From assembly GCA_030272585.1 (NCBI GenBank), contig BSYQ01000008.1, positions 3,410,001 through 3,474,000 on the forward strand: 64,000 bases of DNA. Direction: 5' to 3'. Numbering within the stretch: the first letter of the stretch is position 1; each line of letters begins with the position of its first letter. Source of the DNA: Bryopsis sp. KO-2023 (Eukaryota; Chlorophyta; Ulvophyceae; Bryopsidales; Bryopsidaceae). The notes under the pieces are model-generated. The model was not told the DNA's origin. It saw only the letters and a program-made list of their open reading frames with translations, and did no database searches. This document shows, one piece after another, positions 1 through 64,000 of this stretch. The translations under genes and the position numbers were made by a program.

Positions 1-2554
1 CTTCTTCTATACAGCAACTTGGAGTCGATCCAGTGGATCGAATTATATAAAAGGTCGTGTCTTGAATATACCAGCCAAAAGAGCCGGATAAATTAAAAAA
101 GAAAAAAAAAACAATTATACAAAAAAAAGCGTTGCCCAGTTGTACCGTCAACATGATTTTTTGCGGTAGGGCAGTTTTCGTTTCGGCCATGGGGCCATTC
201 AACGGCTTCATTTGGAATTGCTTCGCTACTCGGGCGAAAAAAAAAAACAAAAAAAAAAAGAAAAGAAAAACTCAAAACACTTGTAAGATATTTCTTTTAT
301 ATCTTTACATCGAGTTTTGGTCTGTTGAAAAAAAAAAAAAAGCAGCAGTAATAAAAGTAAACATATTATTATTATTAATAATAATAATAAACCACAGCAA
401 CATCTTCGGAAAAAAAAAACAAAAAAAAAAACAGCATCATGACCAACATATTTCAACAAGGCTTCCAGAAATCGCACCCAGTCTGCACAATTTCCATTAT
501 ACATATATGTAAATATTAAAAAAAACCAACGAGTATCGATGAAAAAAAAAACTCTGTGCGAAAACATGCAACTCGAACAGAACCTCCTGATTGCCAGCAC
601 AGGAAAAAAATATACAAAATAAAAGCTGCAAGGAAATCGACCATTGAAAAAAATACCTGTTGTCATAGTGTACATATCTCTTGGCTTGATTCTATCACTA
701 TCACACTTGTAGAAGCTGCCCATTTCTGTGGGCAAGCACGTGTGCTTCTTGAAACTTCTTGAACTATTGATATTCTTTTTTTTTTCAACTAGGTTTTGAT
801 ACTATCTCTTTTTTTTCCCCTCAATCCCAAGATTACAAGAAAAAAAAAACCAAAACAAAACAAAAGCTTCTTTACAGGATTATGCAGCAGAAAGAAAAAA
901 AATTTGAAAACGCTGATCAAAAACTGTGCCCACCCCCACGATAGTTTCAAAAAAAAAATAATCCCAAACGGAGAAGCCCAAAACTTCTATTCGGCGCGGG
1001 TGGGGACGTGCGCACAGCGAGTTATGATGAGACAGGGAAAATATCGACGGCTTTCACGCGGCGCGCGGCGTGCATGGAAAAGCGGGACGGTTTTCTACGA
1101 TGAGTAACACCCGAGAGCGTTTTTAACGTAACTGCTACGATCGTTGGACGTCGGAGACTAAAAAAAGCATGTGCGCGAGTTGCGAGTCTTTCGGAATGCA
1201 ATGGATCGCTTGCGATCCCAAAGGTTGCATTGGCTGAACACGTGACGCTTGCGCGACCGCCACCCTTCTCTCTTGCGGTGTTCGCGCGCGAAATCTGTGT
1301 CATTGACGATCCCGGCAGAAACGCCGCCTCCGCTCCAGAACGTTGACAGAATCAAAAAGTCTGCAACATGCCCAACACGAATTCATGCGGCTCGACGCCC
1401 AGCCCCTCCGAGCCGCACAAGACGCTTTACGGGATCACGGTGCCGCTTTTCGTTTCTGTAAAAGCATTGACAACAGGATCGCTGCATCCTCGCCCCGCGC
1501 GTGAAATCGCCTTTTCCCCAGAAGATCAAACCGAGCCACATCGCCTGGCAAACCCGACTTGCACTGGGACTCGTATACTCGTCGACACTCACAGGCACTC
1601 TCGACCTCGCTCGGGGGGGATCCGCAGATCCCATGCTCGCTGCTTCTTCCGCCGCCATCACCATGGTTTGTAATTTCCGCAAATCGAGGGTCGTAGCGAG
1701 CGAACGCGCGCAGGCGTCGGTGGCACACCACTGCCACAAAAACTCAGTATAAAGTCACGTGGGGATGGGCTGTTTCAGCGTCTCCACCCCTTCTCTCGAA
1801 TAAAAAATATCGAATCAGTCTGCTCTGGTTGGGTTGGGGGAACAAAACCCCAAAGTAGTTTTTAGAAGAAGAGCTTGTCGTACTGGCCTGTTTCATCGCC
1901 CGATGTCGGTGAGTAAGGACGGGATTGATTTGCCTGTTCCTGATCATCATACGGGACCATTGGACGCAATGAAACTGTTCACAAAATCATAAAAATCACA
2001 AAATCACAGACCTTCCCCTCCAGTTTGGATTGGGAAGTGCTGTGATCTTGTGAACCATTTTTGGTCTGGTTTCAAAACTAACCAAAATAATCAGCTCTCT
2101 CCAGGGATTGATATTCTTGATTCAGGGTACATTTTCCAAGGGTTTATTTGTGTGAAGTCTGCTCAGGAAATTCAAGTCCTCATTCTGACGTCAGTGGTTT
2201 GGACACATGAAAATCATCATTGCAGCTTTCCTTCAGGTCCCCATTTTTTCTACTTACAACTGGCAATCTCAAACCACCGAATCTGGCACAACGGTGTTGA
2301 TTCTCGAATTCCAGAATTGAGCCATTGGCCGTTCCGTGAAAAAACACATGCAACATGCATTTACACAAGGATCCTCCCTGACCCCATCTGCTCTAGCACT
2401 ACATATATCTACCACTATTTCTGTATCCTCCCCACCATCTCTAACTAAAAACCCGCATTGCTACTATGTGGCCTCTCTTCCAACATACCAAGCCGAGAAG
2501 GAGCTAAACCCAAACGTTTCCCCCAAAACAAAATACCCAAACCACCCCAACCCC
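1..2554. other. AT-rich, low-complexity stretch with one GC-rich island
   Basis: The first 950 bases are dominated by A and T homopolymers and show no credible coding frame. Between about 990 and 1740 the base composition changes sharply to GC-rich, and several frames on both strands are open simply because stop codons are rare. One plus-strand frame from an ATG at 1368 to 1673 could be a first exon, and a minus frame is also open, but neither gives a recognisable domain or a convincing splice junction. From 1750 to 2554 nothing coding is visible apart from the 3' flank of the minus-strand gene that follows. The island may be a promoter or 5' exon of a gene not resolved here. Confidence 0.4.
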
Positions 2555-4458
2555 TCACATTTTATCCTCCGATCTCAAATACTCCCCACAATCGGCTTGA
2601 TGGAGAGCAACGATTCCAGTGGGGTCCAGATTTCGACAATCTGAGGTGGACTTCACCGTGATTCCGAAGCCGATGGGGACTTCGGCCATGTTGTAGATGA
2701 CGATGCCGACATTCGCTGGCGTGTTTTCAGTGATTCGACCCAGGCCTGCCTTCAAAACGTGGTTCCCATACAGGAAGTTCAATTCGGAGGATGGCTTCAG
2801 CCACAACTGCGATCGATAACACACAAGAGCCCTCGTCAGGGGTGAAACAAAAGCAACATGTATGTATTGGATCGTCTGTAAGGCTGCCGGTAGCATCATG
2901 GTCAAGCTACGGAAAAACTGGAGGGTTGAAATGCTACATGCTGATGGGAATCCCTCAGAAGAAAAGTGAGATCCGAGTTTTTCTACATAAAACACGAAGT
3001 TTTTCAGATTGAAGGCCGGTTTCTTCATCATAGGGGTTGCCTAAAATAGACCAGGGATTTCTCCCCCTTCTTTTTTTCCCCCCAAACACTGGGCTAAGGA
3101 GAGGAACTATAGCCTAACCCATGCAATCATTGTGAAAGATGCGACCGCCTCAGTGGAAAGTTGAAAAGAATTTTCACCCTCATCCCACGAAAAACACAGT
3201 CAGGGTCGAAAAAAATGGATGACATCACAGGGAGTCGAACATCTCAATGAAAAAGTCTGACATGAGGTTCAGCAGTGGCGGTTTGTATTGGTTTGATTCG
3301 TGCCAGGCGGTTCTCCTCATAAATCAGTAGAGGGAGCCGATCTCATCATCACCTCAAAACTATTTTACCCCACCCACCCCCCAAATAAAAAAACAACAAA
3401 AAAAAAAAAAACGAAGTACATATCTGTTTTCAAATGATGTACTGGTGATACACCCTGGTCCCCTAGATTTCATTATTCAATCTAATATTGATCGACAGGA
3501 ATTCACTGCAAAGTTGATCCAAGAAAACGACACGGTTGCCCTCAGGTGAAAGAAGACCCATTATAACTCATCAGGAGATCAGGGCAAGAATGTAATCGCA
3601 TCACAGGGCATTTACCGCTAATCGTGGATCTAAACGTGTCAAAAATTTCGTTTGCATGTAGCGAAGAAAAAAGTGTTTCCTTTTTGGAAAGAAAAAGGAA
3701 ACACTTTTTTCGGGGCTGATCAATCCTGCCGTCTGCACTCGTTTAACGCACACAGCTCAAATCGAGGGGGCCTACCTTGTACCTGGCATGCTTCGACAGT
3801 AGATCCAGGGCCCCTATGGTTAGATGAAAGCGATTGCTGTGGGTCATTTTTCCTATGCATGTCCCCATTCCTACCAGATGCTCTCTACCGACCTACATCA
3901 AAGGATTTCCATGCTGAGCTTGAAAGACTTGATCGAAAATTCCAAACTTGGCTGCACATATATATATATATATATATATATATCATGAATCATGACTCAA
4001 AATGGTGGGTGGTTCTTCGACAACGCAGCATCTCAGATCGGAAAAAAAGGGGAAAAAAAGAAAAAAAAAAAAAAGCGGCTCCTCCGTGGCGCAAACACTG
4101 ACCAGATCGGACTCACGTTGGTGGCCCTCTTCATTATGACCTCCTTCACGTAAAACACCTTTCCTTTTTGGAGGCGAAAGCAGTACTTGTCGTCGGGCTG
4201 GTCGACGATCGACCCCAGATTCTTGCCGACATATTTGTAAAGCTTTTCAAAGACCAGTCTGGCCTCCTGATGCAGACAAAAAAAAGAAACAGAAACATCA
4301 AAACCCAGTCGCTTCAGAGAAAGGCGAAAAGTTTTCAACAGCAAATCAGTTCGTGCAGGTTGGGGGTGCCGGCTTGGTCAGTCTGCTGAAAAACGAAGGG
4401 AATTATTTCACTTCTCGCTTTTTGCGCTGTTTTTCACCTCTTCGTTGAGCGGCCGCAT
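2555..4458 (-). CDS. NIP7: 60S ribosome biogenesis protein NIP7 homologue
   Basis: Four exons on the minus strand: 4458-4438, 4266-4117, 3892-3776 and 2806-2555, all phase 0, giving 179 residues, the usual NIP7 length. The start MRPLNEEEARLVFEKL matches the family N-terminus (MRPLTEEE...VFEKL). The segment KYVGKNLGSIVDQPDDKYCF and the exon-3 motif MGTCIGKMTHSNRFHLT are the N-terminal domain. The last exon holds the C-terminal PUA domain with FLYGNHVLKAGLGRITEN and the terminal HQADCGEYLR. NIP7 is known as a nucleolar/nuclear PUA-domain RNA-binding protein needed for 27S pre-rRNA processing and 60S assembly. The third intron is long (969 bases) and contains a perfect hairpin. The gene is head-to-head with the HCF164-like gene, with 547 bases between start codons. 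Exon 3 has no start codon of its own and was found by reading the family pattern through the intron. Confidence 0.95.
3666..3711. repeat. Perfect 20-bp inverted repeat (hairpin) in a NIP7 intron
   Basis: Left arm 3666-3685 and right arm 3692-3711 are exact reverse complements (20 of 20) around a 6-base loop. The arms are purine/pyrimidine-biased, centred on GTGTTTCC and GGAAACAC. It lies inside the last NIP7 intron, about 65 bases downstream of the exon-3 donor, so the unspliced RNA would form a stable stem. Confidence 0.8.
3957..3984. repeat. (AT)n microsatellite
   Basis: A run of alternating A and T of about 26 bases lies within NIP7 intron 2, between exons at 3892 and 4117. Confidence 0.9.
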
Positions 4459-5005
4459 GACCCCACGGAACAAAAGAGAAACCGTCCTTGGCCCAACAGG
4501 TGCGATCGCCGCCAAATAAACCCGAATCGAAAAAGCAAATTGATTCAATTGATTGGTATAATTCCGGCTTCCGTGGATCCCACGTGGAAACATGACTAAA
4601 GCTTCTCTCTTTGGTTCTGTTTTCGGAGTGTTTTCTTCTCAAGTCCAGGTTCAGGTGGTCGAGTTCGTTTATTCTGGCCCCTTTCGTTCTTCTTCTCGAA
4701 GCGTTGCCCCTCGACTTTGAAGCACAGGTGTGTGTGGAGGGATCTTCTATTTTGATATGCTGCGAGTTTCGGATACCCTTGTGCATGCGCTCTCGACGGA
4801 CCCCACTTGTCTCGCTGCACTCATCCGTTCGTTGCCAAACTCATCAACCGACGACACCACGCTCCTTCATGTTTCATCCCTGCAACAATTATCGGTGAAT
4901 ACCCTCGACATCCGCGTTATATATATATTACATATAGATGACGTCTCCTGGCTTTTCTGTGCAGACTGTTTCTTCAAGGGAGCAAGACGTTTTCCCCCCA
5001 CAAGA
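4459..5005. promoter_or_regulatory. Shared upstream region of divergent NIP7 and HCF164-like genes
   Basis: The two start codons face away from each other at 4458 (minus) and 5006 (plus). Both 5' untranslated leaders and promoters must lie here unless further 5' exons exist. An open plus-strand frame beginning near 4758 (MLRVSDTLVHALST...) followed by a donor-like GTGAAT at 4893 might be an extra upstream exon of the plastid gene, but its phase does not fit the ATG-5006 exon. No TATA box or other named element is claimed. Confidence 0.35.
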
Positions 5006-7681
5006 ATGCGGTTGGTACGCAGTGCTTCCAGCTCATCCTCTGGTTATTTGCGCTCTCCCGTCGGGCGAGTCGCCGTGAGGTGGACTCCATCGCGAGATTT
5101 CAACTCGAGGAACCGAGTCCTTCGATTCACTAAGGCGCAATCAGAGGATGCGGAGCCGGTGGCGACCAAAGAGGTGCTTTCGATAAACGAACGGTTGGCT
5201 AGTGGAGTCTCGCTCCCCTTAAGAATTGATCATATTTTTTTTTTGAAAAAGTGGGCGCCTCATGCAAATTGATTGATTGACAGAAGTGTTCGATGATTAA
5301 AGCCGGAAATGGAAAATCAAAAAATGACTGGAACCACAGCGGAGAAATTTGAGCAGGAAGAAAATCAAAATGAAATCTATTTGAAGAAGCAAGACGATCG
5401 GAAACTAGAAAAGCAAATCTAATTTGATTAAACTAGGTTTTTGGTGCCCGGGGCCAGATGGGAAAAAAAAATACTGAAATTGCAAACAGATCGAGGGGTC
5501 ATCTAAAAATAGGATTATGAATGCATCAACCAGCACATATGTAAACTAATGTTCGAAACAAAAGACCTACCGAGGTTCTTTCAACTGCGACGAGTTCTTT
5601 TCGCTCCTCATTTACAAAAAAAACACAAAAGATCTCTTTCCCCCCCCCCAAATCAAGGTTTCCCTCTACCACCTTTTTACCACGACAAATTCCGTTTTCT
5701 TTCTCCAATTTTTCCAAGGGCAATTCTCAGTGTGTCGTTTCGACCAGGCAGAAAAAGCAGCACAAGCACCCCCGCCCCCACCCCCTCCTCCAGTAGTCGA
5801 GGAGCAAGCGCCTCCGAACAACGGGCTGTTGGCTGCAGGAGCTGCGGTGGCAGGCGTCCTGTTGTTTTTCTTCACCAGACTGGGCTCCGGGGCTTCCTTT
5901 GCCGATTTGGAGAGTGGATCGGTGCCGCTGGATGTCGCACTCACCAATGGGAAACCAACGGTCGTGGAGTTCTATGCAAACTGGTGAGGGTTTTTTCAAT
6001 TTCTGTTTTTTTTTTTTTTGGGGGGGGGGGGGTTAAATGTGTATCCAATTGTCATCAGCTGAGGAGCAATTAAGAAAATCTCGGATAAAAAAAAATTGCT
6101 TTTATATATACAGTAGACGCCGCTTTATTAACCCCATTCGGGCCACGCCTTTTCGGGCTAATAAAGCGATTGGTTAACAATCCGATGTCCGACATTTCCC
6201 CTCTCCCAGACGTGCACGCATTCGAATCAAACTCTAAAGAACTCGTTAATAGTGGTCTGGTGGTTGAAACGCCGTTGAAGGAACTCCATGATCCCGTCTT
6301 GGGTCGTTCTCGGTGACGGAAAGGTCTTGTCGAGCACGAGTCGCAGGTTATGACGTCCAGAAACAGATACAGAAGTTCGAAAGTTACATATTCATATTGC
6401 AGTGCGTTCATTTTTTCAGCCGTTTCATATTCTCTATGCATTCAGTTCATTTTGTTCGACTGTTTTCGAATTCCCTTTGCACTGCGCGTTCTTCGTTCGA
6501 CCATTCGCATATGAAAATCGCGAGTGGCGTGGTTAATTAGCCGACGGCCGGGCTGATTAAACGATGGTTCCCACCCCCTGAAAATTCCGTTCCTGGCGAT
6601 TTGGGCTAAGAAAGCGGCGGGGTTAATTATCCGATGGTTATTAAAGCGGCGTCTACTGTATATATATGGTTGGATAAGCGATTTGGATTACCCATGCAAT
6701 TCTTGTCAGCGTTTTTTCTGGAGTTTGTCGACCCACTTTCTTCTCAGTTTACGTTTTGCATAGAGAGCTGGCTAGATATAGACATTGTGATGATCTAGTG
6801 TTTTTGTTTTTTCCCCCCTGAGTCAGCCCATAAATTTCCCTGAACACGGAAATACACAGCCTTTTGGCCGAGTGAAAAATAATTTCAATTCAAGAAATAT
6901 ATATCTGTGCTTCAACATGATAATTTCGATTAATTTCTGCGGCGATCCGAGCAAATTCTCAGGCTACCAAAAATGCTGGCCCAAACGGTGGCTTTTTTTG
7001 ATTTTTTTTTTGCCTGTTGCAATCCAGGTGTGAGGTTTGCCGGGAAATGTTGCCAGACGCTGTTGCCTTGGAAGCCGAATACGCCGGAAAAGTGAACTAC
7101 GTCACCCTGAACGTGGAAAACACGAAATGGGTGCCAGAAATGATCGAGTACAATGTCGACGGGATCCCCCATTTCGAGTTTCTCGATGGCCAGCAGAAGG
7201 AGCAAGCCGTTGCAATCGGCAGGCTTCCCCGAAGAGTGTTGGAGGGTGCGTGGGGATTTTTCCATGCAATGCAAATAACTTTGGATGAAAGGCAAATTAC
7301 CCATAAGGATCGACCCATTGGGCCCCATTGTTCTTTGAAAGAAGCTACACTCGGTTTGGTGTTTTTATTGTCCATTTCTCGTTTGCTTCACACGTTTTCT
7401 TTTGCAGATTTTTTTTTTTTTTAGCTCGTTGCAGTTGAGGTTTTTTTTTTTATTTTAAGGCTTGGAGTGCTCCTCATTTTTTCCATTTTTTTCTATTTTT
7501 TGATTTCATTTCTCATTTCTGTTTTGTGGAATGTGTTTCGACAGCCGATCTTGCAGCTCTGTCCGAAGGCACCACCCCGCCTTACACCAGAGTGGTGAAA
7601 GAAACCTCCAGCGTGAAACCTCCGGAAACGTCGATGTCCGGACCCGCTCCCAAGCAAACCATGCCGAAAGATCATTCATGA
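5006..7681 (+). CDS. HCF164: HCF164-like membrane-anchored thylakoid thioredoxin
   Basis: Modelled as four exons: 5006-5173, 5748-5983, 7028-7245, 7545-7681 (252 residues). Residues 1-56 are Ser/Arg-rich and look like a plastid transit peptide. A Pro-rich linker precedes one hydrophobic segment ([17 protein letters not shown]), then comes a thioredoxin fold. The active site FYANWCEVCREM is split by the 5983/7028 junction, and [17 protein letters not shown] and VGRLPRR-type motifs (here [10 protein letters not shown]) are those of HCF164. In plants HCF164 passes reducing equivalents across the thylakoid membrane for cytochrome b6f assembly, and it is related to cyanobacterial TxlA. The downstream three exons are secure. 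The first junction (donor 5174, acceptor 5747) is a choice made on phase; an acceptor at 5730 is an alternative. Intron 2 hosts a MITE (6111-6658). Confidence 0.88.
6111..6658. mobile_element. MITE, pogo/Tigger-like, with TA target duplication
   Basis: A 548-bp element lies inside intron 2 of the HCF164-like gene. The left end CAGTAGACGCCGCTTTATTA and the right end, read in reverse complement as CAGTAGACGCCGCTTTAATA, match over at least 22 bases with one difference. Weaker matches continue inward (GATTAACC, CGGGCT and ATCCGATG motifs recur). The element is directly flanked by TA on both sides (6109-6110, 6659-6660). Termini beginning CAGTA with a TA duplication are typical of Tc1/mariner-superfamily pogo/Tigger elements. 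There is no transposase frame, so it is non-autonomous. Confidence 0.85.
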
Positions 7682-8732
7682 ACGAACAAAAAAAAAAAGT
7701 CGTGAAAAGAAAATTGATGAAGGAAGTGGGCTTCATTGGGACGGAAAAACAAATGCTGGGAAACAAACGAGGTGGCCTCGATATTTTTGGGGATTTTTTT
7801 TTTGTTAATTGTTTTGATCTTTGTCTTTTTTTTTATTTGGTGGGTCTGGCAACGAAGGGAGCCTGGAGGGTTGCAGGTCAAAAGTCAGAGTTGGCATCGC
7901 TGCATGTTTTTTCACTTTTCGACATTGTAAAACGAGCAAAATTCAAAAATTGGGATGGGAAATTGGGGATGGTCACCATCAGTCCCCACAGCAATTTTGC
8001 CGAGCATGAACCTACAGCATCTCATCTCTGAACTGTGGTTTTTTAGGAAGTCAAATTGGCCTCGTAATGATTTGTTGAGTGGGTCGATTCCAGAACCCAC
8101 CCTCCACAACTTGTTTCAACTCGACTTCCCCGAGAATTAAAAAAAGACGTCGTAAAGACGTCGCTATGTTTCATTCGTAATCAAAGCCATCCCATCTTGC
8201 CCCATTCGTTTCAGCAATCAGTCCCCCCCCCAAAAAATAAAAATAAAAAATATACAAGCTTCCATTTCGTTTCGTGTCATTTCGTTTCACGGGGAACAAA
8301 GCCTCGCACGTGGTATTCCGTCCCCCTATGTCGTTTTCGCTGCAACTTTTGAACGCCAGCACAAGTTCTTAAAAATAAAGAAGAAAAAAAAAGTAAACAG
8401 AGATCACCTGTTTCGTCCCAGACTAGCTTACAGTCCCGACGCCTCTCTGAACTAAGCCCTCCATATGCCCGCGTCTAAAACCCCGAAAAAACAACTGTAC
8501 AAACACACAACTCCCGTTTTCGTCGTTTTCTGTCTCCACCTCGTTTCTGTTTGCTTTATCGTTCGCACCCTGCGAATCTCGAGCCAAATACAGAAACTGC
8601 AACAAAAACTATCCATTTTCTTCTTTTCGAGGCCCGTCGAAGAACCCCTTCTCTACACTCTAATCAATTTTTTTCCCCGTCTGCTTCATAAGAAATCGAA
8701 AAAGAAAACAACCCGAACCCCCTCAACTCGAA
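7682..8732. other. Tail-to-tail intergenic region
   Basis: This lies between the stop of the HCF164-like gene and the stop of the minus-strand CW gene, so it holds two 3' ends. It is AT-rich with homopolymers. A short direct repeat of GACGTCGT-like sequence occurs at about 8146-8163. I see no coding exon in it. Confidence 0.5.
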
Positions 8733-9653
8733 TCACAAGTTTCGGAACTGCGGATGGTCGGAAAGAGGCACCCAGCCATAAGGCTGACCGTAAGGATTTC
8801 CGCTCCACATCCCGCGATACTGGACGTTTTGAGGATATGTCGCGACGCCTCCTTGACGGAGCTGGACGGCTGGTCCCCATACCTGGACCCCCGAACTCGG
8901 TCGCACGAACCCCGCTTCACTGCTGCCGATCCGTTCGTAGGCATTTGCTGGCCGTGGATAAGGCACGTTGGCTTGAGAGGAAGTCGTCGCTGCGCTGGCG
9001 TTCCCTGTGGAAGGCGTCGGTCGCTGAACGCTGTGTTGCTGAAGTTCCAAACTTGCCTGACCGTTGGCTTGGACCTGAACTTGGTGCTCTCCACTGTCTA
9101 CTCCAGCCTCTGCCAGTTTCGCCTTGAGTTGATCGTCCACATGGAAATCAAAGTCGCGCGGGTCCAGACGAGACCACTCTGCGCGACATCCATTGTGGGC
9201 CCTCAACCACGACTCGACTTTCCCTCGACGGTCAAGAGGTTCAGACTCGATCGCGCAGCGCATGCACACTGCCCGGTAAACGACGTGGGGCTGCCCCGCA
9301 CCTCCATTCTTTTCCTTTGGTGTCTTGACGTGCATAGTGAAACCGGTCGGGATAGTGTAGCCCCGACTGACGCACCAGGCAGTGCCGTCATCGGATATCA
9401 GGTCGCATCTGCACTCCGTATACAGACAATAGTCGCAGACTTCCGAGCAAACTCGCCCACCGTCACCGCAGCTCCAGTGCTGGGTCGAGTGTTCGTCAGC
9501 GACCTGAGCGGTCGTCCGTCGCCACTTTTGGCAGGTGTCGCACTGGATCCAAAACTCTCGCTGGATCATACCCATCCCCTCCATTGCAGCCAATTGCCTC
9601 GCGCGGTAGTCCGCACGAGCTTTTGGGTCGTTGACGTCTCTGTCACCGAACAT
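8733..9653 (-). CDS. CW-type zinc-finger-like protein
   Basis: A single GC-rich exon of 306 codons. Residues about 33-60 read FWIQCDTCQKWRR...HWSC followed by further cysteines. This is the CW pattern (W-x-x-C-D-x-C-x-K-W-R-R, a second Trp, then Cys). CW domains elsewhere read methylated histone H3 lysine 4, so a nuclear chromatin-reader role is an inference. A second Cys cluster follows (CDYCLYTECRC, then CMRC near residue 130). The C-terminal third is Gln/Ser/Pro/Tyr-rich and probably disordered. Upstream, a minus-strand frame from 9835 (MVKSFFPLWRS...) overlaps the start in another frame. It could be a 5' exon joined by a junction I cannot place, or a frameshift, so the N-terminus is uncertain. 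The gene is divergent from ISCA1. Confidence 0.6.
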   Translation of the reverse strand: MFGDRDVNDPKARADYRARQLAAMEGMGMIQREFWIQCDTCQKWRRTTAQVADEHSTQHWSCGDGGRVCSEVCDYCLYTECRCDLISDDGTAWCVSRGYTIPTGFTMHVKTPKEKNGGAGQPHVVYRAVCMRCAIESEPLDRRGKVESWLRAHNGCRAEWSRLDPRDFDFHVDDQLKAKLAEAGVDSGEHQVQVQANGQASLELQQHSVQRPTPSTGNASAATTSSQANVPYPRPANAYERIGSSEAGFVRPSSGVQVWGPAVQLRQGGVATYPQNVQYRGMWSGNPYGQPYGWVPLSDHPQFRNL

Positions 9654-10538
9654 ATCTCGGTCGGAGGTCGTGGACCCTGGTAAAACTGTTCAGCCAAATG
9701 CTCGTAAACGAGGGTCCCGGCTGTCGAAAGTCTATCCCTGGCTTCCTTGCCGAGCCTGAAGTCCAGTTGGGCCGGAGGTGGCGAGTTTTCCTTTGAGGTT
9801 CTGGAGCGCCACAAAGGGAAGAAGCTTTTGACCAAATAGCATCACGGTCATGTATGAATTTTTTCAGTCCACGTGGGAATCTGTACGCGCCTCACGCATT
9901 CCAAATCGGAGTCCGTGCCAGAACAAGGTCGGAGCGACGACTTCGAGGGCTCCTCCACCTCGAAGGGTTTCGTCGTTTCTCGTTGTCACGCGCGTTTCGA
10001 AAAGCGAAGGGATTGCAAAAGAGGGGCGACTCTTTCTGGAGCCAGGGTCGACGCAACTCTCGAACTCGAAAGCACGAAAATTACGAGCGCAGCTTAATAT
10101 GACGCGCGTGCAGGTGCCCGACGTTTGAAAGCGCGTTCTCGAGCCCTCCATCCGTTCCACGCTCCGCGCAAAAGTGTTTGGTGTTTTTTTTTTTTCCTTG
10201 CTCTGCTTTTTTCCATACCACCTCCTATCAGCTGAACGGAAGGTGGAATCACCCCATCCAATCGAGATGATGACACACTCTTACGTCCGTTTAGGTAACT
10301 TTTGTATGTTCGGTCGATTTTACAAAACGCAACGGAAATACCACCGGACACAGGTCGTCTTGCCCGGAGCCTGGACGCAGGTTGCGTTGAAAAAGAAAAC
10401 ACAAACCAGCGTATCCTACAAACGCACGAGCGAGGATCACAACCGTACGATACTTCGACGATTGTTGTTTCGGCACCGGAGTTTGGGAGTCCATCTCGAA
10501 GGGGTGTCGTGAAATAGAGGAGGTTTGGTTTTGGTAGT
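9654..10538. promoter_or_regulatory. GC-rich region between divergent CW gene and ISCA1
   Basis: The starts at 9653 (minus) and 10539 (plus) point apart. The first 500 bases are GC-rich, and open frames on both strands there look like composition artefacts. Part may be a 5' exon of the CW gene (see the frame ending near 9566 on the minus strand). Confidence 0.35.
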
Positions 10539-11960
10539 ATGGTCGCTGGTGCCTTTGGGCTTTTGACGCGACAGTTGAGATTCGCCTCCAGCTTGCCACG
10601 CCCGAGGAAATCTGTGCTGGCGCTCACAGAGTCTGCTGCTGAAAGAATACGAAGCCTGTTGAACAAGCGGGACAAGGTAGGAAATATATATTTTTTTTTT
10701 AAATAATTAGTAACAACAAACAGGAAAAATAAAAGAGAATTTGAGGGGCTGAAGGAGAAAAACACAGGGCTGAAAAGTGGATAGGAAGCATTCTTGAAAT
10801 TTGCTTTGATGGAGGGCTTATTTCCCTTCAACTTGGAAGCATGCTAAATTTTCCAGCAGAGGATGGGATCAAAATTTTGACACCATCTTGCAACCAACAT
10901 TGTGTGTCCTTTTCGCTTGGTTTTCTTGACTTTTTTTTTTTTCGCTCTGGTGATTTTGCTTTTGCCTTTGGTAGGAATTTCTCCGTGTGGGTGTCAGAAG
11001 ACGGGGATGCAACGGTCTGGCATATACTTTGAATTATGCTGGTGAGATTCTGGTTGCAGTGTTTCTTTTCAAATATCAGTCGTAATTTTTCGAAAAGCAA
11101 AACCAAAAGAAGACAAAAATAGGAAAGAGTTATGCAACTTAAATAAATGTGTGTATCTTTTTATTTTTACCTTTTTTTTCAGTTAACGTGTGGGGAGGGG
11201 AGTGCAGAGGCACTATCAATGATAGAATTGAGAAGAAGAGAAAAAGAAGATGTTTGTTTTTACCTTTCAAATTGTCTTATAGCTCAAATTGAAAATGCTC
11301 ATCGTCTTTTTCTTTTCCCTTCAGGAAAGGACATCTCCCTTGCCTCTCTTGGCTTTCAAATGTTGCATCACATTAAAAAAAGGATTAAAAAAATAACATA
11401 AAGTACTAGGGCCAAGCAATTTTTATTTTTTTTTGCCTTTTGAATCTTCCATTTTGCTGAATAGACGATAAAGGGAAATTTGATGAACTTGTGGAAGACC
11501 ATGGCGTCAGAATCCTGATTGATCCTGCAGCCCTAATGCATGTGATCGGCACAAAAATGGACTTCGTGGAAGATAGACTCAGGTAAGAAAAGCATCCTTT
11601 TTATATTTGCCGTAGTTGTTCGTTTGGATTTTGGATTAGAATAGGCTGCATAGAGCTGTGGTAAATGTTGATCCATGTTCATTTTGCCCTCCATCAAATC
11701 ATCGTGACAGATACCAACATGCAACACAGCATCAATTGCCTCCCCTTGCCGTTCTTTTTATGTCGAAAAGTTCTGCAACGCAAGGTCGAACTGGGAAAAT
11801 TAGGTCTACATATGTGCAGAATTTTTTCTTGCAATTCAAAAGCACCTTTTCCCTAATGACGTGTTCTTTTCTTGGACGGTGGTGGTGCAGATCAGAGTTT
11901 GTGTTCATCAATCCAAATTCCAAGGGATCGTGTGGCTGTGGAGAATCATTCACAACATGA
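10539..11960 (+). CDS. ISCA1: Mitochondrial-type iron-sulfur cluster assembly protein ISCA1
   Basis: Four exons 10539-10676, 10975-11041, 11465-11582 and 11891-11960 give 130 residues, the length of ISCA1. The N-terminus is Arg/Ser-rich without acids (MVAGAFGLLTRQLRFASSL), consistent with a mitochondrial presequence. The A-type core follows: ALTESAAERIRSLL, then RVGVRRRGCNGLAYTLNY with the first conserved Cys, DPAALMHVIGTKMDFVEDRL, and FVFINPNSKGSCGCGESF with the C-G-C pair. The three cysteines are those that bind the cluster. In other eukaryotes ISCA1 works with ISCA2 and IBA57 in making [4Fe-4S] clusters. A plastid SufA-like role is less likely given the closeness to ISCA1 and the N-terminus. 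Introns have phases 0, 1 and 2. Confidence 0.93.
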
Positions 11961-14439
11961 CGATGTACCCCCCCAAAAAAAAGGAGTGCTTAATTTTTAA
12001 GCGTATTCATTCTATTGAGATTTCGTATTTATTTTCGAGGGCGATGGCCAGGTGTATTTTATGCTCATCGATGGAATTGAGCATGACATGTTGCATCACA
12101 TTGTGTGGCATGTCATCTGCATGCATGCATGTTGCATCACATTCATGCAACATCTGTATGCATGTTGATGCATGTGTGCATGCCTTTCACGGTATTGACA
12201 AGGAAGTTTGCTTGCAGATTCCTGGTGGCTATTATATAAATATTTATGAACAAAAAAAAGGAAAAGAAAAGGAGGCAGTGGGGATTTTTTAGAAGGGCAT
12301 GTGTATCAACAAAAATGGCCACATTTGCAAAAAAAAAGCAAATCCAGAATCAGGCATGGTATAGCACACATTTTTTTCTCTTATTTTTATTTGTTTGATT
12401 GGTTGGTTCGTGCATGTAATTTTTGCTTTGGAGGAACACCCAATAGAATCGATCATCACTTTTCAGCTTTTCTTTCTCTATTTTTTTTTTCAACTGGGGG
12501 CAAAAAGTAAAATCCATCAAAAAATCCTCCCTCCAGTGTGGGCAACCTTTGTTGGTTTTTGAAGAAGTGGTGTAGAATAACAAAAGGATATACTTTTCGC
12601 ATCGTTTTAGTCAATATTTTCCTCCCGAAAAGTACAGTCATCGAAAATATACAAAACCCATCAATAACACCTGGGTACAACCCAAAAGTTCAAAAGGGAA
12701 AAGGCAAGAAAAAGAAACACTGATTTCGATAAGCAACTTTCCCTTTTTTTTTCTTGTCCATTACCCCATCCCCCCCCCCTCTTTTCTGTTTTCATTCACA
12801 CCCTTATTTTTTGTTGCATGATCAAAATAATGACGAAAAAAAAAAAAAAAAACCGTCCAAATTGCTTGCGCCCCACCAGATCGTTTTTTACCTCACTTGA
12901 AAAAACCTCGGAAAAAAAAGGGAGGTACTACAAAGCCACCAGGGTACAAGGGACTTGAATAAAAAAAATTGAACTTCATTAAGACGATCGAATCTGAGCG
13001 ACAAAACTCCGTAACCCCCCTTTCTTCCTCCCTCCCCCCAAAAAAGTGTGACATTCTGTGGTCATTTTCCCCTCAGCTAAATAAACCAATGAAAGAAAAT
13101 CCGGTCATCCAAAGTCACCAGAGAAACCTGTCAAGCTTTTCCTCGAAGTTTTTTGGATGTTGCTGTAGGTTTTTCTTTTTTTTAGACTTCAATCCAGCAT
13201 TCCAAACACCAGACGAGAAAAATGCATCTCAAACCCCCGAACGGAAAAAAAACAAATACCCAGCCCTCCTCCCCTTAACATTTCTGACAACCCCGACGCT
13301 AACCCCACCCATCCCCCCAAATCGCATTACGCCCCTCAATGTGGCAAGCATTATGTAACGCCCTTTTTTATATTCCATCCCCTCTCTTTTTCCCTCTTCT
13401 TCCCCCCCCCCAAAAAAAAACCCTCGTCGTCTCATTCTCCATTTTTAATTTTTGAGCAAACTAAACACGTTATTCTTTAACATTTTCGGAAAGAAAAAAC
13501 ACTTCTGTCTTCTACGGACAAAATATTTTCGTTCACTAGGAGGCTCCGAACCGTCCCAAAAATAAAAGAAAGAGAAAAAAAAAGATGGATCGAGAAATAT
13601 ACAGGTCCCCTCCCCAATACCCAATTTGAAACAAAAGAAAAAACGCAACTTTAACTAACCTTTTCCCTCCTGCATCTCGCCACAACCATGAGATTTCAAA
13701 AAAGAAAAAAAAACTGAACAGCATCCACAAGGCCAAGCGGACAGTGAGTTCTTTTTCTATTTTTAGATTCTGGCTCCCCTTTGTTTATCCTACATATTTC
13801 TAATTTTAGACGTTTCGTGTTTTCACTACCTGAAATAGCAAAATCATTCGACCTCCATGCACAAGGTTTCTTGGAAATTCGCTTTTACGGAAGAAATAAG
13901 AACGCACAGAGAGGAAGCTTCCCGCATATGTTTTCTATTTCCTTGCTAGCCACCTCCTCCAAAAAAGAAAAAGCCAAGAAGAAGAAAAAAAATAAACCAG
14001 AAACAGAAGATCCCCAACTACCCAACCCACCCACTTGTGAATATACAGGACCCACCCGCTTGCAGAAAACCCAACAACCCCTCTTCATCCCTTTTCATTA
14101 TTACCCCTTCTGAATCCCCCTCCTCCTTTTCTTCCTTCCCCCCCCCCTCCCTTTTTTCTTCTTCTTGTTATTAGACTCAGCATCAGGTTTTTTCTCAACT
14201 TTTTAGCTTTTTTTTCTCCCTTTTTTCGTTTTGTTTGCCGGAGGAACAAATACCTGTCTGACTTTGCAGCGCATCTTTTTCTCAGGCTCCCCCCCCCCTT
14301 TTCTTTCCCTTTCTTGTTTTTTTCTCAAATCCTGAGCCTCCCAACCTTTTCAATCTGTTTGTTCGGCTCCTTTTCTTTTCTTTTTTTTTCCTTTCCTTGT
14401 TCCCTTTTTTTTTCTCAAGGGAAAACAAAAAAAATTGGT
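11961..14439. other. Long gene-free, homopolymer-rich stretch
   Basis: This lies between the ISCA1 stop and the stop of the minus-strand membrane protein. It contains many A and T runs, a TGCATG-rich patch (12107-12190) and C/T-rich tracts. Lys-rich frames near 13781-14113 come from poly-A runs. I find no exon I can defend. Confidence 0.5.
12107..12190. repeat. TGCATG-rich simple repeat
   Basis: Repeated TGCATGCATG and GTTGCATCACATTC-like units occur in direct array over about 80 bases. TGCATG is self-complementary, so the tract can fold on itself. Confidence 0.6.
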
Positions 14440-15240
14440 TCACTGGGTTTTCAGGTGGCCCTGTTGTTCGGCAGGCTCGCTGGCGCTGGGTGGGATCTGC
14501 TGCGCGGGATTTTCGTTCAAAACTTTCAAACGCAACCCCAGCTCCTTTTTGTAGATTGCGAACGAAGGGGCCAGCAGGCCCAACAGAACGTGCAGCTGGA
14601 GCGAAAACGTAACGCAAGCCATTTCAAAGCCCGCGGACTCGCAGTCCAGCCAAATCCCGGTCGTCCCCAGCGTCGTCCACTGACAGGCCTGGAAAATGGA
14701 CTCCCTCGATAGGTCTGAAACGAAACACTGGCTGCACACGCGGTAGTTGCACGTGGACATCACACCGATGACCACCAATTGCACGACGACGTGGTGTCGA
14801 AAACGCAGGGGAAACCTCATCGCATCCACGAAAGCTTTCAGCGGGCCGAACAGGACGAACGCCGACGCCACGAGCAGAAAACGATTAGACGTCGCGAGCG
14901 GGCCGCAGGTAGAATCTTTCAAAAACAGCAGCATGGGGTAGGAAGACAGCCTCAAGGTGACCATTATCCAATCGTGCCAACGTTCGTAAACCGGACGCAT
15001 CACGCACGCGAGCGACAACGCTCCGACCAGACCGAAGATTTGAACGAAGCGGTTAAGCAAGCTCTGCCAAGACACCTCCGAATCCGGCGACCGACTGAGG
15101 GTGTCCATCGCTATGGTGATAAAAATCGAGACGAGCAAACCCACGATTTCGATAAGGCGCAGAGGTCCGCCTTTCGCTTGGGACCAGAACTCGTTCTCGA
15201 GCCGCCTGTCGGAGAAATTGAGCAACATGCTCATCGTCAT
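14440..15240 (-). CDS. Multi-pass membrane protein of unknown family
   Basis: One uninterrupted frame of 266 residues in locally GC-rich DNA, beginning MTMSMLLNFSDRRLENEFW. I do not recognise the family. About six hydrophobic segments are visible, for example LIEIVGLLVSIFITIAM near residue 30, FVQIFGLVGALSLACVM near 68, FLLVASAFVLFGPLKAFV near 120, VVVQLVVIGVM near 150 and FSLQLHVLLGLLAPSFAIY near 215. The C-terminal tail is Pro/Glu/Gln-rich and hydrophilic. A short Cys cluster (CNYRVCSQC) lies between hydrophobic segments. It is one of few intronless genes here. It is divergent from the glycosyltransferase-like gene, with about 800 bases between the starts. Confidence 0.7.
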   Translation of the reverse strand: MTMSMLLNFSDRRLENEFWSQAKGGPLRLIEIVGLLVSIFITIAMDTLSRSPDSEVSWQSLLNRFVQIFGLVGALSLACVMRPVYERWHDWIMVTLRLSSYPMLLFLKDSTCGPLATSNRFLLVASAFVLFGPLKAFVDAMRFPLRFRHHVVVQLVVIGVMSTCNYRVCSQCFVSDLSRESIFQACQWTTLGTTGIWLDCESAGFEMACVTFSLQLHVLLGLLAPSFAIYKKELGLRLKVLNENPAQQIPPSASEPAEQQGHLKTQ

Positions 15241-16047
15241 CTTTGCTGAGTTCAGGGAAAGAAAGACGACCGTGACCAGAGGGAGGTTCCAGTCTCGGAA
15301 AAGTCTCCCGCGTCAGAAAAACTGTGGCCCGTCACACCTGGCCGTCACACAAACAGAAACTCCGGTACGGAATCGTCGTCCGCGATTCAAACAGAATAGA
15401 TGGGATCCAATTCTGATTTGTCTCTTTTTTATTGATTGGCACAAAAGCACAGCAAGGGGCAAACCTGGAGACTGAACTCTTATTGACAAAGGCACTGAAA
15501 CTATCCACGAAAAGTCTTATAGGAGTAATACAACAACGTCACAAACAACATAGCCGCCTTCCAACCTTATGACAATATCCTTTCATCAGATCTAACTCTA
15601 CACTGAGTCATTCACAGATCCCCTTACTTTCCCCATTGGGGCACAATTGTCTCCTTTAGTGAACAGATGCCCCCAGCTCACAGGACACCATTTCCACAAT
15701 CACAACACTCCCCAGCATACGAAGTGTTCAGTCCAAAAAACTGAACTCTACTGTGAAGAAGTGGATCCCTGGTGTCGACATCTTTTGTACAGCCGCCAAT
15801 TATGTGCGGGATATCAATCACGTGGTTCCAAAGTTCGAAAAAGACTCGGTTTGGCACTCCTAATTTCTGGCATCGATTTCGCGCGCCAAAAATGGTGTGG
15901 GACGGGCCTCAGCGTCGTCTCAACAGGATGGGTTCACAGTGACATTCAATACTCTTAACGCGAGGCTCGTCGTGCTGTGGCGACGTTCACAGACCCAATC
16001 TTTTTTCATACTTATTTTGCGTCTTTCTGGTCTGGGTGTCCAGGTCA
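15241..16047. promoter_or_regulatory. Region between divergent membrane-protein and glycosyltransferase-like genes
   Basis: The start codons at 15240 (minus) and 16048 (plus) face outward. No exon is apparent in between, so both promoters are expected here. No specific motif is claimed. Confidence 0.3.
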
Positions 16048-18236
16048 ATGAAGAGGACGTTGATCGAGTGCGCGGCCGACGTTGCCGAGTATCCGTGCGG
16101 TTTCGATAGACGGCGAAGGATGTTCGGACCACAAAAAAGAGGCTGGTGGTCGGAAAAACGACTTCTCGTGTTGGGAGCTTTGGTGGTGGCAGCGATCTTC
16201 CTGCTGGGAAGAAGGGGCGAGACAACTTTCAAGAAATACTTGGGTCGGGAAAAGCGATCGGATGTAGCTTTCAGCCGCCCCGTCAAGCTGAAGGAAAACA
16301 GAGGCAGCAGGGACACACTGGTTCTGTACGCCTATTTCGAGAAGGACGACATCCAGCGCGATAACTTGGATTTTTTCCTCTCGGTGGGTGTCGGGTTGGA
16401 CTCGGTTTCCGGAGTGGACAAGACTTTCGACTACGCCTTGGCTGTTTCTGGAGAAAAGTGCGCTCCGTGTCGTCGTCTGAGGTCCTTGCAGATGGGAAAG
16501 GTGCACGCTCAAGTCAGCGGCGTGTCGGCGATTTACCGAGCGGACAATATCTGGCTTGTACGGAGGGAAGTGAACGAAGGAATGGATTTCGCCTCTTACA
16601 ACGCCACCATCTCGATGATGCAGGTCAGTGAGCTATTCTTGTGCAAGACGTCGCAGAGGGACGTCAAATGGCGACGTCTCTGACGACTGTGGGATACTTA
16701 CAGTTTTAGCTTGATGGGTTTCAATCCTTGCCCGGTCGGAGAAATCGAGCCCCCAAATTTCGCGTTTGACTGCTGGATGATCATCCATGAACCTGTGAAA
16801 ATCTTTGAAAGGGGAGCAGCACTCAATGCTGAAACAAGCAAAAGCAGAGACAAAAATAGCTCAAAATCTTGAATTGAGTGGCTGGATCTACCCAAAATTC
16901 CCTAGAAACCGTATGATTATCTGCCCCATCCCTTTTTCCAGAATTAGGTCTTCATCCTTTGTTGTTTTCACAGGCACAGGGGCAGCTCTGGCACCACAAA
17001 TTCTTCATGTTCTTGAACAGTTCAGTTCGAGGCCCGTTTTTTCCCAATTATTTGCCGAAAGGCTTTCATTGGCTGCAAGCTTTCACCCAGAGACTGGCGG
17101 GGGACGTGAAAATAGTGGGGTGCTCGCTGGTGTGCCTTCCCGGAAACGATGCTGGAGGTTTCGGTCCAAAAATAGAATCTTGGGCTTTTGCTGTGGACAG
17201 AGAGGGTCTCAGCGTCGCTTTGGCTGCTGGGGTGTTTGAAAGGAGAATATGCAAACTGTGTGAAGGATCCGAGGGTGTTGTGGTTGGGAGTGAATATGGG
17301 CTCAGCAAAGCAATAATCAATGTGAGAGTCGGATGGCTGTCAAATGAAGCAATGCTACTTGAGAAAAGACAAAACACATAATTTCGTCTGATTCCTTGTT
17401 GAAAATGGCACCATATGACTGACAGTGAACCCAATAAAAATGTGTCGATCTCCTTGGTAAACCAGATGTAAACCTCATGATTCTTTTTTCTTATTTTTAT
17501 TCATCAACATGGATCTTCCCGACTAGCACCACACATTTTTTTCACAAAAACAGCTTGACATTTTCCTTTTCTTTCCTCGTTTTTGATCACTGATACACAC
17601 ACACAAATATAATATATATAGATATATATACATCTGCTCGCCTGATTGTTGTTTTTTGTACATCTCCCGAAGGCGGGCTTCAACATGGGGACGCTCCTGA
17701 GCAGATATCCCAAGGATATAGATTGGCGGGATCCGAAAAACTGGAATTGCAATGACAACGTTCACCCCAGTCGGCACGGCACTTATGATGGAATCTCCAT
17801 GCATCCATACGAAACTCTTTTCGTGAAAACCAGCTGGCATGTGGGGGATCCCTTCGTGAAAAAATACACCTCGTGGAGAATAAACCAAGCAGCCGGAAAA
17901 TCGAACACAGAGGGGGCGATGGACGAGCAAATGTATTTGTATGCGATCGGAAACGAGGCCATCTTGGAGAAACCCGAGGTAGTCAGCTTTCGTTTTCGTC
18001 TTTTATGGAGGTTTTTTTTTTCTGGTTTTTGACTCGGTGATAATAGGAAGAGGAAGTTGGCACTAGCATTTGATGTTTGATTAAATGGCAGTGTTGAAGC
18101 CTTCCCCCCTCCAACGAAAAGAAGTGAATATATGAAAAGCAGGAGTGGCTCTGTTATGTTTGCATGTGACTGACTGTAATGTGTTTGTGTGCAGGTTCAA
18201 AGAGCGTACGATGTTCTTTCAAGGATTCAATCATAG
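16048..18236 (+). CDS. Type II membrane glycosyltransferase-like protein
   Basis: Four exons, all phase 0: 16048-16623, 16974-17321, 17673-17978, 18195-18236 (423 residues). A short Arg-rich cytosolic tail is followed by one signal anchor (LLVLGALVVAAIFLLG, about residues 35-52), then a lumenal domain, the layout of Golgi glycosyltransferases. The lumenal part has LVLYAYFE near the start, FFMFLNSSVRGPFFP in exon 2, then KIVGCSLVCLP and SWAFAVDREGL. Exon 3 encodes a long NxxP/His-rich stretch. The FLNSSVRGPF motif recurs, to my knowledge, in uncharacterised algal, oomycete and bacterial glycan-synthesis proteins. I can name neither donor nor acceptor. ATG 16048 was chosen because it is the first ATG in frame; an upstream in-frame GTG at 16036 is not needed. 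The exon-1 donor is followed by a GACGTC-rich inverted repeat in the intron. Confidence 0.75.
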
Positions 18237-21039
18237 GACATGAAGAATGCAGTTTTTTGGTCCTATTGAATTGATGTCGATATTCTGTTTGGAAGGGAGG
18301 GTGGGGTCGAAACGGAAAATGCCAAATGCACAAGCATCGGCATATATAGATAGTAAACACACAGGATTTTCTGCTTCACAGCAGCGGAAAGTTTTTTCAA
18401 AAAATCATGTAGAGTTCATAAACATCAGGCAGCATTCATACCTTGTAAAATCGGAAAGTTTTCACAGTAAGTTTTCATGCATGCATTTTTCTGCTAAGTG
18501 TGTTGGAAGAGGAGAATGGGCCGAATGCTCAGCTTCAGTTTCAGCAAATTGAGCTGCTGGGATCAATGATCTGAAGGATAGGAATTTGATTTGCTGAGAA
18601 AATTGGAATGGCATCACTTGCATGATCCATTCTTACATGAAAGGAAAAATGGAAAACCTTTGGGGGAGGAAACGGAAACAGATCTGTTTCTGGGGTGTAG
18701 GGCACTTTGGCCGTAGCGTTTGGGTGCGGAGCGACAATGGGATTGTAGGATCCAAAGTACAATCATAGGAAAGGAATCTCCATATTCTTAAAATTAGCTT
18801 TAAATTTTTAAGCAGGTGTATTGTTTTTGTTTTTTTTGTATTGCCTTGACTTTGATTCGAAGGAGCACTACTAAATATTGAGTAATGTCTATTAATGGTG
18901 TTTTTGAAAAAAAAAGAATCATCTGTCGGGCATCGCGGCACTTTGAATCTTCATGAGCTTAAAAATTCGACATTAAAAAAAAAATTGGTGGTGGCGGAAA
19001 AATACAAGTGTTGTCCTTGCGGCGTTTTTTTAATATTTTGGGGTTCAATTGATGTGTTTTGTATGGTTCTACATTTGAATACTATTTTTCTGTTGTATCA
19101 GTAATGTTCTTCAGTTGGTGATTTAGATTGGTAAAAGGTGATGGGCTCAATACCCTGTGGCTGATTGCATCCCAACTGGACTGCCATTATCAAAAACAAT
19201 ACTATAACATAGTATAATAAAATATTGGCTGTGCCCAGCTGATTGAATGAGTCATCACAGTCCCAAGATTGTATTCACAGTTCAAGAGGCAGCATGCATC
19301 AGGCAGACCACAGAATTCATAAAAGAATAAGAATATGTAAATTCGATGTTTTTTTGTTTTTTTTAATTCATAATTAAACTTGTAAACTAGCATGTGCCGA
19401 TGACACCCATGAATGTGGTTATTGTTTTATACCCAGGTTTTTTTCTACAGAAAACAATATTGGAAATCAAAACATGGACACACCAAGACACAGAATAGAA
19501 GGCCCAGGGAAAAGCGTTTCAACAAACAGACAGTTTGTTTGGTCTGAGTAAAGTTTCAATGAAAAATGGGAAAAAAAAATTCTTTTCGATATTAAATCTT
19601 GTTTTTGTCTTCTGATTAGGGAGGGGGGAGAAATTGGGGGAAGAAAAGAAAGAAAAAAGCTGTGGAGGATGTCACTGAACCCTATTGGCCTCCCAAAAAG
19701 TACCAACAAGAATCCCATGTTCTGGTGCTGACAATTTGCCCCTCTGGGTTTTATTCTTTTTTTTTTGGGGGGGGGGGGGGGGGTGGGAGGGAGTCCATCC
19801 TTCCGAAACCCCCTTCTTGGGGTTGGGGCTTTGCATTTATTGTCTCTGGAACCTCTTCCGATATTCCCCATAAAAAAAACGGATGCACTCTTTTCCTTCC
19901 ATTTCCGTCAGTTCAATGTGCATTTTTCTCAAGCAAGAAAAATACTAGAGGGGAGTTCTTGATATTTCCTGGAGAAGTATGTCAGAATCTCTTGGAGCAT
20001 TTAATGAGGAGCTGTCTTGCAACGAAAATATCTTCTTTTTCAACATCTAGCTTGCCCTGTTTAGATTATAAACAATAGACCCGGCCCGATGATCTGATGA
20101 TCGTTTCTGTTAAATTGAAAGCCAGACGGACCGAGAGATTTCTAGCGTGGGGCAGACTCCAAGCAATGTCAGCTGCCTGAGAAAACATTGCAAGAAAACC
20201 ACCAAGAATCATTTCTGTGTCTGACATAAACCCAACCAGTTCAACTGTAAAAGTTGCAAGTTGCTTGTGGTTGTGAGTCAAGCACACCCAACCCTAAACA
20301 TGCAGGATATCTAGAATATATTCCAAAATTATTGCAGTCTCAACACATTAATAAATCAATTATTATTTCTTGCACAAAACCCCCTAAAACATACCACCAA
20401 AAAAGAAAACCCCTACCCAATAGCTCATAGTCCCAAACCATCACAGTTAAGCGCGGAGTGAGGTTTTCTTGCAGGTTTTTTTGGTTTGCTTTGGTTTGCA
20501 GAATTCATTGAAAATGACTCTGCGTGTGTAACATTGGATCGATTGGATAGGCACCTGCTTCCAGTACCGATGCTACTTTGCGAGAGGAACTTTCGGAACG
20601 TTTTTCTTTTCAATCTTCTTTATTTGAAGATATTTCACGTTCGTTGAACTTAGCTGAATCGACCTATGCATCTTTGCAATTCTTGATGGTCTCAGTGTCT
20701 TTGTGGGTACACACAAAAGCCAATGGAATTTCAACATTAAAATACACATGGTCACATTTGATTTTTTAAAAATCCTTGTCATAGGAGAATGTCTCTCCTA
20801 CACAATATAATTGATGTTTGTTTGTTTGTTTGTTTTGTGTAACATTGATTGATTGATTGAAGGTGGCTGGTTTAAACCAAAATTTGTGTGATATTGGCAC
20901 ACGGATGTGACCACCTTGATTCCGCCGTCGCTTCGCAGCTTCTTGGTGAAGGGCCACGAAGGAATATCAACCCAACCAAGCCTACAGTTTTCACGGCGGC
21001 ACCCTCTATTGTTCCAACCCCTCCCCCCCTCCCACACCA
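18237..21039. other. Gene-free stretch upstream of paralogue A
   Basis: AT-rich DNA. A T-run followed by a long G-run sits at about 19758-19782, and a (GTTT)n tract at about 20818-20836. A minus-strand frame at 18541-18762 reads like protein in part (PHPNATAKVPYTPETDLFPF) but has no start or acceptor I can support. A 25-base segment near 19471 (ATGGACACACCAAGACACA) also occurs in the inverted duplication at about 36795 and 44930. Confidence 0.45.
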
Positions 21040-24000
21040 ATGAATCAATGGACACAGTTTCGAACGTTTCATATTTTTGTTATCTTGATCGTCGCCAGCG
21101 ACGGTGCTACCCCGAATGGCGGCACGTTTCATGCAGTGATAGGGCAGGATTCAATCGAGGAGGTTCTGGCCGAAATGGAGGAAGGGGGGATATTGACGCT
21201 GGTGTACGATCGAGCAGTCACCCTGCTTGATACCGTTGTTGTCGACAAAGCTGTTACGATTCAAGGTCGAGGGAAACAGGGCCCGCTGCTCACTTGTGGT
21301 GCTGGCGGCGCCGCCTTCGACATCGCATCGCAAAAAATTCAATGCACTTGCGTGCAAGTGGGGCTTCAAGTGCCACTTGCATTCCACTTGCACGCAAGTG
21401 CAACACTTGCAGCCCTACTTGCACGCAAGTCAATCACTTGCATCCCACTTGCGCGCAAGTCAATCACTTGCATTCCACTTGCACGCAAGTGAAAGCGCTT
21501 GCAGCCCCACTTGCGCGCAAGTCAATCACTTGCATTCCATTTGCGCGCAAGTGAAAGCACTTGCGGCCCCACTTGAACGCAAGTGAAAGCGCTTGCAGCC
21601 CCACTTGCGCGCAAGTGGAATCGCTTGCACCTCCACATGCAAATTCTGCAGACAATGCCTATGACCGACTCGATCGTGGCCTCATTGTCCGTGTGCCCCA
21701 ACCGTTTTGGCACTCCTCAGATGTCGGAGTGGTTTTTGCCGCCGAACGCGAGCGAGAAGGAGGTGGTGAGGAGGCGTGGCCATAAACCACACAAAGCGCG
21801 AGGAAAAAGAAGGATCGAAGAAACGCTTTATTTTGCTTTTCCTAAACCCGACACGATCCCAGGCATGGAGGAGAGTTCGAGGGTAGCCTGGCTGGGGCTG
21901 CGCATTCGTTAAAAGTACTGTGGAAGGCGGTGGCGTCGCTCTCCGATCGTTCGGTGTCGGCTCTTCCCATTGAAGCGCGAGGATGGACATATGAAAGGTG
22001 TTGGAAAATCTGTCACAGTTACTGAACTTGGAAAAGTTCCAAGGTCTACACTGAGTTGGTGAAAACCAGCATGTATTGGAATCAAAATTCAATGACATGT
22101 GGGATGTGGTGGTTGATGGCCTTTTGTTGTTGCCTTGTGGTGTGTGTAGGATTGTTGATGGTTTGGACATTCCAACAACAAGTTTCCTGCACCGTTAGGA
22201 GGGGCACCTGTTAATTCAATGTGCCAGGACAAGCTAGGGAAGAACTGTTGCCATGCAAGCTGTCTTGTACTCTGAGATATTTGTGGTGTGCAATAGTGTA
22301 GATGTTGGAGAAAAATACCCCCCCCCCCCCGAGAAATGCCCTATGTTGACCATGCCCAGGAGCCAGTTCTCCACGAGCCTGAAGATGAAGTTTCAGGAAG
22401 CGTCAATGCCATGTGAGGTGCTTTTCAACAGTATTTACTTTGAAGTTAATCGTACTCAAAAAGTTTGCGAAGGAAAAATGCATAGGAAAAAATGCAAGAA
22501 TACTGTCATGAAGCACAGCATGTTCGATGCCTGAAAACAGAAAAACTTTATTTAAAAACAAGAAGCCATCTACAGTAATTGGACGACCCTGGCGAGGTGA
22601 ACAGCCTTAGCAAGACCCGCAAAGTATTGAATTTTTGTTTTATTTTGTTAGAGTTCCAAGGTTAATAAAACATATGGCAATTTGTGTTCATATGTAATAG
22701 TAGTAATAGTCCTATAATGGATGTTTGCCATACCAAATTCAATACTGATGTTTGAATGCATCTCCAGGAGCTTTAAAAATTGCGAGGTCTTTGAAAACTG
22801 CTGGGGGCCAAACGTTGGAGAACATGGAAGAATATCTTCATGAAAAGCTTCATTCTGTTGGAAGATATAGGTAATCTTAACCGCACTCATCTCCCCCCTC
22901 CCAAAAATGAAATCCAAAAATAATAAGAGAAAAAATAAAACTAAATAGAGATCAAATAGTGACAACAAGTATCAATTCTTTGTTGTGCCTGTATCCCAGA
23001 CACCTCAACCCTGAAAGGTAAGCTTACTCTCGTACTGTGATCCGGCACCAATGTCTGCACTTTCCTAGCAACAGCAGCCAGCGTCAGAGAATGAATTCTG
23101 CCACTAGGACAAGCTTTTGCAGATGAACAGCCTCAGGTGATGGGTCTTAGTCCAGGAGGGAAACTCAAGAATTGCAAGGGCTGCAAATTGGAGGTGCTCT
23201 CTGTGGAAAAACCACCCCAACCACGCAGCTGTGGGGTTGATCGGGAAGGCTTGTGGTAGACTGGAAACGAGCTGATCGATTTTAAAGGGTTAATCGATCT
23301 TTCATGATATTGAAATACCAAAAAGGGAGGAGAATTAGTCTAAGAAATTGATGGTTTGTGGGAAAGAGAAAGAAACTTTTTGAAGAGGCATGTGGCGCAG
23401 GGCTGGGTTCGACTCCTGGCAGCCTGGAGATTTCAGATTTAATTGTATGTGATAGACGTATTTGTATGTAAATGAGATTGTAATGAATAGATGTGGATGT
23501 TTGATAATGCTCAATTGTTTTAGAATGGTGCTGTAATAGTTTGAACGAGAAAATAATTAGGTGATTCATCCTCCACAGATTTCCCACTTGCAAGCAAGCG
23601 GGTTGGCAAGTGAGCACCCACTTGCATGCAAATGACAGTGCAAGTGAACGTCCACTTGCAAGCAAGTGAGACAACAAGTGAGCGCCCATTTGCACGCAAG
23701 TGATACAGCAAGTGCCCATTTGCACGCAAATGATACAGCAAGTGCTTGTGGGCGTTACCAACCACTTGCCCGCAAATGACTCTGCAAGTGGCCGTGTCAC
23801 TTGCAATCCACTTGCCCGCAAGTGCCACTTGCTGTATTATTTGCGTGCAAGTGACAGCGACAAGTGGGTTGCATGTGGATTGCAAGTGAGCGAATTTTTT
23901 GCGATGTCAGGTGAATTCGCCGATTTTCACCCAACCGCACATGCAGTGCAACGGCTCATCCGAGGCCACTTTGGATCAAGCGTTAAGCTTGTTTCCGTTC

Positions 24001-27000
24001 GTAAAACGCTGGTCAAGCTCGACCGTTGGTACTGCGGCGTTATAAACGTAACTCCAAGTCTTTGATACCGCCCCCCAGAGGCTGTGGGCAATCTGGAACC
24101 TGTTTGCACTTGAGAAGGTGTGTGGGGTGCCGCACACACTTCCCCAATCGTACTTACAAATATTTTTTACAACATGTTGATGATAAGAAAGAAAACACTG
24201 CTTTATGGACAGATCTGATGGTGTGGTTTTGAAGAACATGGCGATCGATGGCTGTTCTCCTCATGCTGTTGTTTTGCATTCCATGCCAGTGGAAGACCAA
24301 GCATCCACCGTGCAGGTAATGGCAGATCAAAAGGTCAATTAATGCATGAGGTTTCTGCGAACACCTTGTTGCACGCTTATCAACTTTTCGCGATTGATGA
24401 TGTTGCTGGGACTGGGTCTCAATTAGAATCCCCCAGCGCTGGTCCTTTTCGAATTCCTTTTTTTGGTGTCAAATGGCAGATCGACAGCCTATCGATCACC
24501 AACCATGGTGGAGGTGTGCATTATCGAAAGACAAAGGGTGGTCGACTGCGGTTGGAAATTTCGAATTCCGTTTTTGGAAATGGCACCAAGGCAGCAGTGT
24601 CCTTGGAGGGAGCAGAATCGGTCACAATATCGAACTCCAATTTCTTCAACACCACTGCGGGGGCGGACAGGGAAATGGGTGGCTGCGTCAATTTTTTATC
24701 GGTCCCCAATGTTCAACTGAAGTCGAGCAACTTTTCCGAATGCAGCGCAAAACATGGTGGGGCCATTTCTGTTACGGATAACTCAGGAGAGCTCGATCTG
24801 TGGTCAGTCACAGTTTCGGACTGTCAGTTCGAAAGGAATCGGGCAGATCTGAGGGGAGGGGGACTGCATGTGGAGATGAGCTCCCAGGGAGCGGTTGCAA
24901 TCGAGAGTACGAGGTTTCAAAGGAACCTCGTCGTTGATCAAGAGAATAATAATATCATGCAAGCACTGGGTGGGGGCGGGGTGTATGCAGCACTACTGAC
25001 AGACCCAAGGGGTGGGGGGGCTCCGGAGATGGATGTTCGAATTGAAGGCTCATATTTTGACGGAAATGCTGCACCGAAGTTGGGGGGTGGCTTGTTTATG
25101 TTGGATGTGACGAGAACACAGATAGAATCCAGTAATTTCACCGAGTGTAAGTCTGCTGAGGGGGGTGGGGTTTGGTCACAAAACAAGGGAAGGGCTAATG
25201 AGTGGGCCATCGAAGTGTGGAATTCATATTTCGAAGGCAATATGGGGATGGAGTCGGGGGGAGGCCTTGCAGTGAGAAGCGAGGTGGATGGATCGATTGT
25301 TGTTGGCCACTCAGAATTTGTCGATAACAAAGGGGGAGTCCATGGAGGAGGGATGGCAATCAGTCAATCAGGAGGGGGAGATGTGAGGGTACGCACCGCC
25401 CATTCGATTTTCAAGGGAAACTCTGCTGGATACGGTAATGGGCTGTCTTGCAAAAACATTGGGTTGGTGGAGCTCAGTTGGACGTCTTTCCTCCACAATC
25501 ATGCGCCAACTGACAAGATTCATGGGGTGGGCGGGGGAGGAGCCACATTCCAGGAAGTAGGAGCGTTGAATATTTCTAGGAGTCTGTTTCTGAACAACAC
25601 ATCGTCCGGCAATGGTGGTGGCTTTAACTATTTACCCGCAAGAAAGCCCAGTTTGTCAGACAGAGCTGGATGCCCTGACCGGCCTTGGGTCAACCTGATG
25701 CATGTCACATTCAAAGAGAACCGGTCCCTCAGAAAAGGAGGTGGATTATTTCTCCAAAACCATTGTGCATACTCGGTCGAAATTCAGGGAGCAGAGTTCA
25801 TTCAGAACAGGGCATTCGGCGATGGGGGTGCTGTGGTGGTCGATGGAGAGGTGGACATGTGGATGCGTTCGTCCCTTTTTTTGGGGAACTTTGGGGAAAT
25901 GCATGGAGGGGCAGTAAAACTGGACGGTGGAGATCATCATATCAAAAGATGCAAATTCTCTGACAACCAAGCAGGGATGGGAGGTGGTGGCATCAATTCT
26001 CAATTTGCTCGTGAGTTTTCTTCTCGTTTGTTTCCTCAAATGACCGATTTCCAGATGTCCCAGATACACTTTAGGATTTGTGCGGGTTTTTTTTGGATCC
26101 CCGCACAAACACTCAAAACCCCAGGACACACCCAACATAAACCGGTTTTTCTATATATATATAGTGGTGTTGTGGTGAGGGGTGGAGCATGTATCTATAT
26201 TATATATTTCTGGATTTTTCCCACTCCCTCCTCCCCTAAGAATAAATAATGCAACATTGATTGAACAAACAAGGTATTGCAACAATTCATTGAACAAAAA
26301 AGGAATAAAAAAAGATGACTAAAAAATATATATATTAGAATTTGTTTTTGAATATTCTTTCATTGGCCTGATTGTTGGAATTTGTTTTTTGATATTTTAC
26401 TTTTTTTTCAAGAATTGTTTATAAACCATTAATTATCTGGGATATTTTGCTAGTTGTTTTGTTTTTTTCACTCTCAGAATAGAAACAGATCATCCCACAG
26501 CACATTCCCCCCTCCCCCCATGGTTCCTCACAGCAAATCTTTGCCCCTTCTTTTTTTTTTCAAGTTAAAAAAAAGACACTGAAATGCTGTAGCCCAAAAC
26601 AAGTTTGTTTTAAATCCGACTGGTGGATGTATTTCTATTTTATTTATTTACTTTTGCTCCACAGGGTCTGTATCTGTTTTCGATTCTCACTTCTTTGGCA
26701 ACAATGCCACCTATGGTGGTGCCTTTACAGCAAAAGACAGCCAGGCCAGACTCATAAACACCACGGCGATAAGAAACTGCCATTTTGAGCGAAATTGGGC
26801 TCTCGGTGGGGGGGCCATCTGCGTGACCGCCATGCAACACATGGTGTTAGATAACAGTACGTTTTTGGACAACTCAGCCTGTCTGGGGGGTGCGGTACTG
26901 TTTTCTCCTGGGGAAATGCCAGAGGTCCAATGCTACGTACACGACTCCTTTTTCAAGGGAAACAAAGCCTACATCCCAGATCCGCAACTATTGGCGAACG

Positions 27001-30000
27001 TGACTCCGGACGTGGCGGCGTACACAGATTTCATTGGTGGTGGCGGAGCTGTGGCAATTCTCAATCGAGTAGCAGGGGCGGGGTGGGACTTCTTGCGCTG
27101 GACAATCAGATTTTTGTCTGATACTTTTGAAGAGAATTCAGCGGTGAACGGGGGTGAGTGTCAGGATTTATGGAAACATTCCAAAGCAAATTCCCTGTCC
27201 AATCCCCGCCCGTCCGGGCCCCAGTGCTCAACCTCTGCATGAATAGATCGTTACTCGCGTGTTTGTCATGTCAGCAGGGGCCTTGCTGGCACTTCTCCCT
27301 AGGACGGAATCCATCACCTTGCATGATTGCCGTTTCGCAGACAACTGGGCTTGGCAAGCGGGCGGAGCCGCCCTTGTGGACGATGCCTCCAAGGTCGAAT
27401 TCCGTTGCGCACCCGACCACAACTCGACCGCGCTCGCCACTGCCGACATAGGGAGTTGTGACGCCTTGCTGGGCAACAAGGTCAAATCCTTCTTGGAGAC
27501 CGATCTTGGCGACGATTTTGCGACGTTGGCGTTGGGGAGGATCAGAATCGACCCCCCTCGGATTGGAAAGAAGTTGAGCAGGCCAAGCTTGCCAGATATC
27601 ACGGTGACGGTGTCGGATATGCAGGAGAATGAAAAGATTCAGGGAGGCTTTGGACAGGCAAGAGAAGTCGCCGCTCATATATATCATATATTTGACTGTG
27701 TGTGTCACCCGTGTTTATCCAGCAGATACACCCAAGGAGAACGCACCAAAACTAACGATTGGCGTTGTATGGCTACCAATACTGTCAACTGCCTCTATGA
27801 TGAATTTTTTTATATTGCAAATGAGCGAAGGGAAGCAGTTTGCTGGGCGGCATCTTCGCATGTAAATCATATTTGTTTTTGTTTGAAAGAAAACAGCTTT
27901 TGGGTTTGTTGTGCAATCAGGTGGAATTGAACTTCACGGCGGCGTCGCCCGACATCACACTGGTTGGCAACACGCGCGCCAGTGTTGTGAACGGGACCGC
28001 CACGTTCAGGGGATTGATATTGCTGGGTCTTCCTGGCGTCCACACGCTAATTATCACAGCCACCAGTGTGGTAGGCTTGTACAATGCGGGCAGCTGGAGT
28101 GCGCAACTGGAGGTGGAGCTCCGTGAATGCGCGATCGCGGAAATAACCGTCCAACAAAACCCCAGCACCACGCAATGCGAGCACTGCCCCCCCACTTTCT
28201 TCTCGTTCAATGGGAGCGCTGAGTGGTGTTCGACCTGCGTTGCAAATGCGAACTGCTCAGGAATTCCACATCTCCACCCCTTTGTTCCAAACAAGAACTA
28301 CTGGCATTCCAGCCCGTTTTCCCCTCAAATCCATCTGTGCTTGCATCATTCGTCGTGCGACTACCCGGGTCGATCGGAGCAGCTCCAGGCTTTCTTTGCG
28401 GAGAAGCTTCCCGCACCTGGGACGCACTATGGGCAAGATGAGTACCCTCTTTGCGCACAGGTTGGGATGAGTTGCAGACGTGCAGTCTGTCATAACAACA
28501 CAAAAAAACAGTTTTTCAGTTTCTGTGTAGGAACTGGATCGTTTGGAAATTTGCCTGCAGGCCATTTTCAAACCACCAAACAGATCCCCATATCGCTCCT
28601 TTTTAAACTGGCGGATTTTCATAAGGTGTCTTTGATGAGGTGTATTTTGAGGAAGCGTACGTGGAACAAACGTACGATTTGTTGAGCTCCACCTTGTGAA
28701 GCCGTGTTATTTTTGAGGGGGGGGGGGGCGTTTTGCTATTCACAGGGCAGCAGTGGACCTTTGTGTGGCTCGTGCGATGATGGATACGGACATCTCACGA
28801 TTGGGAAATGCGTCCATTGCAGCTCGAACACATGGGCTCGGCTCAGCATACTGTTCGTGATTTCCTGCACTGTTTTGTTCGGCGTTTTGATAACCCGAGC
28901 GAATCTGCCTCGCAATGATGACGATGACCAGTGTGTGGAAATGGGTGTGTTCCACAATGGTGTGTTTCACCCGCCGCCGCCTGTTGACGACCAACCCAGG
29001 CCGATCGACATCATCAAGGCAAGCTTGCCTTGAGCTTAAGCTCGATGGAGGAATGGCTTTGATCTTGAGAGTATACCAGTGTGTTTTATTTTCATCGATA
29101 AGAATAGAGAAAACGATATGTGTTTTCCTGTGGAGACAAAAAAACTATTGGGGGGGGAGAGGGGTTTACGGATGGTGTTTGCTTTTCCTTGCTTGTTCTG
29201 GAAAAAAGATGCATGTCGGTGTTCCTGCAGATTGGCATAAATTTCTTCCAAGTGAATGCGTTTGCACTGGTGCTGAGTTTCGGCTGGATGAATTTTGCTG
29301 AACTCCTGCTCAGGATACAAGGTACAGTTAAAAACGGTGTGGTGGTTAGCAGAAGAAACCCATTAGCTGAATGAATAACATGCAAATGAATTTCTGGCCG
29401 CCTTTTTCGTTCGTCCGCAGCTTTTTTAGCTCGCGCCAGCGCAGGAGGTAGCGTCCTGGTTCCAGAGTGCGCATTCCCATTTGGGAAGAATAAAGCCATA
29501 AAGGTTGCTTTTTTGAATGCGGCCACTCCCTTTGCTTCTTCTGCAACCGCTGCGGGGCTGTGGTACCTGATCGCCAGAAGAAATGGCGCTCTACAGTCTA
29601 TCCGCCTCCATCTCCAGATCCTTGCCTGGTCTTTTGCATCCTTCACGTACATTTCCTTGACCAGAGTGTTCATGGGAATGTTTTATTGCCCTGAGGTGGA
29701 CAACGATGTGGGTGATTTTGCCGGTTATGCGGTGTTTAAAGGCCGTTACTGGGGTTGGGACACTCGATTCAAGTGCGGTGAAGGTGGCAGAACTCTCCAT
29801 TTAGTCGTAGGAGTCGCGGGATGTACCATTTTCTCCATAGGTTTCCCTCTTTGCCTGACGTTTTTTCTGTTTAAACACCGGCGGACACTGGAGGAGGCAG
29901 AGTTCCGCACATCCTTCGGCTTCTTGTACGCAGGGTACAAGAATGGAACGGCCCATTGGGAGGCTGTGATCATGTTGCGGAAATTTTCGATGGCAGGCGT

Positions 30001-30514
30001 GGACGTTTTCGCTCGCTTGCTTGGCGTTGGGCTTCAAGGATTTTTCATGCTGGGGGTGATGATCATCGCACTTGCCTTGCAATCGCTGTTCAATCCTTTC
30101 AGATCGGACCTGCTCAACACCATCGAGACCATGTCCCTCGCCACGTCGAGTCTGACCTATTTTGCGGGCGCCCTGTTTCACTACCCCCATATTTCTGGCA
30201 TCAGCGAGTGGATCTTTGGGATGCTGGTAGGTCTGACGAACTTGAGCTTCACGATTTACCTCATCTACCTGGTGCGTCATGTCGTACCAACCTGCCTGGA
30301 ATGGGTGCGAGACCAAGTGTTGGAGATGTGCAGAACCTGTAGCATATTCTGCCGGAACTGCATGGAGTGGTTAAAAGCCCATTTTTTGGAGCTTTTTGGA
30401 ACTTGCCGTGGATTTTTCGCAAGCTGGGGAGTCAGTCTCCTCTTTCTCATTCTCACCATCGGCATCCTCGTAGCTTTCAGTTTTTGCCGCCTTCTGCCTT
30501 CCTCACGCTCTTAG
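21040..30514 (+). CDS. Paralogue A: Pmp-repeat, Cys-rich, multi-pass surface protein (exon 1 carries an insertion)
   Basis: Nine exons: 21040-about 21324, 24213-24315, 24480-26010, 26665-27153, 27278-27657, 27921-28460, 28746-29018, 29231-29321, 29421-30514; about 1,595 residues if the insertion is removed. A signal peptide (HIFVILIVASDGA) is followed by a beta-helix lead-in (VDKAVTIQGRGKQGPLLTC). Exons 3-5 hold many GGG-[AGV]-type polymorphic-outer-membrane-protein repeats with FxxN/FxGN turns, a secreted right-handed beta-helix. Exons 6-7 form a Cys-rich module (CEHCPPTFFSFNGSAEWC; PLCGSCDDGYG), then the first membrane span. Exons 8-9 form a polytopic domain with RVFMGMFYCPEVD, GFLYAGYK and EAVIMLRKFSMAGVDVF. 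Ligand and function are unknown; cell-surface sensing or adhesion is inference. Introns 5 and 7 use GC donors (27658, 29019). A 2.58-kb transposon lies at the end of exon 1, so expression is in doubt. Confidence 0.85.
21343..21640. repeat. Left palindromic array, unit about 30 bp containing CACTTGCGCGCAAGTG
   Basis: Roughly nine units alternate a half-site (CACTTGCATTC or GCTTGCAGCC) with a full 16-bp palindrome CACTTGC[AG]CGCAAGTG. Spacing between full palindromes is close to 30-33 bases. The array remains open in all plus frames for about 150-250 bases and encodes repeated short peptides, which is a by-product of its repeat length. Confidence 0.9.
23580..23890. repeat. Right palindromic array of the same element
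   Basis: Degenerate CACTTGC/GCAAGTG half-sites and palindromes (for example CACTTGCAAGCAAGTG, ATTTGCACGCAAGTG) at irregular 20-40 base spacing. It mirrors the left array but is more diverged. Confidence 0.85.
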
Positions 30515-31794
30515 GGGGGACAATTGTATTTTATCTGTATTGTACATACGCATGATTCTTATAAAGAATGTACGACTGTTGGGTAATAGGGTGGGGTTGC
30601 GCTTTCTGCCCGCCTTTGTAGAGCATGTGTTGGGAGGTTTTTTTTGCAACCTCAACATGAGGTCAATTTTGGATGATTGTTCCGTAAAACGATGAATTAT
30701 TTTGTTGTAATGAGAAGTTGACCTTCTCAGTTTTGGGGATCACTATTACTAAGAGCAGTTCTATAAACCATGGGGTAGCTGTTTGCTCCACTATCGTTCG
30801 CTTCCTTTTACTTTTTCTGGGGGGCCAGATGAATTTTTCTTTTTGGGTGGCTCGTTTTATTTTCGAATTGCAACATCAATGTATTTGAGTTCATTGTTTT
30901 TTTCTCTTTTCGGTTGATATCCTTGGTCATTTTTCATTTTTGGACCACTTCTGTATTTGCTTGCAGCAGAGGCTCGGGCTTCTGCGCATGTCATATTTTG
31001 GTTTGGTTTGGTTTCTGGGACAGTGGGTGAGTCGAAGAGTTGAAATTCATAGGCAGGTGTTTTTGGTAAAACTGAGTCTTGCACTGTGTTAGCGTTCCTT
31101 GGCTGGACACTTCCTTGTAAGGCTTTTTCATCTTCGTCTATGCACTTGATTTTGTATTGTGAGGCTGCGTCGTTGCGACACAACAATTCAATGTGGCTTT
31201 GGGACGTCATGATGCTGCAGGATTTGCGCACTTCCTTCCCAAAAGACGAAAGAAGAATAGCGTTGGTTGAGCCTCTTCTGAAACGTTTTTTGAATTTTGG
31301 GAAATGTCAATCATCATGCAAGGTGAATGAGACCAACAGGTGATGGAAGGGAGGTCAGTTATCCTTTTTCTGGTTTTATTCGGAAGCTGAAGGGGGAAAG
31401 AAGGGGAGAAATTAAGTGGACGTAAATATGTCCTGTTTTTTTTTCTACATGGAGTTGCCCGGAAGGCACGAGAAAACAAAACCAACTCCGCTGTGAAGCA
31501 CAAATGACGCCTCCCCTGTTCAATCGACTCCAACACCAATTTATCTTGGCTGGGATCAAAAACTCATCGTTCGTCTTTTCAAATGGGGAGACCTTTTGAT
31601 AGAGCCAAATCTCTACACACCCATATTTTTGTGACTGCCACCCTTTGAATACCCCCCGCAATTCCATAGAGGGGCGCCCGAGGAGCATCAGACAGGGACG
31701 AGGGGACTTTCTCAGAAACAGAACGAAAAAAGATGCCTTTGTGGGATTCCAACCAGCGCCGCCAAAAGCTGATTCTAAAGTCTCCTGGCCTTTG
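30515..31794. other. Intergenic region 3' of paralogue A
   Basis: Apart from a possible small minus-strand gene (30857-31210), I see only AT-rich DNA and a weak minus frame at 31359-31688 that might be an exon. Nothing recognisable. Confidence 0.4.
30857..31210 (-). CDS. Small hypothetical protein, possibly a terminal exon
   Basis: A 117-residue frame starting MTSQSHIELLCRNDAASQYK and ending ELKYIDVAIRK. Unlike neighbouring shadow frames it is not built from homopolymers, has balanced composition and is rich in charged and polar residues. I recognise no domain, and see no signal peptide or membrane segment. It converges on paralogue A. It could instead be the last exon of a gene whose upstream exons (perhaps near 31359-31688 on the minus strand) I cannot assemble. 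Confidence 0.35.
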   Translation of the reverse strand: MTSQSHIELLCRNDAASQYKIKCIDEDEKALQGSVQPRNANTVQDSVLPKTPAYEFQLFDSPTVPETKPNQNMTCAEARASAASKYRSGPKMKNDQGYQPKREKNNELKYIDVAIRK

Positions 31795-32222
31795 GGGGGG
31801 GGGGCCAGATGTGTGTTTTCTGTATCGGTCTTCCTGGATCAGTGTTAGAGCTTCCCAGCCATGTCCAAGCTAGTTGTCCACATTTATGTATATTTGTCCT
31901 CCTCCCCCCCATTGTTTTATCACTCGCGTAACGGCACTTTTACCCAAATCATACCCATTGCATACCCAAGTACCCAAACAATACCCAGCAAGTACCCAGA
32001 CCGTACCCAGCATTGGGTACGTTTTGGGTAATTACCCACCTCACTACCCAAACTGTACCCAAACCGTACCCAATCCATGCCCAATAGTGGGTAGAATTGG
32101 GTAAGTACCGCACACATACCACATACCTATGGTAAGCGAGATATGCTTGGTATGCCGTGGGTACGCTTTGGGTAGTACCCAATGCTTACCCAAAAAATTA
32201 TAGGGATGGGTACGTGTTGGGT

Positions 32223-32658
32223 TTATGGAAAAAACTGGCTCGAAGTACCCACCCCAACACAACCACACAGACACTCCAAAAAATCATTCATTCAACCTTT
32301 AAAAAACTGTCCCATATGTTCGAAAATCGAATATGCCTTTGTCCGAAAGAGATTACCCCCTATACAAAATCCTCATTCATTTCCCTGTAACTCTCTTTTC
32401 CCCGTGCAGGACTTAAACAAAAAACTGCACAAAATCAAAATACCAAAGAAAAACGGGCCGGGTGGGCGGGAAAAGCAAAAAGGTGGCGAGAACATAAGGA
32501 CAACGCCTTTTAAAGCCACAAACTAGAACAGGGCGCACGCTGCCCCAAACACAAACGCAAGCGCTGCCACAAATGCGTCAGCCGCGGCTGACTGTGCCAG
32601 CAAAACCCGCCCAGTACCGATCCAGTCCATAAACTCATGAACTGGAAGTTAATAACAT
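32223..32658. repeat. 436-bp dispersed repeat, copy 1 (inside the CACTA-like element)
   Basis: Nearly identical to 35784-36223, from GGAAAAAACTGGCTCGAAG to GAACTGGAAGTTAATAACAT. On the minus strand it contains a terminal-exon-like segment, 32641-32523, preceded by ttccag and ending in TAG: it encodes EFMDWIGTGRVLLAQSAAAD... and ends GAACALF. This looks like a captured 3' exon of a membrane protein that is not otherwise in this window. Confidence 0.85.
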
Positions 32659-33076
32659 AAACATTGGGTACTTTTTGGCAAAACTACTTCCTATGTACCC
32701 AAACTTTACCCAGATGTGCCCAAAACGTACCCAAATGTGGTACGTAATGGGTATGCTGTGGGTAGTACCCAATATTGACCCAAAAAAGTTCAGGGATGGG
32801 TACGTTTTGGGTATTCTTTGGCAAAACTACTTCCTATGTACCCAAAGATTACCCAGACATGCCCAAAGCATACCCACCGTGGCTGGGACAGGTGGCACGT
32901 ATTGGGTATGTTTTTGGTACGCTTTGGCAGATCTGGTTGCGCACCTTTTAGACGTTGCCCAAATCGAACCCAAATGCGGCACAAACGCACTCATTACGCA
33001 TGTAGGCCTCATTAAACTTGCCGAAGATCTCGGTCTGCGGTGTTGAACAACGACAACGTTTCTGGTCGCGCTCTCG

Positions 33077-33152
33077 CCCCGCTTCAGAGTCGCGCTTGCG
33101 ATGCGACTACGAGCTCGCCGTCCCCGCTTCAGAGTCGCGCTTGCGATGCGAC
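33077..33152. repeat. 45-bp direct duplication in GC-rich segment
   Basis: CCCCGCTTCAGAGTCGCGCT and the next 11 bases occur at 33077 and again at 33122. The duplication lies in a GC-rich island within the otherwise AT-rich transposon interior. Confidence 0.8.
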
Positions 33153-33528
33153 CTGGAAGCATTGGACGGTGCCTTGGGCCTCTGATGAAAACGCTGGTAT
33201 CACCCTGAGGATCTATCGCTGCCATGCCAGTGTCAATGGGCACAGGCTCTGATACTTTCGTGGAGGCGGTCGGCATCCTCTCTACGTCAAGTCTTCACCC
33301 ACGTGGTCGGTGATGTTCCGCTTCTCTTCCCAGCATGTGCAATATTCTAGGTCAGGTAACATAATAAAACTGCACAAGGTTTAAGCAGCAACATGAATAG
33401 GGATATTTCATCTAAAAAAAGTATTATGATGTTGTTGTTGCCTTTCTGATTTTTTTTTTGGCCCTAAAGAGAGGCCTGTGAACTTTTTGTAGAGGGGGAG
33501 GGGCTCCCTAAAATGAAATTTGTTTCAG

Positions 33529-34922
33529 GTGTTTGTAGGGCGAGCATATGTGCTTGCCTTGGTTGAGAAAAAGCCTTCTTCAGGAAATATTGGAACAGAG
33601 AGGATGAACCTGCATTCTGTGTGGCCTTGCACACGAGAGAATAACATAGTATCATTTGCACTGCCCAGGTACAGAGCAAAAGTTGGTGTTGTTGAGTCAC
33701 AATCCTGATATCAAGGTGGAAAATAGGTGGGTTTTTGTGATCCACAGAAAGCACCTACTGTCTTTGGTGCTTTGTCTATCTATTGTGCTTTGTGGGACCT
33801 TTTTGCTTCTGGAGTTTTGACCCATTTGGAGTCTTTCTCAAAGAGTTGTGGTGCATGAGACCCTTTGTCATTTCTATGATGTATGTTGTCTATCATGGCG
33901 CTGAAGGTATGACTAAGATTCAAACTGTGTTCATGAATTGGTTGGTGTCATTGCTGAGAGAGGCAAGGAGCCAAATTTTTGGTCATCAAAGTGTTCTTGC
34001 ATATACACAGTTTTCCCGAATTATTGCCATTTTCTGGTCGTGGGTGCGGCCAGGGAGTGAACTTCGTAATCCCAGCAACAGCATGTGTGTTGATGAGACC
34101 ACTCGATTGCAGACGTCAACCATGTTTTCAAAATCCTCAATGGAAGCGCCCTTGTCGGATCCAACATCAGCAAGTTTGCAAGAGCCTCCCGGTTTCTGGA
34201 GCATAAAATCTTCAACTCTTACCACATCGAGGATGCAATGCTGAGGTATCTGAAGAAATTCGAAAACAGGGAGTTGTCCCTGTGCAACTCCATAATCTTG
34301 GAAAAACACATAAGATGCAGCTGAAGCCTTGACTCGCTGCAAAGAATACATAAGTGAATCGGGGTGGGTCTTGATTGGACAAAGAGTGTCCAATTGAACT
34401 GTGCAACAAGTGAAGAGATTTCCCCCCCCCCCTTCCCCAACTGAATAGGAAATATGTGCAAACCACTCCCTCCCAAACAGTTCTTTTCTTGTGTGATAGT
34501 GTATTCACACATATGGTGGCAAACAGAGCTCTTTGATTTTCTAGATATATGTATCCATGTTCCTTCGTTCACCATATATTTTATCAACGATCCTTCAGGC
34601 CCCACACAGATCCATTCTTGCAGATACTCAGATGGAACAGCGTGTTTCGTAGAGGGGATCTAATCGGATCCCAGTCTTGCCAGTGGGAAATCTCGCTTTG
34701 AAAAGAATTAACAGAATACTTGCAAAAATACAACAGCTGAAAGGTGCCAACCTTGTGTGTGTGTGCATTTCCTTTGATGCAGAAAAGAAAAGTCAGAGGA
34801 CTGGGTTCAAGATATTAAATATCCAAGACAAGGCTAGCAATTTCCGAAAAGAACTGAGGGGGACGAGGTGGTTGAAGACTCTTCAAAGGGAATTTGACTC
34901 GACACCCCTTTTTGAGAATTGA
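33529..34922. pseudogene. Coding-like debris inside the CACTA-like element
   Basis: Several segments read like protein but cannot be joined into one gene. Plus 33529-33708, after a tttcag acceptor, encodes VFVGRAYVLALVEKKPSSG... to a stop. Plus 34113-34324, after tgcag, encodes VNHVFKILNGSALVGSNISK... to a stop. Plus 34677-34922 encodes LALKRINRILAKIQQLKGAN... to a stop. The 34.0-34.4 kb stretch is also open on the minus strand for 135 codons, so strand is undecided there. No family is recognised. This may be decayed transposon genes or captured host exons. Confidence 0.35.
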
Positions 34923-35265
34923 GGTCCCAAAGAAATTTGAATGAGGGATGTTGCTTGTTTTGATGTGCAAAAATATATGCACTTGTATGCATTTGGAGGT
35001 AGAGGGCTGGTTGTGAATAGAGGAACAAGTGTTCTTGTAAATTATTTCTTATTTGTGATTTTTGTTGTGTTGGGCAGATTGGGTCTGAACTAGACACCAC
35101 CCGATTTGTACCTGATCTATAACAAATGATTGACAGCGGGTGGTTGCTCAAAGCGTACCCAATAGATACCCAATATGCGTTTATGGGTAAATATAGGGTA
35201 CTTTCTGAAAATACCCAATACATGCCCATTCAGTGTGGGTATGTATTGGGTACTACCCAATTCAT

Positions 35266-35517
35266 ACCCACCAACTTTGGGTATCTTTCGGGTACTACCC
35301 AATTTGTACCCACCAACTTTGGGTATTTTTTGGGTACTACCAAATTCGTACCCACCAACTTTGGGTATCTTTCGGGTACTACCCAATTTGTACCCACCAA
35401 CTTTGGGTATTTTTTGGGTACTACCAAATTCGTACCCACCAACTTTGGGTATCTTTCGGGTACTACCCAATTTGTACCCACCAACTTTGGGTATTTTTTG
35501 GGTACTACCAAATGCGT
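35266..35517. repeat. 42-bp tandem repeat x6, arranged as three 84-bp dimers
   Basis: Six head-to-tail 42-bp units start ACCCACCAACTTTGGGTAT. Odd units continue CTTTCGGGTACTACCCAATT and even units TTTTTGGGTACTACCAAATT, giving an alternating higher-order repeat. Every unit contains TACCCA and TGGGTA in opposite orientations. It forms the right subterminal part of the CACTA-like element. Confidence 0.92.
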
Positions 35518-35783
35518 ACCCAACGAGCTCGACAACTACCCAATCCATACCCAAATCATACCCATAGAATACCCAACTGGGGTATACCCAAATATACCCC
35601 AAATTACCCAATTCATGCCATTAAAAAACGGGTAGCCCGCGGGTAGTTTTGGGTATGAATTGGGTAATTTTCGTAACGTGAGTGTATCAGCTTGAAACAA
35701 GAAACTTTCTCTCTTTTAAAATTTACGTAATTTTACTTTTTTCAAATCTTACAGGGGTCGTCTGGGGGCCAGCACATTCAAGA

Positions 35784-36223
35784 TTTACGGAAAAAACTGG
35801 CTCGAAGTACCCACCCCCACACAACCACACAGACACTCCAAGAAAACTGTAGAAAACATTCATTCAACCTTTAAAAAACTGTCCCATATGTTCGAAATCA
35901 AATATGCCTTTGTCCGAAAGAGATTACCCCCTTTACAAAATCCTCATTCATTTTCCTGTAACTCTCTTTTCCCCGTGCAGGACTTAAACAAAAAACTGCA
36001 CAAAATACCAAAGAAAAACAGGCCGGGTGGGCGGGAAAAGCAAAAAGGTGGCGAGAACATAAGGACAACGCCTTTTAAAGCCACAAACTAGAACAGGGCG
36101 CACGCTGCCCCAAACACAAACGCAAGCGCTGCCACAAATGCGTCAGCCGCGGCTGACTGTGCCAGCAAAACCCGCCCAGTACCGATCCAGTCCATAAACT
36201 CATGAACTGGAAGTTAATAACAT
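35784..36223. repeat. 440-bp dispersed repeat, copy 2, inserted in the duplicated exon
   Basis: The second copy of the 32223-32658 sequence. It interrupts the duplicated membrane-protein exon between TTCAAGA and CATTACGATGGG; in the intact gene these read TTCAAGAGCATTACG. The same minus-strand terminal exon is present (36206-36088). I see no clear terminal inverted repeats; any target duplication is at most a few bases. Confidence 0.82.
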
Positions 36224-36854
36224 CATTACGATGGGCCTGTTTATCGTTGCTCTGTCCAGCTTGGTGTTGATCACTGGCGTCCATCCAGATGTTTACCTCT
36301 CCCCGTTGAAAATATATATATATATATATATAAATATATATATTCGGAAAAGCCGTTGGAGAAGCAATCGCCGCCGCCGTCCTCCTCTATTTGTATTCCA
36401 CTCAAAAAAAATAATCTCACACAATTCAGGCTTCGTGTTTTTGCATCCCTGGCATATTTTAGCGGTGTTTTTGATTTGCTGCTGCTTTCATTGTTTTTTT
36501 GGCATGGTTTAGTAGAAAACCCCCCTGGACGTGGATCTTTTCGGGGGAGTGCCAAGAAGCAGGTTTTGATCCTTCTTTCTTTCGGTGGTTTGGTTCTTGG
36601 AAAAATGTGCTGTGATTTTTTATGCATGGGGTAGGTTGGCTTTCGCACTCCCTAAGGCTCGATTGTTTTTTTTTTCCTTTTCTGCGAGCGAGAGTAAGCG
36701 AGTGTTTATGAAGGTGCTTTTCCCATTGTTTTTCCGTTCAACGGAATTTTGACATCAGCAAAGCCATCCACACACATGCCCGGAAACTAAAACATGGACA
36801 CACCAAGACACACCCCCACCCACCCACCCACACATCCCTAGGTGCTCCTGGATT

Positions 36855-37853
36855 ACATACATCTATGTGTTAAAAACTTGGTTGGCGTTGTTGGAGTTCT
36901 AGGCCCTCCACAATTAACATTTTCGAAACCATCCGAACCTATTGACAGAAGTTGAAGTTGCTCTTACAACTCGCATCCCCTCTTGCCTGCAAACGGTTTC
37001 TTTTTTGGGTAGCTAAGGAAAGCATATATATTTGGCACCTTTTATCTTTTGAGATTCCCAACCCACATTGCCCCAAATCTGATCGAAGAGTTGTGCCAGA
37101 TGTGGCCACCATCCAACAGGCCTTTACATTAATTTAAAAAAATATACTAAGTATATATTTATTCTTGGAAAGGGAATATTTCCATTAAATGCCTCTGCAC
37201 CACCACCTAAAGATAAAAAAATATATAAACGCTGCCAACACAAAGAGTCCATCAAGGAAGCCCATATCACATTCACCATTGCAACCTTTGGCAAAAAGAA
37301 CCAAAAATACAAAAAAAAGAAAAAGATGTCTTCCTGCATCAAACTACGTCAGTTTTTTTCCCCTTCCCGAGGCTGACTGGCACAGCTCCCTCCTTTCGCT
37401 TCTTTTATGACCCCGTTTTCACCTTAAAAATCCCTAACTCCACAAAATTCAACGACTGATTATTTACATCCCCTTCGTTCTCCAACGACACTGCCCCCCC
37501 CCTTGTTCTGTTCTTAGAAGAAACCACACTTATTGTGGACATCCCACTGCCCCCCCCCCCCAAAAAAAAAAAAAAAAAAAAAAGGCTTTGGGAATGCCCA
37601 AAGCCATTTCCTTAATCGATCGAAAGAAACAATCCCAAACCCCAAATCCTCTCTTTTTCCCAACCCCCCTACCCCCCTCTTTGGGAAAGCCATCCACATG
37701 TAGCCAATCAACAGTCACTCAACTGCCAATCAACAGTACTGATCATGTCACTGTTCGACTTCTCCTCCTTTCTTTTCACTTTCTTTTCTGGGTCAATCTT
37801 CTTTCTTTTTTCTTCCGAGTCAATTTTCTTTTCTTTTTTTTTTTTTTTCTGGG
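36855..37853. other. Gene-free stretch with homopolymer junction
   Basis: AT-rich DNA 3' of the CRAL-TRIO gene. It holds a C12-A23 junction at about 37548-37583 and pyrimidine-rich tracts. No exon is recognised. Confidence 0.5.
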
Positions 37854-39571
37854 TTAATTTTCTTCATTTTTGGTGACTCCATCATGCCCCATCAAAGCGA
37901 TCACTTTCGGCCCCAGGTGTTGAATTCCCACCTCCCCATTAGTCACCCTCTCGATATCGGGCAAATACTTGATTTGCTTCACCTTCCTTTTTGCTTTCTT
38001 TTTCACCACCACCGACATGACTTTCAGCAGCCCCTTTAACAGCCTGTTCGGCCGGACCAACACCACGAACTCCACGTTCTTCTTGAAAGGTCTGCTCAGT
38101 TTCCTGTAAGCACCCACCACCCAGGCCGCCGGCACTTTGGCCAAAGTCTCCGATCGAAAAGATGCAAACATCAGCACGTAGGGCGTCTGTGCGATAATGG
38201 GCTCCAGAGATTCGCTGATGTAAGCAAACGCTTGGTTGCGCATGGATTTCTTGGGCAGAGCGGAGGTGTTTAGCACCACGACTGGCCTTCCCATGGAATC
38301 CACCGTGTCGCAATAAATCAGGCCATCAAACGGACCCCCTTGGTCGGTCAGCATCAGAGGAACTTCGGCGAAGCCCCCCATGGGGGGGCAGTTGCTGAAT
38401 TCTGGCCGATTCAGAGTGATCGGGGAGCCGTACGACATGGATCTGGACTTCCCGTTTCGAGAATTCGACTCTTCGGAGGTTTGCCTCGAGATATCCACAG
38501 TCCTGTTGCTTTGCCCTGCAGTGTTGATGCCGACAGGTCTATCGAGATCAATCGCCTGCATAAAAATGAGAAGAACTGAGTTTGAACTCTGACTGAAAAG
38601 GATTCAGGGAATTAACTTCCTTTTTGGAGACCTCCCCCACACACACACCACGGCATTCAAAATTTGGAACGGTTCTACCTTTGTGTGAGGTTGAAATTTT
38701 AATGCCAGAGGAGAAAAGGGGGTTCCAAAAATTATGTCAATTCTCAGCTACCACTTTGTAAGGTCTCGACATTCTTTTTCGATTGGAAAAAAAAGCACTT
38801 GTCAGTTGAAAGACTTTTCAACTTTCCAAAAAAAAGAGTAAAAGTAAAAAAGGAAAAAGCATGAACCCATGGGGGATGGTGTAGCCTTGCAGGTCTAAGC
38901 TTTGCACATTAAATAGCACTGGAATGCATTTCAGTGGAATTCTAGCATATGATAGAGATTGGTCCAACCGAAATGACAAAAAAATCCTGACAGATTTGTG
39001 AACCAACCACCTCTCGATTTCTCGCAGCAGCCGCGGACCCCCTCCCGCTGTTGTCGAGCAAACTGTCGTCGCTGCTACTGTCGTCAAAGTCGTCCACCGG
39101 CGCCAGAAGCAAACTCTCGATCTCTCCCCGGCGCCCGCTGCCGCTCGCGCCGGTCGACAGCTCGGAATCCATCGTCCCCCTCCGACTCAGTTCCGACAAA
39201 CTGCCCGACAAAGTATCTCCTTCCTCGGCCTCATTGTAAACGACCAAGTCATCCTCGTCATCGCTCTCATCCTCCCCCTCGTTCTCGGGTTCCTGGTCGG
39301 TACTTTCCAAAGGCAAATCATCCAGCTCCAGGCTTTCCTGCAATGCGGTAGGCCCCCCGTTGGATACTGGGCCTGCGTCGAAGGAAACCGTTTTGGAGAT
39401 CTTGGGGGTTTCGGTGCTGGAGCTCGTTTTGATGGCGGGCTTCAGGGGCTGAGAAGGGGACGACTCAGCGTGGCGTTGCTGTTCGCCAGAAATTCGTCGC
39501 TTGTGAAGCTCGGAGGTCGCGGGGTCCGTCATGGAAAGGCCACCCTCACCAACGAACAATGTCTGCTGCAC
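37854..39571 (-). CDS. BCH / divergent CRAL-TRIO (CRAL-TRIO_2) domain protein
   Basis: Two exons, 39571-39011 and 38555-37854, joined in phase 0 (420 residues; an internal Met at 39532 is an alternative start). Residues 1-187 are low-complexity and strongly acidic (EGEDESDDEDDLVVYNEAEE; DDFDDSSSDDSLLD), likely disordered. The second exon carries a BCH/CRAL-TRIO_2 fold as in BNIP2, ARHGAP1 and GDAP2: SMGRPVVVLNTSALP, the helix LEPIIAQTPYVLMFASF, SRPFKKNVEFVVLVRPNRLL and a KYLPDIERV tail. In animals BCH domains bind small GTPases, GAPs or lipids. A scaffold or lipid-binding role here is inference. An acidic N-terminus ahead of a BCH domain is also seen in BNIP2. No catalytic domain is fused. 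Confidence 0.8.
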
Positions 39572-41588
39572 ATGGCAAACGATATCAAAGTACTGGGAGT
39601 GGTGAGGGAAAAAAGCGTCTTCGTAGGAAAAACGTGGCTTTATGCTGGAAATGAGTTACACAAGCGGCGGAATGAAGCTGTCGAAAACCCCCAACTTCCT
39701 GGATGAGCGAATTCTCTTCAAGAACGATAACCTTATCGGTGCAGCATCCCCGTACCAGTTCTAGCGAGCTCGACACAACCGCCTAGAACAAAGCGCGCGG
39801 AAAATTTGCGCGCAAAAGTCGATACCAATACTGAGCAAGCTAAACGCTTCCCCAGGCCTATCAACCCCACCGCTCCGTCCCCAGAGATCTTCGAATATAC
39901 AGCTGTCTGTTCGACAAAGGGTGGAGTTGTTTCTGGTAGTCGGTCGGAACCTTCGCACACAGGTTGAACTGGCGTTGCTTGACAACGGAGGGCGGAAAAT
40001 TTTTCCAACTGGCAGCTGGAATCAAAATATCCAAGAGTTGGAAGTCACTCCGAAGCTGGTGGCGTTATGACGGACCGGAGTGCGCATCCAAATCATTGGG
40101 TGCATTTCCATCGCTTCTGTGTCTGTTGGAATTCAGGTGGATAATGTGTTTGAGAAATCAATGTAATTGATGTTTGTTTGTTTGTTTGTCTTTGAGAAAT
40201 TCGCAATAATTTTTTTTTCAACATTTGTATCTATTCCTGCATCATGCAGGCTGATGGCTCCCTTTTGCTGTGGGTTATATTGATTGATTGATCGACTGAG
40301 AATGAGGGACTTTCCCTTTTCCTTTTCTTTTTTTTTGGGGGGGGGGGAGGGGGGTGTTGGGGTTGGATTTCTGTTTGTCGATTCAAACAAACCAGTCCGG
40401 TTGAAAAACGGTGGCATGAAAATGAAATTCATCAACAATAGCGATTGAAAAAAAAAGAAAGAAACAAACAAACGTTAAAGATCTTCAAAGCATACATCTA
40501 GAATAATATTCTTCAGTAATTTTCCGAATCAACCAGCATTCAAGCAGCCCCCTCCCCCCCCCCCCCCCCAAACGATGTAATAGTACTCACAAATGCTCCT
40601 GAAAATCTAACAGTAATGCATACCCTGCTTTGGGTAAAACTTTCGCACCACTGTGTTGATTTTTTGTTTCTTCTTAATTTAAAACCACATTTTCCTTCAT
40701 TGTTTTTGGAGGGAGGACTAGAATGAAACACATATTATTTGAACGAAAACGACACCTTATTTTTTAATTTAAATAACCCCACCTGTTGAATTTTTCCTTG
40801 GGATGTTGGAAGTGGTGGTCAGTATTTGAACCAGCCTGGCAATAGACACGAATTTCAATTCAAATTTTTACACACACATGCTTGCAGATGGATTGCAACA
40901 TGTATTCTCTAGGTGCCTGATTAAGAAAATTATCGTTCAACATATCACAATATATTTAAGGCAAAGTGCTCAAGTATGTTTTTTTTCCTTCTCATCCTCC
41001 CCCCCCCCCAAAAAAAAAAAAAAAAAAGATGTTAATGCAATTTCATATTCAATTCTTTTACACAACACCAAAACGTCGACGAATTCAGTAACGAAACTAT
41101 TGCAATTTTTTTTAAAAAGTTTTTCAAAGAGGGGAGCAACAGAGCAGGTAAGAAAAGCACACGAAAAGAAAAAAAAAAAAGGAGAAAAAAGACAAGAAAA
41201 CAGGGCAAGCGGTGCGACAAAGTAGCGCAGCTCGACTCGCCCCATCGCAGAAGCGCTCGATCCTCCAACTGGATTCGTGTTTTTCACTGGTGAACGACCA
41301 ACTTAGTCATTTTGGAAGGAGCAATCCAAACATGACCACACCCATGCAACGCTGAAAACGCTCGGAACGCTCGGGTGCCTAATAGTCCGCTTACTGATCT
41401 GCTCAGGCTGGACAGGGCTGGATTACTGGCTGCTGTGGGGCGGACGCTTGCGACATGAAAGGTGCATCGAGACAAACTCGTAACGTGGAAAGGTTTGCTC
41501 AGTACTGTAAGGACCGTTGAACGCTTTCTTCTACGGCAGGGTTGAATCGCCAGAAACCACAGGAACGTATTCGAATCGAAGTGGAAAG
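39572..41588. other. Intergenic region without supported genes
   Basis: Between the CRAL-TRIO gene and the first GNAT gene. Frames near 39733-40170 are open on both strands, and a donor-like GTGGATAAT follows a plus frame at 40135, but no product emerges. It contains a (GTTT)n tract (about 40170), a long T-G run junction (about 40330), a C-run (about 40550) and a C-A junction (about 41000). Confidence 0.45.
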
Positions 41589-42350
41589 ATGGACCACAAC
41601 CAGGCGAAAGGACGTCCAGACGTGATCGACGATGTGGAACTGGCCCGGCGATCGATGGACACTCTCGGTGAATTCTTGGCACTGGTGGGTGAAGGGGTAG
41701 CGCCAAAGTCGGTTGTTCGACGGCCGGACGCCGTAGGAGCGAGGTTCGACGACAGACTGTGCCCCAACTTCTTCAACTCTGTGGTTGTGCCCAGCGGCGC
41801 ACAACCTCCTGTCAAGGATCCAGGCTCGCACTATGTGTGGACATACGCCGACGCCGTCGCTGGTCGCGTTTTGGACACCGATATGGTGCTTTTGGCAATG
41901 GGCGTTAGACTGGACGACCCTGCCTTGAACCTAGACGGCGCTGCGACGAACGTGGAAGAACTGTCTCTCGAAAGGATCTCTACGATCAACCAACGGGTGT
42001 ATTCCGCGTCGTTCCCTCCTGTCGCCAGAGGGATCTATTTTCTCTTGTCAATAAAAGATCCTCGCGTGCGCGTGTACGGGCTGCGCGTCGACGAGGAGGT
42101 CGTATGTGTGACGATGACGGTGTCGGTTGGCGACGAGTTGGGCATTGAATTTGTGGCGACGGAGGAGAAATACAGGCGTCGCGGCCTGGCGACCAGTCTG
42201 CTCAAATGGATCCTGGCCAACGGTCAGAAAGAAGGAATGCGGACCGCGACGCTGCAAGCGACTTCGGACGGACGACCTGTGTATGAACGTGTGGGTTTTC
42301 GAGAAGTGGCCACGGTGCGCGCCTATGTGCGCCCAGTACTGGTGAACTAA
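41589..42350 (+). CDS. GNAT-family N-acetyltransferase, tandem copy 1
   Basis: An intronless frame of 253 residues from ATG 41589, the methionine that aligns with copy 2. The C-terminal half has the GNAT fold: LRVDEEVVCVTMTVSVGDE (strands), then ATEEKYRRRGLATSLLK, the acetyl-CoA-binding Q/RxxGxG/A motif on the strand-4/helix-3 turn, and the closing RPVYERVGFREV. The N-terminal half (VIDDVELARRSMDTLGEFLA; RRPDAVGARFDDRLCPNFF) is shared only with copy 2 as far as I can tell and may set substrate choice. The substrate is unknown. The gene is GC-rich in AT-rich surroundings and lacks introns, so bacterial origin or retroposition is possible. Confidence 0.85.
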   Translation: MDHNQAKGRPDVIDDVELARRSMDTLGEFLALVGEGVAPKSVVRRPDAVGARFDDRLCPNFFNSVVVPSGAQPPVKDPGSHYVWTYADAVAGRVLDTDMVLLAMGVRLDDPALNLDGAATNVEELSLERISTINQRVYSASFPPVARGIYFLLSIKDPRVRVYGLRVDEEVVCVTMTVSVGDELGIEFVATEEKYRRRGLATSLLKWILANGQKEGMRTATLQATSDGRPVYERVGFREVATVRAYVRPVLVN

Positions 42351-43292
42351 GTTATATATAACAAGCGCGCCTGCTTCCCTGCTGTCAATGCTTGCACAAT
42401 TTCCAGTTTTTCCAGTTTTTTTTCTCATTGTGTATTTTTTTTTGGTCAAGGAACGGGGGAGGATATTTTTTTGTCTTGATTGCGTTTTGCTTCTTAACCG
42501 AAGGAGGGGTTGTTGGAAAAAACAAAGCATTCTTTCCTGTTTCTTTTGTTGGAAGAGAATAAGGTGAACAAACGAGTTCGAGAAATAGAATCAGGGATCA
42601 ATAAGATACATCAACTTGAGAAAGAAAACAAGCATATCTGCTTAGATTTTTGAACGGACACACGCTGTTGATCACCTTGCCAAGCAGGGCCCGCTCATCC
42701 CTTCCAACCTCAAAAGCATCCTCTTTCTGCTGTTGTGACTTGTTTGTAACTCAGCCGACTCTCTCCTCCCAATTCCAAAACTGACTAATATACTTGCGGG
42801 TGCTACCTCGGATCGAAACAACCGTCATGCAAGATACGACCACCTCATTCCCTGACATCCGTTCACACCATAGATCCTTGTGACCATCAAAGGGTTCAGT
42901 CCATATGACTCATCATCTTCTCATCATACCTCGCACTGCGATTCTGCATGTCTGTCGATCCTCACGGCTATGCAAGAGAGAGAGAGTGGTTCTGAACACC
43001 GCCAAAGGAAACTCAAAGAAAACACAGTGAGAGAACGAGGGACTCCCTGTCTGACAGGTTTTTCAAGCCATAGCTCGAGGTGGAAAACAAAGTGCTGCGA
43101 TGCGCGGGACTGTCGCAAACACAAATTCGAACCATCCACAACCTCGACTTAGAACCGCCGTTTTCCGTTACAAAACGCCAGCATCGCTGAGCAACATCCA
43201 ATTAACCAATGAACCATACTTTTTTTGTGGCTGGCGAACTCGCAGATTTTACCCAACTGTGGAGCGCATTTGAACCAAATAAACGTCGAAAT
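42351..43292. other. Spacer between the two GNAT genes
   Basis: About 0.9 kb without a supported gene. It includes a second in-frame ATG (43209) that could extend copy 2 by 28 residues. An AG-rich short tract (AGAGAGAGAG) lies at about 42975. Confidence 0.4.
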
Positions 43293-44099
43293 ATGGTCGA
43301 CAACGTTACGAAAGAGGTTCCAGACGTGATCGACGATGTGGAACTGTTGCGGCGAGCGATTGATAGCTTCGGTGAATTTTTGGCACTCGTGGGTGAAGGA
43401 GTGTCGCCAAAATCCGTCGTTCGACGGCCGGACGCCGTAGGAGCGAGGTTCGACGACAGACTGTGCCCCAACTACTTCAACTCTGTGGTTGTACCCAGTA
43501 ACACACCGCCTCCTGTCGAGGATCCAGGCTCGCACTATGTGTGGACCTGCGCTGACGCCGTCGCTGGTCGCGTTGCGGACACAGATATGGTGCTTCCGAT
43601 CATGGGCGTCAGACTGGAGGACTCTACTTTGAACCTAGACGGCGCTGCCACGAACGCGGAAGAACCGTCTCTCGAGAGAATCGCCGCAATCAACTTCGAG
43701 GCGTATTGCGCGTCCCACGACGGAGACGCCCTGGTCGCTAGAGGAATATATTTTCTCTTGTCAATAAGAGATCCTCGCGTGCGTGTGTACGGGCTGCGCG
43801 TCGAGGAGGAGTTTGTTTGCGTGGCGATAACCTTGCGGGTTGGTGAAGACTTGCACATTGATTTTTTGGCGACGGAGCAAAACTACAGGCGTCGTGGCCT
43901 GGCGTGCAGTCTGATAAAAAGCATCCTGGTGAACGGTCGGAGAGAAGGGATGCGGACCGCGACACTCCTAGCGACTTCGGACGGGCTGCCTGTGTATGAA
44001 CGTGTGGGTTTTCGACGAGTTGGTGTGATTCGCGCATACGTACGGCCAGGGAAAGAAATAGAAATCCTGGGTGATGCAAAAGCGCATCTGCCTACCTGA
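43293..44099 (+). CDS. GNAT-family N-acetyltransferase, tandem copy 2
   Basis: An intronless frame of 268 residues, using the ATG that aligns with copy 1; an upstream in-frame ATG at 43209 would add 28 residues. It is colinear with copy 1 throughout, with the same core blocks RRPDAVGARFDDRLCPNYF, DPRVRVYGLRVEEEF, ATEQNYRRRGLACSLIK and LPVYERVGFRRV. It has a C-terminal extension (GKEIEILGDAKAHLPT) and a small insertion (HDGDA) absent from copy 1. Within the central block the DNA is nearly identical over about 50 bases, while flanks and third positions have diverged. This fits an ordinary tandem duplication rather than a very recent one. Confidence 0.85.
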   Translation: MVDNVTKEVPDVIDDVELLRRAIDSFGEFLALVGEGVSPKSVVRRPDAVGARFDDRLCPNYFNSVVVPSNTPPPVEDPGSHYVWTCADAVAGRVADTDMVLPIMGVRLEDSTLNLDGAATNAEEPSLERIAAINFEAYCASHDGDALVARGIYFLLSIRDPRVRVYGLRVEEEFVCVAITLRVGEDLHIDFLATEQNYRRRGLACSLIKSILVNGRREGMRTATLLATSDGLPVYERVGFRRVGVIRAYVRPGKEIEILGDAKAHLPT

Positions 44100-44896
44100 T
44101 TTAAAATACTTACAAAGTTTTGAGTTTCGTTCTATTTTGGCATCAGTTTTGTCTGGTTCAAAAGTTTAGTGGGGGCAGGTCATTGTCCATTGGGGGCAAC
44201 AGATTCAGTGCAAAATGTTGATATTGATGGAATAGGTGAACTTACGACAGTTGAGAACAAGGATATGGGATGCAGTGGGTGATAAATTTTCATTGAAATC
44301 GATTCGACCACATTTTGAAGACTGGGGGGCATCTTACCACGTCAGACTGCTCAAGTGGAAAACTGCCATTCCCATTGAATGTCATGGATGGCTTTGGCTC
44401 TCCTCGGGGATATCGGATTGAGACGGCGAGTTCTGATCCCAAACTTGTTTGTTGTTTTGTTTGTTTATCTCTCTTTCTCCTCCTTTATTTCCTTCCTTTG
44501 TTTTTTTATTTCCCATTGATTTCCTTTCTCATCTCGACAATCTTTTTCTTGATTCTAAAATATAACTTATTATTAAGCATGCATAAAAAAACAAAGCCTT
44601 CGGACTTCTTTTCCTCTTTGAAAACCTTTATGATATTTTTTTTAGAACATTATTGAACATCTGATGCTCAGCTATGCTGTGTTTGGAAGGCCTGAACATG
44701 ATGAGTTCAGAAATGGATTAAAAAGAAAACTTTTCCAAGGGATTTCAAATGGTATTGATTCTGTGATGGTCTGAGAATGGTGCAACCTGCACACTGCCAC
44801 ATAACGGACGCTTCCTTTCAATTCTGGATGCTTCTATTCAATCTCTTATAAGACACTCCAGGAGGAGACTGTTGAAACTCCAGGCAGAACACCTTA
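44100..44896. other. Intergenic region before the inverted-duplication source
   Basis: AT-rich. A 61-codon plus frame at 44236-44421 (RTRIWDAVGDKFSLKSIRPH) has mixed composition but no recognisable match. Otherwise nothing is supported. Confidence 0.4.
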
Positions 44897-45750
44897 AATC
44901 CAGGAGCACCTAGGGATGTGTGTGTGTGTGTGCGTCTTGGTGTGTCCATGTTTTAGTTTCCAGGCATGTGTGTGGATGGCTTTGCTGATGTCAAAATTCC
45001 ATTAAACAGAAAAACAATGGGAAAAGCACCTTCATCAACACTCGCTCACTCTCGCTCGCAGAAAACAAAACACAACCCAGTCGATCCCTAAGGAGTGCAA
45101 AAGCCAACCTACCCCATGCATAAAAAAATCACAGCACATTTTTCCAAGAACCAAACAACCAAAAGAAAGAAGGATCAAAACCTGCTTCTTGACACTGCCC
45201 TGAAAATATCCACGTCAAGGGGGTGTTTCTACTAAACCAATGCCAAAAAAAACAATGAAAGCAGCAGCAAATCAAAAACACCGCTAAATTATGCCAGGGA
45301 TGCAAAAAAACGAACGATGAATGTGTGTGAGATTATTTTTTTTGAGTTGAATACAAATAGAGGAGGACGGCGGCGGCGATTGCTTCTCCAACGGCTTTTC
45401 CGATTTTCAAGTGGGGCAGGTAAACATCTGGATGGACCCCAGTGATCAACACCAAGCTGGACAGCGCAACGATAAACAGGCCCATCGTAATGCTCTTGAA
45501 TGTGCTGGCCCCCAGGCGACCCCTGTTAGATTTAAAAAAAATAATCAAACAAGAATGGAAATTATGGAAATTTTTAAATATAGAAAGTTTTTGTTTCAAG
45601 TTGATAAAACAATGGGGGGGAGGAGGACAAATATTACATAAATGTGGACAACTAGCTTGGACATGGCTGAAAAGCTTTTCTGTGAATAATGGTACAGGAA
45701 GATCGATTCAGAAAAAAATACACATTGAAGTTTGCCCCCCCCCCCCCCCC
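44897..45750. repeat. Arm of the inverted duplication (intact source copy)
   Basis: The reverse complement matches 31795-36854 once that region's insertions are removed. The arm covers the last exon (45522-45333), part of the preceding intron and the 3' flank. Matching stops sharply at 44897 / 36854 just after the block AGGTGCTCCTGGATT. At the other end similarity fades near a G-run at 45737-45752 / 31796-31804. Confidence 0.85.
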
Positions 45751-48267
45751 AAAAAAAAAAAAAGTTTCATTCCCTCCAAATCTAACGGAGCCTCACTTGC
45801 ATCTCATACGTACACTTAATCTTCCAGAATTGAGCTCTTTGTTCTTTCAACCACCAGATTTTTTTTTCCCACACATTCACCAAAAACAACAATCCACCAC
45901 ATACCGATCGGCAGCATCCTTCAAGGTGTAGGCCCCGACCGCCACGGTGCAGTAAGCCAATCCTGTCATTCTCGCCATCAGCAATCCATACGCATCCGTC
46001 CCCCCACCGAACGCCAACTCCCACATCTTTGCGGGGAGCACCAACAGGCCTACCCCCACCATCGCCTTGTACACCGTCCAAAGCGAGAAAAACCCAGCTG
46101 CCAGATTTTTCGGCAGGAGGATGCTTTTCACTGCTGCGATGGTGTCTGGGATGATCGCCAGAACGGGGATTTCTTCGTAGGCTTTCCAGTAGAGACTGAC
46201 CAGCATGTACACCGGGAGGGCTCGAAGAACGATGGAGGTGGTGGACAATGCCACCGAGGATTTCAAAACGACGAAACTGCCGGCCGCGAATGACAGGACC
46301 ATCCACCATGCCAAGCGGCGATACGTTTGAGATCCGAGAAGGTTTTTTCTGGCAGCTTCCTGGAAAGCAAACCATTCCCTCCATATGAGAAACACGCTCA
46401 TTTTTCGTTCCATCAAGAGCTTAATCAATGGCCAGTACTGACACACACACATAGGTGGAAAAAAAGACAAACAATCCTAACCCAGGATATGGAATCATAG
46501 CTTAATGAACCAACATGCGCATCGTCTTTTTGGAAGCTTTCATTTTATGATTGCATGTCTCACTGGGTAGAACTCACCGACACTGCATTGAGATAGACGG
46601 CCGATAAGATATTTGCTGCCCCCAGCATTCTCAGCAGATAGGCATTGGTGCTGAGCAAAGACAGGGAAGCCGAAATTTCTGCCATTTTTTGAGGGACAAA
46701 CAGCTCAGCGCAGCCGCCAGCCATGAAAGTTATGGCTAAAATTCGATAGCCCAGCACAAGGGCTTGCTTGGAACCTGCCAGGAAAACAAGAAGGAAAAGG
46801 CAAAAGCAAAAAAAAAATCAAAATGAATGGAACCCCAGATATTTTTCCTGTTCAAGATTGGGTTGGGGAAATCGAAAAAAAGGAAAGAGTGATGTCACTC
46901 ACATTGTGACAGACGAAATTGGTTGAATCACACTTTTAAAAATCAAAAATTTGTGTGATCACATGGCGATGGGTCAGCTGGGGGTTGCAGAAATGCAAGA
47001 GACCTTGGTTTTTTGGGGGGGTTCATGTTGGCTGTAGAATAGTGCTGGCTTTTTTACATTTCATCATGATGTTTTGGTTCAGCAGTAGCATATTTTTTGA
47101 GGGGTACCTTTTCTTGGAGTATATTTATTTTAAAATTTTTCTAAATTATATTGTTTCTAATTTATTTTATTTTATTTTTATTTTCATTTTTTTTGGGGGG
47201 GTGATGTCTTGTAGGCAGGATATCATGATGATTTGACACACCCTGATTTCATTAATATTCTTGCCTTCATCATATTCGGATTCCGAAGAGCTCGCTGCGA
47301 CAATGTTTGCATTGGATTTTGAAATCAATCGCTGCGCTCTGGAGCTACATACCTACAGGATCGATAAGAAAAAAATTAAAATTAAGAAAACTCGATTCAA
47401 TTAGAAGCAATCATGGATGAAAACAGGCACTGGGGGAAAAAGAAGAGCAAAAAAAAAACACAGTTTGGGAAAATTGAGCTGCAAAAATCCGATACGAAAA
47501 TGAGACACCAAAGCACGTGGGTTCAAACCCCACTTCAAACAAACGGAACGCTGGCTATCATTTGGAAAATGATATTGATCGCATCGATCACGAAAAATAT
47601 CGACACAAAATTCCGAGTGTAAAAGTGTCGACCGAAACTTATAATTTTCGGCCTTTTCCGACCTTGTTTAAAAGCTCATCCTTTCCATCCACGTTTTTCA
47701 AAATCGGCCTTCTTACGGACGCTACATGGTCAGGCCTGCGAACTCCTGCAAAAAAACTGTATGGATAAATAACCACATCCACATAAATCCATATCACGCA
47801 TTTGCACAATGCTGCATGGACCTTTCAGCTTGAATGTAATTCATATTCACAGAGAATGAAACCTGTACTGGCTGGCAGTTGGATTCTGTCATAGATCCCC
47901 CCTCCCTCTTTGTTTCATTTCAGTCACTACCGTCCTTTCCAAATGTCATTTTGATCAGGTGGGTCATCCACATTCTTTCACATAATTATCACTCACTTCA
48001 CTTGTTTTGATCATGCCAACCCCAACCAGATCGTTGATTTTAAAAAATGCTGTTTTTAACACTGAAAGGAGCATCATGTGGGGCCCCACTTTGATAAGAA
48101 ATAATTGACAGATTCGAAAAGATCGAACCTCAAAACACACAAAGACATCATTCGAACAGCCCACCACCGCCTACTCGCAAGACAAGCAAAAGCAAACCTG
48201 AAAGGGGCCTCAGAAAAATGAATCTGCTGGCGTCACAACGAGCCACGGTTTCATGCGCCATCATCAT
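45333..48267 (-). CDS. Polytopic membrane protein of unknown family
   Basis: Exons 46774-46578, 46437-45905 and 45522-45333 join with matching phases. A plausible first exon, 48267-48198 (MMMAHETVARCDASRFIFLR), gives 329 residues and fits in phase, but it needs a 1.4-kb intron. Hydrophobic segments include YRILAITFMAGGCAELF, the AANILSAVYLNAV region, LAWWMVLSFAAGSFVVL, YKAMVGVGLLVLPA, MGLFIVALSSLVLITGV and IAAAVLLYLY, so about 7-8 spans with a short polar C-terminus ending STQKK. I do not recognise the family. The last exon and 3' flank were duplicated in inverse orientation at 32-37 kb. A long G/T homopolymer junction lies in the last intron. Confidence 0.72.
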
Positions 48268-49785
48268 AATGGACAACGCCGCTGTGAAGCGCAACCAATC
48301 TTACTCAAAAAAAACCTTAGAAAGATGCGGTCCGCCAGATCCCGGCTGCGTCGTGATTTGCAAATCGCGACATTAATGCTGGATTGGGTCTTGGTGAAAT
48401 CTTTATCAACTCCTCCGAATTTCTGGAGAAGATCTTGTTTCTCAAGGTATGGTTTTCCTTCGCGTATTTTCTTTTTTTTTTTTTTTTTTGTTTTGCGGAC
48501 TTGAGTGCATGTGCGAGCCAAAATTGAAGATTGCTGAACCGGGATGGACCGGGAGTCCCGAAAATGGCGGCGCCAATTCACACAATCTCTACGAACCTCC
48601 CGAATCTTGATCCATAAAAAGACTCAAACGATCGGATCTGCATGGCTGAATCCTCAGCGCTCTTTCCAGGCCATTCGGAAAGAACGCTATGTTTGCTCAC
48701 TCCGTCGCTGGCCACGGCACGGTTGCAAGGTCCATTAGAAATCCACACAATGGGCGGAGGTGTTTGATTACTCACGCAGTCGCGAGGACGGATCGAGCCT
48801 CCAAGGCAGGTGCTGTTTTCTGGAGGAAGAATATCATGAAGAGCAAATATTTAGCAAAGTTGAGGATGCCCTTTTCTTTTTGAATGCATGGTGGTGAAAA
48901 GAAAACGAAGCTTTTTTGTGAAAGCTGAAGAAGTGTGTTGGTGGGAGTGCGTTGTATTACATATATAATACTTGTGAAAAGCCAATATTGGATGCTCAGC
49001 TTCATGTTTCGTGGACAAAACGTCATTCAAATTACAAACAGAAATAAGATGCTGTTTGTTTTTTCCTCTGTTCTGAATTGAAACAATTGAGATTTTGAAC
49101 AGCATCACAACGTTGAGGATAACCTTTCTCGGCTCCCACGTATATTGACATCCATCACCCCTCCATGCAAAATCAAAATCATGCCACCTTGCATTTTCAT
49201 ATAACACAAAGCAGGCCGGCTAAAAGGGGGATTAGCAGTACTTTTCTTTCCCAGCAATCAATTTCACACAAAAATTCCAATATACATTTATAAAGATATA
49301 CTGGATGATATTTTGATCAATGCTTTACACACCGAAACTAAGACAGAAAACCGCTGTCCTCACCTCTTTATATCAACTCTTGTTTTATCAACCTTTTTGT
49401 TTCAAATTGTCAAGGCTTCCATCGATTTTCTTTAATATCCATTTAGGAAACTTTTCACAGAGAAAAAAATGAAAAAATGAAAATATAAACAGTAGCAAAA
49501 TAGGTTTTGCAGACATGAAAATTGAACTGTGATTTTCCAGTATCCACTTCCAGCAAAAACGAACAAGTTTTCATGTGCTCGACATGATCCTCTTTTTTTC
49601 TTAACAAAAACTCATATTTTGGGTGCTTGAAATGAGCAGTCATTTGATTTTAACCAGTAAAAACATGACACTTTTATTTGTTTATTTACACTTTTATTTC
49701 GTCCAAATGCATTTCCTTATATATATTTACTGGTCTGTTTTTCATTTTTTCGAGAACCAAAACATGTTTTTTCCCTCCCTTGCAG
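48268..49785. other. Region between divergent genes; 5' exons of the methyltransferase expected here
   Basis: The methyltransferase core begins with an internal exon at 49786, so its start exon(s) should lie here on the plus strand. A frame from ATG 48253 or 48325 ending at a good donor (CTCAAG|gtatgg, 48447) and a block at about 48670-48730 flanked by ttccag and AAG|gtcc are candidates, but neither shows family similarity and the phases leave more than one solution. The rest is AT-rich without exons. Confidence 0.3.
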
Positions 49786-51968
49786 ATGATGATGTGCTTT
49801 CGTCCGTTGCGAATGCAGCCATCAACACCCCCGGAATTTTCAACATCATGAAATTTTTCGCAAAACGAGTGTTGAAAAACACTGCCGAAAAGAGGGGGGT
49901 ACCTTGGACAGAAAAGGTCCAAACATATAAATCAGACGAACAGGTGAGCTCGGATTTGTTCGGTCAATACAAAAACTGGTGAAAAATCTTCCATCCATGG
50001 GTAATCCATCAAAATTTCGTTGTTATGCAGTAATTATTGGAGCATGATTTGATAGACGTAATGGAACCCCAGATTCTTAAAGTACAATTTACAATTTCAC
50101 AGTTCATGACTTCGTCTGTGCTTAATGTTGCACCCCCGAATTCACAACGGGGGTGTTTCGATCAGTACGTGCGATTTTTTTCTTTTTCAAAGGCTCATTC
50201 AAAGAGTAAACAAATTTGAGGCGAAAATACAGTGGACGGGCGACATGGCGTGATTGCCTCGATGTGGCAAATTCACACCCCAGAAAAGAGACCCTCCCCA
50301 GCTTCGTTTTCTTTTGGTGTGGTATTCAGATGGAAGAGTTGTTCCGAATTCTCGAGGACCCTTCGATCGAGTATCCGTCTTACTACACACGTGAATTCCA
50401 TGGATACGATGAGGGCAATCTGAATTGGGATGCGGCGTTCGAGGCAGAAATGGCAAGTTACGTGATCGCCTGGAGGACCTTCAACGATGAAAGCATCCCA
50501 GCCGTGGAAGCGTTTCGAAAAATGAAACAGGGGATCGTGGATGCCCTCAAGGTTGGTGGAGGAAAGAGTATTTTTAATTCTTTTTTTTCATTAAAAAAAG
50601 TAATAATTGCAAAGAAAATGCAAAAAAAAGACATGTCTGTTTTGTTGAAATATAAGGACCACCAACCCAAAATTTTCACAAACCAATCGTTGGAAGGCTG
50701 TTCAAATATGAATGGATGAATAGTTTTGTATTAGGCAAGCCGTCCACAACGAGGTGATTCAGCCCAAGTTTGAATATGGTGAAGCAAGATATGTTGGAAG
50801 AAAATTTTCATACAACAGTGGAATGGAACGGTTGCTGTAGAGATTGGTCGATTGATCAGGAATGGCTGTGTAGGATTACCGAGGGGACGCTGTGGTTAAG
50901 GATATTTTGGATGCGGGGTGTTCGGTCGGATGCAGCACTACGTTCTTGGCCAACAAATTTCCAGAAGCCCGAGTGCTAGGTTTGGACCTTTCGCCATACT
51001 TTCTGGCTGTTGCGGAGCACTCCAGAAGGTGACTAATTGGTGCCATTGTCAAATCCCAATCAGCTGTGCTGTGTTCTCAAAATTGAAATTGTTTCAGATG
51101 CATGAAGGGTGTCAGCCCCATTTAAGAAGAGATAGGGGGTCGCTGCTCCAAAAAAAGAGTGACTTTGAATTGAATTTTCGAATTTGGATATGCATTCGGA
51201 TGGAGCTACCAACCAGATTGCCTGCAAAAGAGATGCACTTCTCAAAACTCTCAGAAGAATGGGTTTTCGATCGTTGCTGACACATTTGACCTTTTCGTCT
51301 CAGGCACTCAGCGGACCCCAGCGTGGCTGATAGGATGGAATATAGACATGCATTGGCTGAGAAAACGAATCTGGAGGATGCTTCTTTCGACGTTTGTTCT
51401 TACCAGTCCGTGTTTCACGAGTGCCCCAGCAGTGCATCCACATCGATCTTGAAGGAGTCTTATCGTTTGCTGAAGCCTGGCGGAACTTCAGTGATTTTTG
51501 ACAGCGATCCAACGTGAGTTGGTTAAATCTTGGAGGTGTCTTCTTTTGGCAAAACAAGAAAAAATCTGCCTTCCCCCCCCTCTTATGCTTTTTTTTTTCT
51601 GAAAACTTTTCTTGAAGAATGGACCACAAAGTCGATCATGTCTCTTGGATGCTCGAACAACTCCTCTTTTCAGCAAAAATGAATCCGAAAAAAAGTTTAT
51701 TGTTGCGAATGTTTTTGTATGGATTTTGATTCACGAGTAAAACTGTGTTTTATCACATCGATTGAAAAAAAAACAAAAAAACAGGTGTGAAGCCCTTGCA
51801 AGATTGCCACCTGTGCTGTTCACTCTCATGAAGGCCACGGAGCCATGGACGGATGAATACTATGCTTTCGATATCGAAGCTACCATGACAGACATAGGCT
51901 ACGAGGATGTGAAAACAGTTTGTACAGATGCCAGGCATAGGGTGGTGCTCGGAAGAAAACCGCTGTAG
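49786..51968 (+). CDS. Class I SAM-dependent methyltransferase (cyanobacterial/plastid-type), 5' end missing
   Basis: Five exons with agreeing phases: 49786-49943, 50330-50551, 50874-51028, 51304-51513, 51785-51968, giving 309 residues of the core; the first coding exon is not identified. An N-terminal helical part (AEKRGVPWTEKVQTY) and a conserved block EYPSYYTREFHGYDEGNLNW precede motif I, ILDAGCSVGCST, which binds S-adenosylmethionine, then LGLDLSPYFLAVA, YQSVFHECP and RLLKPGGTSVIFD. The tail PPVLFTLMKATEPWTDEYYA matches, from memory, uncharacterised methyltransferases shared by cyanobacteria, algae and plants. The substrate is not known. Plastid targeting is inferred from that distribution and untestable without the first exon. 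Confidence 0.85.
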
Positions 51969-52217
51969 AGGGGAAAGAATAGGAGCCCAGCTGGCTTGTT
52001 TTACCGCATTTGATTTAGGGGTTATCTTTTGTTGGGCAGGGAATTCAAAGGGGACCTCCCTTCTCACCTGTAGCCACTGAAAAGTGTTGTATTCGCAATG
52101 TGAGGGGGAGCATTTTTACAATGATAAAACGGGACAAATCAAACACACTATGGTAACCCAACTCACCAGGCACATCGTGCATCTCCATGAACGTCAGACC
52201 ACACCAAAACAATTGAA
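51969..52217. other. Short 3' flank of the methyltransferase
   Basis: No gene seen; it leads directly into the left arm of the inverted repeat. Confidence 0.5.
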
Positions 52218-53128
52218 GCGATTGGGACGAAAGTCGACGGCGGCGCGACCTGGGGAGAAAATACACACGCTTGGTCAAGACTGCCTCGTCGCGACATACG
52301 GAAATTCCCTGCCCGAACTCAGCCGAGCTGAGACTGCAGCCCTGAACTCCACTTCACCGAGACGTCTGCAGTGCCGGAACACCATCGGCCTCGAATCCGT
52401 GCGAGCCAGGGCGAGTGCGACTTTGTAAGGGCTTGGTTGAAAAAACACACACGCAGCGAGACAGGTCTTGGTGGGATGGAGCCCCACCTTGTAAAACTTT
52501 TCTCGATTGCATGGTCCCTTGCGTGCGCAAAGATTCTCAATCCATTGAGAATGAGTGGCAACTTGCAAGGCCTCTTTTTCTCGGTTTCATGGTCGCTCGC
52601 ATCACATCACCATCGACCAAAACATATTCAATCCAGGGAGGCCTCCTGAGCCAGGACACACTCTGCAGAAAAAGAACGTCGGGTAGAACATATGCAAGAA
52701 AAGCCAAGTCGTGGCGGAAGACTCTCAGAAAGGCTCGATACCTTGAACAAGGAATTCGATGAATGCAGTTGGAAGCCAGTCAACCATGGTAGCCACCACC
52801 AGCTTCTGCACATTGTCTTCGCAACACGGTGAAAAAAAAAGCGTCGAACGAGCAACCGTACCATGCATCTCGCCGGTACACCTTGATAAGAAAACGCGCG
52901 TTCAGACGCGACGAAGATTGGAGAGCAGTCGAATTGATTCGCTCCGCTCAGCTGGTCGAATTTATTGTCTGTGGGTGCTGCAACAGACTATGAAGTTCCA
53001 TGCAGTTTCGAGTTCTGGCTCAAAACATCCATTCACTCAAGTCGGTCCCTAATTGACTAACAAGTGCTGGTGGAGAAACGTCCTCTGGTGTCGCATCTTT
53101 GCTGGTCCCTTTGGCTGACAACACCAGC
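52218..53128 (+). repeat. Left arm of inverted repeat flanking paralogue B
   Basis: Matches the reverse complement of 60010-60840, at high identity in three blocks (52218-52500, 52800-52870, 52920-53060) separated by diverged stretches. Shared landmarks include CTGCAGTGCCGGAACACCAT, CGAATTGATTCGCTCCGCTC and CCTAATTGACTAACAAGTGC. Frames of 60-115 codons are open, sharing the peptide RVRLCKGLV...THTQRDRSWWDGAPP with the other arm, but no family is recognised. It may be a fossil mobile element or a duplicated gene fragment. Confidence 0.85.
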
Positions 53129-53566
53129 CTGGCGGTGGTTAGGAGTTTGGAGTTTTTTGGGCGGGAGGTTTTTTGGTCATCGATGCCAAGATAAAGCTAA
53201 CCGTCGAATGTTCTTAGTTAGGAGAAGTTAAAATGAATTCTCTTCGGGGGAGTAGAGAAGGGGTGTGTTCGGCCTGTTTGACTGCATGTGGCCTTGAAGT
53301 TGGGGCGCACCTGGATCCCATGATGGGATCCTGATTGATCAGACAAAAAATAGCAAGAACGATTCAGCTTGTTGTCAGGCTCCCCCCCCCCATTTTGGGT
53401 CTCCATCCAGCAGCAAGAAATCGACAACGTGGGACGCATGTCGAATCCACTTCTCGTACTCGGAATATCTCGCCCAAGGTGTTGGAATGCTGCCATGTGG
53501 TGAACCCTCCAAAAGAATAAGAGTCTGTTCTTCCCCCTTTCTCAACCTCCTGTACCCCCTTCGAGC
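53129..53566. other. Upstream region of paralogue B
   Basis: About 440 bases between the left repeat arm and the start codon. They should hold the promoter. No motif is claimed. Confidence 0.4.
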
Positions 53567-56500
53567 ATGGTACGATGCCCGATTCAAGCTCTCTTAATTT
53601 TCCTTTCCTTGATCGTCGCCGCGGGCGCCGTTGCTCCAAAAACCACCTTCCGGAATGCCACGGTGGGGCGGGATTCCATCCAGGAGGTTCTGGCGAAAAT
53701 GGAGGAAGGGGGGGTGTTGACGCTGGTGTACGATCAAGCAGTTACCATTCTTGAGACCGTCATTGTCGATAAAGCGGTCACGATTCAAGGTGGAGGCAAA
53801 CAGGGGCCCCGGCTGACTTGCAGAGGTGGCGGCGCAGCCTTCCATATCAGGTGAATCCGTTTAGTACTGTTCAATCGGAGCTTTCCTGTCGATCGGGCGA
53901 TTGAGAGCGGCCAACGAATTGGAGTACCCCAATTGAATAAGCGTACGTCATTTTTACACAATGTTTCTATTGTTTATCTGGACAGATCTGGTGGGGTGAT
54001 TCTGAAGAACATGGCCATTGATGGCTGCTCTTCCCATGCAATAGTTCTTGATTCATTGCCAGCAGCTGCTGCCAAAGACCAAGTGCCAACTGTGCAGGTA
54101 AATAAAAAAGATGACAAGGCTTGTTAGTCCACACAGGAATGCACCCCTTGCAGAGATATAAACCGAAAATTTTGGATGTGTTGAAAGTACAATATAGGGG
54201 AGGGTTTTCCTGCCCATCTCCCCCTGAACTCCCAGAATTAGATGCCCACATGTCCAACTGTTACTTGTAATCCCAGCTAAAATAAGAACTGAAACGGTCT
54301 CCCTAGGATTTGAACCCTGACCACCAGGATTCCAATTAAAATTTGATTGGTTGTGCCAAGTTCTTTTTCACCCCAGACTAATCCTGGAATCAGTGAAGTC
54401 GAGACTAAACAAGTAAAAAAACAACAGATTGATTTGGAAGAATCCATGGCTGGGGGCGGTGGGGCCTTCATATCACTGGTGACAGATGCAAGGGTGGCAG
54501 ACGGATCGGGAGGGGGTTCGGAGATGGATGTCCAAGTGATCGATTCTTATTTCAGTGACAATCACATATTGGGTTTTGGTACGGGCATGGCTTTGTGGGG
54601 TACATTGGGGGGGATTACTGGCGGCGGAGGTGCTGCATTTCAGCAAGTGACATCGTTGCACATTTCCCGGAGTGTTTTTCTGAACAACACATCACCCAGG
54701 GCTGGGGGTGGCCTTCACTATCTCATGAGAGAGAGGACTTCCTCCGGCAGAGTTGAGTGTCCTAACACACCTTCGGTAATCTTGATGAATGTCACATTCA
54801 AAGAGAACAAACTGATTGAGCCGTCTCACTTTGGTGAGGGAGGTGGGTTGGCTCTACTCAGCGAGTGTGCCTGCTCGGTTAGAATGCAGGAGATGATGTT
54901 CTTTCGGAACCGTGCAGAACGGGGGATGGGGGGTGCTGTGTTTAGTGGGAGGCAGATAGACATGCACATGCGATCGTCCATTTTTGAGAGCAATTCTGCC
55001 GAGATGGAAGGAGGTGCCATCTACCTCTCTGAAGGAGATCATGATGTTGAAGGATGCAAATTCTTGTACAACGAATCAAAGTATCAAGGAGGTGCCATTC
55101 ATGCTGAGTCTTCCGGTGAGTTTTCCTTGTTCCCTTGAAAAGTTGTGAGGTTTCCAGTATACCGAATAGCAAAAGTATGAAATTTTCAAAAAGTGATTAT
55201 TAAATTGCTGGCAATATTCCTATCAGTGGAAGATAAGATCCTGCTTTTTTTTGGGGGGGGGGGGCTATTGCAGGGTCTTTGTTGGTTTCCGACTCCCGCT
55301 TCTTTCGCAACGCAGCGGAAGATGGGGGGGCCGTGGCAGCATTCGATGGGGAGGCTCGACTGAAAAACTCCAGTTTCGAGAAGAACCTGGCACTCGGTGG
55401 GGGAGCCATCTATACATCAGGGCAATCCTTGAGAATCCTTTACAGCACGTTTTTGGAAAACGAATCACATCTGGGTGGTGCCGTGCTGTTCTTTTTCGAC
55501 GAAATAGCCGGGGTCGACTGCTTCATGGACGATTCTGTTTTCATGGGCAACGTAGCAAAGACCCCCACTAGTAGTGAAAGGGAAACCGGCCAGCACCTGA
55601 GTCCAGAAGAAAACTGGCAGAGATATTTTATCGGTAGTGGTGGAGCTGTGGCAATCATCAATCGATTGGGCGACACGACGTCGACTGGGTCATTGGGCGA
55701 GCGGCCCAGGTTGATCTTCGACACCAATACTTTCGAAAGGAATTCTGCAGTCAACGGAGGTGAGCGTGTTTGTGTCAGGATGGCATATGTCTGTGCATAT
55801 ATATTTGTGGCATTCGAATATCGCCACAACGACCTTTTCACCATCATGAGTCTCTTTGCTTTATGGGAAGAATATTTCCCAAAAAACATCCCGACTAAAT
55901 ATATCACGGCAACGAATTCTTTGAGCGGGCACACACGCAGCCCCCAAACAGTTTCCTTGTTTTCCTCCACAGGGGCCTTGCTCGCAGCTCTGGCGTCCGA
56001 CCAATTCATCAGTTTGGACGCATGCCGTTTCGTGCACAACTCCGCAAGCCAAACTGGTGGAGCGGGCGTTGTGAGGCAAGACGAATCGGTTCGATTCAAT
56101 TGCGGGCCAGAGCAAGAGAGAGCCCCGCTTTCCGCCATCGCTGTGCGGCAATGCGAAAATGTGCAAAACAACACCGTCACTTCCTCCGTCCACGACAATT
56201 TGGGCGACGATTTTGCGACCTTGGTGTTGGGCGGTGTCCAGATAGACCCCCCTCGGATTTCCAAGAAGCAAAGCAGGTCGACGTTGCCCAATATCACAGT
56301 GACGGTGCTCGACATGCTGGGCAACAAGTGGACGCTGGGGGGCGTTGGACAGGCAAGCATGTTCCATCCCACACTGTGGCAGCCCTATTTTCCATGGACA
56401 GCGTTGCGGTCCAGTTTGCATCAGCATTTTGATACGGAAAACATAACAGAATGGCAGTGCTTTGTTTCGCAATCAGGTGGAGGTCGCAATAACAACACCA

Positions 56501-58875
56501 GCATCGTCGCCATTGAGGCTGGATGGGGAAACTCTAGCCTCCGCTTCGAACGGACTTGCCGTTTTTAGAGGAGTGAGAATGCTGGGGAAACCAGGGCTCC
56601 ATCCACTGAACTTCGGCGACGGGATGGACAGCCTTGTACAATGCCGGCACCGTGACTGGAAGCCTCTACCTGGATCTACGCGAGTGCGAGCTTGGGGAGA
56701 GGAGCATCGAACAAAGCCCAAGCACCATGCAATGTGAACACTGCCGACCCGGTTTTTTCTCGTTTGATGGGAGCGCGAGATCATGTTTGGGCTGCGTTGC
56801 AAATGCGAATTGCTCTGGAATACCACATCTCCACCCGTTGGTTCCTTCGAAGCATTACTGGCATTCCAGTCCGTTTTCCACTCAAATCCACCCCTGTTTG
56901 CACCATTCATCGTGTGACTACCGGGGTCGATTGGAGAAGCTCCAGAGTTTTCACGTGGAGGGAATTCCCCTGAATGGGACGATTTATGGACAGGACGAAT
57001 ACCCTCTTTGCAAACAGGTTGGGACATCGCATTCTCTCTCGAAGACATTGGATATGTGGTTTCTCAAAATGAAAATCAGAAGTTTTGAAACCAAGGGGTT
57101 TTAACATTTGTTCTATCCTTCATAGGGCAGCAGTGGTCCTTTGTGTGGATCGTGTGATTCTGGATACGGACATTCTACGATTGGACAATGCGTCCATTGC
57201 GCATCAAATGGGTGGGCCCGGTTCAGCATACTGTTTGGAGCATTGTGGACCCTCATGTTTGGAATCCTGATAACCTGGTGGAATTTACCTCGCAACAATG
57301 ACCAGGTTGAATATGAAGAAGGAGGGGAGGTTGAAATGGGTGAATTTGTCAATGGGGTTTTGCAACCACCTGCATTAGATGGTGGCGATGTCGATGAACC
57401 CAGACCCATAGATATTCTCAAGGCAAGTTTGATGGAGAAATCACTGTCTTCTTAATATGCTTATCCCTCCCTCCCCCCCCCCCCAAAAAAAATAGATAGA
57501 TAGACGTACTATTGTTAAGAAATGTCTGTTTCTATGTTGTTGTCAATTGAGTTTGATTGGTGTTTACCTGGATGCTTTTTTGAACATGTTGATATTAACA
57601 CCATTAATGCTGATGATGTTTTCTGAGTGTGTGCAGATCTGCATCAATTTTTTCCAGTTGAATGCATTTGCATTGGTGATCAGTTTCGACTGGATAAGTT
57701 TCATCAGCGTAGCCCTCAATCTACAAGGTACCATTTGATCTTTCAATGACTGACTGGTTTTTGTTCACTTCATCTTTTGTGTGTGTGTGTGGGTGGGTGA
57801 ATGAAAAAAGTAAATGAATTAAAATTAACCCCCTAAAAATTGTTGCTGTCTTTTGTTTCCAGAGTTTGTAACACAAGCCAGTCCTGGGGGCAGTTGGCTG
57901 GTTGCAGAATGTGCATTTTCAGCCATTGAACACAAAGCCTTGATCGTCGCCTTTTTGAGTGCCATGGTCCCCTTTATCTCCGCTGGAATCGCAGCCCTGC
58001 TGTGGTATTTGATCGCCCGCAGATTTGGGATGCTGGAGTCCATCCATCTCCACCTTCAAATCCTCGGGTGGTCTTTTGCATCCTACGCTTACAACTCCTT
58101 GACCAGAGTGTTCATGGGGATGTTCTATTGCCCCGAGGTGGACACCGATCAAGGGGATTTTGTGGGATATGCGGTGTCTCAAGGGCATTACTGGGGATGG
58201 GACACTCGATTCAAATGCAGAGAGAATGGCAGAAGTCTGCATTTCGTTGTTGGAGCTGTAGGCTGTGCGATTTTCTCGGTGGGCTTCCCTCTCTGTCTGA
58301 CGTATTTCATCTTTAAAAATCGTGCACGGCTGGAGGAGCCGGGGTTCGAGGGAGCGTTTGGATTCTTGTACGCAGGGTACAAGCCTAAATCAGCCTATTG
58401 GGAGGCGGTCATCATGTTGAGGAAATTTTTGATGGCCAGCGTGGATGTTTTCGCTCGGTTGTTCGGTGTGGGACTTCAGGGAATCTTTTTGGTAGGTGTG
58501 ATGATCATTGCCCTTGCGTTCCAGTCGTGGTTCACTCCTTTCAAATCGCCTCTGCTCAACTCCATTGAAACGACGTCCCTCGTCATAACCAGTCTGACTT
58601 TCCTGGCGGGGGCCCTGTTCCACTACCCCAATTTTTCGAGCAATTGCCAGTGGATCTTTGGGGTGCTCGTGTTTTCTGCCAACATCAGCTATTCGCTGTA
58701 CCTGTTCTATCTGATATGGCAAGCCCTGCGAACCTCCCAGGATATTCATGCATACAGGGAAACAGTCTGGGCCAACACTAGTAAGTATGTGCAAACATTG
58801 AGGGCAAAAATGGATCCTCTCTGGAACCTTGTTGTGGATTTGTTGCGAAAAATGGCACTGATCAGGTCGGGGTAG
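53567..58875 (+). CDS. Paralogue B: Pmp-repeat, Cys-rich, multi-pass surface protein (frameshift in exon 6)
   Basis: Nine exons in the same order and phases as A: 53567-53850, 53986-54097, 54377-55115, 55274-55759, 55973-56352, 56477-57017, 57126-57422, 57637-57727, 57863-58875. Exon 1 encodes a signal peptide (ALLIFLSLIVAAGAVA) and VDKAVTIQGGGKQGPRLTC. Exon 3 is exactly 792 bases (264 codons) shorter than in A, so the beta-helix is much shorter. Exons 5 and 8 are identical in length to A. Exon 6 is 541 bases where A has 540 and phase demands a multiple of three. The shift lies near 56608-56620, between GLHPLNF and LYNAGTVTG. Introns 5 and 7 have GC donors at 56353 and 57423, as in A. The gene is either a young pseudogene, or the base is an assembly error or allele. 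Confidence 0.85.
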
Positions 58876-60009
58876 GGAAAACGTTTGCTACTTAAGATTG
58901 TATGGAAAAGAAAGATAGCCAAAGAAATATATGATAGACATCTTTTTTTATCTCACTAGTATCAAGAACTTGGGTTTTTTGTTTTTCTTTTCAATGTACA
59001 TCAGGTAGTGCCAGTTGAGCCGACAATCTTACCGTCGTTTTTTCGGCAAATTTTGAGGGGGGATGGGAAAAAGATTTGCATTGATTCAGGGCTGTTTTTG
59101 AGACCTCTTTTGCTTTACTTTTTTCCTCGCCCATGTTGAGGAAAAAAATCCATTTGGATTTTATGTTTCAGCATCATGGAGGGTGATTACCGTTTTTTGC
59201 TAAAAGCTGTATTTAGACACCCCCCCCCCCCAATATGCAAATATCTGTCGTCCATTAGTCATTTTTGGGCCTCAGCATTTTATTTTCCATTATGAACCAC
59301 AGGAAACTGTTTGGGTTGGGTTGGATACTTTTGTACAATATATTTTTGGCTTTCCAACTTCAGCGCTGTGTCACAATTGTTATGGGTGGTGGGTTTTATG
59401 AGAGAAAAAACAAGTTGGCCCAGAAATTAACATGTTTGATGCCACAAGGTCATGTACGCACTCGCTCTGTCGATAGTCTTTTGAGAGTGCAAATTTGACT
59501 GTGTTGGAACCCGTGAAACACAAATGTGGGATGTGGGTTGAATCTGTGAGGAGTATCAATGATAGAGAATGCCGTGACCGCACTTGGTCACGCACTGTCG
59601 TAGCAGCCAGGAGGGGGTGGTGGCAGTCGAGAGTCGGATAATATATTGAAGTGAATCTTTTTGTGATGAAAAAAAGGCGACACCTCGGGCACCTTTTTTT
59701 TTCTTTTTTTCATGTTTTTGTTTGATGGGGGCAGTACGAGGCCTCGCAATTACCTGGGTAAGTCTGTGTGAGTGGCTACTGCGGGAAGCTTGGAGCAAAC
59801 TGAAACTGAACCGATGCCAGGATCGCGTGATGGGAGCTAGGCACACCCCAACTTGAAAGCCACTTGCAGTCAAACAGGCCGAACACACATTCTCTACTCC
59901 CCCCAAGATAATTAATTTCAACTATTCCTGTCCAAGACCGCTCGACGGTTAGCGTTATGTTGACGTGGACAACATAACATTTTTCTCCTCAGGAAATCAT
60001 CTGGCTGAC
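58876..60009. other. Intergenic region 3' of paralogue B
   Basis: AT-rich, with a C-run at about 59220-59231. Frames up to 121 codons on the minus strand (59556-59921) are not recognisable. It ends at the right arm of the inverted repeat. Confidence 0.45.
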
Positions 60010-60840
60010 AACGCCAGAGGGGCTAGGCCTCCATCAGCACTTGTTAGTCAATTAGGGACTGACTTGGGTGAGTGGATGTTGCCAGAACTCGAAACTGCAT
60101 GGAACTTCATAGTCTGTTGCAGCATCCGCAGACAATAAATTCGACCAGCTGAGCGGAGCGAATCAATTCGACTGCTCTGCTCTTCACCGTGTCTGAAGGC
60201 GCATTTTTTTACCGGGGTTTGCCGAGATGCACGGTCTGATTGATTGTTCGACGCTCTTTTTTTCCACCGTGTTGCGAAGACAATGTGCTGAAGCTGGTAT
60301 TGGCACATACCAACTACCAATATAGTTGAATTCCCAGCGCTGAATTCCTTGTTTCGTGTATCCAACCTTTCTGTGATCCTTTTGAGAGCAACGTACGTTG
60401 CAAGACGTGGTGCAAGACGCACCACGACTTCGCTACTTTTTGCATGTGTTGTGCTCGACCTTCTTCTTTAGGATATAGCCTGACCCAGGAGGACTTCCCA
60501 TCCTTCTCCGTGGATTGAATACGATGATCATGCGCAAACGAAGAATTACCAAGAAAATTTTTACCAGGTGGGGCTCCATCCCACCAAGACCTGTCTCGCT
60601 GCGTGTGTGTTGCAACAACCAAGCCCTTACAAAGTCGCACTCGCTCTGGCTCGCACGGATCCGAGGCCGATGGTGTTCCGGCACTGCAGACGTCTTGGTG
60701 AAGTGGAGTTCGGGGCTGCAGTCTCAGCTCGGCTGAGTTCGGGCAGGGAATTTCAGTATGTCGCATCGAGGCAGTCTTGACCAGGCGTGTGTGTTTTCTC
60801 CCCCCAGATCGCGCCGCCATCGACTTCCCTCCTAATCGCA
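60010..60840 (-). repeat. Right arm of inverted repeat flanking paralogue B
   Basis: The reverse complement of the 52218-53128 arm. In this orientation a 175-codon frame (60841-60314, minus) is open and begins near MAARSGGRKHTRLVKTASMR. The same peptide blocks occur in the left arm but are broken by stops and shifts there. The arms lie about 6.9 kb apart and enclose the whole of paralogue B. Confidence 0.85.
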
Positions 60841-62217
60841 TTCGACTTCTTCAAATCTGACGTTAATGGAGAACTTTGGGCGTCAAGCATGCTGAGTATG
60901 GTAGGTTGTCCCTGTGTGTGTCTATGTGTGTTTGATTGAGGAGACAATAGGCCTGTTGTCTCCTAGGGGATTTCTTTGTTTGAACCAAAACAAGGGGGTT
61001 GCACTGGACACTGATGATGATGATACAGTTGATGATACAATTTCTTAAACACCCTTGTTTCTTCCTTTCACTTGTCCCTCAGAATACAAAAACAATTATT
61101 ATCATTAACAGTAAATCGGTGGTACTGCTGGCTTCCTCTCTCTTATACAATCTGGAGTGCAATTTGCAAGACTGGTGTTCCCCTATCTTGTGTGACAACT
61201 CCCCCAAAACAACCTTGATGGTATCAGCCCCCAAAACTTCCATCTATTGTTGTAAGGCTACTTTGTGATGCAGTAGTGAACGCAGCTTTTCCCGCAACGT
61301 TAGTTATGCCATTTTCGCTTCGGTTGCAAATGGTCGTAATTCAGCTTTCAACGACTGACTGCATTTTTCTCACTCCACACAACTCCCTCTGCTTTCAACA
61401 CGAACAAAGACAGAAGCAGAAATGCTGCTGTATACATTTCTACACTCGATGAACAAACTCACCCAAGCTCAGAACTTGATAATCCTGTTGCACCCACCCT
61501 TTTCCTGCTTGTTTAATTTGGCCTGCATTAACTTCTGCAGAGCTTTTCAGCACAAGATGGTTCGGTCGTTTACACTGTGGCTGCAAGGGGTTCATTAGAT
61601 TTGTCATGGCAGGAGTGCTGGGCAATGGGGCTCCTGCCATGACACAGTCTGGAAAGGAACAACCTATTTTGGATTCACTCACAGTTTCATTGGTGCAACG
61701 TACGTGATTGACTCAGATGAACACCAAGATACTTGAGATTAAGCTGACCTCCACATTTTGTCAGAGGAGTGAGTCTCCTTTGATGAACCTTGGCTGCATG
61801 GGTGCGTGGATGGAAATTTATATATCACTGTGACATTAATGCCCAACAATCCAGAAAAAAGCAAAGCATCAGGTGAGCAATAAGGTTGATATTGTGGCTG
61901 CACAGCCACGCAGGCCAGAACGAATTCTCGACAGTGGATTTCCACACGAGATGCCCCGCCAAGAACTGGATATTAATCATAGTGTCCTGATCTCAAACTC
62001 AAATCCCCCTGCCACCTTGCCAACAACATCTTTCACCAATGAGCGAACCGCTGGGATGCATTTGCCTAGAACAAGCAGCATGGGTACACAGCGAAAGCCC
62101 ACGTTTTTGGATCAATGATTCTCGATTCAAATCGAACCACGTCCCACCCACCCCGCAAAAAGTGCAACAAATGATGAGATTCATGGAAGGATTCAGTTGG
62201 GGACGATGTAAAAAGAA
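60841..62217. other. Intergenic region 3' of the RIQ-like gene
   Basis: No gene supported. It contains a hairpin at 61603-61643. Frames of 60-90 codons show no family. Confidence 0.45.
61603..61643. repeat. 13-bp perfect inverted repeat with 15-base loop
   Basis: GTCATGGCAGGAG at 61603-61615 pairs exactly with CTCCTGCCATGAC at 61631-61643. It lies about 575 bases beyond the RIQ-like stop codon. Function unknown. Confidence 0.7.
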
Positions 62218-63827
62218 TCATGACTCTTCCTCCTGGAGATAAGCGAGAGCAAAACCACCTGGAAATCCCCAACGAAAATATCCAAGTCAATTTTCTCATG
62301 CTTTCATCAAACATTGGAAAAACATGACGTGATTTGCAGGTATTCTACTCAATGTGCCAAAAACCGAATTGAGAAAGATTTTATGATGGGGGTGGTTTCG
62401 TTTCGTTTTTTTTTTGTGCTGGATTTTCCTAGAATAGACGATTGCCTCGACACTACACTACGCATGTTTTTGTCTGACCTGCGAACAGAGCAGTGGCTCC
62501 GGTTGCGAAAGCTCCGGCAGCTCCATACCTCACGATGGATTCGACAAGATTGTCACCGGGAATGTACACAAGCGCCACTAACAAACCAGAAAAAAAAAGC
62601 CATCAAAATTACCCTCCCCATTCACCCTCCTCCCAAAAAAAAAGGGAAAAAAAATTCACAGTGAAAGATGCAGACCAGAGAGTTACGAAGCACTTGATGG
62701 TTTTTCCTTTCCCATTATTTCTTTTTTTAATTGAAAAAGAATCGGGGAAATAGTTCAGAGAAGCGTTGACGAAAAAACGTGGTTGGGGCGATGTTGTGCT
62801 GAATGAGGTCTTACGGATGGAAGCAACGATGAATGGAATTGCAAGCGAGCTCACGCTGCCAGGGTCTGACTGGAGAGCTTTTTCAGCCAAAGACAAGACT
62901 CCCAAATTCTCCGCGGTCGACAAGAGGCCCATCTCCTCGATCTTGGTCAACGAGAGGCCATTCTGACAAAAAGAAATAGAAAAAAAAAAGCATTATTAGC
63001 CAATCTCCTTCCTCCACCTTTTTTTCGAAAAAAAAAAAAAAAAAGTACAACATTTAAAAAAAAGTGTTGTGAGAAAAAAAATTCCAGACGTCAGCAAGAA
63101 ATGAACAAGAAGATTTTGCAGCAAAAAAGAAAAAAAAGAAAAAGGAAAGAGCATTTGTCCGAAGCTTGACATATTTTTTCATAGGTTGTTCTTGGGGGTT
63201 GGTAATCACAGTTTCAAAATCTATGTTCATGCAAACAAATCGAACCTCAACGATCGACCGCCAGTAAATAAATTATCTAATGCTGCGAGAAAAAAGTGTT
63301 TTTTTTAGGGGGTTTTCCCTTGAATTTTTTATTTTTTCTGTGCCGATTGTACCTTCTCAAGGGCGGTGAGAAGACCAGCTTTCTCAACTGAGCTCAACAA
63401 ACCCTTTTTCTCGATGCTGTTGCAATAACACAATGGTCCAATTTTTGCCATTGACAGAATCTGAAAGCTACTTGCGTTGTTTTCCCACTCAAGCAACGCA
63501 CCAACACTAAAACAAAAATTGCTGCATCCCCCGACACCCCCCCAACCCCCCCCGAAAAATGAAAAAATTAAGTGAAACTGAAAATACTGGTAGAGCAGCA
63601 TGTTCTTTGCAAAAGGTTGCTTTTTCTGATTGTAGCTGAAACAAAATGTCACTATTCGATACATTTCTATATTTGGATGTTCAAACCCACACCAAAAAGA
63701 TTTTTTTGAGGGAAAAAAAAGATAATAATAATAACAATCATTTTAAAAAAATGCCCCCTTACTTCTCATAGACATTGACGCTGGCTTGTTCCTTGTCTTC
63801 CTTGAAATAACCTTGGCCAAACCAAGT
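62218..63827 (-). CDS. RIQ1/RIQ2-like DUF1118 thylakoid protein (3' part; 5' end beyond window)
   Basis: Five exons on the minus strand, 63827-63763, 63416-63353, 62962-62815, 62577-62479 and 62258-62218, give 138 residues up to the stop. The repeated helix-turn pattern IEKKGLLSSVEKAGLLTALE then LTKIEEMGLLSTAENLGVLS is typical of DUF1118. Two hydrophobic helices follow (SLAIPFIVASILALVYIPGD; YGAAGAFATGATALFAGG) with a short acidic tail YLQEEES. In Arabidopsis RIQ1 and RIQ2 are thylakoid grana proteins affecting light-harvesting complex II organisation and non-photochemical quenching. The first visible exon (TWFGQGYFKEDKEQ) starts in phase 0. No initiator exon or transit peptide is found before 64000, so the gene is partial. 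Confidence 0.88.
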
Positions 63828-64000
63828 CTAAACTTGCAACAGAAAAAAAAACAAAAAAAAAACAAGAAAACACAGGGGTCAGTTAAAAAATTATGTTTCT
63901 GCTTCAACGAAATACACACTCACACACATCCATCACCAAAAAGAAACTTTTAAAAAATTAAGCTCAAAAAAAATGATTTTGGAGAAGTCTCAAACAAGCA
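63828..64000. other. Intron or 5' flank of the RIQ-like gene
   Basis: A-rich sequence with no coding exon. It precedes, on the minus strand, the most 5' exon visible. Confidence 0.5.

What the first reader, a model, noticed from the sequence alone, without database searches (positions are those of the whole stretch)
21325..23906. Transposon inserted exactly at a 5' splice site, defined by its paralogue
Paralogue B gives the empty site. In A a 2.58-kb element with exact 15-bp terminal inverted repeats lies between codon ATC and the TCAG|gtgaat donor. The natural donor is now separated from exon 1 by 2.6 kb. Splicing could adopt a donor inside the left palindromic array (for example GC|gtgcaag near 21350, or AA|gtcaat in the array, the latter in the needed phase 2). 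The element would then become part of intron 1 and the protein would change by only some residues. This would be a live case of a DNA transposon being intronised, similar in logic to introner elements.
Basis: partly seen in the sequence, partly recalled or inferred. Interest (0 to 1): 0.85.

Follow-up and report, generated by a model that had tools for sequence, protein, structure and literature searches.

The report
Jumping gene beside a splice site
A recently inserted, non-autonomous DNA transposon sits two bases inside the end of a gene's first exon in a green seaweed; it belongs to a known transposon group, it probably cuts the first exon off, and a possible rescue by splicing remains untested.

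Summary
Observation confirmed. The 2,581-bp element (21326-23906) has perfect 15-bp inverted ends; two paralogues, B and C, show the empty site. The genome is Bryopsis sp. KO-2023. It holds 14 paired copies; 12 of 14 have a 2-bp target duplication, and this one has TC/TC plus a stray G. A 10.1-kb copy carries a Plavaka transposase (PF18759, E 1.2e-25); the window element is a deletion derivative of that type. It inserted recently (2,486 of 2,519 aligned sites identical to its nearest copy), at ATC^AG|GTGAAT, two bases before the donor.

Intronisation is not shown. The public model of A (BSKO_09446) omits exon 1; B's uses it. In 11 of 14 copies tested, the family shows no excess of in-frame splice potential (0 of 33 copy-frames). 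New detail: the element's T-rich right end turns the old AG|GT donor into a strong acceptor-donor (recursive-splice-like) junction, the best of 213 such sites on the window's + strand. Its use is untested.

The parts
21040..21324 (+). exon 1 of paralogue A (95 codons; N-terminus hydrophobic by eye, like a signal peptide), cut off by the element; its last two bases AG now lie at 23909-23910
   Evidence: core A vs B dS 0.447, dN 0.111
21323..21324 (+). left copy of the 2-bp target duplication (TC)
21325..21325 (+). one extra G between duplication and element
   Evidence: absent from B and C
21326..23906 (+). non-autonomous Plavaka-type DNA transposon, 2,581 bp
21326..21340 (+). left terminal inverted repeat CATCGCAAAAAATTC
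21345..21641 (+). left subterminal array of CACTTGCNNGCAAGTG-like palindromes
21489..21490 (+). best in-phase cryptic donor CAA|GTGAAAG (score 6.3, phase 2), overlapping the first in-frame stop (TGA at 21490)
23583..23853 (+). right subterminal palindrome array
23892..23906 (-). right terminal inverted repeat
23907..23908 (+). right copy of the 2-bp target duplication (TC)
23895..23916 (+). junction TTTTTTGCGATGTCAG|GTGAAT: acceptor-like (12.9) directly followed by the old natural donor (9.3), recursive-splice-like
23911..24212 (+). original intron 1 of A
   Evidence: corresponds to B 53851-53985
24205..24207 (+). ATG at which the public model BSKO_09446 starts, inside the end of original intron 1
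53567..53850 (+). paralogue B exon 1, with the empty site ATC^AG|GTGAAT at its end

Best explanation
A non-autonomous, internally deleted member of a Bryopsis Plavaka (CACTA-like) family was moved in trans by a transposase-bearing relative. It landed by chance in exon 1 of gene A, duplicating TC, two bases before the 5' splice site. Shown: element, ends, duplication, family, empty site. Inferred: mobilisation in trans, chance landing, and the effect. Reading on from exon 1 meets a stop 165 bases past the insertion (TGA at 21490), so the normal A protein with its hydrophobic N-terminus is most likely lost, while the exons downstream are still open because the insertion is recent.
For: 31 exact TIR hits; 14 paired copies, 12 of 14 with a 2-bp duplication; Plavaka transposase in the 10.1-kb copy C2:395957-406053; W matches that copy in blocks and lacks its transposase region; W and L012 identical at 2,486 of 2,519 aligned sites, 74 gap columns; empty sites in B and C; public model of A without exon 1, of B with exon 1; none of 52 candidates (83-263 aa by the tool's length rule) matched A exon 1 plus array at E <= 0.001; another copy, L017, interrupts a 1,096-aa frame whose N-terminal piece has a DUF4470 domain.
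Against: No RNA data. Public models are predictions; a missing exon 1 may only mean that the predictor did not bridge 2.7 kb. Proteins longer than 263 aa were not screened for A exon 1 as such. A fair in-phase donor (21489) and a high-scoring junction acceptor exist. A shows purifying selection in the three stretches tested (dN/dS about 0.23-0.29), though that mostly predates the insertion.
Confidence: 0.72

Rival explanations
1. The element is spliced out as part of an enlarged intron 1: donor CAA|GTGAAAG at 21489 (phase 2) to the natural acceptor at 24212, adding 54 residues, either in one step or in two by way of the acceptor-donor junction at 23910/23911.
For: Donor 21489 scores 6.3, within the range of 20 modelled donors (1.3-10.0) and above the 95th percentile of window GTs (5.84); junction acceptor 12.9 against 4.9 for the same AG in the empty site, and the best summed score of 213 AG|GT sites on the + strand. 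A dSpm (CACTA) intron in maize A2 is in print (title seen in the reference list of PMC4219821).
Against: The highest-scoring donor before the stop is 21358 (6.5), in phase 0, which would meet TGA at once in exon 2 (ATC TGA). Intron 1 would be 2,724 bp against 121-654 bp for 20 modelled introns. The natural acceptor scores only 3.7. The public model of A does not use exon 1.
Confidence: 0.17
2. A is still expressed as a shortened protein from a promoter in the element or in intron 1, starting at ATG 24205, without the N-terminal leader.
For: The public model starts exactly there, and its later exons are open.
Against: No promoter or transcript evidence; at this place B and C have CTGGACAG where A has ATGGACAG, so the start is not conserved and may be a predictor's choice.
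Confidence: 0.08
3. The insertion is on one haplotype only or is an assembly artefact.
For: Only one assembly could be seen, without reads.
Against: Perfect ends, a 2-bp duplication and 13 further paired copies speak against an artefact; heterozygosity cannot be tested here.
Confidence: 0.03

Closest known systems
PlavakaB DNA transposons of fungi (CMCT clade; PMC12730594, passages seen)
   Same: Plavaka transposase domain; 2-3 bp target duplications; CATC..GATG ends
   Different: Published ends are CATCA..TGATG, here CATCG..CGATG; host is a green alga; subterminal palindrome arrays were not mentioned in the passages seen
EnSpm-Plavaka elements of the green alga Auxenochlorella (PMC12633428, one passage seen)
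   Same: Plavaka-type cut-and-paste elements in a green alga
   Different: Sequences not compared here
En/Spm (CACTA) elements with subterminal repeats, e.g. soybean Tgm elements (PMC4219821, PMC2613891, passages seen) and the maize dSpm intron in A2 (title only)
   Same: Subterminal direct and inverted repeat arrays, deletion derivatives, and a precedent for a CACTA element forming an intron
   Different: Ends are not CACTA, duplication 2 bp rather than 3 bp; splicing here is not shown
Introners (PMC9860276, passages seen)
   Same: DNA transposon with inverted ends inserted in an exon; a 3' splice site could be part element, part duplication and exon
   Different: Introner families there have median lengths of 30-654 nt and sit as introns in many genes; this family is 1.8-3.0 kb (11 short copies) and shows no such pattern in the proxy tests made

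Membership tests
Plavaka (PlavakaB) | Plavaka transposase in an autonomous copy | tested here: met
   PF18759, 90.9 bits against cut-off 26.3, profile positions 1-234 of 325, in ORF 1 of C2:395957-406053; found again by the family search. W itself has no transposase.
Plavaka (PlavakaB) | 2-3 bp target duplication | tested here: met
   12 of 14 paired copies have at least 2 identical flanking bases; W has TC/TC only after leaving out one G; the C2 copy has none
Plavaka (PlavakaB) | termini CATCA..TGATG | tested here: inconclusive
   CATCG..CGATG here, four of five bases; definition from a passage of PMC12730594
Plavaka (PlavakaB) | C(2)C and H(3-4)H motifs between second D and last E | tested here: inconclusive
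   CVQC and HNEGH stand in ORF 2 of the C2 copy, read by eye; catalytic residues not aligned; ORF 2 alone has no Pfam match
En/Spm (CACTA) proper | CACTA terminal bases | tested here: not met
   ends are CATCG
Introner | splice sites at or near the element ends, so that copies in exons become introns | tested here: inconclusive
   0 of 33 copy-frames (11 of 14 copies) allow an internal in-frame splice at donor >= 4 and acceptor >= 6; random window segments mean 2.27, sd 1.82, so no excess, but no significant lack either. W alone gains a junction acceptor.
Introner | many copies at intron positions in coding exons | tested here: inconclusive
   Donor or acceptor score of 8 or more within 6 bp of the site: 1 of 14, background 3%. 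Proxy only: no gene models around the other copies
Introner | element found as a spliced intron in RNA | not testable with these tools
   no RNA data at hand

The most novel reading that the evidence does not exclude
The insertion turned a 5' splice site into a recursive splice site: the T-rich inverted end plus TC of the duplication, placed before the exon's own AG|GTGAAT, makes a strong 3' splice site with zero exon length before the old donor. The spliceosome could join a donor in the left palindrome array to 23910, rebuild a donor, and splice again to exon 2, removing the whole transposon and keeping A in frame with 54 extra residues.
Probability: 0.07. Interest if true: 0.65.

Novelty: new member of a known kind. 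Interest (0 to 1): 0.3.

Why it matters
It describes a Plavaka family in Bryopsis, a green alga, with one transposase-bearing copy and several non-autonomous derivatives, and a clean, recent insertion next to a splice site with two empty-site paralogues. If RNA showed splicing, it would be a natural test of how a transposon can be tolerated by making a recursive splice site.

Tried and rejected
Introner-like family: not supported. Internal in-frame splicing, donor >= 4 and acceptor >= 6: 0 of 33 copy-frames in the canonical direction and 0 of 33 antisense; Markov controls mean 1.2, random window segments mean 2.27 (sd 1.82). At donor >= 6 and acceptor >= 8: 0 of 33 and 0 of 33, controls 0.2 and 0.745. 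Scored were 11 of 14 paired copies; the two large nested copies and the C2 copy were left out, and TC was used as the duplication for every copy. Zero is no excess; with these controls it is not a significant lack.

Preference for splice borders: not shown. Scores of 8 or more within 6 bp: 1 of 14 (background 3%); 6 or more: 3 of 14 (background 8.3%); 4 or more: 6 of 14 (background 25%) (acceptor scores were lowered by 1.5 there). All three lie above background, but the numbers are small.

Long frames across the empty sites: L017 (1,096 aa) and C2 (1,156 aa, low-complexity proline-rich). The background was drawn from the same loci, so it is inflated by these frames (95% point 1,096) and gives no P value; the L017 claim rests on the uninterrupted frame and the DUF4470 hit of its N-terminal 346-aa piece (the 750-aa piece had no Pfam hit at E <= 0.01).

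An element-derived start codon (ATG at 23904) was considered: its phase at the donor is 1, so exon 2 would be read out of frame (read).

Splice scores rest on 20 introns of three public predicted models, 14 of them from A and B themselves. B's donor, identical over the nine scored bases to A's natural donor at 23911, is in the training set, so the 9.3 is flattered; B's homologous acceptor is in it too. GTs in A exon 1: five score above 2, none in phase 2.

Literature: no paper held both 'recursive splice site' and 'transposable element insertion', nor 'recursive splicing', 'transposon' and 'ratchet' together. The Bryopsis genome paper was not held, so its annotation method is unknown to me. 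Nine papers hold 'Plavaka' and 'transposon', eight were listed; no listed title names Bryopsis.

Full report
What is there. The window lies in contig C8 (3410001-3474000) of a 91.1-Mb genome in 28 contigs. Two of its genes match, at 100%, the public proteins BSKO_09446 and BSKO_09453 of Bryopsis sp. KO-2023, on a contig of the same length as C8 (6,109,207 bases). Between exon 1 and intron 1 of gene A lies a 2,581-bp element, 21326-23906, with perfect 15-bp inverted ends CATCGCAAAAAATTC and arrays of CACTTGCNNGCAAGTG-like palindromes inside both ends (17 matches with up to 2 mismatches, 0.27 expected).

The empty site. Paralogue B reads TTCCATATCAG|GTGAATCC. A third paralogue, C8:3495632 on the minus strand, reads TTCGATATCAG|GTGAACCC. 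A reads TTCGACATC, then an extra G, then the element, then TCAG|GTGAATTC. The insertion therefore fell between ATC and AG, with TC duplicated, two bases inside exon 1. Two more distant homologues (L048, L049) have other sequence at this place. The public model of B splices at exactly this donor in phase 2. Joining the flanks of A gives the same phase, ATC AG|A TCT, checked by eye (the script's own joined translation carried one base too many at the acceptor).

The family. Exact ends occur 31 times in the genome, the reversed pattern once. End-specific patterns, with up to 3 mismatches allowed, gave 15 left and 16 right ends. They pair into 14 copies: 11 short ones of 1.8-3.0 kb including W, two large ones of 17.3 and 24.7 kb that hold other sequence, and one of 10,097 bp at C2:395957-406053. 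Three further ends are single (C6, C9, C11), and one exact TIR on C5 fits neither end pattern. Twelve of 14 paired copies have at least 2 identical flanking bases, with varied dinucleotides; W has TC/TC if the stray G is left out, and the C2 copy has none. A search with the interior of W found one other near-full copy (98%, C2:7197898, the same copy as L012) and partial matches elsewhere. The C2 10.1-kb copy carries an open frame matching Plavaka (PF18759) at E 1.2e-25, followed by two more frames at distances fitting introns (inference). W aligns to it in blocks at 84-91% identity and lacks about 6.8 kb between positions 316 and 7100, where those frames lie, besides smaller differences. W is thus a deletion derivative of such an element. 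Nineteen stretches of the genome match Plavaka; the search rang in none of 14 control genomes.

Classification. PMC12730594 (passages seen) gives PlavakaB 2-3 bp duplications and CATCA..TGATG ends; ours are CATCG..CGATG. Plavaka is already reported from a green alga, Auxenochlorella (one passage of PMC12633428), and from the protist Amoebidium (passages of PMC11244446). So this is a new member of a known kind.

Age. W and its nearest copy L012 agree at 2,486 of 2,519 aligned sites, with 74 gap columns. The A-B split is far older: exon 1 core dS 0.447, two later stretches 0.75 and 0.93 with dN 0.215 in both. A was under purifying selection for most of its history; at the age of the insertion only a few changes are expected in exon 1, so the lack of decay there says little.

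Effect on A. From ATG 21040 the frame runs 165 bases past the insertion point to TGA at 21490. The public model of A starts instead at an ATG inside the end of old intron 1 (24205) and has no exon 1, while B's model has it. I therefore think loss of the normal product is the likeliest outcome, but predicted models are weak evidence and no RNA could be examined.

Could it be spliced out? I trained donor and acceptor matrices on 20 introns of three public models, 121-654 bp long; 14 of the 20 are from A and B, and B's donor equals A's natural donor over the scored bases. Seven GTs lie between the insertion and the stop. Using 21489 would add 54 residues and give an intron of 2,724 bp. One result favours splicing: the right inverted end reads TTTTTTGCGATG, and with TC and the exon's AG it makes an acceptor scoring 12.9, against 4.9 for the same AG in the empty site; 7 of 3,385 AGs on the + strand of the window, itself included, reach that, and with the old donor (9.3) it has the highest sum of 213 AG|GT sites there. 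Such an acceptor-donor junction is what recursive splicing uses (recalled knowledge). One junction cannot show more than possibility, and I looked for this pattern only after seeing it.

Is the family introner-like? Eleven of the 14 paired copies, three frames each, were tested for an internal in-frame splice: 0 of 33 in the canonical direction and 0 of 33 in the other, against a mean of 2.27 (sd 1.82) for random window segments: no excess. Splice-like sequence at the insertion points of 14 copies is at or somewhat above background, with small numbers. Copy L017 sits in the middle of an uninterrupted 1,096-aa frame whose N-terminal piece has a DUF4470 domain. A landing near a donor is best seen as chance. 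A rough estimate, assuming about 85,000 introns in the genome (my guess, from no call), gives about a one-in-four chance that at least one of 14 copies falls within 5 bp of a splice site.

Precedent. A CACTA element forming an intron is in print: Menssen et al. 1990, seen only as a title in the reference list of PMC4219821. The abstract of PMC4219821 itself (passages seen) reports accurate splicing of an intron holding a 13-kb CACTA element. So even a positive RNA result would extend a known phenomenon; the recursive-site route would be the new part.

Noticed in passing
L017 (G000:C4:4694394-4701299), element at 2501-4406: A 1.9-kb copy of the family interrupts a 1,096-aa open frame with a DUF4470 domain; the frame is continuous once the flanks are joined with one CT.
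   Followed up: partly
L009/L030, G000:C2:395957-406053: The only paired copy of this family in which a Plavaka transposase was found; it lies in or beside a long proline-rich low-complexity frame and has no visible target duplication.
   Followed up: partly
G000, 19 places: Further Plavaka transposase stretches, some in look-alike sets (e.g. four hits in 631-aa frames, each with one TAG), suggesting other Plavaka families in Bryopsis.
   Followed up: no
L014-L016 (C3) and L022-L023 (C8): Copies of 24.7 and 17.3 kb hold long frames that look by eye like Ty3-type polyproteins and hAT-like or MULE-like transposases, i.e. other elements nested in this one; those frames were not searched in a family library.
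   Followed up: no
L022:2-1600: Just outside the C8 copy, a frame with integrase and chromo domains, as in Ty3-type retrotransposons.
   Followed up: no
window 52218-53075 and 60029-60839: Inverted repeats (two blocks, 92% and 87% identical) flank gene B on both sides; a close paralogue lies inverted about 32 kb further on (C8:3495632).
   Followed up: no
window 41581-42336 and 43285-44049: Direct pair of GNAT acetyltransferase-like genes, 82% identical (only the first was searched in Pfam).
   Followed up: no
window 35236-35522; 32222-32658 and 35784-36223: 42-bp tandem array, with a 94% identical direct repeat on either side.
   Followed up: no
window 29033 and 29390-30514: The public model of A ends at 29033, but an open frame 74% identical in DNA to B's later exons follows; the model of A is probably short at its 3' end too.
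   Followed up: partly
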